From Maribacter sp. 4G9 (GTDB lineage Bacteria > Bacteroidota > Bacteroidia > Flavobacteriales > Flavobacteriaceae), in assembly GCF_002742265.1 (NCBI RefSeq), contig NZ_MDGL01000035.1, positions 62,001 to 126,000 on the forward strand: a DNA stretch of 64,000 nt, given 5' to 3'. The notes below the pieces were generated by a model. That model ran no database searches, had not been told where the DNA came from, and saw nothing but the letters and a program-made list of their open reading frames with translations. This document shows positions 1 to 64,000 of the stretch, piece by piece; position 1 is the stretch's first letter; every line of letters starts with the position of its first letter. A program made the position numbers and the translations under genes.

Positions 1-1
1 T

Positions 2-376
2 TTGTTCGCCTTGGCAAATGCGGGGATACATCTTCATGGGGATTTGCTGAAGGTGCTAACCGGCCCAGTTGGCCTGGGAATCAGTTTGGGGCTGATTTTC
101 GGAAAATTCATTGGTATTGCAGCCTTTTCGAGAATTCTTGTGGCACTTAAACTTGCCAAACTCCCTGAAAACGTAAGTTGGAATATGATTTATGGTACCG
201 CCTTTTTGGGGGGCATCGGTTTTACCATGTCACTGTTTATTAATGAACTGGCCTTCTCAGATGAATCTTTGATTTTCGCCGCAAAAGTAAGTATCCTATT
301 TGCCTCTCTAATTTCAGGAATAGTAGGTGCCATACTATTATATAAAAGCAGTAAAAAATTAATAACAATTAAATAA
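2..376 (+). CDS. nhaA: Na+/H+ antiporter NhaA, C-terminal part (partial)
   Basis: The reading frame enters from outside the window and gives the last 124 residues of an NhaA-type sodium/proton antiporter, an inner-membrane protein that exports Na+ in exchange for H+. The family signatures FALANAG near the start and GIGFTMSLFI near residue 80 are both visible, and the segment is hydrophobic with about four membrane helices. The true start lies upstream of base 1. It ends 7 bp before the GAPDH gene and so appears to be the head of, or part of, the long plus-strand block. Confidence 0.9.
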   Translation: MFALANAGIHLHGDLLKVLTGPVGLGISLGLIFGKFIGIAAFSRILVALKLAKLPENVSWNMIYGTAFLGGIGFTMSLFINELAFSDESLIFAAKVSILFASLISGIVGAILLYKSSKKLITIK

Positions 377-383
377 AAACAAT

Positions 384-1397
384 ATGAAAAAAATAGCAGT
401 AGTAGGATACGGGGTCATCGGGAAAAGAGTAGCCGACGCCATTAATGTGCAGGAAGACATGAATCTTTTTGGGGTTTGCGATGTTATTAGCGATTGGCGC
501 ATACAGACCGCTGTAAAAAAGGGGTATACCATATTCGCAGCAACCAGTGAAGCCAGGGAAAAAATGGGGTCGGTAGGCATTCAGGTAGCTGGCTTATTTC
601 AAGACCTTCTAAATAAAGTGGACCTTGTAGTTGATTGTACCCCAAAGAACATAGCCGCAAAGAATGTTGAAACCTATAAGAAACAAGGACTTAAATTCAT
701 AGTCCAAGGTGGTGAAAAACATGAAACGACCGGTCATTCCTTTAGTGCCGAAAACAATTACGAATCTGCGATAGATTTGGATGCCACAAGGGTAGTTTCC
801 TGCAACACCACATCCATTTTAAGAACGCTGACCGCGCTAAAAAGGGCCGACCTGTTGGACTATGCCAGGGGCACTTTGTTAAGACGTGCCACAGACCCTT
901 GGGAAAGCCATTTGGGCGGTATTATGAACACCATGGTTCCCGAGAAGGAAATACCGAGCCACCAAGGTCCGGATGCCCAAAGTGTAGATCCCGACCTCGA
1001 TGTAATCACATCGGCGGTAAAGGTGCCCGAAACTTTGAGCCATATGCATTATTGGAACGTGAAACTAAAGAAAAAGGCCACTAAAGAAGAAGTGCTCGAT
1101 GCCTTTAAGACCTCAAGCCGGATTAAACTGATACACTATGACCAAGGACTGGTTTCCAACAACACCATTAAGGAAATGTATCTGGATATGGGGCGGCCTT
1201 GGGGCGATATGTACGAGGTAGCCCTTTGGGAAGATATGTTAAAAGTGGTAGGCGACGAACTGTTTTATGCCTATGTCGTGGATAATCAGGCTATCGTAAT
1301 ACCCGAGACCATTGATGCCATACGGGCATTAACGGGCATCGAAAGGGATGGTCATACATCCATTGCCAAAACCAACAAAAGTTTGGGAATCAATTAA
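384..1397 (+). CDS. gap: Type II (archaeal-type) glyceraldehyde-3-phosphate dehydrogenase
   Basis: This 337-residue protein is the archaeal-class phosphorylating GAPDH, which interconverts glyceraldehyde-3-phosphate and 1,3-bisphosphoglycerate with NAD(P). A Rossmann glycine motif [13 protein letters not shown] sits at residues 8-20, and the catalytic cysteine is Cys140 in VVSCNTT, the archaeal form of the active-site loop. Length matches archaeal enzymes (about 335-345), and the protein does not look like the usual bacterial GapA. It is followed 10 bp later by the aldolase. Bacteria normally use type I GAPDH, so this copy is unusual; horizontal acquisition is an inference. Confidence is high for the family and moderate for cofactor or direction. 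Confidence 0.92.
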
Positions 1398-1407
1398 AAT
1401 AAAAAGC

Positions 1408-2469
1408 ATGAAAACATACGAAGATGTCGTGGAGCGTCTGGGTGATAAGGCATCCTACTATCTGGACCACGTTAGCGAAAAAATAACCAAGGATGAATTG
1501 CAGTTGCCCGAAAAAAATGTGGTGGATAAGGTATTCGTACCCAGTGACCGGAATACACGGGTCCTCGGAAGCCTATCTCAACTTTACGATCACGGCAACC
1601 TCGCAGGTACGGGATACTTGAGTATTCTTCCGGTCGATCAAGGCATTGAACATAGTGCAGCTTTTTCCTTTTATAAGAACCCCGATTATTTTGACCCTGA
1701 GAACATTATAAAACTGGCTATTGAAGCGGGTTGCAATGGAGTGGCCTCCACCTTTGGAGGTTTGGGTCTTTATGCAAGGAAATATGCACACAAAATTCCC
1801 TTTATCGTAAAAATAAACCACAACGAGCTTTTGTCCTATCCGAATACGTATGACCAAACTTTGTTCGGAACGGTCAAGGAGGCTTGGAATATGGGTGCGG
1901 TGGCAATCGGTGCGACCATATACTTCGGATCAAAGGAAAGTAACCGGCAGTTAAAAGAAATCGCAGAAGCCTTTGCCGAAGCACATAGTCTTGGAATGGC
2001 TACCATTCTATGGTGCTATACCCGCAATGACTCCTTTAAAACACAGGAGGAAGACTATCATTCATCGGCCGATTTGACATCACAGGCCAATCATCTAGGG
2101 GTTACCATACAAGCGGATATAATTAAACAAAAGTTGCCAACTACCAATTATGGATTCAAAAATATTGGATTCGGTAAATACGACGATGCCATGTATGAAA
2201 CCTTGACCACGGAACATCCCATTGACCTATGTAGGCTACAAGTGGCGAATTGCTATATGGGAAAAATCGGGTTGATCAACTCGGGAGGCGGCTCCAAGGG
2301 AGAATCCGACCTGAGCGAAGCCATTATTACGGCAATCGTAAACAAACGGGCCGGGGGATCCGGTCTGATTCTGGGAAGAAAGGCTTTTCAGCGGCCGTTC
2401 AAAGAGGGTGTGGAACTTTTGCACGCGGTACAAGGTGTTTATCTGGAAAAGAAAATAACAATTGCATAA
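1408..2469 (+). CDS. fbaB: Class I fructose-bisphosphate aldolase (FbaB/DhnA family)
   Basis: The 353-residue product resembles E. coli FbaB along its whole length, with shared blocks such as [33 protein letters not shown] and [17 protein letters not shown]. Class I aldolases of this family use a Schiff-base lysine and no metal to cleave or form fructose-1,6-bisphosphate. I chose the ATG at 1408 because the homologous N-terminus begins there. The longer frame from 1348 would overlap the end of the GAPDH gene. Its place between GAPDH and a transporter suggests a dedicated triose/hexose-phosphate segment within the operon. Confidence 0.93.
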
Positions 2470-2482
2470 CGGATACTAAGGA

Positions 2483-3847
2483 ATGTTCGATACGGACATA
2501 AAATCACTGAAATCGCTTAACCACTACCTCCAAAAACTGGTGGAGAATAGGCTATGGCTAAAGGTTATCATCGCTTTGTTCCTTGGGGTAGGCCTTGGTC
2601 TTTTGTTAAGTCCGCAAAATGGTTGGATAACCAAAGGCACAGCTGATGTTCTGGGCAGTTGGTTGGCCCTGCCGGGCATGCTCTTTCTCAAGTTGGTACA
2701 AATGATTATGATTCCTTTGATCGTTGCCTCTATAATTACCGGCATTGCCAGCAACGACAAGGAGAATTTAAAAAAACTGGGGGGCGGTGTACTCTTGTAT
2801 TTTATATCCACAACCATTATCTCGGTGACCATAGGTACAATCCTTGGATTAATCTTTAGCCCTGGAAAGTATCTGCACCAGCAAGCGATTGTAGATCATG
2901 AACAGGCTTTGGCCAATACGGCCGAAAGCACGGAATTATCGTTTGGGATAAACGATATTCCCAATGCCATAACAAATTTGTTGCCTGACAATCCGCTGGC
3001 ATCCATGGTAAGTGGTGAAATGTTGAGTATCGTCATTTTTACCATTATCATAGGGGTCGCCGTATTATCCCTTCCCGATGATTTGCTACGGCCCGTAAAG
3101 TTATTGTTGAGTGCCATACAGGAAATCTGCATGACCGTGGTCAAATGGGCCATGTTGTTGGTTCCGGTAGCCGTGTTCGGCTTGATGGCGCAGCTGACCT
3201 CCAGCGTTGGTCTAAATTCCCTTTCGGGTCTAGGGTTTTATGTCGTTGTTGTGTTGATTGGGTTGTTGATTCTGATCGGAATTTACTTATTGGTTGTTAG
3301 CATTTTGGGCAAGGGCAATCCTTTTCAGTTTTTACGTAAGATCAGGGATGTGCAATTACTGGCATTCTCAACCACTAGTTCTGCAGCAGTAATGCCATTA
3401 TCCCTTGAAACGGCGGAAGAAGAACTGGAAGTGGATCCTGCCATTAGTAATTTCATTATTCCAATAGGAGCTACTGTGAATATGGACGGTACGGCACTAT
3501 ATCAGACCATAACGACCTTATTTATAGCCCAGGCCTACGGATTGGAAATGGGCCTTTTGAATGTCATCTTGGTAGTGATTACTATCGTCGCGGCTTCCAT
3601 TGGTACTCCGGCAATACCTGGTGGTGGGGTAGTGATTTTGGCCTCTGTACTTTCCAGTGCAGGAATACCTGCCGAAGGAATTATCATCATTATAGGGGTG
3701 GAACGGTTACTGGGGATGTTCCGTACCGCAGTTAATGTCACAGGCGACCTTACTGCCTGTATGGTGTTCAACCGCTTCTATGGAAATAAGCCCGCCATAA
3801 GCCCAAAAAGTATTTCAAAAACAAAAAAGGAGTATTCCACGGTTTAA
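2483..3847 (+). CDS. Dicarboxylate/amino acid:cation (DAACS) symporter
   Basis: This 454-residue multi-pass inner-membrane protein belongs to the glutamate/dicarboxylate:Na+ or H+ symporter family. The two re-entrant loops are visible as the serine-rich STTSSAAVMP (about residue 295) and the glycine/proline-rich GTPAIPGGG (about residue 375). Between them lies the transport motif IPIGATVNMDGTALY, and RTAVNVTGDL follows. The first 60 residues include a soluble helix before helix 1. It is 13 bp after the aldolase. The substrate (glutamate, aspartate, succinate or fumarate) cannot be read from sequence; C4-dicarboxylate or acidic amino acid uptake would fit the fermentative setting. Confidence 0.88.
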   Translation: MFDTDIKSLKSLNHYLQKLVENRLWLKVIIALFLGVGLGLLLSPQNGWITKGTADVLGSWLALPGMLFLKLVQMIMIPLIVASIITGIASNDKENLKKLGGGVLLYFISTTIISVTIGTILGLIFSPGKYLHQQAIVDHEQALANTAESTELSFGINDIPNAITNLLPDNPLASMVSGEMLSIVIFTIIIGVAVLSLPDDLLRPVKLLLSAIQEICMTVVKWAMLLVPVAVFGLMAQLTSSVGLNSLSGLGFYVVVVLIGLLILIGIYLLVVSILGKGNPFQFLRKIRDVQLLAFSTTSSAAVMPLSLETAEEELEVDPAISNFIIPIGATVNMDGTALYQTITTLFIAQAYGLEMGLLNVILVVITIVAASIGTPAIPGGGVVILASVLSSAGIPAEGIIIIIGVERLLGMFRTAVNVTGDLTACMVFNRFYGNKPAISPKSISKTKKEYSTV

Positions 3848-3858
3848 AAATTTAAAAA

Positions 3859-5544
3859 ATGATGAAGTCAATCAACGATATAGATCTTTCTCCAAAACCG
3901 AACAAGGAATATTGGATAAACTGCCATAGGGAATGGCGGGAGGAAATCATCTACTTTCTTATGGTAGACCGGTTCCATGACAGCAACAAACGGAATTCTT
4001 TGGACTTCGATGTTCGACATTCGGGTTTCGGCAACGATGACCAATTGCAAAAACCCTTAGGGGGCACGATCAAGGGAATCATCGACAATATCGATTACAT
4101 CAAAGACTTGGGCTGTACCGCAATCTGGCTGAGTCCGGTATTTGAAAACAACCCCCGCTCCTATCATGGTTATGCCATCCAGAACTACTTGGATGTAGAC
4201 AAACGTTGGGGTACCAAAAAAGATTTGGAAAGGCTTGTAGACAATGCACATAAATTGGATATACGGGTTTTCTTGGATGTCGTTCTACACCATTCCGGTG
4301 ACAATTGGTCGTATCCGTTCGATTACCCTTATTACTATGCAAATGGACAACGGTTCCCATTGGGAGATTGGCGCGAAAAAGATAGGCCGCTCCCAATAGA
4401 ACTAAGAGATCCCGAGCTTTACAACCGAAAAGGACAAATAAGTAATTTCGATACCTATCCCGAAACCCAAGAAGGTGATTTTTTGACCCTAAAAACATTT
4501 CGTAACGATGGTTCCCCCGAAAGCGAGAAGTTAGGGGAACTATTGGCCGCCATACATTGTTACTGGATACGCGAGACCGACGTGGACGGTTTTCGGTTGG
4601 ATGCCGTCAAACATATGAAGGGACAGGATATTAGCCGTTTTTGTTCCACCATTCGTGAATATGCCTACTCCTTGGGCAAGAGAAACTTCTTTTTGTTCGG
4701 TGAGATTATCGGTAACGATGAGACGGGCAATCCGTATATCGGGCCGAAAATGTTACCGGAGGACCAGAACGTGTATTACGGGCTGGATTCCGTTTTGGAC
4801 CATCCCCTACACAGTGTCCTGGCAGGAGTTATTAAGGGTGTTTCCTCTCCTGAAAGACTGTTGGAACGCTATTCCTCCTTGCAATGGAATGCGCTCAGCC
4901 GGGGCGAATATGGAGATTTCTTGGTGACCTATATCGATGATCACGACCAAGTGGGCACTGATTTTAAGCATCGCTTCGGCTACGATACCACTCCAGAACA
5001 GATCGTAGCGGGCGTGGGCTTTCTGCTCTGCGCCCTTGGTGCCCCGTGTATCTATTATGGAACGGAACAAGGCCTGGATGGAAATGGGATGGATGACCGA
5101 TATATCAGGGAAGGCATGTTCGATCCCAATGATACCAAGACCAACGTATTGAACCGTAATTCATGGATATACAGAACAATTGCAGATTTGGCAAAACTGA
5201 GGCAAACTGAACCTATCCTGAAATTCGGTAGGATGTATTTTAGGGAAACTTCAAAAAACGCAATTGATTTTCACTATCCCAATTGCGAAGAATGTCTTTT
5301 GGCCTTTTCCAGGGTACTTCACAACGGAGAGATTTTGGTGGTATATAATTCGTCTCCAAAAGATACAAAAGAAGAGTATGTCTTAATTGATAATGGCATC
5401 AACAATGAAAACACCTATATGAAATGTATTTATGGAGGTAAAACCAAAATAAAAGTGCAAAAAAATGCGGATGGGCAAGATAGCCGACTTTATATCAAGT
5501 TAAAACTAAAACCCATGGAATTCTTGATATTCAAGAACAGTTAG
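3859..5544 (+). CDS. GH13 alpha-amylase family glucan hydrolase
   Basis: This 561-residue protein has the four GH13 regions: DVVLHH at about residue 140, GFRLDAVKH with nucleophile Asp248, the acid/base Glu282 in FGEIIG, and the transition-state Asp363 in DDHDQ. There is no signal peptide, so it probably acts in the cytoplasm on alpha-glucan or maltodextrin. It lies three genes before the glucan phosphorylase, which suggests a shared glycogen/maltodextrin degradation route feeding glycolysis. Whether it hydrolyses, debranches or transfers glucosyl units (for example trehalose-related activity) cannot be decided. The start ATG at 3859 is followed at once by a second ATG. Confidence 0.9.
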   Translation: MMKSINDIDLSPKPNKEYWINCHREWREEIIYFLMVDRFHDSNKRNSLDFDVRHSGFGNDDQLQKPLGGTIKGIIDNIDYIKDLGCTAIWLSPVFENNPRSYHGYAIQNYLDVDKRWGTKKDLERLVDNAHKLDIRVFLDVVLHHSGDNWSYPFDYPYYYANGQRFPLGDWREKDRPLPIELRDPELYNRKGQISNFDTYPETQEGDFLTLKTFRNDGSPESEKLGELLAAIHCYWIRETDVDGFRLDAVKHMKGQDISRFCSTIREYAYSLGKRNFFLFGEIIGNDETGNPYIGPKMLPEDQNVYYGLDSVLDHPLHSVLAGVIKGVSSPERLLERYSSLQWNALSRGEYGDFLVTYIDDHDQVGTDFKHRFGYDTTPEQIVAGVGFLLCALGAPCIYYGTEQGLDGNGMDDRYIREGMFDPNDTKTNVLNRNSWIYRTIADLAKLRQTEPILKFGRMYFRETSKNAIDFHYPNCEECLLAFSRVLHNGEILVVYNSSPKDTKEEYVLIDNGINNENTYMKCIYGGKTKIKVQKNADGQDSRLYIKLKLKPMEFLIFKNS

Positions 5545-5615
5545 TTGAACCTAGCATTTTTTGTATAAGATGATTTTATCGCGGAGAGAGTATGGCGTTT
5601 TAATCAAATAGAACT

Positions 5616-6521
5616 ATGAAAGATTTTATTATAAAAACAGGAAAAAGGATGTTGGTCTTGTTATTGGTAGTAGCCGTACTTTTTATTTCTATAGGTGGGT
5701 ATCAATATCTAAAGGTCGTTGTAGCACCTAAATATAATCCGGAAAGCATGCCCTTGAATTTTGAAATAGTTGGCTCAGGGGATAGGGATCTGGTTTTTAT
5801 CCATGGCCTAACGGGCTCCAAAAACTATTGGAAAAGGGATTTGGATAGCATTTCAAGCACACATAAGCTTCTGTTGGTCGACCTGCTCGGTTTTGGCGAC
5901 TCCCCAAAGCCCAATAGCGATTACAGCCTTGAGATGCAGGTGGGCGCTTTGGAAGCGATTATTTCAAAAGAAGGTTTTGATGGGGGCAGAACCGTGCTCG
6001 TCGCACACTCCATGGGCACTGTCATCGCATTGGCACTTCTTGAAAAACATCCCGATTGGTTTAAAGGGGCAATAGCGATAGGTACCCCGGTCTATAAGGA
6101 TATGAAAGAATTTAATGATATAATGTCAGAACATTCTCTTTTTGACAGGCTTACGGCAAACAAATATTCCAAATACCTCTGTTTGCTGCATCCCATTTTT
6201 ATGACCCGGATATTCAAGCCCGATAACCTGTCGGATGACGTATTTGCAGATGCCAATAAACACACTTGGCAGAGCTATTACAATTCGTTGAACGAAATAA
6301 TCCTGGATACTGACCTATATGCCATCGCCAGAAACATCGGAAACAAAAAAGTTGTTTTTATCCATGGCGATCAAGATACCACGGCTCCCCTGGTTAATGC
6401 GGTAAAATTGGCCAATACCGTTTCAAATGCCGAATTTCTGACCGTCAATGGTGGCGACCATCAACTTTTTTTGAAAGACCCGAACATCGTCTGGAAAGCG
6501 GTCACGGATTTTTTCGGTTGA
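5616..6521 (+). CDS. Membrane-anchored alpha/beta hydrolase
   Basis: The 301-residue product starts with a positively charged leader and one hydrophobic segment (about residues 12-30), so it is probably anchored in the inner membrane facing the periplasm. The alpha/beta-hydrolase fold is shown by the oxyanion region FIHGLTGSKNYW, the nucleophile elbow VAHSMGTV, an Asp in HGDQD and a final catalytic His in GGDHQLF. The substrate is unknown; family members are esterases, lipases or C-C hydrolases. It sits 71 bp after the amylase and 56 bp before the phosphorylase, and nothing in the sequence links it mechanistically to glucan metabolism. Confidence 0.85.
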   Translation: MKDFIIKTGKRMLVLLLVVAVLFISIGGYQYLKVVVAPKYNPESMPLNFEIVGSGDRDLVFIHGLTGSKNYWKRDLDSISSTHKLLLVDLLGFGDSPKPNSDYSLEMQVGALEAIISKEGFDGGRTVLVAHSMGTVIALALLEKHPDWFKGAIAIGTPVYKDMKEFNDIMSEHSLFDRLTANKYSKYLCLLHPIFMTRIFKPDNLSDDVFADANKHTWQSYYNSLNEIILDTDLYAIARNIGNKKVVFIHGDQDTTAPLVNAVKLANTVSNAEFLTVNGGDHQLFLKDPNIVWKAVTDFFG

Positions 6522-6544
6522 TCGGCAGTAAAAATGGATTAGAA

Positions 6545-6573
6545 TAAGAACTGGAAAATAAGAACTGGAAAAT
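6545..6573. repeat. 14-bp tandem duplication before the glucan phosphorylase
   Basis: The unit TAAGAACTGGAAAA occurs twice head to tail (6545-6558 and 6559-6572), followed by a third TAA, ending 5 bp before the ATG of the phosphorylase gene. It lies in the translation initiation region and is a possible slippage site. I see no stem-loop in it. Confidence 0.8.
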
Positions 6574-6577
6574 AAAA

Positions 6578-9124
6578 ATGAAGATGAAAAAAACAAATAA
6601 CACTACGCATCAACTCTACGGATCGATGCACACCGACATCGAGGGAGTAGAAAACCTCATAGAACTTGCCCTCAATATACGATGGTCATGGAACCACGCT
6701 TCCGATGAACTTTGGCAACAATTGGATCCCGAACTGTGGGAATTTACAAGGAATCCATGGGTCATATTACAGACCGTTTCACGGGATAAGCTGGAGCAGC
6801 ATTTGTCCGATCCCGATTTTCGGTCAACACTGGACGCTCTTTTAAAGTTGAACGACGAAGCCCTTTCCGCTCCCTCTTGGTTCCAGCAAAAGCATCCAAA
6901 GACGCAGTTGCGCACCGTTGCCTATTTCAGTATGGAATATATGCTGAACGAGGCCCTTCCCATATATGCCGGTGGCTTGGGCAATGTAGCTGGCGATCAA
7001 CTAAAATCGGCAAGTGATTTGGGCGTCCCCGTCGTTGCAGTGGGGCTGCTTTACGATAAAGGCTACTTCCGTCAGGAAATTGATAAATACGGCACCCAAA
7101 ATGCCCTGTTCCCTTACAATGACCCCGGTCAGTTGCCCATTACGCCCTTACGTCTGCCCAATGGGGAATGGCTTCGCTTAAAAGTGTCTTTACCTGGCCA
7201 CCCGATATGGCTACGTGCGTGGCAGGTAAAGGTAGGTAGGGCAAAGCTATATTTATTGGATAGCAATGACGCCGCGAATTTACCGGTCCACCGCGGCATT
7301 ACCGATGAACTGTATGGCGGTGGTCCCGATCATCGCATAAAACAGGAAATCGTTCTGGGTATCGGTGGCTACAAATTGCTCAGGGCCTTGGATATCGATC
7401 CCGAAGTTTGCCATATGAACGAAGGCCATGCCGCTTTTCTCGTACTGGAACGTGCCAACGATTTTATGAAGGCGAACGGCACTTCGTTCGAAGAGGCCCT
7501 GGCCGTAACCCGGGCAGGTAATTTATTTACGACGCATACGGCGGTCCCCGCCGGTTTTGACCACTTTAGCCCATCGCTTATGGAGCAATTTCTTGGCGGG
7601 TATGCCAAGGAAGAACTGGGTATCGATCTCAACGACTTGATGGCCCTGGGTCGGGCAGATGCCAATAATCGATGGGAGAGTTTTAATATGGCCTATCTCG
7701 CCGTTCGTGGCAGTGGTGCCGTGAACGGTGTTAGCCGCTTGCATGGCGAGGTGAGCAGAAATCTCTTTAGCAAGCTTTTTCCACGTTGGCCCATATCCGA
7801 AATTCCCGTGGGCCATGTGACCAATGGGGTGCATATGCCCTGTTGGGATTCCAAATATGCCGATGAACTCTGGACGGAGTCCTGTGGAAAAGATCGTTGG
7901 AGAGGGGAGCTTACTGACCATGAAGCACATATTTCGAAGATTTCCGATGATAAATTATGGCAATTCAGGAACCAATCGAGAAATCGGCTAGTTGGTTTTA
8001 TCAGGGAAAGATTTGAAAGACAAGCTATCGTTTCCGGTCTTTCCTCCGATATAATTGTTTCCGCAAAAAAGGTGTTTGATCCCAACACCTTGACCTTGGG
8101 CTTTGCCAGGCGATTTGTACCGTACAAGAGACCGGACCTTCTATTGCACGATCCGGAACGCTTTATCCGTATCCTTACCAACTCGGAACATCCTGTACAA
8201 ATAGTCTTGGCCGGTAAAGCTCCACCATTTGACGAATCGGGGAAAGCATTGATACAAAAATGGGTGCAATTCATCCAACAGCATAATTTGTACAAGCATG
8301 TGATTTTTTTGAGCGACTATGACATGGTGTTGGCCGAGAATTTGGTACAGGGTGTCGATGTATGGCTCAATACCCCAAGACGCCCGTGGGAAGCGAGCGG
8401 AACCAGTGGCATGAAAGTACTTGTCAACGGGGGCATCAATTTATCTGAACTGGATGGTTGGTGGGCCGAGGCCTATACCCCGGAGGTAGGTTGGGCCTTG
8501 GGAGACGGTCAAGAACACGGCGATGACCCCGCTTGGGATGCAGCCGAGGCGACAGCCCTGTTTGACCTATTGGAACAGCACGTCGTGCCCGAATTTTATG
8601 CGCGCAATAAAAAAAACGTGCCCGAACAATGGGTATCACGGATGCGAAAAAGCATGGCGACCCTTACTCCCCAATTTTCTGCCAATCGCACCGTACGCGA
8701 GTATACGGAACAATTTTACCTTCCCGCGGCGGCAAGATATAAAAAACGGGTGGCAAGAAAAGGAGCCGCAGGAAAAAGGGTTTTAGATGCTGCGCATGAT
8801 CTTGGGCATAAATGGGAGGCCATAAAATTCGGAGAAGTTCAAATTGAGAGCGAGCGCCACAAGCATCATTTTAAAGTCCCGGTTTGGCTGAATGAAATAA
8901 ATCCTAAAAATATTAGCGTAGAGCTTTTTGCAGAAGGTATGAACGGCAAACCACCGGAAAGAATCAAAATGAAATTTGACTGGATGGGAGAACAAGGGGA
9001 ACATAATTTCTATGCCCAGGTCAATACTCCCCGGCCCACCAATCACTATACCGTTCGTATTCTACCGGATTACGAAGGCGTTGCCGTGCCCTTGGAGGAT
9101 AACATGATCCTGTGGCAACATTAA
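6578..9124 (+). CDS. glgP: Alpha-glucan (glycogen) phosphorylase, GT35 with DUF3417 domain
   Basis: This 848-residue protein is the short archaeal/Thermotoga-like class of glucan phosphorylase. The first ~110 residues form the DUF3417 domain (recognisable IRWSWNHASDELW). The GT35 core follows, with the PLP-site motif EASGTSGMK, in which Lys613 should hold pyridoxal phosphate. The enzyme releases glucose-1-phosphate from alpha-1,4-glucan using phosphate, saving one ATP per hexose compared with hydrolysis. That suits energy-limited metabolism. The neighbouring amylase, phosphofructokinase, aldolase and GAPDH would carry the sugar onward. A tandem repeat lies directly before its start. Confidence 0.93.
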   Translation: MKMKKTNNTTHQLYGSMHTDIEGVENLIELALNIRWSWNHASDELWQQLDPELWEFTRNPWVILQTVSRDKLEQHLSDPDFRSTLDALLKLNDEALSAPSWFQQKHPKTQLRTVAYFSMEYMLNEALPIYAGGLGNVAGDQLKSASDLGVPVVAVGLLYDKGYFRQEIDKYGTQNALFPYNDPGQLPITPLRLPNGEWLRLKVSLPGHPIWLRAWQVKVGRAKLYLLDSNDAANLPVHRGITDELYGGGPDHRIKQEIVLGIGGYKLLRALDIDPEVCHMNEGHAAFLVLERANDFMKANGTSFEEALAVTRAGNLFTTHTAVPAGFDHFSPSLMEQFLGGYAKEELGIDLNDLMALGRADANNRWESFNMAYLAVRGSGAVNGVSRLHGEVSRNLFSKLFPRWPISEIPVGHVTNGVHMPCWDSKYADELWTESCGKDRWRGELTDHEAHISKISDDKLWQFRNQSRNRLVGFIRERFERQAIVSGLSSDIIVSAKKVFDPNTLTLGFARRFVPYKRPDLLLHDPERFIRILTNSEHPVQIVLAGKAPPFDESGKALIQKWVQFIQQHNLYKHVIFLSDYDMVLAENLVQGVDVWLNTPRRPWEASGTSGMKVLVNGGINLSELDGWWAEAYTPEVGWALGDGQEHGDDPAWDAAEATALFDLLEQHVVPEFYARNKKNVPEQWVSRMRKSMATLTPQFSANRTVREYTEQFYLPAAARYKKRVARKGAAGKRVLDAAHDLGHKWEAIKFGEVQIESERHKHHFKVPVWLNEINPKNISVELFAEGMNGKPPERIKMKFDWMGEQGEHNFYAQVNTPRPTNHYTVRILPDYEGVAVPLEDNMILWQH

Positions 9125-9154
9125 CATCTATAAGAATTTAAAAATAAATAAGTA

Positions 9155-9367
9155 ATGAAAACGCTTGAATACCATGAAGTTGTACTAAAGAAGGTAAGCT
9201 TTAATGATGAACTGTTAAAGAAAGAATTGGAAAAAGCGGTCAGGAATACCACTTGTTCGGAACAGCCCGCCCTGTTAGCGTGGTGTGCTAAGGAGTTAGG
9301 ACCAAAATATGAAAAGATTGCCGCTTTTTATATGAAGGACAAGGATTGTGCCTTGCCAAATAAATGA
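9155..9367 (+). CDS. Small hypothetical protein, 70 aa
   Basis: I do not recognise this 70-residue, mostly helical, charged protein. It begins MKTLEYHEVVLKKVSF, then has a lysine/glutamate-rich helix, and contains three cysteines (in TTCSEQ, AWCAKE and DKDCAL) but no CxxC pair. It has no signal peptide or membrane segment. It lies 30 bp after the phosphorylase and 92 bp before acetate kinase, in the same direction, so it is probably co-transcribed. Its position between two enzymes whose products meet in glycolysis may mean a regulatory or scaffold role, but that is only inference. Confidence 0.65.
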   Translation: MKTLEYHEVVLKKVSFNDELLKKELEKAVRNTTCSEQPALLAWCAKELGPKYEKIAAFYMKDKDCALPNK

Positions 9368-9459
9368 TTATTGATAAATAAACGAAAGAAATGGTTCAAT
9401 CGGTCTAATGGGTTGAATCTTCATTACTAAAAGCCAAAAAATCTAATCTAATACAAATA

Positions 9460-10707
9460 ATGTACCCGGAAAATTCAAACATATTTACCATAAATGGTGG
9501 TTCGTCCAGCATCAAGTTCGCTATGTACGAAATGGCCAAAACTCCGAAGCCTATATTTTCCGGGAGCATAAACCGCATTGGATTAAAGAATACAAGCTTT
9601 AATGTTACCTACGTCAATCGGGATGAAAAGATGAGTTATGATGTATACTGTCCCGGTTTTTACGAGGGCGCAATCTTTTTGATCTTATGGCTAAAAAGGC
9701 AAAACAGTTTTGATAGAGTTAAATGCATTGGCCATCGGGTTGTCCATGGCAGGGGCCATTCCCGTGCCGAAATGATAGATGCATCTTTACTAAGGGAATT
9801 AAAGCGAATAAGGGATTACGACCCGGAACATTTACCCGCTGAGATCGAAATCATCGAACTTTTTAAAAATAGATGTCCAGGAGTATTACAGGTAGCCTGT
9901 TTCGATACCGCCTTTCACACAACAATGCCACGCATAGCAAAAATATTGCCTATACCAAGGCGCTTTGATCGAGCTGGAGTTCAGCGGTATGGTTTTCATG
10001 GATTATCGTATGCTTTTCTTATGGAAAAGCTAAAGGAAATAGCGGGTGCCGATGAAGCGAACGGACGCATCATTCTGGCCCATCTTGGGAACGGGGCCAG
10101 TTTGGCGGCTTTGAAAGATGGCAAAAGTATGGATACCAGTATGGGCTTTACACCTGCAGGTGGATGTATGATGGGTACAAGGAGTGGGGATTTGGATCCG
10201 GGGGTTGCTTGGTACATGATGAACTGTGAGGGAATGAACACAAAACAGTTCAATCATTTGATCAATCATGAAGCCGGCCTTTTAGGGGTTTCGGAAACCA
10301 GTGCCGATATGCAGGACCTTCTGCAAATGGAAAGCTCGGATGTGAGGGCTGCAGATGCGGTGGCCCTATTTTGTTATCAGCTAAAAAAATGGATCGGCTC
10401 ATTTATAACCGTATTGGAAGGCCTGGATACCTTGGTTTTTTCTGGCGGCATCGGGGAGAACGCACCCATAATCAGATCAAGGGTTTGCGAAGGCCTTCGT
10501 TTTGTAGGAATCGAATTGGACGAAGACCGAAACAATCAAAATCAATCCGAAATTTCGATAGAGGGTGGCAAAGTAAAGGTATTGGTAATCCCTACCAACG
10601 AAGAGCTAATGATCGCGAAATGTACGACGGACCTCTATATGGAATCAAAAATAAAGAACAACGGTTCAAAAATAAGTAAGACATGGAAAAGCAACATAGT
10701 GAAATAG
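9460..10707 (+). CDS. ackA: Acetate kinase
   Basis: This 415-residue cytoplasmic enzyme transfers phosphate between acetyl-phosphate and ADP, making acetate and ATP. Signatures of the ASKHA fold are visible: [13 protein letters not shown] at the N-terminus, [27 protein letters not shown] and TRSGDLDPG. Its last 25 bp overlap the start of phosphoketolase, a strong sign that the two are translated together. Phosphoketolase makes acetyl-phosphate, so the pair gives substrate-level ATP without phosphotransacetylase, which is not seen in the window. Confidence 0.95.
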
Positions 10708-13073
10708 GACAAGAGGAATTATCCAACGAACATCTAGGGAGAATAGATGCCTATTGGAGGGCCACCAATTATCTTTCCGTGGGGCAGATATATTTGCGTG
10801 ACAATCCGCTGATGCGGGAACCGCTGAAACCGGAACATATCAAACCTATGTTATTAGGGCATTGGGGTACTACGCCCGGCCAAAATTTCATTTACGTACA
10901 TCTGAACCGTATCATCAAAAAATATGATCTGAATATGATATACGTATCAGGTCCGGGTCATGGCGGACCGGCACTTGTTGGCAGTACCTACCTTGAAGGA
11001 ACATATAGTGAAGTGTATCCTCACATAAGTCAGGATGAAGAAGGATTAAAAAAACTGTTTACACAGTTTTCCTTTCCGGGCGGAATCCCCAGCCATGTCT
11101 CCCCCGAATGTCCTGGTTCCATACACGAAGGCGGTGAACTGGGCTATTCCCTGAGCCATGCATTCGGTGCGGCCTTTGACAATCCCGATCTCATCGTGTC
11201 CTGTGTAGTGGGTGACGGGGAAGCGGAAACCGGTCCGTTGGCTACGGCATGGCACTCCAACAAATTCCTAAATCCGGTGACCGACGGTGTGGTGCTTCCC
11301 ATTTTACATCTCAATGGGTATAAGATTGCCAATCCCTCCATTTTGGCCCGTATCGGGAATGAAGAATTGGAACAACTTTTTTTAGGGTACGGATGGAAAC
11401 CCTATTGGATCGAAGGGGATGACCCTAAGTCTATGCACCAAAAAATGGCTCAGCTATTGGATCAGGTAATCGAGGAAATTAATGCGATAAAGGAAAATGC
11501 CGCCCAAGATGACAATGCGGAACGCCCCCATTGGCCCATGATCATTCTCAAGTCCCCCAAAGGGTGGACGGGACCCAAGTTTGTGGACGGCCTACCGGTG
11601 GAAAATCATTTCAGATCGCATCAGGTACCCTTATCGGATGTGGCAAATAATCCAAAGCACCTAAAGCAGTTGGAAGATTGGTTTAAAAGCTACAGACCTG
11701 AAGCGCTTTTTGATAAACAGGGACGATTTTTATCAGAATTGGCCGACCTGGCACCTAAAGGCGAACGGCGAATGGGGGCTAATCCGCATGCCAACGGAGG
11801 AATTTTATTAAAGGATTTACATATGCCCGACTTTAGGAATTATGCATTGGATGTTTCGGAACGGGGAAAAATGGGAAATGGCGACACCCGCGTTCTAGGC
11901 GAATTTGCCAGGGATATCATAAAATTGAACGAAGCACAACGAAACTTTAGGATTTTCGGCCCCGACGAAACGCTTTCCAATCGTTTAAATTCAGTTTTCG
12001 AGGCTACTGATCGCCAATGGGAAGCCGAAACCATGGCTACCGATGAACTCCTCAAAAAAGACGGGCGCGTGGTGGAAATGTTGAGCGAGCACCAATGCGA
12101 GGGCTGGCTAGAAGGGTATCTCTTAACCGGACGACATGGTCTGTTCAATTGTTACGAGGCGTTCATCCATATTATCGATTCCATGTTCAACCAACACGCC
12201 AAGTGGCTAAAAGTAACCTCAGAGCTACCTTGGCGCAGAAAGATCGCCTCCCTGAACATACTTTTGGCGTCCCATGTATGGCGACAGGACCACAATGGGT
12301 TCACCCACCAAGATCCTGGCTTTATTGATCATGTGGTCAATAAAAAAGCCGAAATAGTCCGTGTTTATTTGCCGCCCGATGCCAATTGTCTTCTATCCGT
12401 CATGGACCATTGTTTTCGAAGCAAGCATTATGTAAATGTTGTCGTCGCCGGTAAACATCCCGCACCGCAATGGCTCCCTATGGAGGAGGCGGTCATACAT
12501 TGTGCCAAAGGCATCGGTATCTGGGCATGGGCCAGTAATGATATAGATGCGGAACCCGACGTGGTCATGGCCAGCGCAGGCGACGTGCCTACCCTTGAAA
12601 CCTTGGCGGCCGTATCCATACTTCGCGAAAAATTACCAAATCTGAAAATACGGGTCGTAAACGTGGTCGATCTGATGAAGCTCCAGACCGAGACGGCACA
12701 TCCACATGGATTAAAGGATGCCGATTTTGATATGTTGTTCACTAAAGACAAGCCTGTCATTTTCGCTTTTCATGGCTATCCATGGCTTATACATAGATTG
12801 ACCTACAATCGTACGAACCATTCCAATTTTCACGTAAGGGGCTATAAGGAAGAAGGCACTATAACTACCGCTTTTGATATGACGGTATTGAACGATATAG
12901 ATCGATTTCATTTGGTACAGGATGTTTTGGACAGGTTGCCGAACCTCGGCGACGAAGTGGCATACCTGAAACAGGAAATGCAAGACAAACTGATCGAACA
13001 CAAGTACTACATCCGTAAAAATGGGCTGGATATGCCCGAGGTCAGGGATTGGAAGTGGAACGGGCAAGCCTAA
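10683..13073 (+). CDS. xfp: Phosphoketolase (xylulose-5-P/fructose-6-P)
   Basis: This 796-residue thiamine-diphosphate enzyme splits xylulose-5-phosphate and/or fructose-6-phosphate with phosphate into acetyl-phosphate and glyceraldehyde-3-phosphate or erythrose-4-phosphate. Typical blocks include [18 protein letters not shown], the ThDP site [19 protein letters not shown], and NPHANGG. Length matches the family (about 790-825). The gene overlaps acetate kinase by 25 bp, so acetyl-phosphate would pass straight to ATP formation. The glyceraldehyde-3-phosphate made here is the substrate of the type II GAPDH at the start of the block. Substrate preference cannot be read with confidence. Confidence 0.94.
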
Positions 13074-13126
13074 TGTGATAGCAAAGCTCGACTATCGAGT
13101 AAATAATAGTTTAAAAAAAAAGGAAA

Positions 13127-14101
13127 ATGGACAATGGCAAAATAAAACATATCGGGGTATTCACTTCAGGGGGCGATTCTCCGGGAATGAACGCTGCGCT
13201 CTTCGGAACTGCAAAGGTAGCTGAGCAACATGGCATCAGGGTAAGCGGCATCCTAAAGGGGTACGAAGGCATGATAGATGGGCATTTTATCCCACTGGAA
13301 AGCCAACAGCTACAAAAAACGGTACACCGTGGTGGTACGGTATTGAAAACCGCCAGAAGCGAGCGATTTATGGCTCTGGAAGGAAGACAACTTGCCTTTA
13401 AAAACCTTCAGGACAATGATATCGATGCCGTGGTAGCCATTGGTGGTGACGGTACTTTTAAGGGTTTGCTTGCCTTTTCGGAAATATGTGATATCCCGTT
13501 CATAGGTATTCCCGGGACCATTGACAACGATATTTCCGGCACCGATTACACCCTCGGATTTGATTCCGCAGTAAACACGGCCATTGAAAATATCGATAAA
13601 ATTAAAGATACCGCCGAATCCCACAATCGGGTATTTATTGTGGAAGTAATGGGCAGGGATAGCGGTTATATTGCCATTCATTCCGGATTGGGCGTTGCTG
13701 CCGATGCCATATTGATACCTGAGAGCGGTGAAGATTTTCTCCAGTTGCTAAAAAAGGTCAAGGACTATAAAAGTGAAGATGGGTTTATCGTGGTGGTTTC
13801 GGAAGGAGATGAATTGGGAGCAGGACTCGTGGCATCAAAGATCAAGGAAATCAATTCAAAAGTGGACCTGCGGATCACAAAACTTGGTCATGTGCAACGG
13901 GGAGGAAACCCCTCGTCCCTGGACAGAATGTTGGGAATCAGGCTTGGATCGGCCGCAGTGAGGGCACTTTTGCTGGGAAGAAGAAATGCAATGGTCGGGG
14001 TTTTGGACAATCAGTTGAGCCTGACCCCTTTTGAGCAGGTGGTAAAACAGCACCAAGTGAACGATGAACTGCAAGAACTTTTAAAAATATTCGGTACTTA
14101 A
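13127..14101 (+). CDS. pfkA: 6-phosphofructokinase, ATP-type
   Basis: This 324-residue protein matches group A phosphofructokinase. It has GGDSPGMNA at residues 15-23, GGDGT at 106-110, and PGTIDNDI at 129-136 with the catalytic aspartate Asp133. The substrate-binding MGRDSGYIA and a late HVQRGG block are also present. The glycine at position 109 (GGDG rather than GGDD) points to ATP rather than pyrophosphate as donor. It phosphorylates fructose-6-phosphate to the bisphosphate used by the aldolase upstream. It lies 53 bp after phosphoketolase and 2 bp before the membrane methyltransferase-like gene. Confidence 0.95.
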   Translation: MDNGKIKHIGVFTSGGDSPGMNAALFGTAKVAEQHGIRVSGILKGYEGMIDGHFIPLESQQLQKTVHRGGTVLKTARSERFMALEGRQLAFKNLQDNDIDAVVAIGGDGTFKGLLAFSEICDIPFIGIPGTIDNDISGTDYTLGFDSAVNTAIENIDKIKDTAESHNRVFIVEVMGRDSGYIAIHSGLGVAADAILIPESGEDFLQLLKKVKDYKSEDGFIVVVSEGDELGAGLVASKIKEINSKVDLRITKLGHVQRGGNPSSLDRMLGIRLGSAAVRALLLGRRNAMVGVLDNQLSLTPFEQVVKQHQVNDELQELLKIFGT

Positions 14102-14103
14102 AA

Positions 14104-16461
14104 ATGAAAAGATCCTTACCCGACATATTGATCATTTTCCTGCTGACCGCGGCGACCATTATCTTTGAGATCAGTCTGTCACGTCTATTTTCTTACCTTC
14201 TCAGTTTTCATTTCGTGCTCATTATCATTGCTTTTTCCATATTGGGATTGGGGATCGGCCAGATAAGCTATGCCAAGTTCTACAATAGAATGGACAAGGC
14301 ATGGGATTTTTGGGCCGCCTTACCTGCGATTGCCACGTTCTTGGGTTTTTCCCTATTGCTCGCACTATCAAAAATCAGTGGTTCGTCCTTAAATGATTTG
14401 GGCCTGCTTGCTTTTATTGTCCTCTCTATCGTTCCGTTTATTGCCATCGGGGTTGTCTATGCCTTTATATTCGAAAGGAATAAACGCCATGCATCTACCT
14501 TTTATGCCATAGATCTTATTGGGGCGGCCGGCGGGGCACTGGTCTCGGTATTTCTGCTCAATACGTTCAGCTTGGTCTATGTGGTGGCAATAGCCATAGG
14601 GCTTCTGCTGCTTGTTTGGGCTATACACGCATTCGCAAGCAAAAATCGCTATTCAATGGCATTGGCCCTTTTATCGGTGGCCATTATCATTTTGATGGGG
14701 CTTGGAAAGGATACCCTCGACATCGATATCCCCGTTTCAAAAGACCCCTCGAAGGATATGTATCGCCTAATGAACAATCCTGCCCTACAAAGTGAAAAAC
14801 TGGAAAGTCGTTGGAGCGCTTTTGGCAAGACCGACCTGGTACAATTCACTTATCCCGACAGTACCGTGTCAAAAACCATGTTCATCGATGGGGCCGCGGG
14901 GACCGATGTGGTGAACATTGACGAGCTGGCAAAGGACACTTTAAAAATAAGAAAGGCACTATCGGGTCTCCCGGCCGTGTTTGCCATGAATTTTGTCAAT
15001 AAAAACGATAAGGATTCAGTCCTTATAATCGGACCAGGTGGAGGGATAGACATTGCAGCGGCATATTTTTCGGGCTACAGCTATATTGATGCCGTCGAGG
15101 TCAATCCCTCTTTTGTGCAGCTCATGGAAAAATACAATCCCGCTACCTTCCTTGATAAGGAGAACATACAGGTAGAGGTAAACGAGGGCAGGAATTTTGT
15201 GATCAAGAACAAGGGAAAATATGATGCCATACTATTGACCATTCCCGTAACCAAGGGGTCCCGGGGCACCGACTTCTACGGACTTACGGAAAACTACCTG
15301 TTTACCATGGAAGCTTTGGCCGATTACTTGGAGGGCCTGACGGAAAACGGGGCCATCTATTTCACGATGCACGGCAGACAGGAAGTATATAAAATGTTGG
15401 CCAACTATATGGAACTCCAAAATCGGATGGGGATCGGCCCAAAGGAGGCTCTTAAAAAGGTCTATATCTTCTCAAACGGAATGAACCCCGTACTGGTCAT
15501 TAAAAAGACTCCTTTTGAACAGGAAATGATCGAGGAGGTGCATCGTATCGCACACTATCTGGGACTGGACCAAGATGTGTTCTACTTTCCATACATAAAA
15601 CAAGAGGGTTTGGATACGATCGTGCGGAACGTAAATTATCAATGGCTTATGTTCGACGACCTGATCTATGATATTTCCTCGGGCACCTATCCCCATGACG
15701 AGCTTTGGAAAACGGCATCCATAAACCTAAGACCGGTCAGTGATGATTCGCCGTATTTTTTCAATTACAACAATGGTATCCCCGATGCCATGGCAACGCC
15801 CCTATGGCTGGGAATATTCATTCTTGGGTGGTTTCTGTTCAATCATATAAACAAATGGAAATCGGTTTCCTTTTATGAAGACACCGCGGTAACCGCTCAA
15901 AAAAAGTTCCGTGTCTTGGCCCTATTGGCCTTTTTATTGGGGTTTTCGTACATTCTTATACAAGGTTACCTGTTCCAGGTACTCAATTTAAAACTGTCGA
16001 GCCCGTCGCAGTCATTTTCATTGTTGCTTTTTACATTTCTATTGGGCAATGGTATGGGCAGCTTAACGACGAGGGCGTTCAAAAAAAACCTTCCCCAAAA
16101 ACTGACAGTGTATGCGGCATTGATTATTATAACATCTTTGCTCACCGTGTATGTACTGCTCCCTATGTGGTACGAACGGTTATCGGAATTTTGGGTGGCC
16201 ATTCTTTTACTGTTTCCATCCTTTTTCATAGGGGTACCCTTTCCCCTATTGCTAAGAATAGCGACCTCATTTAAAGAGAAGCAGATCATTTCCTATTTAT
16301 TGGGTATATCCAGCGTGGCAGGGGTCGCAGCCTCCATTTTTGCCATTGTCATCTCTATCCTATACGGCTACAGCTACGTATTCTTGCTCGGACTCTTGGG
16401 GTACGCGGTATTGATCGTGATGGCATATCGATTAAAAAAACCTAAAATCGTACATCTATGA
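14104..16461 (+). CDS. Polytopic membrane protein with spermidine synthase-like domain
   Basis: The 785-residue product is a fusion. The first ~215 residues contain about six or seven membrane helices. The middle (about 225-545) is a spermidine-synthase-like Rossmann domain with the nucleotide-binding loop [17 protein letters not shown] at about residue 308 and the acidic end of strand 2 in VEVNP. The C-terminus (about 560-780) has six more helices. Such membrane-embedded homologues exist in many bacteria without a settled function, so polyamine synthesis should not be assumed. It starts 2 bp after phosphofructokinase and overlaps the M50 protease gene by 4 bp, implying translational coupling. 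Confidence 0.8.
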
Positions 16462-17561
16462 AAAAATGGTCGTTATTTATAGGAAGCTACTCCGGCATCA
16501 AGGTATTTATCCATTGGACCTTTTGGATCATCATTGGATGGATCTTCATGATGCACTTTCAAATGGGCCATGGCTGGGCAGAAGGCATACAAGGGGCTCT
16601 TTTTATTCTCGTTCTGTTCGCCTGTGTGGTGCTGCACGAGTTTGGCCATGCCCTCACGGCTAAAAAATATGGGATTCCCACGCGCGATATTACGCTCTAC
16701 CCCATTGGTGGCGTGGCCAGTCTTGATAAAATGCCCGATAAACCTGCCCAGGAACTGGCCGTGGCCCTGGCCGGTCCAGCGGTAAACTTCGTCATTGCCG
16801 GAGTCCTCTATATCTTTTTGTACGTGAACGACCAACTACTGCCAATTTCTGAAATAGACCATATGACCGGCGGCAATTTCTGGTTCAATATCATGGCCGC
16901 CAATGTGATATTGGCCGTTTTTAACCTGATACCTGCCTTTCCGATGGATGGCGGAAGGGTGCTCAGGGCAGTATTGGCATTCAACATGGGCAAATTGAAA
17001 GCGACCACCATCGCTGCGCGGGTAGGGCAGTTTCTTGCTATAGTATTTGTATTTCTAGGTTTCTTTACCAATTTCTGGTTGGTTTTCATCGGTCTGTTCA
17101 TCTATCTGGGGGCCGGAGCCGAGGAAGTGCACGAAAGCACCAAATCAGCACTCACCGGATATACGGCCAAAGATGTTCTGATCCGGCAATATACCCGCTT
17201 GTTGCCTGGGGAAACCTTGGAAAAGGCCGTACAGTTGTTACGGAATACCCAGGAACAAGGATTTGTAGTTGTAGAAAACGATCGGGTACTAGGTGTCCTT
17301 ACCCGAAAAGAATTGATCAGGGGATTGTCCGCTTATGGAAATACCTTCCCGGTATCCAATGTAATGCGGAAAGATTTCGTCATAGTTACCCCGGATATGC
17401 CCTTACAGCAGGTATATGAAAAGCTAATGACCAACAATGCCCAACTTGCCCCCGTCTTGGAGGACGGTCGGCTTATGGGCATTGTGGACGTGAAGGGCAT
17501 TAATGAAATGGTCATGATGAAAAAGGCATTGGCCAAAAAGGATGGAATCGCAAAGGCTTGA
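16458..17561 (+). CDS. M50 site-2-type intramembrane protease with CBS pair
   Basis: This 367-residue polytopic membrane protein is a site-2-protease-like zinc metalloprotease. The zinc motif HEFGH covers residues 60-64, and the third ligand Asp164 lies in [12 protein letters not shown]. The C-terminal ~140 residues form two CBS motifs, which in this family often bind adenine nucleotides and could couple proteolysis to energy state. The substrate is unknown; homologues cleave anti-sigma factors or membrane regulators. It overlaps the preceding gene by 4 bp (ATGA) and lies 53 bp before the GltD-like gene. Confidence 0.9.
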
Positions 17562-17614
17562 AATAGGGAAAAAACAGAAACTGAAAGGATTTTAATATTA
17601 TAAGTTACAGAATT

Positions 17615-19258
17615 ATGAAACAGCCAATTAAAGACATAACATCCCCCGCAGACCTGAAAGGTCACGATCTAGGTACGGGGCCTATCAGGCAACAACGTCC
17701 GGTTTATGTGGATTTACTTCCCCCGTGCAACAATGCTTGTCCTGCCGGCGAAAACATACAGGCTTGGCTAGAACTGGCGCAAGCGGAAAAATTTGAAGAA
17801 GCTTGGCAGGTCATCATGCAAGACAACCCCATGCCCGCCGTGATGGGCCGCGTTTGTTACCACCCGTGCGAAGATGGCTGTAACCGCACCTTTATAGACA
17901 GTCCGGTCAGCATTCACGCCATGGAACGTTTTCTAGGCGATGAGGCGGTCATGAAAAATTGGCAGGTCAAATTCGACAAAAAACCGGGAGGCAAACGGGT
18001 ACTTGTGATCGGTGCCGGACCAAGTGGTTTGTCCGCGGCATACCATCTTACCAGGTTGGGGCACACGGTTGAAATCCATGAGGCAGGGCCGGTGGCAGGC
18101 GGTATGATGCACTTTGGGATCCCCGCCTACCGGCTTCCGCGAAATATGCTTGATCAAGAGGTGCGGCGAATTGAAAAAATGGGCGTCAAAATCAGGCTCG
18201 ATCGTAAAGTAGAAAATGTGCTTAAAGAACAAAAAGCAGGCAGTTTCGATGCCGTGTTCATCGCCGTAGGGGCACATCTCTCTAAAAAAATCGATATCCC
18301 CGGCAGGGATGCCGGAAAGATTCTGGACGCCATCGGTTTTCTAAAACAAGTGGAACAGGGCGAAACACCTAAAATTGGCAGAAAAGTGGCCATTTATGGC
18401 GGAGGCAACACGGCCATGGATGCCGCACGTACGGCAAAGCGGATGGGAGCCTCGGAGGCGACCATCATCTACAGGCGCGACCGCAAGCACATGGCCGCCC
18501 ACGAATTTGAAGCTCAAGAAGCTATCGAAGAAGGTGTAAAGATCAACTGGCTGCGCACCATAAAAGCGATGGACGAAGAAACATTCACCGTTGAGGTCAT
18601 GCGGCTGGAAGATGGCCGCCCCGTGGGCACGGGACAATTCGAAACCCTGGAAGCGGACACACTGATATTGGCCGTGGGACAGGATACCGATACAGGATTT
18701 TTAAAAAGCGTACCCGGCATTGGGTTCAAGGAAGATGGAACGGTCATCGTAGGACCGGATATGATGACCGGCCGTAAAGGCATCTTTGCCGGGGGCGATA
18801 TGGTGCCCAGTGAGCGCAGCGTAACAGTGGCGATAGGGCATGGCAAAAAGGCGGCACGACATATTGACGGTTTTTTGCGGGAGGCACCCTATAAAAAACC
18901 TCCCAAACACCCGGTGGTGGGCTATGAACGGTTACACCTTTGGTATAAAACAAACGCCAAAAAAAAGGAACAGGCCATACTCCCTGCCGAAAAGCGGGTG
19001 GAAGGCTTCGATGAGATAAAGGCAGGCTTGAGCAAAGAAGAAGCCTTGTTTGAATCACAACGCTGCCTCTCCTGTGGCAATTGCTTTGAGTGCGATGGCT
19101 GCTATGGGGCCTGCCCCGAAGATGCCATACTAAAATTGGGGCCTGGCAACGGATACCAGTATGACTTCGATCGTTGCACCGGCTGTGCGATATGTTATGA
19201 GCAGTGCCCTTGTCATGCCATAGAAATGATTCCCGAACCTCAAACCAAAATATCATAA
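17615..19258 (+). CDS. GltD-like NADPH-ferredoxin flavoprotein with C-terminal 2[4Fe-4S] domain
   Basis: The 547-residue protein begins with the cysteine-rich domain of the glutamate-synthase small-subunit family (CNNACPAGENIQAWL and CYHPCEDGCNR). An FAD site follows (VLVIGAGPSGLSAAYHL, about residue 130), then an NAD(P)H site (VAIYGGGNTAMDAARTA, about residue 258) and the FAD-closing GIFAGGDM. The last ~60 residues add a ferredoxin-like unit with CxxC clusters around CLSCGNCFECDGCYGACP and CTGCAICYEQCP. It ends 2 bp before pyruvate:ferredoxin oxidoreductase. The likely job is passing electrons between ferredoxin and NAD(P)H rather than making glutamate, since no large GltB subunit is present. 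Confidence 0.88.
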   Translation: MKQPIKDITSPADLKGHDLGTGPIRQQRPVYVDLLPPCNNACPAGENIQAWLELAQAEKFEEAWQVIMQDNPMPAVMGRVCYHPCEDGCNRTFIDSPVSIHAMERFLGDEAVMKNWQVKFDKKPGGKRVLVIGAGPSGLSAAYHLTRLGHTVEIHEAGPVAGGMMHFGIPAYRLPRNMLDQEVRRIEKMGVKIRLDRKVENVLKEQKAGSFDAVFIAVGAHLSKKIDIPGRDAGKILDAIGFLKQVEQGETPKIGRKVAIYGGGNTAMDAARTAKRMGASEATIIYRRDRKHMAAHEFEAQEAIEEGVKINWLRTIKAMDEETFTVEVMRLEDGRPVGTGQFETLEADTLILAVGQDTDTGFLKSVPGIGFKEDGTVIVGPDMMTGRKGIFAGGDMVPSERSVTVAIGHGKKAARHIDGFLREAPYKKPPKHPVVGYERLHLWYKTNAKKKEQAILPAEKRVEGFDEIKAGLSKEEALFESQRCLSCGNCFECDGCYGACPEDAILKLGPGNGYQYDFDRCTGCAICYEQCPCHAIEMIPEPQTKIS

Positions 19259-19260
19259 TC

Positions 19261-22200
19261 ATGGATGGACAGAAAAATATTGCAACCATTGACGGCAATG
19301 AAGCCGTAGCTTATGTGGCCTACCGCGTTAACGAGGTGTGCGCCATCTACCCAATTACCCCCGCCTCCCCTATGGCCGAACATACCGATGAATGGTCCGC
19401 TGCAGGGGTAAAGAATATTTGGGGCAATATACCCGATGTCATCGAGATGCAAAGTGAAGGAGGGGCCGCCGGTGCTGTTCATGGGGTATTGCAGACAGGG
19501 GCACTGGCCACCACCTTTACCGCCTCACAGGGTTTGATGCTCATGCTGCCCAATATGTACAAAATTGCGGGGGAACTCACCGCTACGGTCTTTCATGTTG
19601 CTGCACGCTCCCTTGCCGCACAGGCACTGTCCATCTTTGGTGACCATAGCGACGTGATGGCCGCCAGGACCACCGGTTTTGCCATGATCGCCTCGGCATC
19701 CGTGCAGGAAGCACATGATATGGCACTCATCTGCCAAGCGGCAACCCTTAAATCGAGGATACCCTTTATGCACTTTTTCGACGGGTTCCGTACTTCCCAT
19801 GAAGTGAACAAGATCAACCTTCTCACGGACGGGCAGATCAGGGCCATGATCGATGATACATTGATTTATGCCCACCGGCAACGCGGCCTAAACCCCGATA
19901 ACCCCTTTATCCGTGGTACTGCACAAAACCCCGATGTGTACTTTCAGGCCAGGGAAACCGTTAATCCTTATTATTCCGATCTCCCGGAGATCGTTCAAAA
20001 AACGATGGACGATTTTGGTAAACTCACCGACAGGAATTATAAACTTTATGAATACTATGGCGAGGCGGAGGCCGAAAGGATCCTCATCATTATGGCTTCC
20101 GGGGCGGAGGTAGTCCATGAAACAGTCAAAAAGTTAACGGCAAGCGGGGAAAAAGTGGGAGTGATCAAAGTGCGGCTCTACCGGCCTTTTTCCGCCAAAC
20201 ATTTCTTGGAAGTGCTTCCGAAAACCGTAAAAAAAATAGCCGTACTGGACCGCACCAAGGAACCGGGCAGCACGGGCGAACCCTTTTATCAGGATATAGT
20301 TACCATTATGGCGGAAGCGTACCGTCTTGGAAATATCGGCATGTTCCCACAAATTGTAGGAGGCCGTTACGGGCTTTCCTCCAAAGAGTTTACCCCAGGA
20401 ATGGCCAAAGGCGTTTTTGATGAATTGAAAAAACCTTCCCCTAAAAATAGTTTTACAGTGGGGATCAATGACGATGTTTCCCATAGCAGTATAGCCTACG
20501 ACCCTGCTTTCGATATCATTCCCGAAGGGACCATCAGTGCCGTATTCTTCGGGCTGGGATCTGATGGAACGGTAGGTGCCAATAAGAACAGTATTAAGAT
20601 TATTGGGGAAGGAACGGATTTATACGCACAGGGTTACTTTGTATATGACTCCAAAAAATCCGGAACGCAAACGGTTTCCCATCTGCGTTTCGGTCCAAAG
20701 CCCCTTCCGGCCCCCTATCTTATCCGCGAGGCGAACTTTATTGCCTGCCATAAATTTACCTATATCGGAAAAGTACAAATGCTCCGCCTTGCCGGGCAGG
20801 GTGCCACTTTTTTATTGAACAGCCCTTATGGTGCCGATAAAGTTTGGGACCGCCTACCTTTCCCGATACAGGAACAGATTGTAGCAAAGAAGTTGAAATT
20901 TTATGTCATCGATGGGTCGGGTGTGGCGCAAGCTTACGGGCTGGGTACGAAAATCAACACCATTATGCAGGCCTGCTTTTTTGCGCTTTCCGGAATATTG
21001 CCAAAGGAAGAAGCCATAGAAAGGATAAAAAAGTCGATAAAAAAAACCTACGGCAAAAAAGGAAAAGCCGTTGTTGAGCAGAATTTCCGTGTGGTGGATG
21101 CCGCCCTGGAAAATTTGTTTGAAGTTAAAGTCCCCGCCAAAGCCATGGGCAATTTGCCAATTCCTCCAACGGTATCTTCTGAAGCACCTGAATTTGTGCA
21201 ACAGGTTACCGCTATGATGATGCGGGGCGACGGCGATGAACTGCCGGTGAGCAAACTGCCCATAGACGGCACTTACCCAAGTGCGACCACCCGCTGGGAA
21301 AAACGCAATTTATCCGATCTGGTGGCGCAGTGGGAGAAAGATATATGTATCCAATGCGGCAACTGTAGTTTTGTATGCCCGCACAGCGTTATCCGCTCCA
21401 AATTTTATAACAGGGAATACCTGGAACCGGCACCGGAGGAATTTCCGTCCGCCCCCATCAATGCCCGCGGATTTCCCGAGACGCGCTATACCCTGCAGGT
21501 ATATGTGGAAGATTGTACCGGTTGCAACCTTTGTGTGGAAGTGTGCCCGGTTACCGACCCTGATGACGAAAGTACCAAGGCCATCAACCTGAGGCCAAGG
21601 GTACCTGTACTGGAAAAGGAAAGGGAGAACATCAGCTTCTTTGAAAGCCTGCCGCTTAATGACCGGGCAGAAGTAGATTTTTCCTCGGTACGGGGCGCGC
21701 AGTTCCTGGAACCGCTGTTCGAGTTTTCCGGGGCCTGTGCCGGCTGTGGTGAAACGCCCTATATCAAAGTGCTTACCCAGTTGTTCGGTGACCGTCTCAT
21801 TGTGGCCAATGCTACGGGCTGCTCCTCTATTTATGGGGGCAACCAGCCCACAACGCCCTGGGCGACTAATAAAGAAGGCCGGGGGCCAGCCTGGTCCAAT
21901 TCCTTGTTCGAGGACAATGCCGAATTCGGCCTGGGCATGAGGATAACGGCCGATAACCATTTGGCCATGGCAAGGGGGCTGGTACAGCACTTGAGCCCTG
22001 CCCTGGGCGAAGAATTGACAGCCGACTTGCTTAACAATGAGCAGCTATATGAATCGGAAATAAGCAGGCAAAGGGAAGGGGTCGCCGTTCTTAAGAAAAA
22101 ATTGGCCCAGATGGATAATGACGCAGCCGAAAAGCTACTGTCCGTAGCAGATCATCTGGTCAGAAGGAGCGTATGGTTGGTAGGTGGTGACGGTTGGGCA

Positions 22201-22833
22201 TACGACATAGGGTCCGGAGGGTTGGACCATGTCCTTTCCACGGGCAGGAACGTCAACGTACTGGTTTTGGATACCGAAGTCTACTCCAATACGGGCGGGC
22301 AGATGTCCAAAGCCACCCCGACGGCCGCTACCGCAAAATTTGCCGCCGGCGGAAAGAAAGTGGGCAAGAAAGACCTGGCCTTACAGGCTATTTCCTACGG
22401 CAATGTATATGTGGCACAGGTAGCCATGGGCGCCAACGCGCAGCAAACCCTTTTGGCCATGCGCGAGGCGGAAGCCTATCCCGGTCCTTCGATCATACTG
22501 GCGTACAGTCAATGTATCGCACACGGCATAGATATGCAAAAGGGAATGACCCAACAGAAACTGGCGGTAGATTGCGGACATTGGCCCTTGCTACGTTATA
22601 ATCCCACGTTGCGGAAAATGGGCAAAAGCCCTTTTGTCCTAGATTCCCCCACCCCCACCATACAATTAAAGGAGTATGCCTACAATGAACTGCGCTATAG
22701 GATTTTGATCCGTACCCATCCCGAAGAGGCCGAACGCCTTATGAAAGCCGCCCAGGAACTGGTGGATCTGCGGTGGAAAACCTATGTGGATATGTCCGGA
22801 TGGGGCGCCAAGGAATTTAGCCCCGTGATGTAA
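19261..22833 (+). CDS. nifJ: Pyruvate:ferredoxin (flavodoxin) oxidoreductase
   Basis: This single-chain enzyme of 1190 residues oxidises pyruvate and CoA to acetyl-CoA and CO2, reducing ferredoxin or flavodoxin. The N-terminal domain is typical (DGNEAVAYVAYRVNEV, YPITPASPMAEH). Two 4Fe-4S motifs follow (CIQCGNCSFVCPHSVI and CTGCNLCVEVCPV). The thiamine-diphosphate domain contains CAGCGETPY, ATGCSSIYGGNQPTTPW and DTEVYSNTGGQMSKATP. I use the ATG at 19261; the frame is open to 19204, but that would overlap the upstream gene and precede the family N-terminus. The enzyme is oxygen-sensitive in most bacteria, which supports low-oxygen use of this locus. Confidence 0.95.
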   Translation: MDGQKNIATIDGNEAVAYVAYRVNEVCAIYPITPASPMAEHTDEWSAAGVKNIWGNIPDVIEMQSEGGAAGAVHGVLQTGALATTFTASQGLMLMLPNMYKIAGELTATVFHVAARSLAAQALSIFGDHSDVMAARTTGFAMIASASVQEAHDMALICQAATLKSRIPFMHFFDGFRTSHEVNKINLLTDGQIRAMIDDTLIYAHRQRGLNPDNPFIRGTAQNPDVYFQARETVNPYYSDLPEIVQKTMDDFGKLTDRNYKLYEYYGEAEAERILIIMASGAEVVHETVKKLTASGEKVGVIKVRLYRPFSAKHFLEVLPKTVKKIAVLDRTKEPGSTGEPFYQDIVTIMAEAYRLGNIGMFPQIVGGRYGLSSKEFTPGMAKGVFDELKKPSPKNSFTVGINDDVSHSSIAYDPAFDIIPEGTISAVFFGLGSDGTVGANKNSIKIIGEGTDLYAQGYFVYDSKKSGTQTVSHLRFGPKPLPAPYLIREANFIACHKFTYIGKVQMLRLAGQGATFLLNSPYGADKVWDRLPFPIQEQIVAKKLKFYVIDGSGVAQAYGLGTKINTIMQACFFALSGILPKEEAIERIKKSIKKTYGKKGKAVVEQNFRVVDAALENLFEVKVPAKAMGNLPIPPTVSSEAPEFVQQVTAMMMRGDGDELPVSKLPIDGTYPSATTRWEKRNLSDLVAQWEKDICIQCGNCSFVCPHSVIRSKFYNREYLEPAPEEFPSAPINARGFPETRYTLQVYVEDCTGCNLCVEVCPVTDPDDESTKAINLRPRVPVLEKERENISFFESLPLNDRAEVDFSSVRGAQFLEPLFEFSGACAGCGETPYIKVLTQLFGDRLIVANATGCSSIYGGNQPTTPWATNKEGRGPAWSNSLFEDNAEFGLGMRITADNHLAMARGLVQHLSPALGEELTADLLNNEQLYESEISRQREGVAVLKKKLAQMDNDAAEKLLSVADHLVRRSVWLVGGDGWAYDIGSGGLDHVLSTGRNVNVLVLDTEVYSNTGGQMSKATPTAATAKFAAGGKKVGKKDLALQAISYGNVYVAQVAMGANAQQTLLAMREAEAYPGPSIILAYSQCIAHGIDMQKGMTQQKLAVDCGHWPLLRYNPTLRKMGKSPFVLDSPTPTIQLKEYAYNELRYRILIRTHPEEAERLMKAAQELVDLRWKTYVDMSGWGAKEFSPVM

Positions 22834-22860
22834 CCGTAATATCACTTAAAAGCATAAAAT

Positions 22861-24054
22861 ATGAAAGGGAACAAATCAAAAATACAAAGCTTACTGGAAT
22901 CGGCGGATATCCAGATCAATGGCAGCTGCCCGTGGGATATCCGGGTATTGGACGAACGCCTATACAATAAATTGGTAGTGCATGGCTCATTGGGGTTGGG
23001 CGAGGCCTATATGGACGGCTGGTGGGAGGCAGATGCCCTTGACGGGTTTTTCCATCGTCTCTTAAGCTCCGGACTCGACAAGAATTATGCAATAACCCCA
23101 CGGGCCGTACTGGGATACCTGGGTGCCGTGATCGCGAATCTACAAAACCCGACCAGGGTTTATAGCAACATCCATCATCATTACGATATTGGCAATGATC
23201 TATACAGGGCCATGTTGGACAAGCGTATGGTGTATACCTGCGCCTACTGGGATAAAGCCCAAAACCTCGATGAGGCCCAAGAAGCCAAACTGGAACTGGT
23301 ATGCCGGAAACTGGGCCTCCAGCAAGGGCAACGGGTATTGGACATCGGTTGCGGCTGGGGCAGCTTTGCAAAATACGCCGCTGAGAATTATGGAGTCAAT
23401 GTGGTGGGCATTACCATCTCCAAGGAACAAGTTGAACTTGCCAGAAAATTGTGCGAAGGCCTTCCCGTGGAGATAAGGCAGCAGGATTACAGGGATGTGG
23501 ACGAAAGGTTCGACCATATAGTTTCCCTCGGCATGATCGAGCACGTAGGGTACAAAAATTATAAAAGCTATATGGAAATGGTTTCACGCTGCCTTGAAGA
23601 TAATGGTATTTTCCTGCTCCAGACCATTGGCAGCAATATTTCGGTGCGCACCACCGACCCGTGGATCGGAAAGTACATATTCCCCAATTCCATGCTCCCT
23701 TCCATAAAGCAGATAGCCCGGGCCATTGAAGGCCGTTTCGTGATGGAAGACTGGCACAACTTCGGGACACATTATGACAAAACCTTGATGGCGTGGTTCC
23801 AGGATTTTGACAGCCACTGGCACGTGCTCAAAAACAATTATCCGGACCGTTTTTACAGGATGTGGAAGTATTATCTGCTATCCTGCGCCGGGGCCTTCCG
23901 GTCGCGGAACATCCAGCTTTGGCAAATAGTACTTAGCAAGCACGGAGTGACAGATGGCTTTGACATTTTGCGTCATGGATCAAGGTCACAAAATACCTAT
24001 ATTGAAGACCGTAAAACAAGACAAAATAAAAACATACATCAAATACTTCAGTAA
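22861..24054 (+). CDS. cfa: Cyclopropane-fatty-acyl-phospholipid synthase
   Basis: This 397-residue protein of the CFA/mycolic-acid methyltransferase family adds a methylene group from S-adenosylmethionine to unsaturated phospholipid acyl chains. The SAM loop VLDIGCGWGSFAKYAAENY lies at about residue 160. Family blocks YDIGNDLYRAMLD, MVYTCAYW and SLGMIEHVGYKNY are visible, as is the C-terminal FDSHW region. Length is close to E. coli Cfa (382). CFA formation is a classic stationary-phase and acid-stress change of the membrane. It lies 27 bp after the pyruvate oxidoreductase; three inverted repeats follow it. Confidence 0.93.
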   Translation: MKGNKSKIQSLLESADIQINGSCPWDIRVLDERLYNKLVVHGSLGLGEAYMDGWWEADALDGFFHRLLSSGLDKNYAITPRAVLGYLGAVIANLQNPTRVYSNIHHHYDIGNDLYRAMLDKRMVYTCAYWDKAQNLDEAQEAKLELVCRKLGLQQGQRVLDIGCGWGSFAKYAAENYGVNVVGITISKEQVELARKLCEGLPVEIRQQDYRDVDERFDHIVSLGMIEHVGYKNYKSYMEMVSRCLEDNGIFLLQTIGSNISVRTTDPWIGKYIFPNSMLPSIKQIARAIEGRFVMEDWHNFGTHYDKTLMAWFQDFDSHWHVLKNNYPDRFYRMWKYYLLSCAGAFRSRNIQLWQIVLSKHGVTDGFDILRHGSRSQNTYIEDRKTRQNKNIHQILQ

Positions 24055-24066
24055 AATCGGGAATAC

Positions 24067-24120
24067 ACCAAATTTTTGGTAGTATTTGATTTAATACTGA
24101 TGCCTTAACAAGTGGCATCA
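24067..24120. promoter_or_regulatory. Three consecutive inverted repeats
   Basis: Within 54 bp between the CFA synthase and the next gene lie ACCAAA-TT-TTTGGT (24067-24080), AGTATT-tgattt-AATACT (24081-24098) and TGATGCC-N9-GGCATCA (24098-24120). All three stems are perfect. The last could be a weak terminator but has only AAAAAT after it. Together they may be protein-binding sites or an RNA structure separating two transcription units. The function is inferred only from symmetry. Confidence 0.5.
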
Positions 24121-24165
24121 AAAATATTGAACATATAGAAAAGTTTGCAAAAAATAAAAAACGTA

Positions 24166-25320
24166 ATGAAGTCTAAACCCGTAAATATCATTGGAGCAGG
24201 TCCTGCAGGTTTAGTGGCGGCAATCACCCTTGCAAAAAATAACTACAAGGTGACTGTTCATGAAATGAAAACAAATGTAGGCACACGTTTTAATGGTGAT
24301 TTTCAGGGTATAGATAACTGGTCAACCCAAGAAGACGCAAAAGCGTTCCTGGAATCAATAGGTGTGTCTATAAACTTCAGGTTTGCGCCTTACAGTAATG
24401 GGGAATATTTTGATGCCTCGGCGAAAAAACACAAGATTAAAACCTCGCGTCCTTTATTTTATTTGGTAGAACGTGGCATAAATGAATGGTCCCTGGACCA
24501 AGGATTAAAAAGACAAGCTTTAGAAGCTGGGGTTCATATAAAATGGGGTTCACGCATAAAAAAAGTACCTGATGGACAAGTCATTATTGGTACAGGACCC
24601 AAGGCGGCCGATGCCATTGCTAAAGGCATTGTTTTTGAAACTAATCATAAAAATTACTATGCGGGTTTTTTGGATGATGATATGGCACCTCAGGCTTATG
24701 CCTATCTATTGGTAGATGAAGGCAGAGCCACATTTGCAACCTGTATGTTCAAATCATTTACAAATGCACAGGAATTTTTTGAACGTGCCTTGAAGCGGCT
24801 TCATGAAACCGTGGATATTGACATTATCAACCCCAAGGAGTTTGGTGGGTATGTCAACTTCTTCTTCAACAAGACGTTAACCAAAGACAACCGGATTTAT
24901 TACGTAGGGGAAAATGCAGGATTCCAGGATGCTTTGTGGGGTTTTGGTATGCGCTATGCGATGCATTCCGGATATTTGGCAGCCCAAAGTATTATTGAAG
25001 GCAGCTCCTATCCCGATCTTTGTAAAACACACATTCAGCCTAAAATGGAAATTGGGTTAATAAACCGATGGATGTTTACCAGATTGGGTAATAAAGGGTA
25101 TGGCAAAGTACTTAAAATGATTTCAGAAAAAGAAGACCTCATCCCTATTATGGTTAAAAAATACAGCCACTATGGCATAGGCAACCGCATCCTGTTACCC
25201 TTTGTAAAACTGTGGTTTCGCCCCAGATTAAAAGACAAACAGTGCATGCACAAAAACTGTTCGTGTTTATGGTGTAAACACGGCAAGCATGAGGCGATGG
25301 AAACTGAAATAGATTGCTAA
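24166..25320 (+). CDS. NAD(P)/FAD-dependent oxidoreductase, geranylgeranyl reductase-like, with Cys-rich tail
   Basis: The 384-residue protein opens with an FAD-binding motif VNIIGAGPAGLVAAITLAKN, so I use the ATG at 24166, not the TTG at 24145. The middle resembles the geranylgeranyl-reductase/lycopene-cyclase group (YYVGENAGFQDALWGFGMRYA is the second FAD contact). The tail carries closely spaced cysteines and histidines (CMHKNCSCLWCKHGKH), which look like a metal or cluster site and are not part of the core fold. The substrate is unknown; lipid or isoprenoid double-bond reduction is a family-based guess. It begins a more AT-rich stretch of the block. Confidence 0.8.
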   Translation: MKSKPVNIIGAGPAGLVAAITLAKNNYKVTVHEMKTNVGTRFNGDFQGIDNWSTQEDAKAFLESIGVSINFRFAPYSNGEYFDASAKKHKIKTSRPLFYLVERGINEWSLDQGLKRQALEAGVHIKWGSRIKKVPDGQVIIGTGPKAADAIAKGIVFETNHKNYYAGFLDDDMAPQAYAYLLVDEGRATFATCMFKSFTNAQEFFERALKRLHETVDIDIINPKEFGGYVNFFFNKTLTKDNRIYYVGENAGFQDALWGFGMRYAMHSGYLAAQSIIEGSSYPDLCKTHIQPKMEIGLINRWMFTRLGNKGYGKVLKMISEKEDLIPIMVKKYSHYGIGNRILLPFVKLWFRPRLKDKQCMHKNCSCLWCKHGKHEAMETEIDC

Positions 25321-25366
25321 AAGTATTACATGAATACAATGACTCATTTTTAAATCACTTTCAATT

Positions 25367-26410
25367 ATGATAACAATAGAAAAACAAGGCATACTATTAA
25401 GTCCAACCCAATTGGAATTTGAAAACAATGGGGTTTTAAACCCTGGAATATTTCAAGAAGGTGAAGAGGTGCATATCTTTTACCGTGCGGTGGAAGATGG
25501 CAACTATTCTACCATTGGATATGCCAAAACCAATGAGCATTTAGATCTCATAGAAAGGAAATCAAGCCCGTTAATAACTCGTGATTTTGATTATGAAAAA
25601 CATGGTGTGGAAGATGCTCGTATTGTTAAAATTGAAGATATCTATTATTTAACTTATACCGCTTATGACGGCATCAATGCCATGGGTGCTTTGGCAACTT
25701 CAAAAGACCTGAAACATTTTGAGAAAAAGGGGATAATCACACCGTTCATTACCTACAATGAATATAAATACCATTTGGAGCATTGTGATCAGGAAAGATT
25801 GAACCCTAAATATTACCATTACTACAACTTGTTTGCACAAATTGGATTGGTAGATGAAAAACACAGGTATTTAAGAGATAAGGACATCGTATTATTCCCA
25901 AGAAAAATAAATGGTAAATTTGTAATGCTCCATCGTATATGGCCAGGAATACAAATAGTACAGTTTGAAAAATGGGAAGACCTTACCAAAGAGTTTTGGG
26001 AAGATCATATAAAGAACCTTCATGATCATATCCTCATGGATCCCCTATTTGATTTTGAAGTGAATTATCTCGGTGCCGGATGCCCTCCCATACAAACAAA
26101 AGATGGTTGGCTGATGATATACCACGGAGTTTGTGAAACCCCCGTTGGAAAGACCTATCACGCCGCCGCTGCATTACTGGATATTGATGACCCCTCAAAA
26201 GTAATTGGACGATTGCCCTATCCCCTATTTTCCCCGGTAGAGGAGTGGGAACTGAAAGGTGTAGTAAACCACGTGGTGTTCCCAACAGGTGCGGCATTGT
26301 TCGGCGGCGACCTCCATATCTATTATGGAGCGGCCGACAAGCATACGGCGGTAGCTAAAGTAAGCCTACAACTATTATTGAGTGAATTAAAAAAAACAGC
26401 TATATCATGA
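25367..26410 (+). CDS. GH130 family beta-mannoside phosphorylase/mannosidase
   Basis: This 347-residue protein has the five-bladed beta-propeller signature of GH130: an early LNPGIFQEGEEVHIFYRAV, then GVEDARIVKIEDIYYLTYTAYDG, and later GAGCPPIQTKDGWLMIYHGV. GH130 members phosphorolyse beta-1,4-mannosides or hydrolyse beta-1,2-mannosides; the sequence alone does not separate these for me. No signal peptide is present, so it acts in the cytoplasm. Its stop overlaps the start of the glycosyltransferase gene by 4 bp (ATGA), suggesting that the pair make and recycle the same mannose-containing glycan. Confidence 0.87.
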   Translation: MITIEKQGILLSPTQLEFENNGVLNPGIFQEGEEVHIFYRAVEDGNYSTIGYAKTNEHLDLIERKSSPLITRDFDYEKHGVEDARIVKIEDIYYLTYTAYDGINAMGALATSKDLKHFEKKGIITPFITYNEYKYHLEHCDQERLNPKYYHYYNLFAQIGLVDEKHRYLRDKDIVLFPRKINGKFVMLHRIWPGIQIVQFEKWEDLTKEFWEDHIKNLHDHILMDPLFDFEVNYLGAGCPPIQTKDGWLMIYHGVCETPVGKTYHAAAALLDIDDPSKVIGRLPYPLFSPVEEWELKGVVNHVVFPTGAALFGGDLHIYYGAADKHTAVAKVSLQLLLSELKKTAIS

Positions 26411-28731
26411 AAAATCATAAAATTTTATTCGTATGCTCATATCCTCCACGCGAGTGCGGTATTGCTACTTTTTCACAAGATTTGATACGGACCTTGAAAA
26501 GATGCTTTGGCTCAACCATGGATATCGAGGTTTGTGCTCTGGAAAATGAGTGCTGCGACGCTAATGATTATCCAGAGGAAGTTACATATAAAATAGATGC
26601 CCAAGAGTTAAATTCCTTTTTCCAGGTAGCCAATAAGTTAAATGAAAGGGACGATATTGGAATGGTTTGTGTACAACACGAGTTTGGGTTGTTTGGAGGT
26701 AACTACGGTAGCCATTTAGTGGCTTTCCTTCTTAAGTTAGACATCCCAATCTCCTGTGTGTTTCATACGGTTCTTCCCAATCCTGATAAAAAAAGAACTA
26801 AAATAATGCAGGCGTTGGATGACCTGAGTGAAAAGCTGATTGTTCTTACCAATAAATCCGCAGAAATACTAGTAAGTGATTATCACATTGATACTAACAA
26901 AATAGCTGTCATACCCCATGGCACCCATATTGTACTATGGAAAGAAAAACAACGGCTTAAAAATAGATATGGCTTTCAAAATAAAAATGTGCTCTCCACA
27001 TTTGGTTTATTAAGTGAGAATAAAAATATAGAAACAGCACTTCGTGCATTGCCAAAAATACTCCAAAAATTCCCTAACACAGTTTATCTGGTTTTAGGCA
27101 AAACACATCCTGAAATACTAAAGAGAGAAGGCGAAACATATAGAAATGCGCTTTTAACAATAGTCGATAATTTAGATATTAAAGACCATGTCATTTTTAT
27201 AAACGAATATTTGGAACTTACCAGGTTGTTGGAATACCTATCCTTATCCGATGTTTACTTATTCTCATCTAAAGATCCCAACCAGGCCGTTAGCGGCACT
27301 TTTGCTTATGCCATGAGTTGCGGAAACCCCGTTATATCAACACCTATTCCCCATTCCAAAGAATGTCTTGATCCCAGTACTGGTATTTTATTGAATGATT
27401 TTGAAGATCCCATAGAAATTAGCGACGCTGTTATCGATTTGCTGGAACAACCGTTCATAGCAACATCAATGGGGAAAAATGCCTTTATTAAAATGCGTGC
27501 TTTTAGTTGGGAAAATGTAGCCATTTCCTATTCCGATATTTTTCAGGATTATTTGCAAGACAGTAATTCTTTGGATTTTAGTTTGCCACCCATAAAAACA
27601 GACCATATTGAAGACATGACCACTGACTTTGGGATGCTTCAATTTTCGAATTTTAGTGAACCAGACACGTCTTTTGGTTATACCCTTGATGATAACGCGA
27701 GGGCGTTAATAGCGATGCTTATGTATTATAAGAAAAAAAGAAATGACAAAGTCCTGAGACTCATTGAAATTTATATGGACTTTATTGTGTTTTGCCAACA
27801 GGACGATGGATTGTTCTATAATTATGTGGATTATGAAGAGCAATTTACCAATCAGAATACCGAAGTAAACCTAGAAGATTCCAATGGCAGAGCCATTTGG
27901 GCACTTGGCTATGTGTTGTCTGATACGGAAAACCTACCCAAAAGTTTAGTAGCCAAAGCAGAAAACTGTTTTAAGAACGTCATACAAAATGTAGCAGATT
28001 TTAATTCCCCACGAGCCATTGGCTTTATATTAAAAGGACTTTATTATTATCAAGAAAATGAGCCTAATACCCAATATAATCAGTTAGCAGATACATTGGC
28101 CGAAGAGCTCTTGCGCATTTTTAATATTACCAGTGATAAAAAATGGGAATGGTTTGAAGATTATCTGACCTATGCCAATAGTATATTACCTGAAGCACTT
28201 TTATATGCGTGGCTTATCACAAAAAATAAAAAATACAAGGACGTTGCCGAAACTACTTTTGACTTTTTATTGTCACAATATTTTATGAAAGGACAAATTA
28301 AAGTCATTTCTAATGACGGATGGTTTCACAAAAGAAACAAACGTACCTTTCATGGTGAACAACCCATTGAGGTGGCTTATACCATTCTTTCATTGGACCT
28401 GTTCTACAGAGTTACCCACAAAAAGAAATACGCCAAGCAATTACATACCGCGTTTAGTTGGTTTTTAGGTAATAACCATCTCAAGCAAATTATGTATAAC
28501 CCTGTAAATGGTGCTTGTTATGATGGCCTTGAAGTAGAAAATATAAATATAAATCAAGGTGCGGAATCCAGCTTGTGCTACTTATTGGCACGTTTAATTA
28601 TTGAAGATTACCCTTTGGAGGTGGGTCTTAAAGAAACTAAATCAGATTTAAAGTTAAAAGAAGGAATTGGTTTTAAGACATTGTCAAAGAGATCGTCCAA
28701 GAAAAGCGCATTGCTAAAAGCTTCAAAGTAG
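26407..28731 (+). CDS. GT4-type glycosyltransferase fused to an alpha-helical barrel domain
   Basis: This 774-residue protein has two parts. Residues 1 to about 390 are a GT-B glycosyltransferase of the GT4 kind: N-terminal FVCSYPPRECGIATFSQDL, then the sugar-nucleotide region SSKDPNQAVSGTFAYAMSCGNPVI. Residues ~400-750 contain tryptophan- and tyrosine-rich helical repeats (FGYTLDDNARALIAMLMYY, NGRAIWALGYVLSD) typical of an (alpha/alpha)6 barrel seen in glycosidases. It is coupled to the GH130 gene by a 4-bp overlap. A cytoplasmic mannan-like oligosaccharide as product is an inference from that pairing. Confidence 0.83.
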   Translation: MKNHKILFVCSYPPRECGIATFSQDLIRTLKRCFGSTMDIEVCALENECCDANDYPEEVTYKIDAQELNSFFQVANKLNERDDIGMVCVQHEFGLFGGNYGSHLVAFLLKLDIPISCVFHTVLPNPDKKRTKIMQALDDLSEKLIVLTNKSAEILVSDYHIDTNKIAVIPHGTHIVLWKEKQRLKNRYGFQNKNVLSTFGLLSENKNIETALRALPKILQKFPNTVYLVLGKTHPEILKREGETYRNALLTIVDNLDIKDHVIFINEYLELTRLLEYLSLSDVYLFSSKDPNQAVSGTFAYAMSCGNPVISTPIPHSKECLDPSTGILLNDFEDPIEISDAVIDLLEQPFIATSMGKNAFIKMRAFSWENVAISYSDIFQDYLQDSNSLDFSLPPIKTDHIEDMTTDFGMLQFSNFSEPDTSFGYTLDDNARALIAMLMYYKKKRNDKVLRLIEIYMDFIVFCQQDDGLFYNYVDYEEQFTNQNTEVNLEDSNGRAIWALGYVLSDTENLPKSLVAKAENCFKNVIQNVADFNSPRAIGFILKGLYYYQENEPNTQYNQLADTLAEELLRIFNITSDKKWEWFEDYLTYANSILPEALLYAWLITKNKKYKDVAETTFDFLLSQYFMKGQIKVISNDGWFHKRNKRTFHGEQPIEVAYTILSLDLFYRVTHKKKYAKQLHTAFSWFLGNNHLKQIMYNPVNGACYDGLEVENININQGAESSLCYLLARLIIEDYPLEVGLKETKSDLKLKEGIGFKTLSKRSSKKSALLKASK

Positions 28732-28794
28732 AACGTAATATATCAAACAACGTGTGCTTTTAATACAGAAAAGTAAAAAAATGAATAGCTATTT

Positions 28795-30069
28795 ATGGTA
28801 GAGACTCTAAAAAATATAAACCCATTTATCCTTGGATTACTTATTAGTCTGGGTATAGGCCTCATCCTGGGGCTGGAACGTGAATACGATAAATTGAAGG
28901 AAGAACAAGGTTTTGCAGGGATAAGAACATTCCCTATTGTGGCAATCATCGGTTTTATATTAGGCAACCTTACCGCAGCTTACACACCTTGGTTGGTCAT
29001 TATTATTGCGGCAGCATTTCTTTTGTTTTTATCCTTAAGTCATCTTTCCATAGTCCAAAAACACCTAATGACTGGGATAACCACCAATATGGCATTGTTT
29101 GCTACGTTAATTTTAGGTGTTATGGTTGCAAATCATTTACATAAAGAAGCAGTTGCCACCGCAGTTATAGTGGTTACTCTGTTATCGTTAAAAACCACCT
29201 TCAATACATTCATTAAGAATATTACTTCAGAAGAGCTTTTTGCCTTTATAAAGTTTTCAATTATCGCGCTTCTTATTTTACCTTTCTTACCAAATCAAGA
29301 CTATGGACCCGAAGGTTTATTAAACCCTTTTGAGATTGGAGCAATTATAGTGATTGTTTCTTTTCTGAACTTTATTGGCTACTTTCTTGTAAAATATGTA
29401 GGTTCTAAACGTGGTATTTTGCTCACCGCGATTTTAGGCGGATTGATTTCAAGTACCGCTGTTTCTTGGATATATGCTTCCCGAAGTAAGGAATCGCCAG
29501 AACTTTCAAAACAATATGCTTCAGGTATCATTATAGCTTCTGCCATTATGTTTCCCAGACTCGCTATTCTGGCCTATATTTTCAATAGTGCCATACTTTC
29601 CTATTTAATCATTCCATTTACCATTCTTACCCTTATCTGCTTGATAAGCGCATTGGTATTTATTAAAAAGAATACAGATGTCCCAAAAACAGCTATCAAC
29701 CTAGGTAATCCACTTAATATTTGGAATGCCCTTGGGTTTGGTGGTATTTATGTGGCTATTCTGTTTGCCGTTTTTTATGGAAACCAATTTTTTGGCGAAA
29801 GCGGTCTATACTATTCGGCACTCATTGCAGGATTGGCAGACACCGATGCCATTACAATTAGTATGGCAAAATTTGGGTCTTTAGAAGAAAAACTCGCATT
29901 GGCAACCAATGTCATCATAACAGCAACCATAAGCAATATGATTGTAAAGTTGGGTATAACCTATTTCAAAGGCTCCAAAAAAACGGGAAAACTCGTGATG
30001 CTAATTTTTGGAACTGTTGTCGTTGTGGGTATAGCATATATATTAATACAGTTAGGAATTCAAAAATAA
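28795..30069 (+). CDS. MgtC/SapB and DUF4010 family membrane protein
   Basis: This 424-residue protein has about eleven or twelve membrane helices. The MgtC-like N-terminus shows GIGLILGLEREYD and GIRTFPIVAIIGFILG, with the conserved arginine/glutamate at the cytoplasmic side. The DUF4010 part contains GGLISSTAVSW and ADTDAITISMA. MgtC relatives are linked to magnesium limitation and ATP homeostasis, but the transport activity of this long form is not established. It is separated by 4 bp from the following dehydrogenase gene. Confidence 0.85.
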   Translation: MVETLKNINPFILGLLISLGIGLILGLEREYDKLKEEQGFAGIRTFPIVAIIGFILGNLTAAYTPWLVIIIAAAFLLFLSLSHLSIVQKHLMTGITTNMALFATLILGVMVANHLHKEAVATAVIVVTLLSLKTTFNTFIKNITSEELFAFIKFSIIALLILPFLPNQDYGPEGLLNPFEIGAIIVIVSFLNFIGYFLVKYVGSKRGILLTAILGGLISSTAVSWIYASRSKESPELSKQYASGIIIASAIMFPRLAILAYIFNSAILSYLIIPFTILTLICLISALVFIKKNTDVPKTAINLGNPLNIWNALGFGGIYVAILFAVFYGNQFFGESGLYYSALIAGLADTDAITISMAKFGSLEEKLALATNVIITATISNMIVKLGITYFKGSKKTGKLVMLIFGTVVVVGIAYILIQLGIQK

Positions 30070-30073
30070 AATA

Positions 30074-31087
30074 ATGAAAACAACCATATTCAGCACGCAT
30101 AAATTTGAAGAACCTTATCTGGTAAAGGCAAATAATGGCGCTCACCAATTAAAATTATTGGAAAGCCGTTTGACCGAAGAAACAGCTGTTCTCGCAACAG
30201 GCTCTGAAGCCATAAGCCTATTTACAAGTGATGATGCCTCGGAGAAGGTACTTGAAAAGTTAAGTGCCTTAGGGGTAAAATATATCGCGCTGCGTACGGC
30301 AGGCTTCAATCACGTTGATATAGAAAAGGCTGCCGAATTGAATATAAAAGTGGCTCGTGTCCCAGCCTATTCACCGTATGCCATTGCAGAGCATGCTATG
30401 GCTTTAATACTCGCACTTAACCGAAAACTGATTAAAGCACACAACAGGGTACGTGACCAGAATTTTTCTTTAAACGGACTCACCGGTTTCGACTTAAACG
30501 GAAAAACTGTAGGTGTCATAGGAACAGGGAAAATAGGCGCTGTATTGGTTAAAATACTACATGGTTTTGGCTGTAATATCCTTGTACAAGATGTGGTTGA
30601 AGATAAAAACCTCATCAATTCATATGGTGTTCGCTATACAGATTGTGAGACCATCTGCAAACAGGCAGATATCATAAGTCTGCATGTTCCACTTACCCCA
30701 TCAACAAAGCATTTAATTGATAAAAAATACATTGCACTTATGAAAACTGGTGTCATGCTTATCAATACAAGTCGTGGAGGACTGGTCGATACCAAAGCGG
30801 TTATCGAAGGCTTAAAGTCTAAAAAAATTGGCTATTTCGGCATCGATGTGTATGAGGAGGAAGAAGGGTTATTTTTTGAAGACCATTCAGATGAAATTTT
30901 GCAAGATGATGTCATTGCCCGTTTGATGACCTTCAACAATGTTCTGATAACAAGCCACCAAGCCTTCTTGACCGATACCGCTTTGACCAATATTGCGGAT
31001 ACCACTATCTACAATTTGGATTGTTTTGAAAAAGGCATGGACTCTGGAAATGAAGTTACCATTCAAAATCCTCGAAATATACCATAG
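30074..31087 (+). CDS. D-2-hydroxyacid dehydrogenase, D-lactate dehydrogenase type
   Basis: The 337-residue protein is a D-isomer 2-hydroxyacid dehydrogenase of the LdhA size class. The NAD-binding loop GVIGTGKIGAVLVKIL lies at about residue 148. The catalytic set follows as NTSRGGLVD (Arg), the Glu in FGIDVYEEEEGLFFED, and the His in SHQAFLTDTAL. The extra acidic GLFFEDHS segment is characteristic of fermentative D-lactate dehydrogenases. It would regenerate NAD+ by reducing pyruvate to D-lactate when respiration is limited, matching the fermentative genes upstream. Other 2-oxoacids are possible substrates. Confidence 0.87.
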   Translation: MKTTIFSTHKFEEPYLVKANNGAHQLKLLESRLTEETAVLATGSEAISLFTSDDASEKVLEKLSALGVKYIALRTAGFNHVDIEKAAELNIKVARVPAYSPYAIAEHAMALILALNRKLIKAHNRVRDQNFSLNGLTGFDLNGKTVGVIGTGKIGAVLVKILHGFGCNILVQDVVEDKNLINSYGVRYTDCETICKQADIISLHVPLTPSTKHLIDKKYIALMKTGVMLINTSRGGLVDTKAVIEGLKSKKIGYFGIDVYEEEEGLFFEDHSDEILQDDVIARLMTFNNVLITSHQAFLTDTALTNIADTTIYNLDCFEKGMDSGNEVTIQNPRNIP

Positions 31088-31117
31088 AACTTATATGAAC
31101 CTATAAACTATATCACC

Positions 31118-31948
31118 ATGAAAAATATACTTGTACCTACCGATTTCTCCGAAAACTGTAATAAGGCAGCCGAGTTGGGCATTGAAATGGCCAAACTTTA
31201 TCATGCAGAAATCCATTTCTATCATTTGATACATACCCCCGTGGACTGGGTTAAATTGGATAAGCTAAAGGAAAAAAGATATCCTAAAACACTTAAAGAA
31301 ATTGGGGCTGCAAAATCCGCTTTGCGCGAATTGGAAAAAAGGGCGGAAAAGGAAGGTCTAGAATGTCGGACCTTTTTGGAATATCAGGTTGAAACTACTA
31401 AAATTCTAAAGCATTCTGGTCATTTTCATCATGATTTTATCATCACGGGGAGCAGTGGCACCAAAGGCACGGTTAGGGAATTGTTCGGTAGCAACGTTGA
31501 ACAAATAGTTCGAAAATCGGTTGTTCCTGTAATCGTGGTCAAAGAGGAAGAGGTTTCATTTCCATTTAAGAATATCGTGTTCGTTTCGGATTTTGAAGAG
31601 GATGTAAGTGAGGCTTTTAAGCACGTAATCTCCATTGCAAAAAAATGCAATGCCCATATCCGTCTATTGCGTGTTAATACAAAAACTGATACCAATAGTA
31701 TCGAAGTGGGATTAAATCCGATTAAAACTTTTCTCGAAAAGTTCCCAGACCTGAAAAATTATTCCATGTTCGTCAATAACGAACCTTCGGTAGAAACAGG
31801 AATCAATACCTTCTTAAACTATGAACCGACAGACTTGATTGCCATGTGTACCCACGGGAGTACTGGTTTTTTGAGCTTGTTTTCCAAAAGTATCACAGAG
31901 GGAGTAGCCAATCATTCCGCACTTCCGGTAATGACGATTAAAATTTAA
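31118..31948 (+). CDS. Universal stress protein, two UspA domains
   Basis: This 276-residue cytoplasmic protein contains two UspA folds. The first starts NILVPTDFSENCNKAAELG and ends with a full ATP-binding signature G-2x-G-9x-G-S (GSSGTKGTVRELFGSN), followed by VPVIVV. The second starts at about residue 150 (NIVFVSDFEE) and ends GSTGFLSLFSKSITEG and LPVMTI. ATP-binding UspA proteins accumulate under starvation, hypoxia and other growth arrest. Its position just after a lactate dehydrogenase and before a potassium channel supports a stress-survival role for the block. Confidence 0.93.
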   Translation: MKNILVPTDFSENCNKAAELGIEMAKLYHAEIHFYHLIHTPVDWVKLDKLKEKRYPKTLKEIGAAKSALRELEKRAEKEGLECRTFLEYQVETTKILKHSGHFHHDFIITGSSGTKGTVRELFGSNVEQIVRKSVVPVIVVKEEEVSFPFKNIVFVSDFEEDVSEAFKHVISIAKKCNAHIRLLRVNTKTDTNSIEVGLNPIKTFLEKFPDLKNYSMFVNNEPSVETGINTFLNYEPTDLIAMCTHGSTGFLSLFSKSITEGVANHSALPVMTIKI

Positions 31949-31963
31949 ATAAATCATTTTAAG

Positions 31964-32518
31964 ATGTCGGGAAGCTTAAATCAAATACGAGAAAAACCCT
32001 TTTACAAATTATTGTTGGGAAGAACGATTTTACCCCTTGTTAGCATTTTGGGTATTGGCATCTTGTATGTTGCTTTAATGTCAATGGTCGACCATAAATC
32101 GTTGCCATTCCACATTATCATTGTTACAGCAGCATTGGGCAAGACCATCGTGATTACGATGACCACTTTAACACGATTATCAAAACTGATAAAAATCTGT
32201 CATTCGTTGGAGCGGTTGCTATGGGTTTTTGGTTTGATAATCATCATAAGCATTTTTTCTTTTGCAACGGATTATGCCTGCCTTTTTCAATTTAGCCTTT
32301 CTACATTTGAAGGTGTACCCGATTATTCAAATTCGTACTTGTACAATTTGTATCATTTTTTCTACTTCAGCGTGATAACTTTTTCAACTGTGGGCTTCGG
32401 CGATATAATTCCAACGTCCGATGTAGCTCGGTTCGTCGTTATGCTCGAAATATTCTTAAGTTTTTTCTTGATCGTTTTCGCTATGGCCAATATTAAAAAA
32501 ATACACATCAATGGATAA
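31964..32518 (+). CDS. Two-pore-helix potassium channel (ion channel family)
   Basis: The 184-residue membrane protein has about four hydrophobic helices. The pore loop and selectivity filter TFSTVGFGDIIPTS lies near residue 145, followed by a last helix. TVGFGD is the K+ channel filter (T-x-G-[YF]-G-D). No regulatory RCK domain is attached. It lies 15 bp after the universal stress protein and overlaps the ATP-cone gene by 8 bp, so channel and nucleotide-binding protein are probably translated together. Potassium release or uptake under stress is an inference. Confidence 0.87.
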   Translation: MSGSLNQIREKPFYKLLLGRTILPLVSILGIGILYVALMSMVDHKSLPFHIIIVTAALGKTIVITMTTLTRLSKLIKICHSLERLLWVFGLIIIISIFSFATDYACLFQFSLSTFEGVPDYSNSYLYNLYHFFYFSVITFSTVGFGDIIPTSDVARFVVMLEIFLSFFLIVFAMANIKKIHING

Positions 32519-33350
32519 TATAAATATCATAAAGGCAAGCGGCGAGAAAGCACCTTTTGAAATAGAAAAAGTGATACGTTCACTAGAACGGGCGGGTGCC
32601 GATAAATTGTTGATCAAAGAGATAGTTCAAGATATTGATAAGGAAGTTCACGACGGAATGACTACAAAAAAGATATATCAAATGGCCTTTAACATATTAA
32701 AGAGAAATTCTAGGATTAGTGCCTCAAAGTACAAGCTGAAAAAAGCCCTGATGGAATTAGGGCCTTCAGGCTATCCCTTTGAAAAATTTGTAGGCAAGGT
32801 GTTTGACCATGAAGGTTTTGACACAAAAGTCGGGGTAATCGTACAAGGAAACTGTGTACAGCATGAAGTGGACGTGATTGCCCAGAAGGATAATAAACAC
32901 TATATGATAGAGTGCAAATACCATAGTGATCAGGGAAGGTTCTGCAATGTAAAGATTCCGCTATACATCCATTCACGATTTCTGGATGTAGAAAAACAAT
33001 GGCAAAAACAACAAGGCCATAAAACCAAGTTTCATCATGGCGGTGTCTATACCAATACCCGTTTTACGAGCGACGCCATCCAATATGGCGCCTGTGCAGG
33101 TTTGATGCTGACGAGTTGGGACTATCCTAAAGGGAACGGTTTGAAGGAAAGAATAGACAGACTCGGCCTACATCCCTTAACCTCTTTGACTACATTGACC
33201 AAAGCGGAAAAATCTAAATTATTGGATAAAGGCATTGTGCTCTGCAAGGAAATTAACGAAAACCCATCACTATTGGAGCAAATAGGTATTCCCAAACAAA
33301 GACAAAAAAATATTCTCAAAGATTCAAGGGAATTATGTACAGCACATTAA
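32511..33350 (+). CDS. ATP-cone domain fused to Mrr-like restriction endonuclease domain
   Basis: The 279-residue protein starts with an ATP-cone (about residues 4-90; IIKASGEKAPFEIEKVIRSL), the nucleotide-sensing domain best known from ribonucleotide reductase and NrdR. From about residue 90 it has a PD-(D/E)xK nuclease fold of the Mrr type, with Asp121 in HEVDVIAQ and Glu134-x-Lys136 in MIECKYH. The active-site residues are intact, so it may be a functional nuclease gated by ATP/dATP or AMP level. No methyltransferase or specificity subunit is nearby, which argues against classical restriction-modification. It overlaps the K+ channel gene by 8 bp. Confidence 0.85.
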   Translation: MDNINIIKASGEKAPFEIEKVIRSLERAGADKLLIKEIVQDIDKEVHDGMTTKKIYQMAFNILKRNSRISASKYKLKKALMELGPSGYPFEKFVGKVFDHEGFDTKVGVIVQGNCVQHEVDVIAQKDNKHYMIECKYHSDQGRFCNVKIPLYIHSRFLDVEKQWQKQQGHKTKFHHGGVYTNTRFTSDAIQYGACAGLMLTSWDYPKGNGLKERIDRLGLHPLTSLTTLTKAEKSKLLDKGIVLCKEINENPSLLEQIGIPKQRQKNILKDSRELCTAH

Positions 33351-33380
33351 AATAATTAGTAATCCTTAAAAATAATACAG

Positions 33381-33635
33381 ATGAAAACAAAAGAATTACA
33401 AAAACTGAAGAGTAGCGAGTTAGAGCCATTTTACCAAGCAATGGAAGACGATCCAATGTTGCTGGAAGAAGCCTTTGAAATTCTCTTGGAGATGGTCAAT
33501 TCAGAACCCAAATCCGCCAAGAAACTCGCTCTTCTTATCAAGGAGGACTTTCACGATTTATATAAAGAAATAGCGGCGTTGTGCAAATCGAACGAAACCA
33601 AAGTAAACACCCCTTCATGCTGCAGTGGACTCTAA
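33381..33635 (+). CDS. Small hypothetical protein, 84 aa, CC-containing tail
   Basis: I do not recognise this 84-residue acidic, largely helical protein. It has leucine/glutamate-rich helices (about residues 1-70) and a short tail ending PSCCSGL with two adjacent cysteines, plus one cysteine at about residue 68. It has no signal peptide. It lies 30 bp after the ATP-cone nuclease and 24 bp before a 54-residue reading frame, all in one direction, and is likely co-transcribed with them. Confidence 0.65.
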   Translation: MKTKELQKLKSSELEPFYQAMEDDPMLLEEAFEILLEMVNSEPKSAKKLALLIKEDFHDLYKEIAALCKSNETKVNTPSCCSGL

Positions 33636-33659
33636 AATTCGACATATACAAAGACCTCA

Positions 33660-33824
33660 ATGACTGATTTCTTTGAGCGGGCCAATAGCCCCATAAGGCC
33701 GGGACTTGCTGGATGCCATGAAAGGATTATTAAAATGAATAATGATAAAAATGCAATGTTGATTCCGGAGATATACAGGAAAAGGATTTTAGTGAACCTA
33801 CAGAAATTGGGTCACGAGCTTTAG
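33660..33824 (+). CDS. Small hypothetical protein, 54 aa
   Basis: A complete ATG-to-TAG frame of 54 residues fills the gap between the 84-residue protein and the metallo-beta-lactamase gene, leaving 24 bp and 12 bp on its two sides. The product starts MTDFFERANSPIRPGLAGCH and has a basic helical second half (EIYRKRILVNLQKL). It is soluble and has no recognised domain. Its tight fit in the operon and sensible codon use are the only evidence. It may be real or a chance frame. Confidence 0.5.
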   Translation: MTDFFERANSPIRPGLAGCHERIIKMNNDKNAMLIPEIYRKRILVNLQKLGHEL

Positions 33825-33836
33825 CAAATAAAAGCA

Positions 33837-35213
33837 ATGGAAACAAATACAATAAAAATTCATTTTTTAGGTGCGGCGGGAACCGTTACCGGCTCCAAAT
33901 ATCTTCTGGATACAGGGGACAGAAAAATACTTGTGGATTGCGGTCTATTTCAGGGGCTCAAGGAACTACGCTTAAAAAATTGGGAATACCCGCCTGTTAA
34001 CGTCAAGGACATTGATGCCATATTGCTTACCCACGGCCACATGGACCATACAGGCTATCTTCCAAGGTTGGTAAAGCAAGGTTTCAAAGGGCCAATTTAT
34101 GGCACCTACCCCACATTGGACATCGCCAAGATTATATTGAACGATAGTGCCAAAATACAGGAACAGGAGGCCGAACGTGCCAATAAAGAAGGGTATTCAA
34201 AGCACAGTCCCGCTGAACCGCTGTACGATTTAAAGGATGTTGAAAAGACCATTCCGTATTTCAAGGGAATACCGCCCAACCAGTGGCTTCCCATTTTAAA
34301 AAATGTAAAAGCAAGATTTCAGTATAACGGTCATATTCTTGGGGCAACCTATATTGAATTGGATGTGCAGGGTAAACGATTTGTCTTTTCAGGGGATATT
34401 GGTAGAACTAATGATTTGCTTTTATATCCCCCCGTAAAACCAACAGGAGCGGATGTGTTGTTTATGGAATCAACATATGGCGGCAGGTTCCATCCTGAAG
34501 AGAAAGAGGCCATCCCTCTTATAGAAAAATTGGTCAACGAAACCATTTCAAGGGGGGGCAGCCTTTTTATACCGAGTTTTTCGGTTGAACGCGCCCAATT
34601 GATGATGTTGATATTCTGGAGACTTTTAAAGAAAAACAAAATTCCGAAAGTTCCCATGATAATGGACAGCCCCATGGGGGCCAATGTCTTGGAACTATTT
34701 CACAGAACACGTGACTGGCACAGGTTGGAAGATGACGAGTGTGACGAAATGTGTTCCCATTTTACGGTCGTGAGCGGTTACCATGAAACTATGGAACTGA
34801 GAAGTGATGACAATCCAAAAATTGTCATTGCAGGAAGCGGGATGCTCACAGGTGGCAGAATGCTAAACTATCTGGAAACCCAGGCACAGAATCCTGATAA
34901 CACTTTACTCTTTGTTGGCTATCAAGCAGAAGGTACCCGTGGAAGAAAATTATTGGAAGGAGAAAAGGAATTAAAAGTGTATGGAAAGACCGTATCCTTC
35001 AAAATGCAAGTGGCAGAGATTGAAGGGCTTTCGGCCCATGCAGACCATGCCGAACTGCTGGATTGGTTGAGTGATGTAAAGGAACCGCCAGAGAAATTAT
35101 TTATCGTTCATGGCGAAAAAGAAGGGGCCGAGGCCTTAAAACAGGGAATCAAGGAAACCTATGGTTGGGAGAGTGAAATTCCCCAACTCTATGGTATCGA
35201 AGAGATAAGATAG
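33837..35213 (+). CDS. MBL-fold beta-CASP RNA metallohydrolase
   Basis: This 458-residue protein has the metallo-beta-lactamase zinc motif HGHMDH at residues 66-71, the Asp in VFSGDIGR and a C-terminal His in LSAHADHAEL. A beta-CASP insertion between them is marked by FIPSFSVERAQ and SGMLTGGRM. That combination is typical of CPSF/RNase J-like RNA nucleases rather than small-molecule lactamases. It is cytoplasmic. Related genes often lie in stress islands beside AMP phosphorylase, as here (31 bp to the next gene), but the RNA target is not known. Confidence 0.9.
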   Translation: METNTIKIHFLGAAGTVTGSKYLLDTGDRKILVDCGLFQGLKELRLKNWEYPPVNVKDIDAILLTHGHMDHTGYLPRLVKQGFKGPIYGTYPTLDIAKIILNDSAKIQEQEAERANKEGYSKHSPAEPLYDLKDVEKTIPYFKGIPPNQWLPILKNVKARFQYNGHILGATYIELDVQGKRFVFSGDIGRTNDLLLYPPVKPTGADVLFMESTYGGRFHPEEKEAIPLIEKLVNETISRGGSLFIPSFSVERAQLMMLIFWRLLKKNKIPKVPMIMDSPMGANVLELFHRTRDWHRLEDDECDEMCSHFTVVSGYHETMELRSDDNPKIVIAGSGMLTGGRMLNYLETQAQNPDNTLLFVGYQAEGTRGRKLLEGEKELKVYGKTVSFKMQVAEIEGLSAHADHAELLDWLSDVKEPPEKLFIVHGEKEGAEALKQGIKETYGWESEIPQLYGIEEIR

Positions 35214-35244
35214 GTGATAAAAATACACAAAAAATAACACGGAA

Positions 35245-36747
35245 ATGGAAGAAAAATCGAACATCCTCAAATACAAAACTCTAGGTATTTACACGCAAAA
35301 TGAAAACGTCGTGTATATGCGGAAAGATTGTCATGTCTGCATTTCAGAAGGGTTTGAGGCATTGACCCGAATACGCGTCTCGAACATGAGCACCTCGGTA
35401 ATTGCAAGCCTCCATATCATTACTTCTGATGTACTTAGGCAGGGCGAAATAGGGTTGTCACAAATTGCGGCAAAAAAACTCAAAGTATCGAATGGCGAAA
35501 CGCTATATGTATCCCATTTGGAACCCATAGAATCGTTGAGTTTTGTAAGGGCAAAAATTTATAATCAAAGACTCGATTACAAAGCCTATAAAGACATCAT
35601 AACGGATATCATCGAAGGGGACTATTCCAACATCCACCTATCGGCATTTATTACGGCCTGTGCAGGCGACCGAATGGATCTCAATGAAATCTCGGACCTT
35701 ACCAAGGCAATGATAACCTCGGGAAAACAATTGAATTGGAACAAGGAAATTGTGGTGGACAAACACTGTATCGGGGGGTTGCCGGGCAATAGAACTACGC
35801 CTATCGTCGTCGCAATTGCCGCCGCTTACGGGCTTACCATGCCCAAAACTTCCTCACGGGCCATTACTTCTCCAGCGGGTACTGCCGATACTATGGAAGT
35901 ATTGACGAATGTTACCCTTTCTGGCGAAGAAATCAAACGTGTCGTGGAACAGGAAGGTGGATGTTTGGCTTGGGGCGGCACCGCCCAATTAAGCCCAGCG
36001 GATGATATTCTCATTAAGGTAGAAAAAGCCTTGGATATTGATAGTGAAGGCCAACTAATCGCCTCTGTATTGTCCAAAAAAGCGGCCGCAGGTGCTACCC
36101 ATGTGGTCATCGACATTCCTGTTGGAGAAACGGCCAAGGTGCGCAGCAAAGAGGCCGCGCAAAAACTCAAAGAACATATGGAAGCCGTAGGCGATGCAGT
36201 AGGGCTTAAAATAAAGGTGGTCATTACCGATGGTAGCCAGCCCGTGGGTAGGGGTATCGGCCCCAATTTAGAAGCAGTTGATGTCCTAAGTGTTTTGCAA
36301 AATGAAGAGAATGCACCACAAGACCTTAAAGAACGGGCATTATTGTTGGCAGGGGAACTTTTGGAACTATCGGAAAAAGTGGAGACAGGAAAAGGCCTTG
36401 AAACAGCAAAAGAACTGCTGGAAAGCGGAAAGGCTTACCAAAAATTCGAGGCCATCTGCAAGGCACAAGGAAGATTTTCAAAAACCTATGTTGCCCCTTA
36501 CCAATTTGAGATGCACGCACCCACATCTGGCACGGTCAAAAAAATAAACAATCGAAAGATTGCAAAACTCGCAAAATTGTCGGGAGCGCCACAATCGAAG
36601 TTGGCAGGTATTTCGATGAACGTGCGTTTAGGCGATGAAATAGAGAAAGGTGGGCTGCTCTATAGACTTCACGCCGAATCCAATGGGGAATTGAACTATG
36701 CTCTGGAGTACTACGAGAATCACGATGATATCATTGTAATTGAATGA
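35245..36747 (+). CDS. AMP phosphorylase (thymidine phosphorylase family, archaeal type)
   Basis: The 500-residue protein has the N-terminal extension (about 90 residues) and the nucleoside-phosphorylase core of archaeal AMP phosphorylases. Signatures are DKHCIGGLPGNRTTPIVVAI and KTSSRAITSPAGTADTMEV. The family normally converts AMP and phosphate into adenine and ribose-1,5-bisphosphate; it is longer than bacterial thymidine phosphorylases (about 440). No ribose-1,5-bisphosphate isomerase or RuBisCO is in the window, so the archaeal carbon pathway is not complete here. The PRPP synthetase and PPK2 close by suggest adenylate and ribose-phosphate recycling. Confidence 0.88.
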   Translation: MEEKSNILKYKTLGIYTQNENVVYMRKDCHVCISEGFEALTRIRVSNMSTSVIASLHIITSDVLRQGEIGLSQIAAKKLKVSNGETLYVSHLEPIESLSFVRAKIYNQRLDYKAYKDIITDIIEGDYSNIHLSAFITACAGDRMDLNEISDLTKAMITSGKQLNWNKEIVVDKHCIGGLPGNRTTPIVVAIAAAYGLTMPKTSSRAITSPAGTADTMEVLTNVTLSGEEIKRVVEQEGGCLAWGGTAQLSPADDILIKVEKALDIDSEGQLIASVLSKKAAAGATHVVIDIPVGETAKVRSKEAAQKLKEHMEAVGDAVGLKIKVVITDGSQPVGRGIGPNLEAVDVLSVLQNEENAPQDLKERALLLAGELLELSEKVETGKGLETAKELLESGKAYQKFEAICKAQGRFSKTYVAPYQFEMHAPTSGTVKKINNRKIAKLAKLSGAPQSKLAGISMNVRLGDEIEKGGLLYRLHAESNGELNYALEYYENHDDIIVIE

Positions 36748-36750
36748 GTT

Positions 36751-37890
36751 ATGAAGGAAAAAGATAAAATATTGGTAATCGGGGGGTACGGTACCGTTGG
36801 GGCCATCGTGTCGCGACAGCTTGCCTTGCGATACCCTTCAAAAATTATCGTTGCCGGCAGGAACAAGTTGAAGGCCGAAAATTTTATTCAAAAGAAAGGA
36901 CTCATTGCCAAGGCCATTTTCATGGACATTGAAAAGGAAAGATTTGAAAATGTAAACTTTAGTGAGGTACATACGGTCGTGAACTGTATAGAGACCATGA
37001 ATATTTCTTTTATTCTCGAATGTATCCAGCTCAATATAAATTACACAGAGGTTGGCGCCTCCTTCAGGACACACAAGCGATTTTATGAAATATGGGATTA
37101 TATCGACAATTCCGATTGCTTGGTTATTCCCAGCGTTGGTTTGGTGCCGGGTCTTTCCAACATTTTTGCGTTTAACGGTGCCAAACAATTTTCCGAAATA
37201 GATGAAATACATACCTATATGATGCTTGGCCTTGGCGAGGCCCATGGAGTTGATTCCATTAGGTGGATGCTGGAAAAGGCAAATAGTTCATTCAAAATAA
37301 AGACAAAAGAAGGAAGCGTTGCCGTGAAAGGTTTTACCCATCCAAAATCGTCCCGGTTATTGAATGAACAAAAGGAACGGACTTTCTATTTGTTCGATTT
37401 CTCGGACCATCACACCATTCCACTTCTTGTGGATACCAATGCCATAGATACCCGCATCGGTTTCGATTCCAGAACGATTACATATTTGTTTTATCTACTT
37501 CGGAAAACCGGTGTTTTGAAATGGTTTAAAAATATAGGTCCAAAAAGATTCAAAAAAGTTTTGGATTTCATCCGGATGGGTTCGGAACGGTTTGGGCTAC
37601 AAATAGAGATTAATGGAAGAGACAGCTTAGGGATGCAATACAGTATAAAGTATTTGGCGACAGGAGAAAATGAGGCTCTGGCTACTGCAACGGTTACTTC
37701 ATACGCCGCAGAACTGATGTACTTGAATAAAACCCAAAAGGGATTGAAACACATTGAGGAAGTTTGTGATCTTGATGAATTGAAGGGCTATCTGGAAAAA
37801 CATAATATTAGAATTTTAAACAATATAGATAATGAAAACGATACTGTTCAGCCTTCCGGGAAACCAGGAACTTACGGCACAACTAGCTAA
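36751..37890 (+). CDS. Saccharopine dehydrogenase-like NAD(P)-binding protein
   Basis: This 379-residue protein starts with a Rossmann motif VIGGYGTVGAIVSRQLALR and follows the saccharopine-dehydrogenase-like reductase fold (VPSVGLVPGLSNIFAFNGA is a good match to the central domain). The substrate is unknown: relatives act on polyamines, lipids or amino-acid conjugates. It lies 3 bp after AMP phosphorylase, and its last 59 bp overlap the start of the PRPP synthetase gene in another frame. The final residues (NENDTVQPSGK and onward) are therefore dictated by the neighbouring gene and may be a read-on tail. Confidence 0.8.
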   Translation: MKEKDKILVIGGYGTVGAIVSRQLALRYPSKIIVAGRNKLKAENFIQKKGLIAKAIFMDIEKERFENVNFSEVHTVVNCIETMNISFILECIQLNINYTEVGASFRTHKRFYEIWDYIDNSDCLVIPSVGLVPGLSNIFAFNGAKQFSEIDEIHTYMMLGLGEAHGVDSIRWMLEKANSSFKIKTKEGSVAVKGFTHPKSSRLLNEQKERTFYLFDFSDHHTIPLLVDTNAIDTRIGFDSRTITYLFYLLRKTGVLKWFKNIGPKRFKKVLDFIRMGSERFGLQIEINGRDSLGMQYSIKYLATGENEALATATVTSYAAELMYLNKTQKGLKHIEEVCDLDELKGYLEKHNIRILNNIDNENDTVQPSGKPGTYGTTS

Positions 37891-38725
37891 AAAGATGAAC
37901 GCCGAAATCGGGGAATGCAAACTGCGCAAGTTTCCCGACGGCGAATCCTATACCCGTATCCTATCCGATGTGAAAGGAAAATGTGTGGTAATGGTCTGTA
38001 CCCTACACGAACCCGATGAAAAGTTGTTACCCCTCTACTTTTTAAGCCATACGGCCAAATCCTTGGGAGCAATGTGTACTTGTTTGGTGGCACCCTATTT
38101 GGCTTATATGCGTCAGGACAAAGTGTTTCATGAGGGGGAAGGGGTTACCTCGACTTTCTTCGGAAAATTGATTTCAGGATTTGCGGATAGCATTACCACG
38201 GTTGACCCTCACTTGCACAGAATTAGTTCGTTGGGAGAAGTGTATCAAATTCCAAATAAAGTGATTCACGCTGCCGACGCGATTTCAGAATGGATTAAAG
38301 AAAATATCGAAAACCCAGTACTTATTGGGCCTGATTCGGAAAGTGAACAATGGGTTTCAGAAGTCGCCAAAAATGCAGGAGCACCATTTACAGTATTACA
38401 AAAGGTGCGTCACGGTGACCGTGATGTAGAAGTCTCTGTTCCCGATGTGGATAAGTACAAGAATGCCACACCTATTTTAGTAGATGACATTATTTCCACA
38501 GCCCGAACAATGATTGAAACCGTACAACATCTGAAAAAAGCAGGAATGAAACCGCCTATTTGTATAGGCATTCACGCCGTATTTTCAGGAAACGCCTATC
38601 AAAATTTATTGGATTCCGGAGTGGAAAAAATAGTGACGTGCAATACCATCCCGCATCCTTCAAATGCTATTGATTTAAGTGATATAATGGCAAAAGAGGT
38701 GAAAAAATTAATGCATCATATATGA
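37832..38725 (+). CDS. prs: Ribose-phosphate pyrophosphokinase (PRPP synthetase), archaeal-like class
   Basis: The 297-residue enzyme makes PRPP from ribose-5-phosphate and ATP, releasing AMP. The N-terminal half shows LPGNQELTAQLAKKM, KFPDGESYTRI and AYMRQDKVFHEGEGV, and the PRPP-binding loop PILVDDIISTARTM is intact. It is shorter than housekeeping bacterial Prs (about 310-320) and looks like class III/archaeal forms. The start ATG at 37832 fits the family N-terminus and lies 59 bp inside the previous gene. AMP produced here could be phosphorolysed by the AMP phosphorylase upstream. Confidence 0.9.
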   Translation: MKTILFSLPGNQELTAQLAKKMNAEIGECKLRKFPDGESYTRILSDVKGKCVVMVCTLHEPDEKLLPLYFLSHTAKSLGAMCTCLVAPYLAYMRQDKVFHEGEGVTSTFFGKLISGFADSITTVDPHLHRISSLGEVYQIPNKVIHAADAISEWIKENIENPVLIGPDSESEQWVSEVAKNAGAPFTVLQKVRHGDRDVEVSVPDVDKYKNATPILVDDIISTARTMIETVQHLKKAGMKPPICIGIHAVFSGNAYQNLLDSGVEKIVTCNTIPHPSNAIDLSDIMAKEVKKLMHHI

Positions 38726-39366
38726 GAAAACAAAGTTTCATAGTACTATTTATCTTATTCAGCATCACAATGAATGGACAAACTGAAATGCTCATTGGGC
38801 AGATTTCAGGTAGAGTTGTCGTTCGAGAAAATTTTAATGAAGATGGTGCTTTTATAAACAAACAAACATTCGAAGCCGGTGAAACCATAAAGAAAAATGG
38901 CTATTATGAAATTAAGGTGGTTACGGAATTGTTTGATAAAGACAAAAAATCCACCGATAAATATACAACGACCTATCGATGTAAGCCAGATGAAGCCAGT
39001 GTAATGGTAATGGCGTTTCCGTTTTCAAACCCAAAATCAAAAGAGACCGAAATTAATACCACCTCTAAAAAATTTAAAGAGTTCTACGATTTGGACAGCC
39101 TTGAAGATATAGAGTTGGAAATGAGCTTTGATTCGGGCTTGTTGAATTTTTTTGGTTCAAAAAGCGTCATAAAGATTTACGACCGAACATTAGAGGGCAA
39201 CAAAACCAACATTAATTCAAAAATAAATATTAAGGCCTATGCCTGGGGAATTCGCATTAAACAACTCAACTATACCGTCAACGAAAAATTAAACGGGAAT
39301 GGTTTATTGACCTTTCAGAAATTTACAGAAGAAGACAATAGTTATTTTACAATGACTTATAAATAG
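38722..39366 (+). CDS. Secreted hypothetical protein, 214 aa
   Basis: The 214-residue product begins with a signal peptide (RKQSFIVLFILFSITMNGQ), with likely cleavage after about residue 20. The rest is beta-rich with many alternating polar/hydrophobic strands and no cysteine cluster. The arrangement (a central acidic segment, then long strands to the end) is reminiscent of DUF3108/TapB-like periplasmic beta-barrels, but I cannot confirm that. The start overlaps the PRPP synthetase stop by 4 bp (ATGA), so it is translationally coupled despite being exported. Confidence 0.7.
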   Translation: MRKQSFIVLFILFSITMNGQTEMLIGQISGRVVVRENFNEDGAFINKQTFEAGETIKKNGYYEIKVVTELFDKDKKSTDKYTTTYRCKPDEASVMVMAFPFSNPKSKETEINTTSKKFKEFYDLDSLEDIELEMSFDSGLLNFFGSKSVIKIYDRTLEGNKTNINSKINIKAYAWGIRIKQLNYTVNEKLNGNGLLTFQKFTEEDNSYFTMTYK

Positions 39367-39373
39367 AACGAAA

Positions 39374-39667
39374 ATGAACAACTACGACACACTTTCAGAA
39401 GCGATAAACGATTTACAGGGAAAAGGCTATACATACGATTTTAACCTAAAACCAGAATGCTTGGAGTGTGCCTCACTAAAAATTGAAATACACCCAGAAG
39501 ATTTTAATGTTGACGAGATGCATCGTTTTGAGGGTATGAGCAGTACCGACGATAACAGTGTGCTTTATGCTATTTCATCAAAAAATGGAATTAAAGGACT
39601 TTTGGTAGATGCCTATGGCGTCTATGCCGAAAACATTTCGGAAGCTATGAGAAAAAAATTACGATAA
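39374..39667 (+). CDS. Small conserved Bacteroidota protein, often named phosphoribosylpyrophosphate synthetase
   Basis: The 97-residue cytoplasmic protein begins NNYDTLSEAINDLQGKGYTYDFN and contains the conserved stretch HPEDFNVDEMHRFEGMSS and a C-terminal GLLVDAYGVYAENIS. I recall this small family as widespread in Bacteroidota and commonly labelled phosphoribosylpyrophosphate synthetase, although it is far too short for that activity. Its presence one gene after real PRPP synthetase explains how the name may have spread. The function is unknown. Confidence 0.7.
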   Translation: MNNYDTLSEAINDLQGKGYTYDFNLKPECLECASLKIEIHPEDFNVDEMHRFEGMSSTDDNSVLYAISSKNGIKGLLVDAYGVYAENISEAMRKKLR

Positions 39668-39678
39668 AATAATAAAGA

Positions 39679-40410
39679 ATGATAGATCTAAAAACAATCT
39701 CTACCGAACCACCATCGGGAATCTCAAAAAAAGAGATCAATAAAGGTTTGGTGCAATATCGCAACGAACTTTTTGAACTACAGAATAAATTTTATGCAGA
39801 CAGCCGTTTTGGTTTGCTCATCATTTTACAGGGTATGGATACTTCCGGTAAAGACGGAACGATACGTCATGCACTCAGTGGCATGAACCCACAAGGAGTA
39901 AGGGTAAAATCATTTAAAAAACCTACGGAGGAAGAGCTAAAACACGATTTTTTATGGCGGGTTTATCCGGACATTCCGGAAAAAGGAATGATACAAGTAT
40001 TTAATCGATCGTATTATGAGGACATCCTTGTTCCCAGGGTTTTGAACTCCGTGTCGGAAGAAATCCTTGCTCACCGATGCAAGTTGTTAAAATACTTGGA
40101 ACAACATTTAAGGCAAAACAACATCCATGTGCTAAAATTTTTTCTGCACATCTCAAAGGAACAACAGCAGGAACGGATTAACGAAAGGCTTATCAAGCCC
40201 CATAAACGCTGGAAATACAGTGCCGAGGATGAAAAGGCGGCCAACCAGTGGGGTGCCTACCAAAATGCATACAATATGGCAATAAACAACTGTGATGACC
40301 CGCCTTGGCATATTGTGCCGGCAGATAAACGGTGGTACCGTAATTATAGCGTTGCAAAAATTGTGACAGAACACCTTAAAAAACATAAATTAACATATCC
40401 TAACACCTAA
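39679..40410 (+). CDS. Polyphosphate:nucleotide phosphotransferase, PPK2 family
   Basis: The 243-residue enzyme has the PPK2 Walker-like loop LQGMDTSGKDGT (about residues 53-64), FLWRVYPDIPEKG and FNRSYYEDILVPRV, and a lid region KRWKY. PPK2 proteins move phosphate between inorganic polyphosphate and AMP, ADP or GDP; which step this one prefers is unclear. Placed after PRPP synthetase and near AMP phosphorylase, it would let the cell refill adenylates from polyphosphate when respiration stops. It is 14 bp ahead of the copper ATPase gene. Confidence 0.92.
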   Translation: MIDLKTISTEPPSGISKKEINKGLVQYRNELFELQNKFYADSRFGLLIILQGMDTSGKDGTIRHALSGMNPQGVRVKSFKKPTEEELKHDFLWRVYPDIPEKGMIQVFNRSYYEDILVPRVLNSVSEEILAHRCKLLKYLEQHLRQNNIHVLKFFLHISKEQQQERINERLIKPHKRWKYSAEDEKAANQWGAYQNAYNMAINNCDDPPWHIVPADKRWYRNYSVAKIVTEHLKKHKLTYPNT

Positions 40411-40424
40411 AAAAATAGAATACA

Positions 40425-42527
40425 ATGGAAAATCACGAACATCACAATCACGAAGAAATGGACCATTCTAAAATGGACCATTCAAAGAAGAAACACAAAA
40501 AAGAAGACCACTCTAAAATGAATCACGGAGGTGGAGACCATTCAGGTCACAATCCGGGTCACGGTCAAATGGGTCACGACCATCATAAAATGATGGTCAA
40601 GGACTTTAGAAAACGGTTCTGGGTATCATTGATAATTACCATCCCAATTCTGTTCTTCTCGCCAATGATACAGGAATTTTTTGGTTATGATTATTTATTG
40701 CCGGGAAATCCCTATGTGCTGTTTATCCTATCGTCCTTTGTATATTTTTGGGGCGCATGGCCTTTCTTAAAAGGCTTTTATAAGGAAATTAAAGCTAAAG
40801 GTCCAGGAATGATGACCCTAATCTCCATGGCTATCAGTGTTGCCTATTTTTATAGTACGGCAACCGTTTTCGGACTTAAAGGCGAAGATTTCTTTTGGGA
40901 ATTGAGTACGCTTATTGTCATTATGCTTTTGGGGCATTGGTTGGAAATGAAATCAGTTTTAGGTGCTTCCAAGGCGTTGCAATTATTGGTGAGCATGCTA
41001 CCTTCGGAAGCGCACAAAGTTGTGGGCGATAAAATTGAAGATGTTAGTCTTGAAAACCTGGTGAAAGATGACATCATCCTAATAAAACCTGGAGAAAAAG
41101 TACCGGCAGACGGTATTATTACCGAAGGCACCAGTTACCTAAACGAATCCATGCTCACAGGCGAATCTAAACCAGTAAAAAAAGAATTGGATGACAAAGT
41201 AATCGGCGGTTCCATTAACGGCAACAGCACCTTAAAAGTAAAGGTTCAACATACAGGTAAGGACAGCTACCTCAACAAGGTTATTAAAATGGTCGATGAG
41301 GCACAACGTACTAAATCCAAAATGCAAAACCTTTCAGATAGGGCTGCAAAATGGTTGACCTACATCGCTTTAGTAATTGGTTTTGGAACATTAGCAGTTT
41401 GGCTGGCTTTAGGTTTTCCGTTCGTATATGCTTTGGAAAGAATGGTTACCGTTATGGTAATTGCCTGTCCGCATGCTTTAGGACTTGCCATTCCACTTGT
41501 GGTTGCGATTTCTACCGCAGTTTCAGCACAAAATGGCTTGCTTATTCGAAATAGAACTGCGTTTGAAGAGTCCAGAAAAATATCCGCTTTGCTTTTTGAT
41601 AAAACAGGAACACTAACCAAAGGTGATTTTGGTGTTACCCGAATAGAATCTGTTACCGATAAGTATTCAACAGAGGAAATTTTAAGACTTTCAAGTGCAT
41701 TGGAACAAAGTTCTGAACATCCAATCGCTGTTGGGATTATCAAAAAAGTAAAAGAAGATAACATTACCATTCCAAAACCAGAAAATTTTAATGCGATTAC
41801 TGGCAAAGGTGTAGAAGCCGATGTGGAAGGCAAACAAATAAAGGTGGTAAGCCCAGGCTATTTACGTGATGAAAAAATTGCCATTCCAAAAGACGCTTAC
41901 AGCGATGCCGCAGAAACTGTAGTATTCGTTTTAATTGATGGAAAATTGGCAGGATATATAGCCCTTTCAGATGAAATTAGACCTGAATCCGCTAGTGCGA
42001 TACAAACCTTTAAAAAGAACAATATTAAAGTATATATGGCTACTGGAGATAATGAAAAAACTGCCAAAGCCGTAAGTGATAAACTTGGTTTGGATGGCTA
42101 TTATGCCGAAGTATTGCCCCATCAAAAAGTTGAAATTGTAAAAGAATTACAGGCTAAAGGTGAATTTGTTGCCATGACAGGCGATGGTGTAAATGATGCA
42201 CCAGCATTGGCACAAGCAAATGTTGGTGTTGCCGTAGGTTCTGGTTCCGATATTGCTGCTGAAACAGCCGATATTATTCTGGTCAACAGCAACCCGAAAG
42301 ACATTGCTAATTTAATTTTGTTTGGCAAAGCCACCTATAATAAGATGATCCAGAACCTGATCTGGGCTACCGGTTATAATGTCGTGGCCATCCCTTTAGC
42401 AGCCGGTGTACTATATTCAACTGGATTCGTATTGGGACCAGCCGTAGCTGCTGTATTTATGAGTTTGAGCACGATTATAGTGGCCATTAATGCACAATTA
42501 TTAAAGCGAAAAATCGGTAAAAAATAA
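40425..42527 (+). CDS. copB: P1B-3-type (CPH) copper-translocating ATPase, CopB-like
   Basis: This 700-residue P-type ATPase starts with a ~58-residue histidine/methionine-rich tail holding repeated DHSKM units and a final GHDHHKMM. Eight transmembrane helices are expected. The transport motif is CPHALGLAIP, not CPC, which defines the CopB/P1B-3 class. The catalytic set is complete: LTGESKPV, DKTGTLTKG and GDGVNDAPALAQA. It should export copper (or silver) from the cytoplasm using ATP. Its stop overlaps the ATG of the MFS gene by 1 bp. Copper ATPases of this class also occur in low-oxygen islands. Confidence 0.92.
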   Translation: MENHEHHNHEEMDHSKMDHSKKKHKKEDHSKMNHGGGDHSGHNPGHGQMGHDHHKMMVKDFRKRFWVSLIITIPILFFSPMIQEFFGYDYLLPGNPYVLFILSSFVYFWGAWPFLKGFYKEIKAKGPGMMTLISMAISVAYFYSTATVFGLKGEDFFWELSTLIVIMLLGHWLEMKSVLGASKALQLLVSMLPSEAHKVVGDKIEDVSLENLVKDDIILIKPGEKVPADGIITEGTSYLNESMLTGESKPVKKELDDKVIGGSINGNSTLKVKVQHTGKDSYLNKVIKMVDEAQRTKSKMQNLSDRAAKWLTYIALVIGFGTLAVWLALGFPFVYALERMVTVMVIACPHALGLAIPLVVAISTAVSAQNGLLIRNRTAFEESRKISALLFDKTGTLTKGDFGVTRIESVTDKYSTEEILRLSSALEQSSEHPIAVGIIKKVKEDNITIPKPENFNAITGKGVEADVEGKQIKVVSPGYLRDEKIAIPKDAYSDAAETVVFVLIDGKLAGYIALSDEIRPESASAIQTFKKNNIKVYMATGDNEKTAKAVSDKLGLDGYYAEVLPHQKVEIVKELQAKGEFVAMTGDGVNDAPALAQANVGVAVGSGSDIAAETADIILVNSNPKDIANLILFGKATYNKMIQNLIWATGYNVVAIPLAAGVLYSTGFVLGPAVAAVFMSLSTIIVAINAQLLKRKIGKK

Positions 42528-43735
42528 TGAACAAGAAAGAAAAGCTCAACAGGATATCTTTAATCCTGTTGAGTTTATTTGTAGTGATGTTGGGTTATGG
42601 TATTTTATTGCCAACCCTTCCCTACTATACCGAAAGATTAGCTTTAAAAGACAATCTCGACACCGATTTAATCAACTTCCATATTGGGTTACTTACCAGC
42701 ATTTATCCTCTATTTCAATTAATTTTTGTAATATTGTGGGGCAGACTTTCCGATAAATATGGTCGTAAGCCCATAATTCTGGTTGGGCTTATCGGGTTTA
42801 TAACAATGAACCTATTGACCGGTCTGGCAACTTCGCTCACCATGTTGTATGTAGCCCGTATAATCGGAGGAATATTTACCTCTTCGGTAATTCCCGTCAG
42901 CAATGCCTATCTAAGTGATATAACCTCGGAAAAGCGTAGGACCAAAATAATGGCGTGGTCAGGGGTCGCAATCAGTTCGGGTGTTATCTTTGGCCCTGTT
43001 TTGGGGGGGCTGTTATCACAGACCAACGTGCACTTGAAATATTCTTTTGGCGTATTTCATTTTGACCGATTTTCGGTTCCATTTTTCTTTGCCGCAGTAT
43101 TGGGTTTGATCGTATTGTTCGTTATTCTAAAATGGTTGAAGAACACGGCAATAGTGACCAAGATCAGAGAAAAAACGATAAAATTTAATTTTACTTTTAG
43201 TAATTATTTTATCATACTGTTGCTGCTATCCTTTGTAATGCAATTTGTTGTGACCCTGTTTGAAACCGTATTTTCAATCTATGGCAAGGACGAGCTGGCG
43301 TTCAATAGTAGTCAAGTCGGTATTGGCTTTATGCTTTGCGGTTCTGTGATGGCAGTCTTACAGCCTGTTTTTGCTACTTATGGGGAAAAGATAATGACCT
43401 CGAAACAGCAAATCACGTTAGGCTTAGTGATTACCGGACTTTCACTTATTGTATTCCCTTTTTTGCGCAATGAGCTATCTGTATATGGTATGATAATACT
43501 ATTTGCCAGTGGTGGTGCGATGGTAACCCCAAATCTGCTTTCAGCCGTCTCTTTGTTATCTAAGGAAGATACGGGAAGAAACATTTCCATACAAAGCTCC
43601 ACAAACAGTATCGGCCAGATTTTAGGACCCGTATTGGGAACTTGGTTGCTCGCCGGTGGCTTTTACTACCCTTTTATAATTGCAGGCTCGGTCGTTTTGG
43701 TTGCAATAGGATTGGTTTACTATTTAAGGAAATAG
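42527..43735 (+). CDS. MFS transporter
   Basis: The 402-residue protein has about twelve membrane helices and the major-facilitator motif A GRLSDKYGRKPIILVG between helices 2 and 3. A helix-5 motif C-like stretch follows at VIFGPVLGGLL. It resembles drug/metabolite exporters of the DHA1 kind. The start ATG shares its A with the stop of the copper ATPase, so the two are coupled. The substrate is unknown, and a link to metal resistance is only positional. Confidence 0.85.
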   Translation: MNKKEKLNRISLILLSLFVVMLGYGILLPTLPYYTERLALKDNLDTDLINFHIGLLTSIYPLFQLIFVILWGRLSDKYGRKPIILVGLIGFITMNLLTGLATSLTMLYVARIIGGIFTSSVIPVSNAYLSDITSEKRRTKIMAWSGVAISSGVIFGPVLGGLLSQTNVHLKYSFGVFHFDRFSVPFFFAAVLGLIVLFVILKWLKNTAIVTKIREKTIKFNFTFSNYFIILLLLSFVMQFVVTLFETVFSIYGKDELAFNSSQVGIGFMLCGSVMAVLQPVFATYGEKIMTSKQQITLGLVITGLSLIVFPFLRNELSVYGMIILFASGGAMVTPNLLSAVSLLSKEDTGRNISIQSSTNSIGQILGPVLGTWLLAGGFYYPFIIAGSVVLVAIGLVYYLRK

Positions 43736-43737
43736 CG

Positions 43738-44928
43738 ATGACGCACAAATCAGCAGAAGATAATATCAAAAAAGTATTGCACGTTGTGGGCCATAATGAA
43801 GACTATATCGAGTTGGTCCATTCGGGCAAAGACTATTTTCATCGTTTGGAAAAAATAATTGAAAAGGCGCAAAAGGAAATACATTTACAAACCTACATTT
43901 TTGAAAACGATAGTACTGGAAATCGCATAGCTGCTCTACTGAAGAAAGCAGCCCAACGAAAAGTCAAAGTGTATGTCTTACTGGATGCCTATGGTAGCGC
44001 TACGCTCCCCGATAGTTATGTCCATGATTTGGTACAACATGGTATTTCACTACGTTTTTTCTCCCCTTTGTTCTCTTGGAACAATTTTTATCTCGGTAGG
44101 CATATGCATCACAAAGTAGTCGTTGCCGACGGAAAAACAGCACTCATCGGTGGGATCAATATTGCCGATAAATACCATGGAACCCAAGATTCTGAACCCT
44201 GGCTTGATTATGCCGTGCAATTGGTTTGCCCTGTAGCAGTAGATTTACAGAATCTGTGCAAGGATTATTTTTTTAAACAACGGAGTTCGAAAAAAGTAAA
44301 TCCCGTCCTGCATTTGGTGAACAAAGCAAGGGTTGGAATCTTACAAAACGACTGGCTTAAAAGTAAAACCGAAGTCTGTGATGCCTATACTAATGCCATT
44401 CTCCATGCCGAAAAAGAAATAGTAATCGTAGGCTCATATTTTTTACCTGGAAGGCGGATAGCAAAAGCCCTAAAAAAGGCAAGTGAAAAGGGTATAAAAA
44501 TAATAGTCGTATTGGCTGGGGTTAGTGATGTACCGTTGGTACGTAGGGCAACCGAACATTTGTATTCCTCTTTTTTAAACCACCATATGAGGATATATGA
44601 GTGGAACAAATCCGTAGTGCATGGTAAAGCCTCCGTGGTAGATAAAAAATGGTCCACCGTAGGCTCATTTAACCTGAACAGTCTTAGTTGCTACGGTAGT
44701 ATTGAAATGAACGTGGAAATTCACTCCGTAGAATTTGCCGAAAACCTTCGCGCTGACTTTGAAAAGGTTATCAGCGAGTGTAGCGAAATTACAAAGGAGA
44801 GTCTCAAACAAAGAGCAGGTATATTCAACAGGTTGGCAAATTGGGTTTCCTATCAAATGGTTCGTACGGCGATGCTTTTACTCACCTTTCTTCCCCATTT
44901 AAGGTTTTTGAAAGACTACAGGTTATAG
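43738..44928 (+). CDS. Cardiolipin synthase / phospholipase D family protein
   Basis: The 396-residue protein carries two HKD motifs, HMHHKVVVADGKTALIGG at about residue 122 and VVHGKASVVDKKWSTVGS at about residue 293, the paired active sites of the PLD superfamily. I use the ATG at 43738, 2 bp after the MFS stop; the open frame back to 43642 lies inside that gene. There is no N-terminal membrane segment, but the last ~40 residues are hydrophobic/amphipathic. It probably forms cardiolipin or modifies phospholipids, consistent with the CFA synthase upstream as a second membrane-remodelling enzyme. Confidence 0.87.
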   Translation: MTHKSAEDNIKKVLHVVGHNEDYIELVHSGKDYFHRLEKIIEKAQKEIHLQTYIFENDSTGNRIAALLKKAAQRKVKVYVLLDAYGSATLPDSYVHDLVQHGISLRFFSPLFSWNNFYLGRHMHHKVVVADGKTALIGGINIADKYHGTQDSEPWLDYAVQLVCPVAVDLQNLCKDYFFKQRSSKKVNPVLHLVNKARVGILQNDWLKSKTEVCDAYTNAILHAEKEIVIVGSYFLPGRRIAKALKKASEKGIKIIVVLAGVSDVPLVRRATEHLYSSFLNHHMRIYEWNKSVVHGKASVVDKKWSTVGSFNLNSLSCYGSIEMNVEIHSVEFAENLRADFEKVISECSEITKESLKQRAGIFNRLANWVSYQMVRTAMLLLTFLPHLRFLKDYRL

Positions 44929-45039
44929 AATATTGATAAATGGTTATAAGAACTATGGAGCCCGATTAGAAAACTAAATGCTAAAAGATGATAAAAATGT
45001 GAACACAAAGTCATTTATACATTTTAAGATAGCGAAAGA

Positions 45040-46779
45040 ATGAATGGCTTTTTAAAAGATTTGACAATGAAAAAATTCTATTACAACGAAGAACAGCAAT
45101 CCTATGATGCGATTGTTGTGGGAACCGGCATCAGCGGTGGCTGGGCCGCCAAAGAACTTTGTGAGAACGGCCTTAAGACCTTGGTTTTGGAGCGTGGAAG
45201 AATGGTACGTCATATCACGGACTATCCAACGGCCTATAAAGATCCATGGGACTTACCGAACGGAGGGAAACCAACCCAGGAAGATTTAAAAAAACAACCA
45301 AAGCAAAATAGGACCGGGTACACGACCAATGCGGCCAGTGCCCTGTGGTTCGTGAACGATTTGGAACACCCCTACAACGAAATCAAACGATTTGATTGGA
45401 TGCGGGGCTACCATGTGGGAGGGCGTTCCATCATGTGGGGGCGACATAGTTACCGTTGGAGCGATATCGATTTTACGGCCAACCAGCGCGAGGGAATCGC
45501 AGTGGATTGGCCCGTTAGATATAAGGACATTGCCCCTTGGTACGACAAAGTAGAGGCCTACATCGGGGTATCGGGGGAAAATCTTGGGCTGAAGCAATTG
45601 CCCGACGGCCAGTTTTTACCCATGATGGAACTCAATTGTGTCGAACAACATTTTAGGGAAAAGGTAAGCGAGAATTTAAATGGCCGTGTGGTCACGGCAG
45701 GAAGGGTCGCCAATATTACTGGAACCAAAAAATTCGAAGGCCGACAACATTGCATGTTCCGAAACCGCTGTATACGTGGTTGCCCATTTGGGGCATATTT
45801 TAGCAGTAATTCCTCAACCTTGCCTGCAGCCGAACGAACAGGAAACCTAACGTTAAGACCCGACTCCATTGTACATGAAGTGATGTATGATTCCAATACC
45901 AAACGTGCGACCGGCGTGAAGGTCATCGATATGGTCACCAAGGAAGCGCATGAGTTCAAGGCCAAGGTAATTTTCCTATGCGCCTCATCCATTGCCTCTA
46001 CATCAATATTGATGCAATCAAAATCCGATCGCTTCCCGAACGGTATGGGGAACGATTCCGATCAGCTGGGAAGGAACATTATGGATCATCATTTGGGTGT
46101 GGGTGCCCAAGGCAAGTTTGAAGGGCTTGAAGACAAATATTATAAGGGGCGAAAACCAAATGGGGTATATATCCCGCGCTTTAGAAATCTTGGTGGCGAT
46201 TCCGACCGCAAAGATTATAAGCGAGGTTTTGGCTATCAAGGCGGTGCCGGAAGAGGCAATTGGGACGAAGCCGTCGCCGAACTATCTTTCGGGAAAGATC
46301 TAAAAGAGACCATCCTGAAACCAGGCGGATGGACCATGGGTCTTGGCGGCTTCGGCGAAGTGCTTCCGTACGAAGAAAATAGAATGACCTTGGATTATGA
46401 TAAGTTGGACGGTTGGGGGCTACCTACGGTAACTTTCGATGCCGAATTCAAGGAGAATGAATGGGCCATGCGGAAGGACATGAAGGAATCCGCTGTCGAA
46501 ATGCTAAAAAAAGCTGGGCTGCGCGATGTCCAGCCTTTTGACAATCCCGGGGCCCTAGGCCTTGGAATCCACGAAATGGGCACCGCCCGTATGGGAAGGG
46601 ATCGTAGGACTTCAGTACTCAATGGTTTCAACCAAGTTCATGATGTTCCTAATGTATATGTGACCGACGGATCGTTTATGTCATCCGCAGCCTGTGTAAA
46701 CCCATCCCTTACCTATATGGCATTTACGGCGCGAGCCGCAAACCATGCAGCAAAACAACTTAAAAAAGGAAATATATAA
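45040..46779 (+). CDS. GMC-family FAD oxidoreductase
   Basis: The 579-residue flavoprotein has the FAD Rossmann motif VVGTGISGGWAAKELCENG at about residue 24. GMC-type features follow (HVGGRSIMWGRHSYRW, a cysteine-bearing CIRGCPFGAYFS, and a C-terminal FMSSAACVNPSLTYMA). It resembles the large subunit of membrane-linked gluconate/sugar dehydrogenases common in Bacteroidota, but no small subunit or cytochrome gene is adjacent. No clear signal peptide or Tat motif is visible. The start could instead be the ATG at 45067. The gap of 111 bp before it is among the largest in the block. Confidence 0.85.
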   Translation: MNGFLKDLTMKKFYYNEEQQSYDAIVVGTGISGGWAAKELCENGLKTLVLERGRMVRHITDYPTAYKDPWDLPNGGKPTQEDLKKQPKQNRTGYTTNAASALWFVNDLEHPYNEIKRFDWMRGYHVGGRSIMWGRHSYRWSDIDFTANQREGIAVDWPVRYKDIAPWYDKVEAYIGVSGENLGLKQLPDGQFLPMMELNCVEQHFREKVSENLNGRVVTAGRVANITGTKKFEGRQHCMFRNRCIRGCPFGAYFSSNSSTLPAAERTGNLTLRPDSIVHEVMYDSNTKRATGVKVIDMVTKEAHEFKAKVIFLCASSIASTSILMQSKSDRFPNGMGNDSDQLGRNIMDHHLGVGAQGKFEGLEDKYYKGRKPNGVYIPRFRNLGGDSDRKDYKRGFGYQGGAGRGNWDEAVAELSFGKDLKETILKPGGWTMGLGGFGEVLPYEENRMTLDYDKLDGWGLPTVTFDAEFKENEWAMRKDMKESAVEMLKKAGLRDVQPFDNPGALGLGIHEMGTARMGRDRRTSVLNGFNQVHDVPNVYVTDGSFMSSAACVNPSLTYMAFTARAANHAAKQLKKGNI

Positions 46780-46850
46780 TCGATGGCGGAATACAAGCGA
46801 AACCTACACATCGTACAACTCATATTAAAAGATCAGTAATTTTAAAAAAA

Positions 46851-47309
46851 ATGACTATGACAGATTTAACAATTAGCGCAAGTGCGAATGTCCTCAGAAA
46901 CAATTACCTGGGCCACTTGGCCTATCTATGGCAAGGAAAATCCTATTTGATTCCTATTACCTATTATTTTGATCATGCAGACAATACAATTATTAGCTAT
47001 ACATCGGAAGGCCATAAAATCGATGCGATGCGAAAAAACAACTCGGTTACCGTACAGGTCGAAGAAATGCAATCTATGTTTAATTGGGAGTCGGTTATGG
47101 TGCACGGCACATTCGAAGAACTTGAAGGCACCATTGCCAAACAAAAGTTACACCTATTTACAGAAGGCATTAAAAGTATTATAAAACGAAAAGAACATAA
47201 AGAAGTCAAGTTCATCAACGAATTTTCAAGTAAATTATACTCCAGGGGCATTCCTATTGTTTACCGTATTAAAATACTGGAAATTATGGGAAAACGCAGG
47301 GAAACGTAA
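46851..47309 (+). CDS. Pyridoxamine 5'-phosphate oxidase-like flavin-binding protein
   Basis: The 152-residue protein has the split beta-barrel fold of FMN/F420-binding PNPOx-like proteins. An N-terminal ASANVLRNNYLGHLAYLW is followed by YLIPITYYFDHADNTIISYT and the repeat-like VTVQVEEMQSMFNWESVMVHG. It is cytoplasmic. Relatives reduce quinones, bilins or nitro groups, or simply bind flavin; the substrate is not known. It is the last clearly intact gene of the 47-kb plus-strand block. An in-frame ATG at 46857 is an alternative start. Confidence 0.83.
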   Translation: MTMTDLTISASANVLRNNYLGHLAYLWQGKSYLIPITYYFDHADNTIISYTSEGHKIDAMRKNNSVTVQVEEMQSMFNWESVMVHGTFEELEGTIAKQKLHLFTEGIKSIIKRKEHKEVKFINEFSSKLYSRGIPIVYRIKILEIMGKRRET

Positions 47310-47531
47310 AGGCAACTTCGCTAATCAGATGGACCTTTTTGTCTTTAAGAACCCTAACAGGTCTAAATTCCAAAGTAAGAATCTCAATTGCCAACTTAAA
47401 AATAATTAGCGGACGACCATTTAAAATAACTTTGAACTCATCGAACAATCGCTATTTGCAATTGGAGAAAAAATGCTAAAAATGGATATGTTGAATGTTA
47501 TGATAAAAAGTAACTTTATATTAGTTAAGTT
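47310..47531. other. Gap after the metabolic block
   Basis: I find no gene, hairpin terminator or repeat in this 222-bp stretch. A TAACTTTA box about 15 bp before the lipoprotein ATG resembles the Bacteroidota TAnnTTTG promoter element imperfectly, with a TTG 17 bp earlier, so a promoter for that gene is possible but weakly supported. The long same-strand run loses its tight spacing here. Confidence 0.4.
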
Positions 47532-48037
47532 ATGCTAAAACAAACAATTTACATATTGTCACTTTCATTGTTGGTTATCATGGCATGTAACGACGATGAC
47601 CAAAGTTCACAGCAGGTTAATCTGTTATTTATTGAAGATAATCTAGCAGGGGATTGGAAAAGGATTGCAGAATTTAGAGGGCAACCTAATGATTCGTTGG
47701 GAATTTTAGAGCCTACCGAAGATTTATTCGCTCAAATCGAAAGTTGCCAAAAAGACGATATGATACTATATGTAAAGGCATTCCAACAAGAAAAGAACTC
47801 CTATTTCTGGGAATCGGAGAAGTTGCATGTCATAGCCAGATAGCCCAGTCATTTATAGAAATTGGTACTTGGACTTTTGAGGAATCAGGAAAACTAAGCC
47901 ACTTTAATTCTGAGGTTAGCAAACCATTTATCGTGGTCCTATTGACGGGTCAACGATTGCGAATTCGAAAGGAATCGGGCATGGAAGAACCGGACGGGTT
48001 AATCTATGAATTTACTGAATATGAACGCATAAAATAA
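47532..48037 (+). pseudogene. Lipocalin-like lipoprotein, frameshifted
   Basis: The first frame (47532-47843) starts with a signal peptide and lipobox (LLVIMACNDD) and continues as a small beta-rich lipoprotein of about 103 residues. A second frame (to 48037), shifted by one position, continues in the same style with SFIEIGTWTFEESGKLSHF and ends YEFTEYERIK, like the second half of Bacteroidota lipocalin-like lipoproteins. A single frameshift between about 47800 and 47850 would join them. I read this as one disrupted gene, unless it is a sequencing error. The intact protein would be anchored in the outer membrane. Confidence 0.6.
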
Positions 48038-48115
48038 GGTATTTATGAGCTAGTCCTAACTATTGTTGGCCCAAGATTTAATTATCTGAATTGACTCAAT
48101 AGTTTTTCTAATTGC

Positions 48116-48412
48116 TCAACTGGAGAAGTCCAATCCTTTGCCCAGATCTTTGCGGTCAACCTTCTTTGCATCCATGTTTTGAATATCGGATGTCTTTTTA
48201 TCTGATTCTATGTGTTGGATATTTTCTTTGTACTGCCCTTGAGTGACTTCATTGCTATATTGCTCCATACCTATTTGCATGGCATTAATACGCTCGTTAC
48301 CTGAACTTATATCTTTGAACATTGGCGTAGTCAAATTCAACTCTTTAGCCAATTCATATCCAAGATTGAAAGCGGCTTTATAATCTTTGTCAACTTTTAG
48401 ATTTTCTTCCAT
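48116..48412 (-). CDS. Hypothetical protein, 98 aa, mobile-element associated
   Basis: The 98-residue product is hydrophilic and probably helical (AAFNLGYELAKELNL, INAMQIGMEQYSNEV) with a lysine/aspartate-rich end KKVDRKDLGKGLDFSS. It has no signal peptide or recognised domain. It begins 6 bp after the stop of the excisionase-like gene on the same strand, so the two form an operon. The C-terminal style resembles small proteins next to excisionase-like genes in Bacteroidota integrative elements; this is memory and context only. Confidence 0.6.
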   Translation of the reverse strand: MEENLKVDKDYKAAFNLGYELAKELNLTTPMFKDISSGNERINAMQIGMEQYSNEVTQGQYKENIQHIESDKKTSDIQNMDAKKVDRKDLGKGLDFSS

Positions 48413-48418
48413 AATTAA

Positions 48419-48688
48419 TTAAAAAGTTTCGCGCACATGTGCCTCAATATACTGATTTATGGAGTCCCGGTCGTAGAGAATAATTTTCTTTTGTGGTTGG
48501 GAAAAGGCAATTTTTCCCTCATCCCGCAATTTTTGTAAGGTGGTTGTAGATTTTATTTTAAGTATTCCCATTGCTTCCTCGCCGTCGATCCATTTGGCAG
48601 GCATCTCTTTTCGTTTCGATTCTACGTGCTCAACTACCTTATCAAATAGGGCGTAAAAGGCTTCTTCTTGTAGGCAGACAACTTGCAT
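48419..48688 (-). CDS. Excisionase-like helix-turn-helix DNA-binding protein
   Basis: The 89-residue protein contains a MerR/excisionase-type winged helix-turn-helix: WIDGEEAMGILKIKSTTTLQKL followed by a wing-like IAFSQPQKKIILYDRDSI. Similar HTH_17 proteins sit beside integrase genes in Bacteroidota mobile elements and help excision or regulate mobilisation genes. Here the nearest integrase is a frameshifted remnant about 140 bp away on the same strand. It is probably a leftover of an older element at this tRNA locus. Confidence 0.78.
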   Translation of the reverse strand: MQVVCLQEEAFYALFDKVVEHVESKRKEMPAKWIDGEEAMGILKIKSTTTLQKLRDEGKIAFSQPQKKIILYDRDSINQYIEAHVRETF

Positions 48689-48823
48689 AACAGTAATATC
48701 TGATTATATTAAAAGTATTTGGTTGATTTAAATATACCTCTGAGACAAGATAACAATTTATCCTTCACCCACATATATCAATTGACAAACAGCCATTTAA
48801 TTGGTCAAATGACATAACGGTTA

Positions 48824-49200
48824 TTAAAAATCAACCTTCTCCAATGCGTCATCGGTTTCTTTGTGCATAAAATTAGCTTGATAATTAACAGTAGTAGTGA
48901 TAGATGAGTGCCTATATAGTTTTTGAAGCATTTGTATAGGTATTTTATCCCCTGATATATTTCCGAAGCTATGACGTGCAATATGCATACTGAGTTTTTT
49001 TCAATACCAAGGTTTTCTGCAACAATCTCCAATCTGCGGTTTAAGTTTCTTATTATTATTTTAGTGCGAATCGCCATACGTTTTTCGTCCTTGAGACTGG
49101 CCCCGTCATATAGGGGAAAACCAAATCGTTTTTGTTCTTTTTGAATTTGGATTTAAACGATACCTTAACATAGTAAGATAAATCACTAAATGTTTTAACA
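48824..49200 (-). pseudogene. Tyrosine recombinase C-terminal remnant with two frameshifts
   Basis: Read right to left, three frames join into one integrase catalytic domain. KVSFKSKFKKNKNDLVFP comes first; then, after a shift, LYDGASLKDEKRMAI and RNLNRRLEIVAENLGIEK; then, after another shift, KLSMHIARHSFG, a C-terminal YRHSSITTTVNYQ with the likely catalytic tyrosine, and a stop at 48824-48826. The HxxR motif is HIAR. The first ~200 residues are missing: the homology stops at the terminator beside the tRNA-Leu fragment. The gene is dead and probably marks an older insertion. Confidence 0.75.
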
Positions 49201-49220
49201 TTGTTTTACCAAAATAAAAA

Positions 49221-49242
49221 AGCCGACTCCTAAAAGTCGGCT
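49221..49242 (-). terminator. Rho-independent terminator after the tRNA-Leu fragment
   Basis: The 8-bp perfect stem AGCCGACT/AGTCGGCT with a 6-nt loop is followed, on the minus strand, by TTTTTATTTT. It lies about 30 bp beyond the 3' end of the tRNA-Leu remnant and in its direction, so it is probably the original tRNA terminator. Confidence 0.8.
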
Positions 49243-49249
49243 TTCCCTC

Positions 49250-49274
49250 GCTTGCACTGAGCGCAGTCGAAGTG
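49250..49274. repeat. Flavobacterial dispersed repeat-like sequence
   Basis: The string CACTGAGCGCAGTCGAAGTG (49255-49274) contains a short element I remember as frequent in intergenic regions of flavobacterial genomes (CTTCGACTGCGCTCAGTG on the other strand). Only one copy is seen here, so the repeat status rests on memory, not on this window. Confidence 0.45.
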
Positions 49275-49329
49275 TACAGGCGGAGAGACTCGAACTCTCA
49301 CACCTTGCGGCACTAGATCCTAAGTCTAG
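49275..49329 (-). other. Left attachment remnant: 3' half of tRNA-Leu(UAG)
   Basis: Reading the minus strand, 55 nt give the anticodon arm (stem CTAGA/TCTAG, 7-nt loop CTTAGGA, anticodon UAG), the variable arm, a TpsiC arm (GAGAG-TTCGAGT-CTCTC), the 3' acceptor strand CGCCTGT and a discriminator A. The 5' acceptor strand and D-arm that should precede it are absent; AT-rich unrelated sequence follows 49330. It is a tRNA fragment left by integration and marks the left end of the 14-kb island. Confidence 0.82.
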
Positions 49330-49735
49330 GAAATTAAAATCAATTGATATTAAATATTTGATTATCATATACTTATATGTATATAAATTTGATTTAAAAG
49401 TATTAATTATGCGTGAAAATGGCTTTTGTTGTACCTATGTTGTACCTGCAAACAATACTGTATAAGATTAGATTAGTGCATTTCGTTATTATCTCCTAAA
49501 AGCAAAGGGTTTTCCGAAGCTAAGCGTCCTTATTACATACTAGATATTTAGTCTAGTTTAGATAAGCGGACTTAGTTCACGATTTTGGTTTTGGAATGAA
49601 GTGTTCCTTTACATAGGCTAGCATTTATAGGTATAGTGACCTTAAAACAACGATAAACTACCGAGCAAATTTTATACATAGAGAGGCCGATGATGCGTTA
49701 GATAGTGTAATAAACTTTTAGAAAATTAAATGAAT
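49330..49735. other. Non-coding region inside the left island end
   Basis: About 400 bp of AT-rich sequence without a convincing gene on either strand. It contains the 19-bp GTTGTACCTATGTTGTACC repeat at 49428-49446 and an ATCAATTGATAT-like stretch near 49339-49350 that recurs as ATCAGTTGATAT near the right end. Apart from these presumed recombination sites I see nothing in it. Confidence 0.6.
49428..49446. repeat. 19-bp repeat, copy 1 (probable integrase arm site)
   Basis: GTTGTACCTATGTTGTACC, itself two GTTGTACC half-sites 11 bp apart in direct orientation. Identical copies occur at 63117-63135 and 63353-63371, each within about 240 bp of a tRNA-Leu fragment. The spacing and placement fit binding sites of a tyrosine integrase. 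Confidence 0.75.
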
Positions 49736-49738
49736 TAG

Positions 49739-49774
49739 ACCAATTGGTTAAATTCAATATTTTTCATATATTTG
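49739..49774 (+). promoter_or_regulatory. Promoter with overlapping palindromic operator for the TetR gene
   Basis: A -7 box TATATTTG (49767-49774, consensus TAnnTTTG) and a -33 TTG (49744-49746) are 20 bp apart, the normal Bacteroidota spacing. The perfect palindrome ACCAATTGGT (49739-49748), extended by matching ATT...AAT on both sides, covers the -33 element. Binding of the TetR product there would block its own promoter. Confidence 0.7.
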
Positions 49775-49781
49775 CACCGAT

Positions 49782-50363
49782 ATGGGATATAAGTATAACA
49801 AAGAAGATATTTTAAATGTAGGCTTTGACGTTTTCAGAAGAAACGGTTACCATAATGTTGGCATTAATCAAATCCTGAAAGAAGCTGGTATTCCAAAAGG
49901 TTCATTTTATAATTTCTTTGAAACCAAAGAAGACTTTGCCCAACAGGTTATCAAACAGTATGGCGAAAGTAACGGTTGCTGGATGAAAGATTACTTCGAT
50001 GATTGTTCCCTATCACCCATTGAGTGTTTAAAATCATTTTATGCAATGATGATTGACCTAAATGAAAAAGATGATTATTCGGGATGTTGCCTTGTAAATA
50101 ATATGAGTGTTGAAGTGGGCCGTCAAAACAATGCTATTGCTTCGGAAGCCAATACTCACTTCGTGGGATGGCTCAATATATTAGCCTCTGTTGTTGCAAA
50201 AGGTCAGGATTTAAAGGAAATCACAAACGAATTCACTCCCCTCCAACTAGCAGAGTATTTGCATGCTGGTTTTTATGGCGTGCTCTCAAGGACAAAAGTG
50301 ACAAGAAATCGAGTTTATATGGATATCTGGTTTGATATGACTTTTAAATTTATAAAAGCATAA
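49782..50363 (+). CDS. TetR/AcrR family transcriptional regulator
   Basis: The 193-residue protein has a TetR-type helix-turn-helix at residues ~8-50 (ILNVGFDVFRRNGYHNVGIN, then GIPKGSFYNFFETKEDFA) and a variable ligand-binding C-terminus. A cysteine pair in YSGCCLVNNMS is a possible redox or electrophile sensor, as in NemR-like regulators, but this is a guess. It has its own Bacteroidota promoter overlapped by a palindrome, suggesting autorepression. It is followed 50 bp later by a lipoprotein gene it may control. It is the first intact gene inside the island. Confidence 0.9.
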   Translation: MGYKYNKEDILNVGFDVFRRNGYHNVGINQILKEAGIPKGSFYNFFETKEDFAQQVIKQYGESNGCWMKDYFDDCSLSPIECLKSFYAMMIDLNEKDDYSGCCLVNNMSVEVGRQNNAIASEANTHFVGWLNILASVVAKGQDLKEITNEFTPLQLAEYLHAGFYGVLSRTKVTRNRVYMDIWFDMTFKFIKA

Positions 50364-50413
50364 AAAAAATTTACTATTAAATTAAACAGAACAGTCTAAT
50401 TATTTACAATCAA

Positions 50414-51283
50414 ATGAAACACTATTTAAAATTTTCAATTATCGTAATAACTATTGGTTTATTACAATCGTGCAAGTCTGTAGACCTACGCTCAGAAGCA
50501 TTAAAAACAAACTCTATTAGCAATGAAGAGCAGAAAGGAAAGAAGTTTCTAAACCAAGCCAAAACGGCAATGGGTTATGATAAACTTTCAGACACCAAAG
50601 TTTACGAAGCTAACGCTATCTTCAACTGGAAAGGTGCTTGGCTAATTATGCCTATGAATACCTTTCCAGGAAACAATAATAACAATCTAAAACTCCGCTT
50701 CGCTACGAACAGTTTCGATGGACGGTTAGAATACTTAGAAGGTAGAAAAAAGAATACCATACAAGGAGTACAATCTTGGAAGGGTTATAAAAAAGAAGTA
50801 GGAAGTGACTACTTGAAACGTCACGAACACGACCGCTATATCTGGGGGTTGGCTACCTATCATTACCTATTGGAAGCACCGATGCATCTACCCGATGCCG
50901 AAATTATACGATACGCAGGTACCAAGGAACTCGATGGCATCGATTACGAAACGGTTTATGTCACTTGGGGAAGCGAAGAGCCCAATAAAAAGTATGACCG
51001 TTTCTTGGTTTATATCAATCCAAACACAAAATTCATTGACTTACTGGAAGTAACGATAAATGACTTCTTTTTGCCAATGCCCAAAGGAATGCAACACGCT
51101 ACAGCGCGATATGAAAGAAAAGAAACCAGTATTGGTGCATTCCTGCCAAGTAATGTCAAGATACAGTTCAAAGGACCAAAAAAATTGGATAATAAGGTGT
51201 ACAGTTTCGCCTTGAACAATTACAAGTTTGATTCTTTTGATAAGGAGGTACTGTACCCACTTGAAGATGTGGAGGCAATTTGA
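50414..51283 (+). CDS. Putative lipoprotein, 289 aa, LolA-like region possible
   Basis: The product starts with a lipoprotein signal (ITIGLLQSCKSV, lipobox LLQSC with Cys20). The mature ~270 residues are beta-rich, with a pattern (a long concave sheet, then DAEIIRYAGTKELDGIDYETVYVTW) reminiscent of LolA/LolB-like or DUF-type lipid-carrier proteins. I cannot name a family. It would be attached to a membrane, most likely the outer one. It lies between the TetR gene and the RND exporter, but has no copy of the ECF-type motif upstream, so it is probably part of the TetR unit. Confidence 0.75.
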   Translation: MKHYLKFSIIVITIGLLQSCKSVDLRSEALKTNSISNEEQKGKKFLNQAKTAMGYDKLSDTKVYEANAIFNWKGAWLIMPMNTFPGNNNNNLKLRFATNSFDGRLEYLEGRKKNTIQGVQSWKGYKKEVGSDYLKRHEHDRYIWGLATYHYLLEAPMHLPDAEIIRYAGTKELDGIDYETVYVTWGSEEPNKKYDRFLVYINPNTKFIDLLEVTINDFFLPMPKGMQHATARYERKETSIGAFLPSNVKIQFKGPKKLDNKVYSFALNNYKFDSFDKEVLYPLEDVEAI

Positions 51284-51329
51284 TTTAATAAACCCGACGG
51301 TCATTAATATAAATCCTAATTAATTATTT

Positions 51330-51358
51330 GTCACACATTTTCAATTCCTGAATCTAAA
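51330..51358 (+). promoter_or_regulatory. ECF-sigma promoter motif, copy E (RND operon)
   Basis: TTGTCACAC upstream box (GTCACAC at 51330-51336), exactly 15 bp spacer, then ATC at 51352-51354 followed by TAAA (G-AATCTAAA core). It is the same bipartite motif as at the sigma gene and its neighbours. The transporter ATG is 105 bp downstream. Confidence 0.75.
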
Positions 51359-51363
51359 CAACA

Positions 51364-51456
51364 ATGACCCTATTGAACAAGAAATTGACCCATTTATCCA
51401 AAGGAAAAATAGGGTTAAACATAAAATTTGAGAAACCATTTCCAATACTAATTTGA
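51364..51456 (+). other. Possible 30-codon leader reading frame
   Basis: An ATG just downstream of the ECF-type promoter opens a 30-residue frame (MTLLNKKLTHLSKGK...) that stops 3 bp before the RND transporter ATG. It is basic and amphipathic. It could be a translated leader coupling to the transporter, or a chance frame; only its position supports it. Confidence 0.3.
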
Positions 51457-51459
51457 CAT

Positions 51460-53817
51460 ATGAGTGAACCTAATCAAAATGCAAAAAAGACCTTAGCGAC
51501 ACGCTGGGCAGAATTCGTCATCCGATTCAGATGGCCTGTGCTTATACTATCCATTATGCTTGCAATGGGACTTGCCTCTCAAGGAAAAATGCAATTTGAT
51601 GGAGACTATCACGTATTCTTCAGCGAAACCAATCCTGAACTGGAAGCTTTTGACGCACTACAAGATAAATACACCAAAGACGATAATGTAGTGTTGGTTT
51701 TAGCACCTAAAAACGGCAATGTTTTCACCAAAGAAAACCTTGTTGCCATCGAAGAACTTACAGCGGAAGCTTGGAACACTCCCTACTCTTCGCGAGTAGA
51801 TGCTGTAACAAATTTTCAGCATACCAGTGCCGTAGGGGATGATTTGTATGTGGATGACCTTTCCTACGAATCTACTTCCAAAACGGAAATTGAAATTCTT
51901 GAAATAAAAGAAAAAGCGCTTAAGGAACCGCTTCTTGTTCATCGATTAATCAATGAAGAAGGAAGTGTTACTGCAATCAATATAACGGTGCGGCTTCCTG
52001 GAGAAGATAGTGCGTTGGAAATTCCGGCAGTAACTTCCGCAACTCGAAAAATGGTAGCGGACTTTCAAGAAAAGCACCCCAATTTTGATGTGTATACGAC
52101 AGGTTTAGTTCCGCTAAACACCGCGTTTTTTGAGTATTCTGAAAAAGGATTTGCTTTGGTCGGATTGATGGTGTTAGTCGTATTATTACTCACCTTTTTG
52201 CTTACACGAAACATTTTTGCAATGCTTTCCACAATGCTTGTTTTTATGTTTTCAGCAATGGCGGCCTTCGGCTTTATAGGATTGATGGGGATAAAACTTA
52301 CGGCACCGTCATCTGTATTTCCTACGATGATTTTAACGCTGGCAGTTGCAGATAGTATTCATATCCTCATTACCTATTTACAAAAAGCGCGTCACGAAGG
52401 TTATGATAAACGAGGTGCTCTAGTAGAAAGTATTCGTCTTAATTTTATGCCTGTATTTATTACGAGCCTAACTACGGTCATTGGTTTCCTCACAATGAAC
52501 TTTGGTGAAGTACCTCCCTTTTGGGATTTAGGAAATATCGTGGCCTTTGGTATGACAATGGCATTCTTTTTCTCTACCACATTCCTTCCTGCATTAATGG
52601 CCATTTTACCCCTGTGGAAAAGGAAAAAGGCAAATACCGAAAAAACTGTTTTACCAAATAATTGGTATACCCGCTTTGGTCATTGGGTAACAAGACAACC
52701 TCTACGTCTATCGGTTATATCATTAGCAATTATTGGCGGACTTACCTATTTGGCAACGCTAAATGTTTTCAATGACGAGTTTGTAGAATACTTTGATACC
52801 TCTGTTAAGTTTAGGCAAGACAGTGATTTTATCAATGAAAACCTAACAGGATTTTACAATGTGGAATTCTCGGTAGGCAGCGGGGAAAGTGGTGGCATCA
52901 ATAACCCTCAATATTTACAGAAGTTAAACGAATTTGAAGATTGGCTCAATGACCAACCGGAAGTGGTACACACCAACGCTTTTAGCGAAGTGGCAAGACG
53001 GGTCAATCGGTCAATGCACGGTGATGATCAATCCTACTATCAGGTTCCTTCGAGTCGAGATGAAGCTGCTCAATACCTCTTGCTCTACGAGTTGTCTTTA
53101 CCCTTCGGTCTAGATTTGAACAATCAAATAAATGTAGACAAATCTGAAACTCGGGTAACGGCTACACTTGAAAACAGTTCCAGTGCAGAAATGATAGCAT
53201 TTACTGAACGAGCAGAAAACTGGTTGAAAGAGAATGCACCAGAACCGATGCATTCCATAGGCGTGAGTCCAACACTAATGTTCTCTAAGTTAGGTTTCCG
53301 TCAGGCAGATAGTATGTTCAATGGAAATATAGTGGCACTCGTACTGATTTCATTGATACTGATGATAGCCCTCAGAAATTTCAAATTAGGCCTATTAAGT
53401 ATAATTCCGAATGTAGCTCCTGTAATCGTTGGTTTCGGGCTTTGGTGGTTGTACAAAGGAACTATCAATTCGGGTATGGTTTTCGTTTTCGGTATGACCT
53501 TAGGAATTATAGTAGATGATACCGTACACTTTATGAGCAAGTTCTTAAGAGCCAAACGTGAACTGGGATACAACGCAAAAGAAGCTGTGATTTACGCTTT
53601 TCAAACCGTTGGAAGAGCATTGGTGACCACCACAATAGTGTTGGTGGCTGGTTTTGGAATTCTTTCTACTTCACCCTTTGCGCTAAACAGCTATATGGCA
53701 CGTATCACACTCATTATTATCATCGCTGCACTTGTCATAGATTTTATCCTATTGCCCTCATTGCTGATACTAGTGAGCAAGAAAGAAGATACCGTTCAGA
53801 TTAAAGCAAAAAATTAA
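51460..53817 (+). CDS. MMPL/RND superfamily exporter
   Basis: The 785-residue inner-membrane protein has the twelve-helix RND/MMPL layout: helix 1 at about residues 25-43, a periplasmic loop, helices 2-6 (about 225-385, with LAVADSIHILITYL), a second loop, and helices 8-12 (about 625-775, with GMTLGIIVDDTVHFM). The repeated acidic helix motifs are typical of proton-driven exporters of lipids or hydrophobic compounds. It is followed closely by a LolA-like periplasmic carrier and a beta-barrel, a set I recall from other MMPL operons. The ECF-type motif upstream suggests control by the island's sigma factor. Confidence 0.9.
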   Translation: MSEPNQNAKKTLATRWAEFVIRFRWPVLILSIMLAMGLASQGKMQFDGDYHVFFSETNPELEAFDALQDKYTKDDNVVLVLAPKNGNVFTKENLVAIEELTAEAWNTPYSSRVDAVTNFQHTSAVGDDLYVDDLSYESTSKTEIEILEIKEKALKEPLLVHRLINEEGSVTAINITVRLPGEDSALEIPAVTSATRKMVADFQEKHPNFDVYTTGLVPLNTAFFEYSEKGFALVGLMVLVVLLLTFLLTRNIFAMLSTMLVFMFSAMAAFGFIGLMGIKLTAPSSVFPTMILTLAVADSIHILITYLQKARHEGYDKRGALVESIRLNFMPVFITSLTTVIGFLTMNFGEVPPFWDLGNIVAFGMTMAFFFSTTFLPALMAILPLWKRKKANTEKTVLPNNWYTRFGHWVTRQPLRLSVISLAIIGGLTYLATLNVFNDEFVEYFDTSVKFRQDSDFINENLTGFYNVEFSVGSGESGGINNPQYLQKLNEFEDWLNDQPEVVHTNAFSEVARRVNRSMHGDDQSYYQVPSSRDEAAQYLLLYELSLPFGLDLNNQINVDKSETRVTATLENSSSAEMIAFTERAENWLKENAPEPMHSIGVSPTLMFSKLGFRQADSMFNGNIVALVLISLILMIALRNFKLGLLSIIPNVAPVIVGFGLWWLYKGTINSGMVFVFGMTLGIIVDDTVHFMSKFLRAKRELGYNAKEAVIYAFQTVGRALVTTTIVLVAGFGILSTSPFALNSYMARITLIIIIAALVIDFILLPSLLILVSKKEDTVQIKAKN

Positions 53818-53844
53818 TACATCTAATAAAAAATTATATACAGA

Positions 53845-54618
53845 ATGAAAAAATCGATTATAACAACAATTGCATTGGTAGCTTTTTCAATGGGGTTTGC
53901 TCAAACCGCCGAAGAAAGAGGTTTACAAATTGCAAAAGCTGCTGAAGAAGCCGACTTAGGTTTTGGAAGTAGTACCGTAGAATTGCAAATGACCTTAAAA
54001 AACAAAAATGGTCAGACCAGTGAACGATTTCTAGAAAACAAAACCTTGGAGCTTACTGAAGATGGAGACAAATCCCTTATCGTTTTCAATAGTCCAAAAG
54101 ATGTCAAAGGTACTGCAACCTTAACTTTTACACATAAGGTAGGCAGTGATGACCAGTGGCTTTATTTGCCATCTATTGCCAGAGTAAAACGGATTTCATC
54201 AAATAACAAATCCGGACCATTTGTAGGTAGTGAATTTGCCTATGAAGACCTTTCTTCCCAAGAAGTAGAAAAGTACAGCTATAAATTTTTGAAAGAAGAA
54301 GGAAGCAACCTTATCGTAGAACAAGACCCAGTAGACCCAATATCGGGTTACACAAGAAGGGTGGTTACTTACAACAAGGACAAAGGCTATCGCATTGAGA
54401 AAATAGAATTTTACGACCGTAAAAATTCGCTTTTAAAGACCTTGACCTATAGCGATTACAAATTGTACAAAGATAAATTCTGGAGAGCCGGAACTTTCAA
54501 TATGGTCAATCACCAGAGCAATAAAGAGACCATTTTAAAATTCAGCAATTACAATTTTGATGCTGGATTAACAGATGATGATTTTACGCAAGTAGCGCTT
54601 AAAAGAGCTGGAAATTAG
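53845..54618 (+). CDS. Outer membrane lipoprotein-sorting (LolA-like) protein
   Basis: The 257-residue protein has a cleavable signal peptide ending in GFAQTAEE. It matches the LolA-like outer-membrane lipoprotein-sorting family found beside MMPL transporters: LIVFNSPKDVKGTATLTFTH, then DDQWLYLPSIARVKRISS, SEFAYEDLSSQEVEKY and TYSDYKLYKDKFW. It is periplasmic, and its half-barrel fold could carry a hydrophobic ligand or lipid between the RND exporter (27 bp upstream) and the outer-membrane protein downstream. Confidence 0.88.
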   Translation: MKKSIITTIALVAFSMGFAQTAEERGLQIAKAAEEADLGFGSSTVELQMTLKNKNGQTSERFLENKTLELTEDGDKSLIVFNSPKDVKGTATLTFTHKVGSDDQWLYLPSIARVKRISSNNKSGPFVGSEFAYEDLSSQEVEKYSYKFLKEEGSNLIVEQDPVDPISGYTRRVVTYNKDKGYRIEKIEFYDRKNSLLKTLTYSDYKLYKDKFWRAGTFNMVNHQSNKETILKFSNYNFDAGLTDDDFTQVALKRAGN

Positions 54619-54642
54619 TTTTTTGATTGATGGTTGGTGTTT

Positions 54643-54686
54643 AAGGCTGGCGTTTACTGTTGAATAATGAAGATGATAACGTCAGC
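54643..54686. promoter_or_regulatory. Imperfect stem-loop after the LolA-like gene
   Basis: A nine-base stem GCTGGCGTT/AACGTCAGC (one G-U pair) with a ~23-nt loop lies 25 bp after the LolA-like stop and is followed by only three Ts. It may attenuate or terminate transcription before the outer-membrane gene, or protect the upstream mRNA end. Confidence 0.4.
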
Positions 54687-54770
54687 TTTAAATATCAAAA
54701 ACAGTAGTTCTTATGCAAAAGAAATTTTGTTTCCCCCTACTAGAACTGCACTTTAAGTCCAAAGACAACG

Positions 54771-54798
54771 CGCTACAATGCAATATGGTTTTGTAGCG
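54771..54798. promoter_or_regulatory. Perfect inverted repeat before the outer-membrane gene
   Basis: CGCTACAA (54771-54778) and TTGTAGCG (54791-54798) form an 8-bp perfect inverted repeat with a 12-bp spacer, ending 22 bp before the ATG of the beta-barrel gene. It is either a protein-binding site or an mRNA hairpin in the leader. Confidence 0.45.
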
Positions 54799-54820
54799 TG
54801 TGGCTTTGGCACAATTTCGT

Positions 54821-56023
54821 ATGAAGAGAATAATATTATTCATAATAATAAGTTTTGGTTACGCTTTCGCAAAAGCGCAATCAGAAACACCCAAAAAAGT
54901 AACCCACGACTTTGAATTGGAGTTAGAAGGTGAATACCGATATTTTTATGAAGATGCTCAATTTTCAGGACAGGAAAATCACTATCCGTCTTTAGCTATT
55001 AGACCTGAATACTCAGCTGAATGGAACAAAGGCTATGAGAGCATCAATTTTAAAGGATTCCTAAGAATAGATAGAGATAATGTGCGAACTCATTGGGATA
55101 TTAGGGAACTCTATTATCAAAAAGCAAAGAAGAATTGGGAGTTGAGTATTGGGCTTAAAAAGGTGTATTGGGGTGTTGCAGAAAGCAACCATTTGGTAGA
55201 TATTATCAATCAGACAGATGCTGTGGAAAGCTTTGATGGAGAAGATAAATTGGGGCAACCAATGGCGCAGTTCAGTTGGGTGACCAATGACTTTGGAACG
55301 TTTAATTTTTTCTATCTCCCCTATCACAGAAAACGCACGTTTGCCGGAGAAGAAGGACGACTACGTTTTGGGGTAGTCATAGATAAAGATGATTTGGGCT
55401 ATGAAAGTGGCGCGGAAGAATGGCGACAAGACTTTGCCTTTAGATGGAAGTATTTTGTGGGAGCATTCGATATTGGGCTATCCCACTTTTATGGAAATGG
55501 CCGAGAGCCACTTTTTGTATTTACACCTACAGGCGATATTAATGCCTTTTATCCCGTTATCAATCAAACCGGACTTGATGTTCAAATAACACACAACGCT
55601 TTCCTTTGGAAATTTGAATCCATCTACCGTCACGCCGATGCTCAGGATTTTCTTGCTTTGGTTGCAGGTTTGGAATATACGTTCAGTAATATTGATGGTA
55701 ATGGTTTGGACATAGGACTGTTAGGAGAGTATCTCTATGATGAGCGCGATGAACTAGCATTGACAACACTTCAAAATGACATGTTTTTCGGAAGTAGAAT
55801 TGCTTTTAACGATGTTCAGGACACCTCCATTCTTTTAGGAGGAATAAAAGACCTAGAACAGTCAAGCACCATTTTTAGTATTGAGGCATCGAGACGTTTT
55901 GGGAGCAGCTGGACTGCAGAAATTGAAGCCCGAATATTTAACGATATAGATACATCTGAATTGATTCTATCCAACTTTCAGGATGATAGTTTTTTACGAT
56001 TGAGCATATCCCGATTTTTCTGA
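54821..56023 (+). CDS. Outer-membrane beta-barrel protein (DUF1302-like)
   Basis: The 400-residue product has a signal peptide (RIILFIIISFGYAFAKAQ). I therefore use the ATG at 54821 rather than the TTG at 54800. The rest is made of alternating amphipathic strands with many aromatic residues and ends in SISRFF, the terminal phenylalanine typical of outer-membrane barrels. The sequence style (RELYYQKAKKNWELSIGLKKVYWGVAE) resembles the DUF1302/alginate-export-like barrels that accompany MMPL and LolA-like genes. It may give the exporter system an outer-membrane exit or receptor. Confidence 0.78.
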   Translation: MKRIILFIIISFGYAFAKAQSETPKKVTHDFELELEGEYRYFYEDAQFSGQENHYPSLAIRPEYSAEWNKGYESINFKGFLRIDRDNVRTHWDIRELYYQKAKKNWELSIGLKKVYWGVAESNHLVDIINQTDAVESFDGEDKLGQPMAQFSWVTNDFGTFNFFYLPYHRKRTFAGEEGRLRFGVVIDKDDLGYESGAEEWRQDFAFRWKYFVGAFDIGLSHFYGNGREPLFVFTPTGDINAFYPVINQTGLDVQITHNAFLWKFESIYRHADAQDFLALVAGLEYTFSNIDGNGLDIGLLGEYLYDERDELALTTLQNDMFFGSRIAFNDVQDTSILLGGIKDLEQSSTIFSIEASRRFGSSWTAEIEARIFNDIDTSELILSNFQDDSFLRLSISRFF

Positions 56024-56027
56024 ACCA

Positions 56028-56411
56028 ATGCCTACGACCATTCACATAAACAGTACTATCGAAAGACCAAAAGGGGTTGTGAAAGAGGCATTATTGGAAG
56101 GTCTTACTGTTTTTAGTGGTATGGGCAACATTTCGGAGGTTAAATTTTCTACCACTGATAATATATATCACGCAAAACTGAACGATAAGCTCTTATGTAA
56201 GGGACTAAAAAATGTCCATTTTACCATATCACTTCACCGTGATAAGAGTACGGAAGAACGTACTCATTTCAATTCCGAAATTAGATACAGGTATCTTGCT
56301 AAATATTCGCTCACCAGAATAATACATAAAGTGATATTGCAACGGTACCTTACATTTCAGGCCAAGAGTAGATTTCATCAATTTAAATACAGAATCGAAA
56401 AATGGCTTTAG
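56028..56411 (+). CDS. Hypothetical protein, 127 aa
   Basis: I do not recognise this 127-residue protein. It has no signal peptide, begins PTTIHINSTIERPKGVVKEAL and has a basic C-terminal half (RIIHKVILQRYLTFQAKSRFHQFKYR). The N-terminal pattern, beta strand then helix, is compatible with a shortened START/SRPBCC-like fold, but this is weak. It starts 4 bp after the beta-barrel gene and overlaps the DUF2652 gene by 10 bp, so it is part of the exporter operon. Confidence 0.65.
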   Translation: MPTTIHINSTIERPKGVVKEALLEGLTVFSGMGNISEVKFSTTDNIYHAKLNDKLLCKGLKNVHFTISLHRDKSTEERTHFNSEIRYRYLAKYSLTRIIHKVILQRYLTFQAKSRFHQFKYRIEKWL

Positions 56412-57514
56412 TAAAATCACTTTTGTTTATACCCGATATTTCAGGCTTCACACACTTTGTACAGACCACAGAGGTACAACACTGTGAACACGTTATTGCC
56501 GAATTATTGGAAGTTCTCATTTCCTCCAATACACAAAACTTAAAATTGGCCGAAGTGGAAGGTGATGCTTTATTCTTTTATAAAGAAAATCATATTCCGT
56601 CCCAAGAGAAGTTGCTAGCCCAAGTCGAAACAATGTACACTGCGTTTTACAGTCATCTTAAAATGATGGAAACCAATCGAATTTGTCCGTGTCGTGCTTG
56701 TGCCAGTGCTCCAGATTTGGAACTCAAAATTGTACTGCATTGCGGAGAGCTTCAGTTTATGACTGTACAGGGCAATCGCAAGCCGTTTGGTGAATCGGTC
56801 ATTCAAGCGCATAGACTCCTCAAAAATTCTATTGAGAGTGATAATTATGTTTTGGTAAGTAAGGAGCTGGCTGGCGAAATAGGATTGCAATCAAGTTATC
56901 AAAGTATGCTATTCCAATTTCGCGAAAGCGAGAATAGTTACGACGGTAAACCCATCTCCTATCTTTTTGCAGAAATAGAGGTAGAAAAATTAAAGTTATT
57001 AGGTTTTGAACCACCTGAAATTGTAATTACTGATAGGCCACCTGATTTTGTGTTGGAACGTGAATTAAACATTGACCCCTACGAACTATTTGAATTGCTC
57101 ACTAATTATAGACATCGCCATTTGTGGATAGATGGTGTTGAAGAATTTAAGTTTAATGAATACGAGGTAACCCGTGCAGGCACTGAACACGTATGCGTTA
57201 TCAATGGTAAGCACTTCAACTTCACCACTGTCATCAAGGATGTACCCATTGACCAATTGATATATGGAGAGTTAACCACCGACCCATCACCAGTAGATAA
57301 ATTATACCTGTTTTACATTTTAGAACCTAAAGGGGAAGATAAAACACTACTCAAAGTAGAACAATACTGGACGACTCGTACTTTATTACAAAAACTCTTA
57401 ATGGCTACAATCGCTAAAAATCAAATCTCAAAAGGGTTAATCGCAGCTATCGATAAGCTTGAAAGACTGGTTAATCAAAATAAGACTAACAGCAAATCCC
57501 TTCTAAACTATTAA
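56402..57514 (+). CDS. DUF2652 protein with C-terminal SRPBCC domain
   Basis: The 370-residue protein has an N-terminal DUF2652 domain related to class III nucleotide cyclases (LLFIPDISGFTHFVQ, then AEVEGDALFFYKE, and KPFGESVIQAHRLLKNS). The cluster CPCRACASAP could bind metal. The last ~150 residues have an SRPBCC-like layout (FVLERELNIDPYELFELLTN to the terminal helix IAAIDKLERL). It is cytoplasmic. Known DUF2652 proteins lack demonstrated cyclase activity as far as I recall. It is the last gene of the exporter operon and one of several SRPBCC-containing genes in the island. Confidence 0.8.
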   Translation: MALVKSLLFIPDISGFTHFVQTTEVQHCEHVIAELLEVLISSNTQNLKLAEVEGDALFFYKENHIPSQEKLLAQVETMYTAFYSHLKMMETNRICPCRACASAPDLELKIVLHCGELQFMTVQGNRKPFGESVIQAHRLLKNSIESDNYVLVSKELAGEIGLQSSYQSMLFQFRESENSYDGKPISYLFAEIEVEKLKLLGFEPPEIVITDRPPDFVLERELNIDPYELFELLTNYRHRHLWIDGVEEFKFNEYEVTRAGTEHVCVINGKHFNFTTVIKDVPIDQLIYGELTTDPSPVDKLYLFYILEPKGEDKTLLKVEQYWTTRTLLQKLLMATIAKNQISKGLIAAIDKLERLVNQNKTNSKSLLNY

Positions 57515-57904
57515 GTTCATATCCCTTCAAAGGTCTCTCTTTACAGCTCACCACGCTATTACTTCTTTCTGGTCTTTTTATCCAATGGATTGACCTATTA
57601 TTCTAACTCCTTTCAAGCCTCCTATAAAATTGAAAGATGCTCCATAGACGAAGTATGGAATGCTCTTGCCTTAGACTACGGTGGTATTGGTAAATAGACA
57701 TCTGGCGTCAATCATGTGGTCGAATTCAGCGACGAGGGAGCTGATTCCAAACGATTGGATAAGGCAAAAAAACTATTAAGGAATTCCCAAGCATCTATTT
57801 CAGAAATCGCATATGACTGTGGATTCAATGACCCAGGTATTTTTCATAAACTGTTCAAAAAAGCTACGAAGTACCACCTAGCCTATATAGAACTGATTAG
57901 CTGA
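57515..57904 (+). pseudogene. Broken SRPBCC protein joined to an AraC-type HTH fragment
   Basis: One frame, the same as that of the gene before it, reads a signal-like FFLVFLSNGLTYYS, then the SRPBCC start IERCSIDEVWNALALDYGGIGK, an in-frame TAG at 57695-57697, then TSGVNHVVEFSDEG. It continues into the helix-turn-helix of an AraC regulator (LLRNSQASISEIAYDCGFND, FHKLFKKATK) and stops at 57904. No good start codon is seen. It looks like two unrelated gene pieces fused by deletion. The 62-residue frame from 57716 alone is therefore not a functional regulator. Confidence 0.6.
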
Positions 57905-57915
57905 TAAGGTAAAAA

Positions 57916-58557
57916 TTATAAATATTTTTCCTCAATCACCTCAAAATGGTGTTGCTGATGCCCAGAGATGCACAATACCAGTGTCCTTGGGGATGCTGGA
58001 AACGATTCATGTATGCCCATTATCTTGAGTTCTTCCTCTGAAAAATTGGCAAAGGTCTTAATCGTTTGTTTTCTTACATTTTTGAATCGTTCTAGTAGTT
58101 CGGTTTTGGTAATATCTTTTTCTACTCTAGCAGTGGTTATTTGATTGTAATATCCTATTGGGTCTTCCACCTTCTTACCAGCAATTTTTAACCCACTCTC
58201 TGTCATTATACGTTCATAGGAAATGATATGCTGCAATACTTGGGCAACAGTCCACTTTCCGAATCCATATTTGTAGGAAATCTTTTCTTCTGGAATAGCT
58301 TCTATAAAATCAATCATAACCTCTTCAGAATTCTGGAGTATCTCAGAGACAGTCACGCCATCTACGCTCTGTTCTAGATAGAACATCATCTGTGGGTCTC
58401 TTTCTTGTTGAGTCAACTGTTTAATTAGTGAGTTAGGCATTCGTTCTATTGTTTTTATTTGTCCATTTTCTTTTTTGTTCTGGCACGAAGCAATTCCGGT
58501 TACACATAGCAGTATCGTGTATATTAAGTATTTTATTTTCATAACGATTTGTGTCAT
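57916..58557 (-). CDS. DinB-family lipoprotein
   Basis: The 213-residue protein has a lipoprotein signal (TILLCVTGIASCQNK, lipobox GIASC) and then a DinB four-helix bundle. The metal-type histidines are in WTVAQVLQHIISYERI and ISGHQQHHFEVIEEKY. DinB-fold proteins include bacillithiol- or glutathione-dependent transferases, but an exported lipoprotein form has no known activity. The start overlaps the esterase stop by ATGA (58554-58557), so both are read from the ECF-type promoter upstream of the esterase. Confidence 0.82.
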   Translation of the reverse strand: MTQIVMKIKYLIYTILLCVTGIASCQNKKENGQIKTIERMPNSLIKQLTQQERDPQMMFYLEQSVDGVTVSEILQNSEEVMIDFIEAIPEEKISYKYGFGKWTVAQVLQHIISYERIMTESGLKIAGKKVEDPIGYYNQITTARVEKDITKTELLERFKNVRKQTIKTFANFSEEELKIMGIHESFPASPRTLVLCISGHQQHHFEVIEEKYL

Positions 58558-59297
58558 TTTAGAAGCTTATTCAACATCTGTTCCATCTGTCCATTCCAGT
58601 TATTAAAATCATGAGCACCTTCCGTTTCTAGATTTTCAACTGTATATCCTTTTGATTTATACAATTGTGTAAGTGGCCCAACATAATTTTCGGCATCGTT
58701 CTTACCTGTGGAAATGAATATGTTTAAATTTTCATTTTCAGAGAATGCTATTGATGACAGCGCTTCTTTACAGGGATAGGTAATTGGGGATAATAATGCA
58801 TAGTTCTGAAACAATTCGGTTTTACCAGAAAAATAAACCGCATTGAGACCTCCAAAGGAAATACCAATCAAACTGCGTTCTTTGGGTTTTAGCTTTCGCG
58901 AAAGCTGGCTTTCAATAGTTGGTGCCAACTCCTTTTCAAAAAACTGCATATATTTTTCGTTACAGAAAAAATAAGTATTGCGTTTATCCTGGCTTGTCTT
59001 GGCATCAATTGTACTTACAAACACATAATTCGCTTTAGGTATTTGACCTTTAATGGTAAGTTCTTTTATGATATCCAATGTGCCATTTTCAATCATTTTT
59101 TGACCATCTGTAATGTAAACAAACGGTTTAATTTCAATTTCAGGGGCGCTATCATATGTCGTTATGGAAATATTTTCTGCAAGGATTTTGCTAGCAATGA
59201 TTACTTTTTTTTCATTATCTGGAACTTGAGCTGCGCATAGATTGCACATTATTAATGAAAAGAAGGACAGGGTAATGATGTGAAAATTAGTTTTCAA
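58554..59297 (-). CDS. Secreted alpha/beta hydrolase (esterase D-like)
   Basis: This 247-residue protein from the TTG at 59297 has a signal peptide (FHIITLSFFSLIMCNLCAAQ), the nucleophile elbow GISFGGLNAVYFSG, and a C-terminal catalytic His in ETEGAHDFNNW. It resembles periplasmic esterases of the ferri-siderophore hydrolase/esterase D group. The longer frame from the ATG at 59324 would begin inside the -10 box of the ECF-type promoter, so I prefer the TTG start, which also leaves a cleaner signal peptide. It is coupled to the DinB lipoprotein gene. Confidence 0.78.
   Translation of the reverse strand: MKTNFHIITLSFFSLIMCNLCAAQVPDNEKKVIIASKILAENISITTYDSAPEIEIKPFVYITDGQKMIENGTLDIIKELTIKGQIPKANYVFVSTIDAKTSQDKRNTYFFCNEKYMQFFEKELAPTIESQLSRKLKPKERSLIGISFGGLNAVYFSGKTELFQNYALLSPITYPCKEALSSIAFSENENLNIFISTGKNDAENYVGPLTQLYKSKGYTVENLETEGAHDFNNWNGQMEQMLNKLLK
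58891..58906. repeat. Iterated palindrome AGCTTTCGCGAAAGCT
   Basis: Perfect 16-bp palindrome inside the esterase gene. A close relative CGCTTTCGCAAAAGCG is at 54862-54877 (one mismatch) and a half-extended TTTCGCGAAAGCG is at 56918-56930. I saw none in the first 49 kb. Confidence 0.65.
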
Positions 59298-59313
59298 TGA
59301 ATAGGCTTTTACT

Positions 59314-59342
59314 ATTAGATGCATAAAACTGTGCGGTGTGAC
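59314..59342 (-). promoter_or_regulatory. ECF-sigma promoter motif, copy C (esterase-DinB)
   Basis: On the minus strand GTCACAC (59342-59336), 15 bp, then ATC (59320-59318) followed by TAAT, with the core GCATCTAAT. The ATG at 59324 lies within the spacer/-10 boundary, so translation must start downstream. Confidence 0.8.
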
Positions 59343-59361
59343 AATCTCAAATAAAAAGCCA

Positions 59362-60240
59362 TCAATTCAACCGCATCGCCCTGTTAATCTTCTTATCGCT
59401 TAAAATATCTTCTATAAAGGTCTTCTTGTCAAAATTCTGTTTAAAGGGCATTTTGCGATACAATTCATCAAATTTGTGTTCTACGGTTTCCAACATAAAA
59501 TCGGCATCCGGTTTTATAACTTCTTTAAAACTGGCATGTTCCTTGCGGTTAAACAATAAATTCTTTGCATCTATAAACTTATTATCTAATGCAAACTGAA
59601 CTTTTTTATGGCATCGACAAGGATTACTTTTATCTACCAGGCCACATTTATTATTCATATAGTTAAACATATCTTTACGTGCCCGAGAAAGACGTTTTCT
59701 ATAATTATCCTTAGAAATATTTAAAATTTCGGAACCTATATTTTGGTCTGCATCAAACATTTCTCCTATGATGTACACCAAGCGTTGGTCTCTATTTAAA
59801 CACAACAGCATTCCACTCATGCAAGAATAATTCATCTCTTTTATAAGTGCTTCATTAGCCTTCTTTTCGGCTTCAGTCATATCTGTATCTGGCGTATTTT
59901 CTAAGCCTATAGCGTGCGCTTCAAAACTGGTAAACACCTCTTCGTTAGGTTTGCGTTTTGACATTAAAAAATGGTTGACCACAATACGATAGCACCAGGT
60001 CGAAAACTTACTTTTCCCTTTGAACATAGACAGATTGGTGACAATCTTAATAAGTGCTTCTTGGGTCAAGTCTTTTGCGTCTGCAGGATGGCGCACCATT
60101 TTCCAAGCCACATTGTAAATAAAAGGCTGATGTTTTAGAAGTAGTTCTTCCAAGGCTTTTTTATCACCATTCTTAGCCCCTGTAACCAACTCCATATCGG
60201 TCTTGTCCCCAGTATATTCTTTTAAAAAAGGATTGTCCAT
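59362..60240 (-). CDS. ECF RNA polymerase sigma factor with C-terminal extension
   Basis: The 292-residue protein has sigma region 2 (about residues 30-95; FIYNVAWKMVRHPADAKDLT, FSTWCYRIVVNHFLM) and region 4 (about 135-190; GSEILNISKDNYRKRLSRAR). An extension of ~100 residues with a CxCH motif (NPCRCHKK) replaces the usual short tail. I start at the ATG 60240 (MDNPFLKEYTG), because a TTG at 60258 would lie at or before the expected transcript start. It carries a copy of its own promoter motif, so it is probably autoregulated. No anti-sigma gene is adjacent, which suggests the extension itself controls activity. Confidence 0.88.
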   Translation of the reverse strand: MDNPFLKEYTGDKTDMELVTGAKNGDKKALEELLLKHQPFIYNVAWKMVRHPADAKDLTQEALIKIVTNLSMFKGKSKFSTWCYRIVVNHFLMSKRKPNEEVFTSFEAHAIGLENTPDTDMTEAEKKANEALIKEMNYSCMSGMLLCLNRDQRLVYIIGEMFDADQNIGSEILNISKDNYRKRLSRARKDMFNYMNNKCGLVDKSNPCRCHKKVQFALDNKFIDAKNLLFNRKEHASFKEVIKPDADFMLETVEHKFDELYRKMPFKQNFDKKTFIEDILSDKKINRAMRLN

Positions 60241-60257
60241 AATAGTTTTATTTATCA

Positions 60258-60286
60258 ATTAGATGCAAAAATGAACTAGGTGTGAC
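60258..60286 (-). promoter_or_regulatory. ECF-sigma promoter motif, copy D (sigma factor itself)
   Basis: Minus strand GTCACAC (60286-60280), 15 bp, ATC (60264-60262) and TAAT, with the core GCATCTAAT identical to copy C. The sigma ATG at 60240 is 17 bp beyond the motif. The preceding base differs (GGTCACAC instead of TGTCACAC). Confidence 0.8.
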
Positions 60287-60376
60287 CACTTCATTTGAAG
60301 ATTTAAATTAATTACATAATAATATAACATTTTAAAATTCTGCTTTTGCCAAAGCAATACAATGAAAACAAAGGTT

Positions 60377-60405
60377 GTCACACAATTACTTTTTCTGAAT
60401 CAAAG
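60377..60405 (+). promoter_or_regulatory. ECF-sigma promoter motif, copy A (first SRPBCC gene)
   Basis: TTGTCACAC with GTCACAC at 60377-60383, 15 bp, ATC at 60399-60401 and AAAG. The SRPBCC ATG is 32 bp beyond ATC. It is divergent from the sigma promoter with about 90 bp between them. Confidence 0.8.
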
Positions 60406-60433
60406 GGGGTATAACTTTTAAAATATAGTAAAA

Positions 60434-60940
60434 ATGAAAAAATTGAAATCGTTATCCTTAATAGCCTTGTTTATACTTGGTATAGGAAACACAGAAGTAA
60501 CCGCTCAAAATGCCAATGCAAAGTTGGTACACACTCAAATTGTTGAGAAAAGTGCAGACGATGTTTGGAAAATCGTAAGGAATCTTGATTTTGCAAAATA
60601 CACAAAGGCAGTAAGCAATGTGAAAGTGACAGGTAAATATGGTGCAGGTGCAACACGAGTGTGTACTGCCCCAGATGGAAAAAGTCAGTTTAAAGAAAGT
60701 ATCCTTGCCTATGATGATACTAACAGAACATACACTTACGCGGTTGTAGAAGGTGTTCCTGTTAAAGGTCTTGTAAACAACTTTAAAGTGATAGATCTGG
60801 GATACAATAAGTCAATGATTGTATGGTGGTCCAATTATGAGTCATTTATACAAAATCCACAGATGAACGAGGAGCAGTTTACGGCTTTTATGAAATCTTC
60901 ATTAACAGAGATTGTAACAAATATGGCTAATGATGCCTAA
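60434..60940 (+). CDS. Secreted SRPBCC (START-like) protein 1
   Basis: The 168-residue product has a signal peptide (SLIALFILGIGNTEVTAQN) and then an SRPBCC fold: KLVHTQIVEKSADDVWKIVRN at the first strand/helix, a glycine-rich KVTGKYGAGATRVCTAPDG turn and a long C-terminal helix (FTAFMKSSLTEIVTNMA). Such folds make a deep pocket for lipids, polyketides or other hydrophobic molecules. It is divergent from the sigma gene and has its own ECF-type promoter and a good terminator, so it is a one-gene unit. Confidence 0.88.
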   Translation: MKKLKSLSLIALFILGIGNTEVTAQNANAKLVHTQIVEKSADDVWKIVRNLDFAKYTKAVSNVKVTGKYGAGATRVCTAPDGKSQFKESILAYDDTNRTYTYAVVEGVPVKGLVNNFKVIDLGYNKSMIVWWSNYESFIQNPQMNEEQFTAFMKSSLTEIVTNMANDA

Positions 60941-60962
60941 TTAATATATTTCCCCTAAAATT

Positions 60963-60993
60963 AAAATGCTCGCTATAAAGGTGGGCATTTTTT
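60963..60993 (+). terminator. Terminator after SRPBCC gene 1
   Basis: Stem AAAATGCTC/GGGCATTTT (9 pairs with one G-U), loop about 11 nt, followed by a run of Ts. It separates the first SRPBCC gene from ECF-type promoter B, 20 bp further on. Confidence 0.8.
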
Positions 60994-61012
60994 ATAGTTT
61001 CTTTTAAGACTT

Positions 61013-61041
61013 GTCACACTGTAGTGTTTTCAGCATCAAAG
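61013..61041 (+). promoter_or_regulatory. ECF-sigma promoter motif, copy B (SRPBCC 2-3 operon)
   Basis: TTGTCACAC (GTCACAC 61013-61019), 15 bp, ATC at 61035-61037 and AAAG, with the core GCATCAAAG. The next ATG is at 61095. Confidence 0.8.
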
Positions 61042-61094
61042 CAGTAACGAACAAATAAATCTGCTTTCTCAAAAGCATAATATACAAACGTAAA

Positions 61095-61598
61095 ATGAAA
61101 ATTAACAAAACACTTAAAGTGAACGCCACTGCCAGCAAAGTTTGGGAAGTGCTATACACAAATTATGGAGATGCTTGCGATTGGGCAAGTACGGTAAACG
61201 AATCCAAAATAAGAAACGTCGATAATTCCCCATACGAAGGAAGAACCTGCTCGACTTCGTTTGGCGATGTAAGCGAGATTATAGACCACGTGGACGAAGA
61301 AAAGATGGAACTCCAATACCATCTAGATGACACTCCATTTATTATGAAAGCTGCAACCGCAAAATGGAGAGTAAAATCTACTAGTGTCAATACCTCAGAG
61401 GTCACGATGAATCTAGATGCTACTCTTGCAACGATTCCCGGAATCTTAATGGGATGGATGATAAAACCAAAAATGCGAAAAGACATTCATCAGACCATAG
61501 ATGACTTAAAATATTACATAGAGACTGGCAAACAATCCGAAGCAAAGATTAAGTCGGACACTAAATACATCAAAAAGAAGGGCAACAAAGCCGCATAA
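61095..61598 (+). CDS. Cytoplasmic SRPBCC protein 2
   Basis: The 167-residue protein lacks a signal peptide and starts directly with the SRPBCC strand/helix KINKTLKVNATASKVWEVLYTNYGD. The curved sheet follows, and a C-terminal helix HQTIDDLKYYIETGK then a lysine-rich tail (KSDTKYIKKKGNKAA). It is the cytoplasmic counterpart of SRPBCC proteins 1 and 3, which are exported. It is first in an operon with SRPBCC 3 (20 bp later) and the NTF2-like gene. Ligand unknown. Confidence 0.88.
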   Translation: MKINKTLKVNATASKVWEVLYTNYGDACDWASTVNESKIRNVDNSPYEGRTCSTSFGDVSEIIDHVDEEKMELQYHLDDTPFIMKAATAKWRVKSTSVNTSEVTMNLDATLATIPGILMGWMIKPKMRKDIHQTIDDLKYYIETGKQSEAKIKSDTKYIKKKGNKAA

Positions 61599-61618
61599 CC
61601 ATTTAAAATCAGAAAAAA

Positions 61619-62239
61619 ATGAAATTTAAAAACAAAACAATAGTAGCTATGGCCATTGCAATTTTGGCCTCCACATTTTCTTTCGCGCAGTCGATGAAAA
61701 AGAATTTTAAAACAGTTCACGTAGAACTTAAAATCAATGCACCAGCAGAACGAGTTTGGGAAGCAATGGTTCTGGACTATGGGGAGATATCAAATTTCTC
61801 ACCTTACATCTATACATCTGAATACACCAATGGGTCCTTGAAGGGAGAACTTGGTGCTGAACGTAAGTGTAATTTCAATGAGAAAGAAACACAATGGTCT
61901 CACGAGCGTATTGTCGAGATAGATAATGAAAATATGATAATGCGTAATGTGGTTTTTGATGGTAAAAAATTACCCTTAAACTTTGACAATTCACAAGCTT
62001 TTTATAGAGTAAAAGATAACGGAGATGGCACATCGACGGCATCTTATGAATTTCAGTTTCGTACCAAACCTGCTTTTATGGGTTTTATCGCAAAAGGCTC
62101 TTTCAAAAAGCAACTTAAGGGAACATTAGTAGGTCTCAAACACTATGTTGAAACCGGAGAACGAGTTACTGGTGGAACTGGAAAATACAAAGAAATAAAA
62201 GACAACTATCCAGAGCCAACATTGATAAAAACAGAATAG
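61619..62239 (+). CDS. Secreted SRPBCC protein 3
   Basis: The 206-residue product has a signal peptide (TIVAMAIAILASTFSFAQ) and an SRPBCC fold: TVHVELKINAPAERVWEAMV, GELGAERKCNFNEKETQW, and a C-terminal helix LKGTLVGLKHYVETGERVTG. It is close in layout to SRPBCC 2 but exported, so ligand handling may happen on both sides of the inner membrane. It lies 20 bp after SRPBCC 2 and 16 bp before the NTF2-like gene. Confidence 0.88.
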   Translation: MKFKNKTIVAMAIAILASTFSFAQSMKKNFKTVHVELKINAPAERVWEAMVLDYGEISNFSPYIYTSEYTNGSLKGELGAERKCNFNEKETQWSHERIVEIDNENMIMRNVVFDGKKLPLNFDNSQAFYRVKDNGDGTSTASYEFQFRTKPAFMGFIAKGSFKKQLKGTLVGLKHYVETGERVTGGTGKYKEIKDNYPEPTLIKTE

Positions 62240-62255
62240 AAAAACAAAAATAGTT

Positions 62256-62609
62256 ATGACAAATCAAGAAGTAGCAAACAAATTAGTAAGCCTTTTAAGA
62301 GAAGGAAAATTCAATGAGGTTTATGACGAATTATTCCATCCCGATGCGCATCACATCGAACCACAATCTGAGTATTTTGCAGATTTAAAGGGTGTTGAAG
62401 CAATTAAGGCTAAAGATGCTGCGATGAGCGAGCATTTAGAAGGAGTAGAATCTATGGAAGTGGGTGATGCCATTATAGCCAGTAAACACATTGCCATTCC
62501 CTACAAGCTCACGGCAAAACTAAAAGATGGAAACCAAATGTCACTTGATGAACTTATTGTTTATGAATTGAGCGATGGTAAAATTCTAAGCGAACAGTTT
62601 TTTTACTAA
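62256..62609 (+). CDS. NTF2/SnoaL-like protein
   Basis: The 117-residue protein shows the NTF2-like pattern: N-terminal helix TNQEVANKLVSLLREGKFNEVY, DELFHPDAHHIEPQSEYF, and a helix GVEAIKAKDAAMSEHLEGV before the curved sheet ending KILSEQFFY. Such domains bind small molecules or form dimers. In ECF41 sigma factors a SnoaL-like domain is fused to the sigma factor; here it is a separate gene in a unit with the same promoter motif. A regulatory role is therefore conceivable but unproven. It ends the operon 27 bp before a terminator. Confidence 0.85.
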   Translation: MTNQEVANKLVSLLREGKFNEVYDELFHPDAHHIEPQSEYFADLKGVEAIKAKDAAMSEHLEGVESMEVGDAIIASKHIAIPYKLTAKLKDGNQMSLDELIVYELSDGKILSEQFFY

Positions 62610-62635
62610 AGAGGAATCTCCCTCATAATATCAAG

Positions 62636-62663
62636 GCCACCAGCATTTTGCAGGTGGCTTTTT
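62636..62663 (+). terminator. Terminator after the SRPBCC-NTF2 operon
   Basis: Perfect stem GCCACC/GGTGGC with an 11-nt loop and TTTTT immediately after. It closes the operon from 61095. Confidence 0.85.
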
Positions 62664-62688
62664 AGTTTCTAAAATTGCCTTGGTGTAT

Positions 62689-63000
62689 TTAAAGAAAGTT
62701 AGTAGGCTCTCTCAATCTTACTTTAAATTTTTCTGTAAGCTTTTTATCTTGTAATTCTATCCAAAAGGTATCCAAGTCTTCAACCTCGACCTGAATCATT
62801 AAATTATTAGCCAATTCCTTGTTTTCATAATCTTGAAGAATGAATCGAATTGAGTCTCGACAAAATCCAATGTAACCATCGGTTTCCCACTCTATATAAA
62901 GCCCAAGATCTATAAATAGTTTCTTTGATTCTTTAAAATCTTTCCCTGATGGTATAAAGGGCTTTATATTATTTAATTTCGTTTTTATGATTTTATAGGA
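62689..63000 (-). pseudogene. VOC (glyoxalase-like) protein fragment
   Basis: Reading the minus strand, about 100 codons give a VOC-family protein: IKPFIPSGKDFKESKKLF, then LGLYIEWETDGYIGFCRDS and IRFILQDYENKELANNLMI, ending KVRLREPTNFL at 62689. No ATG, GTG or TTG start exists in this frame before an upstream stop at 63025. The product ends about 20 residues short of the family's usual PWG...DPSG end. I read it as a truncated, start-less remnant. Its closest relatives are the DinB/VOC-type resistance proteins. Confidence 0.65.
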
Positions 63001-63116
63001 AAAAAATAATCTATTATTTAATAATTAGTTATTCAATATTTTTCTAAAAATAAGAATTCGTATCATTTCACATTAAACAACAGCAGATTATATCCCTATT
63101 ACTAAAAAATCAAAAT

Positions 63117-63135
63117 GTTGTACCTATGTTGTACC
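63117..63135. repeat. 19-bp repeat, copy 2
   Basis: Exact copy of GTTGTACCTATGTTGTACC, 62 bp left of the right tRNA-Leu fragment, in the same orientation as copies 1 and 3. Confidence 0.75.
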
Positions 63136-63143
63136 CAAACAAA

Positions 63144-63169
63144 AAAACCTCCCATTTCTGAGAGGTTTT
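63144..63169 (-). terminator. Terminator at the right tRNA-Leu fragment
   Basis: The stem AAAACCTC/GAGGTTTT has a 10-nt loop. On the minus strand it is followed by further Ts (complement of the A-run 63141-63147). It lies just beyond the 3' end of the tRNA-Leu fragment, as on the left side, although the hairpin sequences differ. A separate 14-bp palindrome CTGTAAATTTACAG follows at 63174-63187. Confidence 0.65.
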
Positions 63170-63196
63170 ATGACTGTAAATTTACAGTTGAAAAAG

Positions 63197-63251
63197 TGCG
63201 GGCGGGGAGACTCGAACTCCCACACCTCGCGGCACCAGATCCTAAGTCTGG
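63197..63251 (-). other. Right attachment remnant: 3' half of tRNA-Leu(UAG)
   Basis: On the minus strand this fragment has anticodon stem CCAGA/TCTGG, the same loop CTTAGGA, a TpsiC arm GGGAG-TTCGAGT-CTCCC, the acceptor strand CGCCCGC and a discriminator A. The 5' half is missing here too. It is the same 55-nt architecture as the left remnant, with paired changes that keep both stems. A complete tRNA-Leu should lie to the right of the window. Confidence 0.82.
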
Positions 63252-63352
63252 TATATATTGCACCAATAAAGCATAAATTATCTCATTTTCAATGATTTAT
63301 GTTATCAGTCATTTTATTTAAAGTCAATTAATATCAGTTGATATCAACATTT

Positions 63353-63371
63353 GTTGTACCTATGTTGTACC
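63353..63371. repeat. 19-bp repeat, copy 3
   Basis: Exact copy of GTTGTACCTATGTTGTACC 100 bp to the right of the right tRNA fragment and 90 bp before the integrase start. A further half-site GTTGTACC is at 63420-63427. Confidence 0.75.
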
Positions 63372-63460
63372 CAAAAGTTCTAATAAAGACGTATCTTTAA
63401 GGTGAATTTTTGACAAAATGTTGTACCTGATTTGACTTTCGTACTCAAAACAGGTTCATA

Positions 63461-64000
63461 ATGTCAACAAGTGCAAAAATAATTCTTCGTAAAAAGCCCA
63501 ACTCAAAAGGTCTATATCCTCTTGCTATTAGGATAACTAAAGACCGTCGTTCAACGTATAAACACATAGGTCACTATATCGAACTAGAAGATTGGGACAC
63601 AAAAAATCTTAAGGTAAAGAAATCACATCCAAATGCAGAAAGTCTGAACAATCTATTAACCTCAAAGCTTTCAGAAGCCAGAAAAGGTTTAATTATTTTA
63701 CAGACCAATAACAAGGATGCAACGGCACATCAAATTAAAAAGGAAATTTACAAGCCAACTTCCAAGCTGACTTTTTTTGATTTTGCAGATGAACATCTTG
63801 AAGCTCTGGAAGCAGAAAATAAAATTAATCGCCATTCTACGGATTCAGCTTGGCTCAGTTATATTGAGAAATATTGCAAAGCCCGACACCTTACTTTTCA
63901 AGAAATTGATGAGCGTTTTCTCAAAAAGTTCAAAATCTATCTAAAAGGGACTTGCTCGCTTACCGAAACTACTGCTATGAATGTTATGGTTTTAATTCGA
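63461..64000 (+). CDS. Tyrosine recombinase (phage/element integrase), N-terminal part, truncated by window end
   Basis: An ATG at 63461 opens a frame running through the last base with 180 codons and no stop. It begins MSTSAKIILRKKPNSKGLYP. It has the Bacteroidota integrase arm-binding domain (LRKKPNSKGLYPLAIRITKD, then a HIGHYIELEDWD strand), followed by the SAM-like core-binding domain (FFDFADEHLEALEAE). The catalytic domain is beyond the window. It starts 209 bp after the right tRNA-Leu fragment and is the first gene of the next element. Confidence 0.85.
   Translation, partial: MSTSAKIILRKKPNSKGLYPLAIRITKDRRSTYKHIGHYIELEDWDTKNLKVKKSHPNAESLNNLLTSKLSEARKGLIILQTNNKDATAHQIKKEIYKPTSKLTFFDFADEHLEALEAENKINRHSTDSAWLSYIEKYCKARHLTFQEIDERFLKKFKIYLKGTCSLTETTAMNVMVLIR

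Follow-up and report, generated by a model that had tools for sequence, protein, structure and literature searches.

The locus and its genes

Within the 64-kb window, by which we mean the whole stretch of DNA analysed, a 14-kb module is bounded by copies of the 3′ end of a tRNA-Leu(TAG) gene (61-nt repeats at 49274 and 63196). It carries a gene for a sigma factor together with genes for SRPBCC-type proteins, a putative esterase, a DinB superfamily protein and an RND/MMPL transporter (Table 1). Pfam scans of 14 module ORFs left two, the 407-aa and 127-aa proteins, without any family, and they recognised no carboxymuconolactone decarboxylase, oxidoreductase or epimerase. The DinB protein scores far under the cut-off of the YfiT bacillithiol transferase model, and that the 407-aa protein is an outer-membrane protein is a guess. 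A GMC oxidoreductase gene at 45040 lies outside the module and lacks the promoter-like motif described below.

Table 1. Features of the module and its borders, in window coordinates.
Feature	Position	Strand	Evidence or remark
Second integrase remnant, just outside left repeat	48833..49054	-	74 aa aligned, 55%
Left att-like repeat (tRNA-Leu(TAG) 3′ end)	49274..49334		56 nt identical to tRNA-Leu(TAG) of L009 and G075
Integrase C-terminal remnant inside module, 33 aa	49620..49718	+	76% to ICE integrase
TetR-family regulator, left module end	49782..50363	+	PF00440 9.5e-11
289-aa protein, gene 5′ of motif 1 and not under it	50414..51283	+	weak DUF6503 match below cut-off
Motif 1, GTCACAC-N15-ATCTAA, ahead of RND operon	51330..51357	+	likewise in L006, L009, L113, L115
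RND/MMPL transporter	51460..53817	+	PF03176 9.6e-36
LolA-like outer-membrane lipoprotein-sorting protein	53845..54618	+	PF17131 2.3e-54
Conserved 407-aa protein	54800..56023	+	no Pfam match; kept beside LolA-like gene
127-aa protein	56028..56411	+	no Pfam family
DUF2652 protein	56402..57514	+	PF10851 1.9e-44
DinB superfamily protein, overlapping esterase stop	57916..58557	-	PF12867 5.5e-14
Putative esterase	58554..59297	-	PF00756 4.4e-16; TTG start gives signal-peptide-like N terminus (by eye)
Motif 2, ahead of esterase-DinB pair	59315..59342	-	also at esterase gene in L001, L003, L013
ECF-type sigma factor, 292 aa	59362..60240	-	Pfam Sigma70_r2 1.1e-14; TIGR02937 66.3 bits
Motif 3, ahead of sigma gene	60259..60286	-	putative autoregulation
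Motif 4, ahead of SRP1, divergent from sigma	60377..60404	+
SRP1, SRPBCC-type protein	60434..60940	+	PF10604 6.4e-11
Motif 5, ahead of SRP2-SRP3-SnoaL unit	61013..61040	+
SRP2, SRPBCC-type protein	61095..61598	+	PF10604 4e-9
SRP3, SRPBCC-type protein	61619..62239	+	PF10604 2.6e-12
SnoaL_5 protein, free-standing	62256..62609	+	PF20409 1.4e-22
Right att-like repeat, between module and ICE-like element	63196..63256		85% to left copy
Tyrosine integrase of ICE-like element, continuing past window (L094:461-1675)	63461..64000	+	PF00589, PF13102, PF17293

Five exact copies of one bipartite motif

The initial annotation had described five copies of a bipartite motif, GTCACAC-N15-ATC(A/T)AA, each just upstream of a gene and in the correct orientation. 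Coordinates and strands (Table 1) are as it gave them, the distance between GTCACAC and ATC is exactly 15 bp at all five sites, and the -10 core reads G(A/C)ATC(A/T)AA at every one. The motifs are sense-oriented and lie 21-106 bp ahead of a gene (start codon to C of ATC: 21 bp for the esterase, 22 for the sigma factor, 33 for SRP1, 58 for SRP2 and 106 for RND). Both boxes are alike among the five sites and the spacers are unlike one another. The sequence TGTCACA is found at four of the sites and GGTCACA ahead of the sigma gene. The ORF starts at ATG 59324 for the esterase, which sits within the -10 box, and at TTG 60258 for the sigma factor, 4 bp past the C of ATC, misfit a promoter there, and we therefore chose the later starts TTG 59297 and ATG 60240.

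Chance occurrence was modelled with 300 dinucleotide shuffles of the window. GTCACAC-N15-ATC is expected 0.05 times per shuffled window on average (maximum 1), and the form with (A/T)AA 0.003 times (maximum 1). Any other GTCACAC-ATC spacing from 8 to 23 bp gives zero matches in the window, whose sole sixth GTCACAC (34745, minus strand) has no ATC at 15 bp. When up to two mismatches are allowed, the window holds 32 matches versus 35.6 expected, which is the chance level; the signal thus resides in the exact form, and we rejected two-mismatch sites as extra regulon members. The genome-wide search that had been proposed for the motif gave five exact copies of GTCACAC-N15-ATCNAA in 4.6 Mb, all of them those of the window, with none in the backward control. 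Allowing one mismatch added seven scattered sites, versus six backward-control matches.

The motif accompanies the same genes in related bacteria

For phylogenetic footprinting, also proposed at the outset, we used the pattern GTCACA-N16-ATC(A/C/T)A, in which the seventh base of the -35 box is free. It was found ahead of every one of the 13 orthologous sigma genes for which upstream DNA was available, 14 of 16 SRP1 genes and 12 of 14 SRP2 genes, versus 1 of 122 other ORFs as background. As for operon-internal genes, none of ten SRP3 and none of ten SnoaL homologues is preceded by it. The orthologous sigma factors are 65-86% identical, and their boxes are conserved while the spacers differ. The full GTCACAC stands ahead of 12 of 13 sigma genes, versus 5 of the 12 site-bearing SRP2 genes. 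No site was found at a second sigma copy in L011 (62%), at the second SRP1 copies of L008 and L014, at SRP2 of L003 or at the second SRP2 of L011.

Besides the host's own, four of six RND operons carry the motif (Table 1), those of L002 and L011 being without it, and one of the motif-bearing operons lies on a different contig from its sigma gene. Three of eight other esterase genes have their own motif, which in L003 falls inside the called ORF start. Of the remaining five, those of L002 and L004 come immediately after the sigma gene and those of L005, L008 and L011 after an SRPBCC gene that bears the motif, so that all eight would be readable from such a promoter. The proposal that the sigma factor drives its own gene, both SRPBCC units, the RND operon and the esterase-DinB pair thus gains support from sequence conservation for each of these targets.

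Among L001-L014, a spacing of 15 gives 34 matches and any other from 8 to 23 at most two. The 13 orthologue genomes hold 40 exact matches, namely 34 at the sigma locus, one at the RND operon on another contig and five elsewhere, the last versus five in the backward control. Across 397 genomes of the family, at least two matches occur only in the four with a sigma factor of at least 65% identity. The family totals (51 exact matches versus about 70 in the backward control, with two control matches each in seven genomes) are not above control, and one or two copies are consequently meaningless without their place.

An ECF sigma factor with a cysteine-containing extension

The product of 60240-59362 is an ECF-type sigma-70 factor with sigma2 and sigma4 regions. 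Its TIGR02937 score is well above the cut-off of 42.9 bits; in Pfam, region 2 is above the cut-off and region 4 (r4_2) below it. Between about residues 10 and 194 its profile matches ECF sigma chains, among them SigW, AlgU and RpoE, and the best Foldseek match of the model is SigW, the best matches covering the sigma core. A C-terminal extension of ~95 aa starts at KCGLVDKSNPCRC. It is modelled poorly by AlphaFold2 (pLDDT 36-60 from residue 221; whole model mean pLDDT 68.4, pTM 0.47). In an alignment of 34 homologues, cysteines C140, C147, C199, C208 and C210 are invariant: C140 and C147 lie at the start of sigma4, a KCGLxxxxNPCRC element follows right behind sigma4, and the remainder of the extension is not cysteine-rich. 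As the module shows no recognisable anti-sigma gene, the activity of the sigma factor is probably set by its own extension with the invariant cysteines, through metal, redox or ligand; a cysteine switch there is our guess. Since the 407-aa and 127-aa ORFs match no family, a hidden partner of the sigma factor may be among them.

The motif had been likened to ECF41 promoters, given as TGTCACA-n16-CGTC with a -35 consensus called specific for ECF41 in PMC3426412. The comparison stands for the -35 box and fails for the -10 box, where ATC stands in place of CGTC and lies one base nearer. As in that account, the sigma factor has a C-terminal extension, and its putative targets are neighbouring genes only, joined at some loci by the sigma gene. 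Unlike the ECF41 factors described there, however, its extension is not SnoaL-like (Pfam finds no SnoaL match in the sigma factor, SnoaL_5 being the separate gene at 62256), its putative targets are SRPBCC, esterase-DinB and RND genes in place of the adjacent COE genes of ECF41 (carboxymuconolactone decarboxylase, oxidoreductase or epimerase), and the block lies between att-like sites. With no fused SnoaL, other neighbours and another -10 box, we rejected an assignment to ECF41. CorE-like factors (ECF44/ECF238; PMC8999054) carry a CXC in the linker between sigma2 and sigma4, and their C-terminal domain is rich in cysteine. Like the present protein, they have an extension that contains conserved cysteines and lack a known anti-sigma factor; they differ in where the cysteines lie. 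In the 34 homologues there is no linker CXC and the rest of the extension is not cysteine-rich, and we did not place the protein in this group either.

Sister sigmas have a shifted code, GTCACAC-N16-GTCTAA, at their own genes, with no second exact copy in any of the six sister-sigma genomes; this subtype shares the spacing reported for ECF41 in PMC3426412. More widely, an own-promoter motif is present in nine of 19 further homologue loci and absent from ten (L074-L093, leaving out L087, which is cut at a contig end). Among 13 phylum matches besides our own (L117-L129, in which L117 repeats the genes of L078 and L127 those of L091) it is found only in L123 and L124, and it was not found in the congener relative L112. 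With ten of these 19 loci and most phylum matches lacking it, an own-promoter motif is no general rule. No paper on the flavobacterial ECF family of this sigma factor was found among the matches listed from the open-paper literature.

A tRNA-flanked module beside an ICE-like element

An ICE-like element of 35 kb, with an integrase, a TraG/VirB4-type ATPase and a coupling protein, fills the gap between the module and an intact tRNA-Leu gene. The G+C content is 0.366 in the module, 0.34-0.36 in ICE stretches and 0.43 over the first 45 kb of the window. The left repeat is about 81% identical to the host's intact tRNA. A close sigma factor is absent from the 35 congeners searched (1 of 36 genus genomes, the host's own), and an orthologous module in L009 likewise abuts tRNA-Leu(TAG). 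The description of the regulon as mobile is supported by these repeats, the adjacent element and the absence from congeners. The M20-peptidase side of tRNA-Leu is common to the host, G075 and G286; the other side differs among the three, so that the comparison yielded no clean empty site.

CIMEs are cis-mobilizable elements in tandem with ICEs (PMC7563491). They move by accretion with an ICE. The module has att-like flanks, no conjugation genes in the Pfam scans of its 14 ORFs and no complete recombination module. Like the elements described there, it is att-flanked, without conjugation or working recombination genes, and its tandem partner is an ICE-like element, the module taking the end distant from the target tRNA gene. 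Unlike in that account, the genome is flavobacterial, the site is tRNA-Leu(TAG), the cargo comprises a sigma factor with its full set of putative targets, and mobilization is putative. The tRNA-Leu repeats presumably serve as att sites, and the module looks, from its sequence, like CIME cargo. Having no intact integrase of its own, it could presumably move only together with the neighbouring ICE-like element.

Interpretation and alternatives

Genome-wide uniqueness, footprinting and the shifted sister codes together indicate that the motif is very probably the sigma factor's own promoter. We are confident in the reading in which the five sites are cognate promoters of the sigma factor and the regulon is CIME-like cargo. 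In this model, the promoter would consist of a -35 box GTCACAC, usually TTGTCACAC, and the -10 box given above. Active sigma factor would transcribe its own gene, creating positive feedback, and would also drive the divergent SRP1 gene, the SRP2-SRP3-SnoaL unit, the esterase-DinB pair and the RND-LolA-like-DUF2652 operon, a target set that perhaps handles hydrophobic compounds at the envelope. The regulon, between tRNA-Leu(TAG)-derived att copies and with its integrase lost, would move only with the 35-kb element.

The motif might instead be bound by another regulator, such as the TetR-family protein encoded at 49782 or some unlinked activator, the sigma gene being merely one target. A tetR gene does stand at the left end of the module, and another DNA-binding protein could recognise a bipartite motif of 7+3 bases. 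We hold this to be very unlikely, because the motif is non-palindromic, occurs in one orientation ahead of genes at one spacing, and has the two-box shape of an ECF promoter with an ECF41-like -35 box. Moreover, a tetR homologue (at least 45% identity) is present in 3 of 14 loci, plus L113 and L115, whereas the motif is present in all 13 loci where DNA upstream of the sigma gene is available, and some related sigmas have correspondingly altered motifs at their own genes. Descent of the five copies from a single duplicated promoter segment, which would make them uninformative on sigma recognition, would suit the common protein family of SRP1, SRP2 and SRP3. It is barely credible in view of the same boxes with differing spacers, both among the five sites and across the orthologues, and of the RND site retained where the operon is on another contig.

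These arguments concern the promoters; the regulon itself could be ordinary chromosomal DNA, with the tRNA-Leu repeats a matter of chance or old relics and the module now immobile. The left repeat matches the right copy and the intact tRNA imperfectly, the module has no intact integrase, the sequence left of 49274 is unlike that following the tRNA in G075, and L009 showed no second copy of tRNA-Leu. We nevertheless consider an immobile module unlikely, given that the left repeat equals 56 nt of a congener tRNA-Leu 3′ end, as expected for a displaced attB end, and given the conjugative-type genes reaching to the intact tRNA-Leu, the lowered G+C content, the restriction of the close sigma factor to this host within the genus and the placement of the L009 module.

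Returning to the sigma factor as the reader of these promoters, a broader picture can be offered tentatively, and we would put it at somewhat below even chances. A sparse Bacteroidota sigma family, recognisable by KCGLxxxxNPCRC plus two more invariant cysteines, would run private circuits with subtype codes (GTCACAC-N15-ATC, GTAACAC-N15-ATC and GTCACAC-N16-GTC), in which a thiol- or metal-sensing extension would gate the circuit in place of an anti-sigma factor. Two of the three codes were searched genome-wide and are nearly absent from the remaining host genome; a moved block would therefore carry its own insulated, self-amplifying switch.

Taken together, the locus is a clear example, on computational grounds, of a sigma factor packed as cargo with every target promoter that can be recognised for it, all between tRNA-derived repeats; outside this cargo, the host carries no exact copy of the promoter. 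The same predicted promoter address accompanies the same genes across related bacteria. For an ECF family of flavobacteria this gives a promoter code that can be tested directly, along with candidate orthogonal promoter parts for Bacteroidota. It suggests a way for regulons to cross species while sparing host transcription.

Five exact sites precede the genes of one module

The initial annotation described five copies of GTCACAC-N15-ATC(A/T)AA and proposed that they form the regulon of an ECF-type sigma factor encoded among them. All five were present with exactly the position, strand and 15-bp spacing described (see table). Of the window's six GTCACAC copies, five are followed by ATC after exactly 15 bp, and no GTCACAC-Nk-ATC was found there at the other spacings from 8 to 23. 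In 300 dinucleotide shuffles of the window, GTCACAC-N15-ATC appeared 0.05 times on average, and 0.003 times with (A/T)AA added. Because the pattern count in the window is at chance level once two mismatches are allowed, we relied on the exact form. The genome-wide search that had been suggested as a check returned five exact GTCACAC-N15-ATCNAA matches in 4.6 Mb (196 contigs), all of them the window's own, against 0 for the backward control pattern; allowing one mismatch added seven scattered sites in the host genome, against six control matches.

Coordinates of the motif sites and of further features of the module, its orthologues and the adjoining element
Feature	Position	Strand	Remark
Site before sigma gene	window 60286	-	22 bp to ATG 60240
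Site before SRP1	window 60377	+	
Site before SRP2-SRP3-SnoaL	window 61013	+	
Site before esterase-DinB	window 59342	-	21 bp to TTG 59297
Site before RND operon	window 51330	+	RND, LolA-like, 407-aa, 127-aa, DUF2652 genes
Broken gene stretches	window 57542-57905		between DUF2652 and DinB
DUF2652 gene, RND operon	window 56402-57514		
Direct repeats	window 49274-49334, 63196-63256		61 nt, 85%
Intact tRNA-Leu(TAG)	contig 160253-160335		35 kb to the right
Mercury-resistance group	L094:9013-14779		
DUF2652 gene, mercury group	L094:11468-12097		
Second ArsR-type gene	L094:1833		
N6-methylase/Eco57I-type gene	L095:3691-6795		1034 aa
Second sigma gene of L011	L011:13208-14086		62% identical
ORF adjoining module in L001	L001:12332-15373		2258 aa

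The module encodes sigma-70 region 2, MMPL/RND, LolA-like, DUF2652, DinB and esterase domains, three SRPBCC-type (Polyketide_cyc2) proteins (SRP1 to SRP3) and a free SnoaL_5 protein. The esterase TTG opens a sequence that, judged by eye, resembles a signal peptide. Domain scans of the module genes met no anti-sigma family and placed the 407-aa and 127-aa proteins in no family. The gap between the DUF2652 and DinB genes contains broken stretches that, by eye, resemble an SRPBCC gene and the C-terminal part of an AraC-type regulator.

The motif is conserved upstream of orthologous sigma genes

One scan of an 84,980-species collection with six short peptides, which is not exhaustive, gave 35 loci: 14 with a close sigma relative (L001-L014; 67-87% identity over the best segment) and 21 with other ECF genes. 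The sigma gene is whole, with upstream DNA, in 13 of the 14 (L013 is cut). Scoring GTCACA-N16-ATC(A/C/T)A upstream of genes, the footprinting that the initial annotation had called for placed the motif before the sigma gene in 13/13, with GTCACAC as the -35 box in 12 and GTCACAT in L005. SRP1 homologues have it in 14/16 cases (12 with GTCACAC) and SRP2 homologues in 12/14 (GTCACAC in 5, and G, A or T as the seventh base in the others), against a background of 1/122 module-unrelated ORFs of 120 aa or more. It is absent before SRP3 (0/10), SnoaL (0/10), DinB of at least 45% identity (0/2) and the LolA-like, 407-aa and DUF2652 genes (0/5 each), and these zero counts fit a position inside operons. 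By spacing, the 14 loci have 34 GTCACAC-Nk-ATC at 15 and two or fewer at any other value, and the 21 other-ECF loci have none at 15.

At the two remaining units, the motif precedes 3/9 esterase entries, which represent eight genes since one is split in two ORFs, and the L003 site falls within the called ORF start; of the five esterase genes lacking a motif of their own, those of L002 and L004 come directly after sigma, and those of L005, L008 and L011 come after an SRPBCC gene that has the motif. Before RND it was found in 2/5 of the L001-L014 loci, one of the five being cut at the locus edge; among six loci considered besides the host's own, L006, L009, L113 and L115 have a site before RND, and L002 and L011 lack it. 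In L011 a second sigma gene follows SnoaL, without the motif before it; additional copies of SRP2 and SnoaL come after it, this second SRP2 having a GTAACAC-N15-ATC variant upstream.

The 13 genomes of L001-L012 and L014 hold 40 exact matches against five for the control. By our count 34 belong to the sigma locus, at distances of up to about 11 kb, and six lie elsewhere. The one on contig C2 of G436, a different contig from that of sigma, falls between RND and a 289-aa-type gene in a tetR-OMlp-RND-LolA operon, and the G437 site 11 kb from sigma occupies the equivalent gap; the one inspected of the five remaining off-locus sites (G437, C16) has no module gene in the 5.5 kb of sequence covered. 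Of 397 family genomes, 40 have exact matches. The 51 matches comprise 15 from the four genomes whose sigma reaches at least 65% identity and a single one from each of 36 others. These totals are no higher than for the control (about 70 by our count from the table, two in each of 7 genomes), and what stands out is the clustering at these genes (5, 4 and 4 in single genomes). Two matches in G377, which by number alone would be a chance result, include one before its sigma gene (L073, 65% identical). G086, with a 60% sigma fragment at a contig end, has none, and of 13 other family genomes whose sole relative is at 40-48%, four (G082, G102, G125, G217) have one match each and nine have none. Among 36 genomes of the genus, some incomplete, the host has five matches and three others one each (control, eight in all); only the host has the close sigma, and one other has a 42% relative.

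Taken together, these results support the reading of the sites as a sigma regulon, and from their conservation we infer that the sigma factor recognises them.

Relatives with shifted putative promoter codes

More distant relatives (L074, L075 and L089, 42-48% identity) have GTAACAC-N15-ATCTA before their own sigma gene, and the clade L083-L086, L092 and L093 has GTCACAC-N16-GTCTA. The latter occurs once in each of that clade's six genomes, directly before sigma; as these genomes were picked for that site, the search adds that there is no second copy. It is absent from the host genome, and both types are present in G026 and G350, the genomes of L009 and L007. No such motif was found near the start of 10/19 L074-L093 homologues with upstream DNA, the congener relative L112, or 11/13 of the phylum relatives L117-L129 (two are repeats of L078 and L091); motif-less homologues may be read from a gene in front. 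In the phylum, 11/395 genomes, host included, have a family member at an E of 1e-40 or better.

The module adjoins an ICE-like element

The module lies between direct repeats of the tRNA-Leu(TAG) 3' end. From the right repeat to the intact tRNA extends an ICE-like element with a tyrosine integrase, a TraG/VirB4-type ATPase, a coupling protein and a DUF5712 protein. Beside the left repeat, the module contains a 33-aa stump of an integrase (76%), and there is another integrase remnant immediately outside this repeat. The G+C content is 0.366 for the module and 0.338 and 0.360 for two 20-kb stretches with the ICE-like element, compared with 0.432 for the window up to 45 kb and 0.425 beyond. This layout is that of a cis-mobilizable element (CIME) in accretion with an ICE, its mobility being putative. 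A survey of Streptococcus salivarius, discussing position relative to the target gene, reports that the elements that have decayed furthest always lie farthest away (PMC7563491), and the placement of the module matches this.

Fifty-six nucleotides of the left repeat are identical to the tRNA-Leu 3' end of the congener G075 and of L009. In its 3' half the host's intact tRNA-Leu differs from these, which would be expected had that part been replaced by incoming elements. G075 and L009 have the same tRNA and the congener G286 is a few bases off, so a native end is not proven by this match alone, and because the 3' side of tRNA-Leu differs among the host, G075 and G286, the comparison yielded no clean empty site. 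The orthologous module of L009 likewise abuts tRNA-Leu(TAG), with no second tRNA-end copy found in that locus, and in L006 the tetR gene has a distantly related integrase (27%) next to it; the remaining loci of the 14 show neither a comparable integrase nor tRNA-Leu (L003 has tRNA-Arg).

The ICE-like element also carries a mercury-resistance group (an HMA-domain, MerA-like flavin reductase, MerB, MerT and a regulator of the ArsR type), another ArsR-type gene, and a gene with N6-methylase and Eco57I-type domains. DUF2652 proteins occur in both the mercury group and the module's RND operon. The ORF adjoining the module in L001 contains repeats roughly 480 nt long.

A cysteine-bearing extension may replace an anti-sigma factor

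The sigma protein passes the ECF superfamily model TIGR02937, with no equivalog or subfamily model at cut-off among the matches listed (best 25 of 80). The ECF41 factors use TGTCACA-n16-CGTC and, as far as detected, only neighbouring genes as targets (PMC3426412). This sigma shares their -35 box and local regulon but differs in its -10 box and in having neither the fused SnoaL domain nor the ECF41 partner genes. An ECF-type motif mapped in Flavobacterium psychrophilum likewise differs, with a CGT box at -10 (PMC9723704). A literature search gave no paper on this sigma family among the matches listed.

Five cysteines (C140, C147, C199, C208 and C210) do not vary in an alignment of 34 homologues ranging down to 37% identity; C199, C208 and C210 belong to KCGLxxxxNPCRC, immediately after sigma4. 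In the phylum set, L126 reads NRCRC, and L123 and L124 have no match to this motif. CorE-like factors also have conserved cysteines, placed differently (PMC8999054). The AlphaFold2 prediction for the C-terminal extension is weak. A DinB-like protein gene directly follows sigma in seven orthologue loci (Pfam was run on one, L007). The extension could stand in for an anti-sigma factor and might sense a metal, a thiol-reactive compound or a ligand; if so, the role of the DinB, SRPBCC, esterase and RND genes would be to deal with a compound at the envelope that is hydrophobic or reactive.
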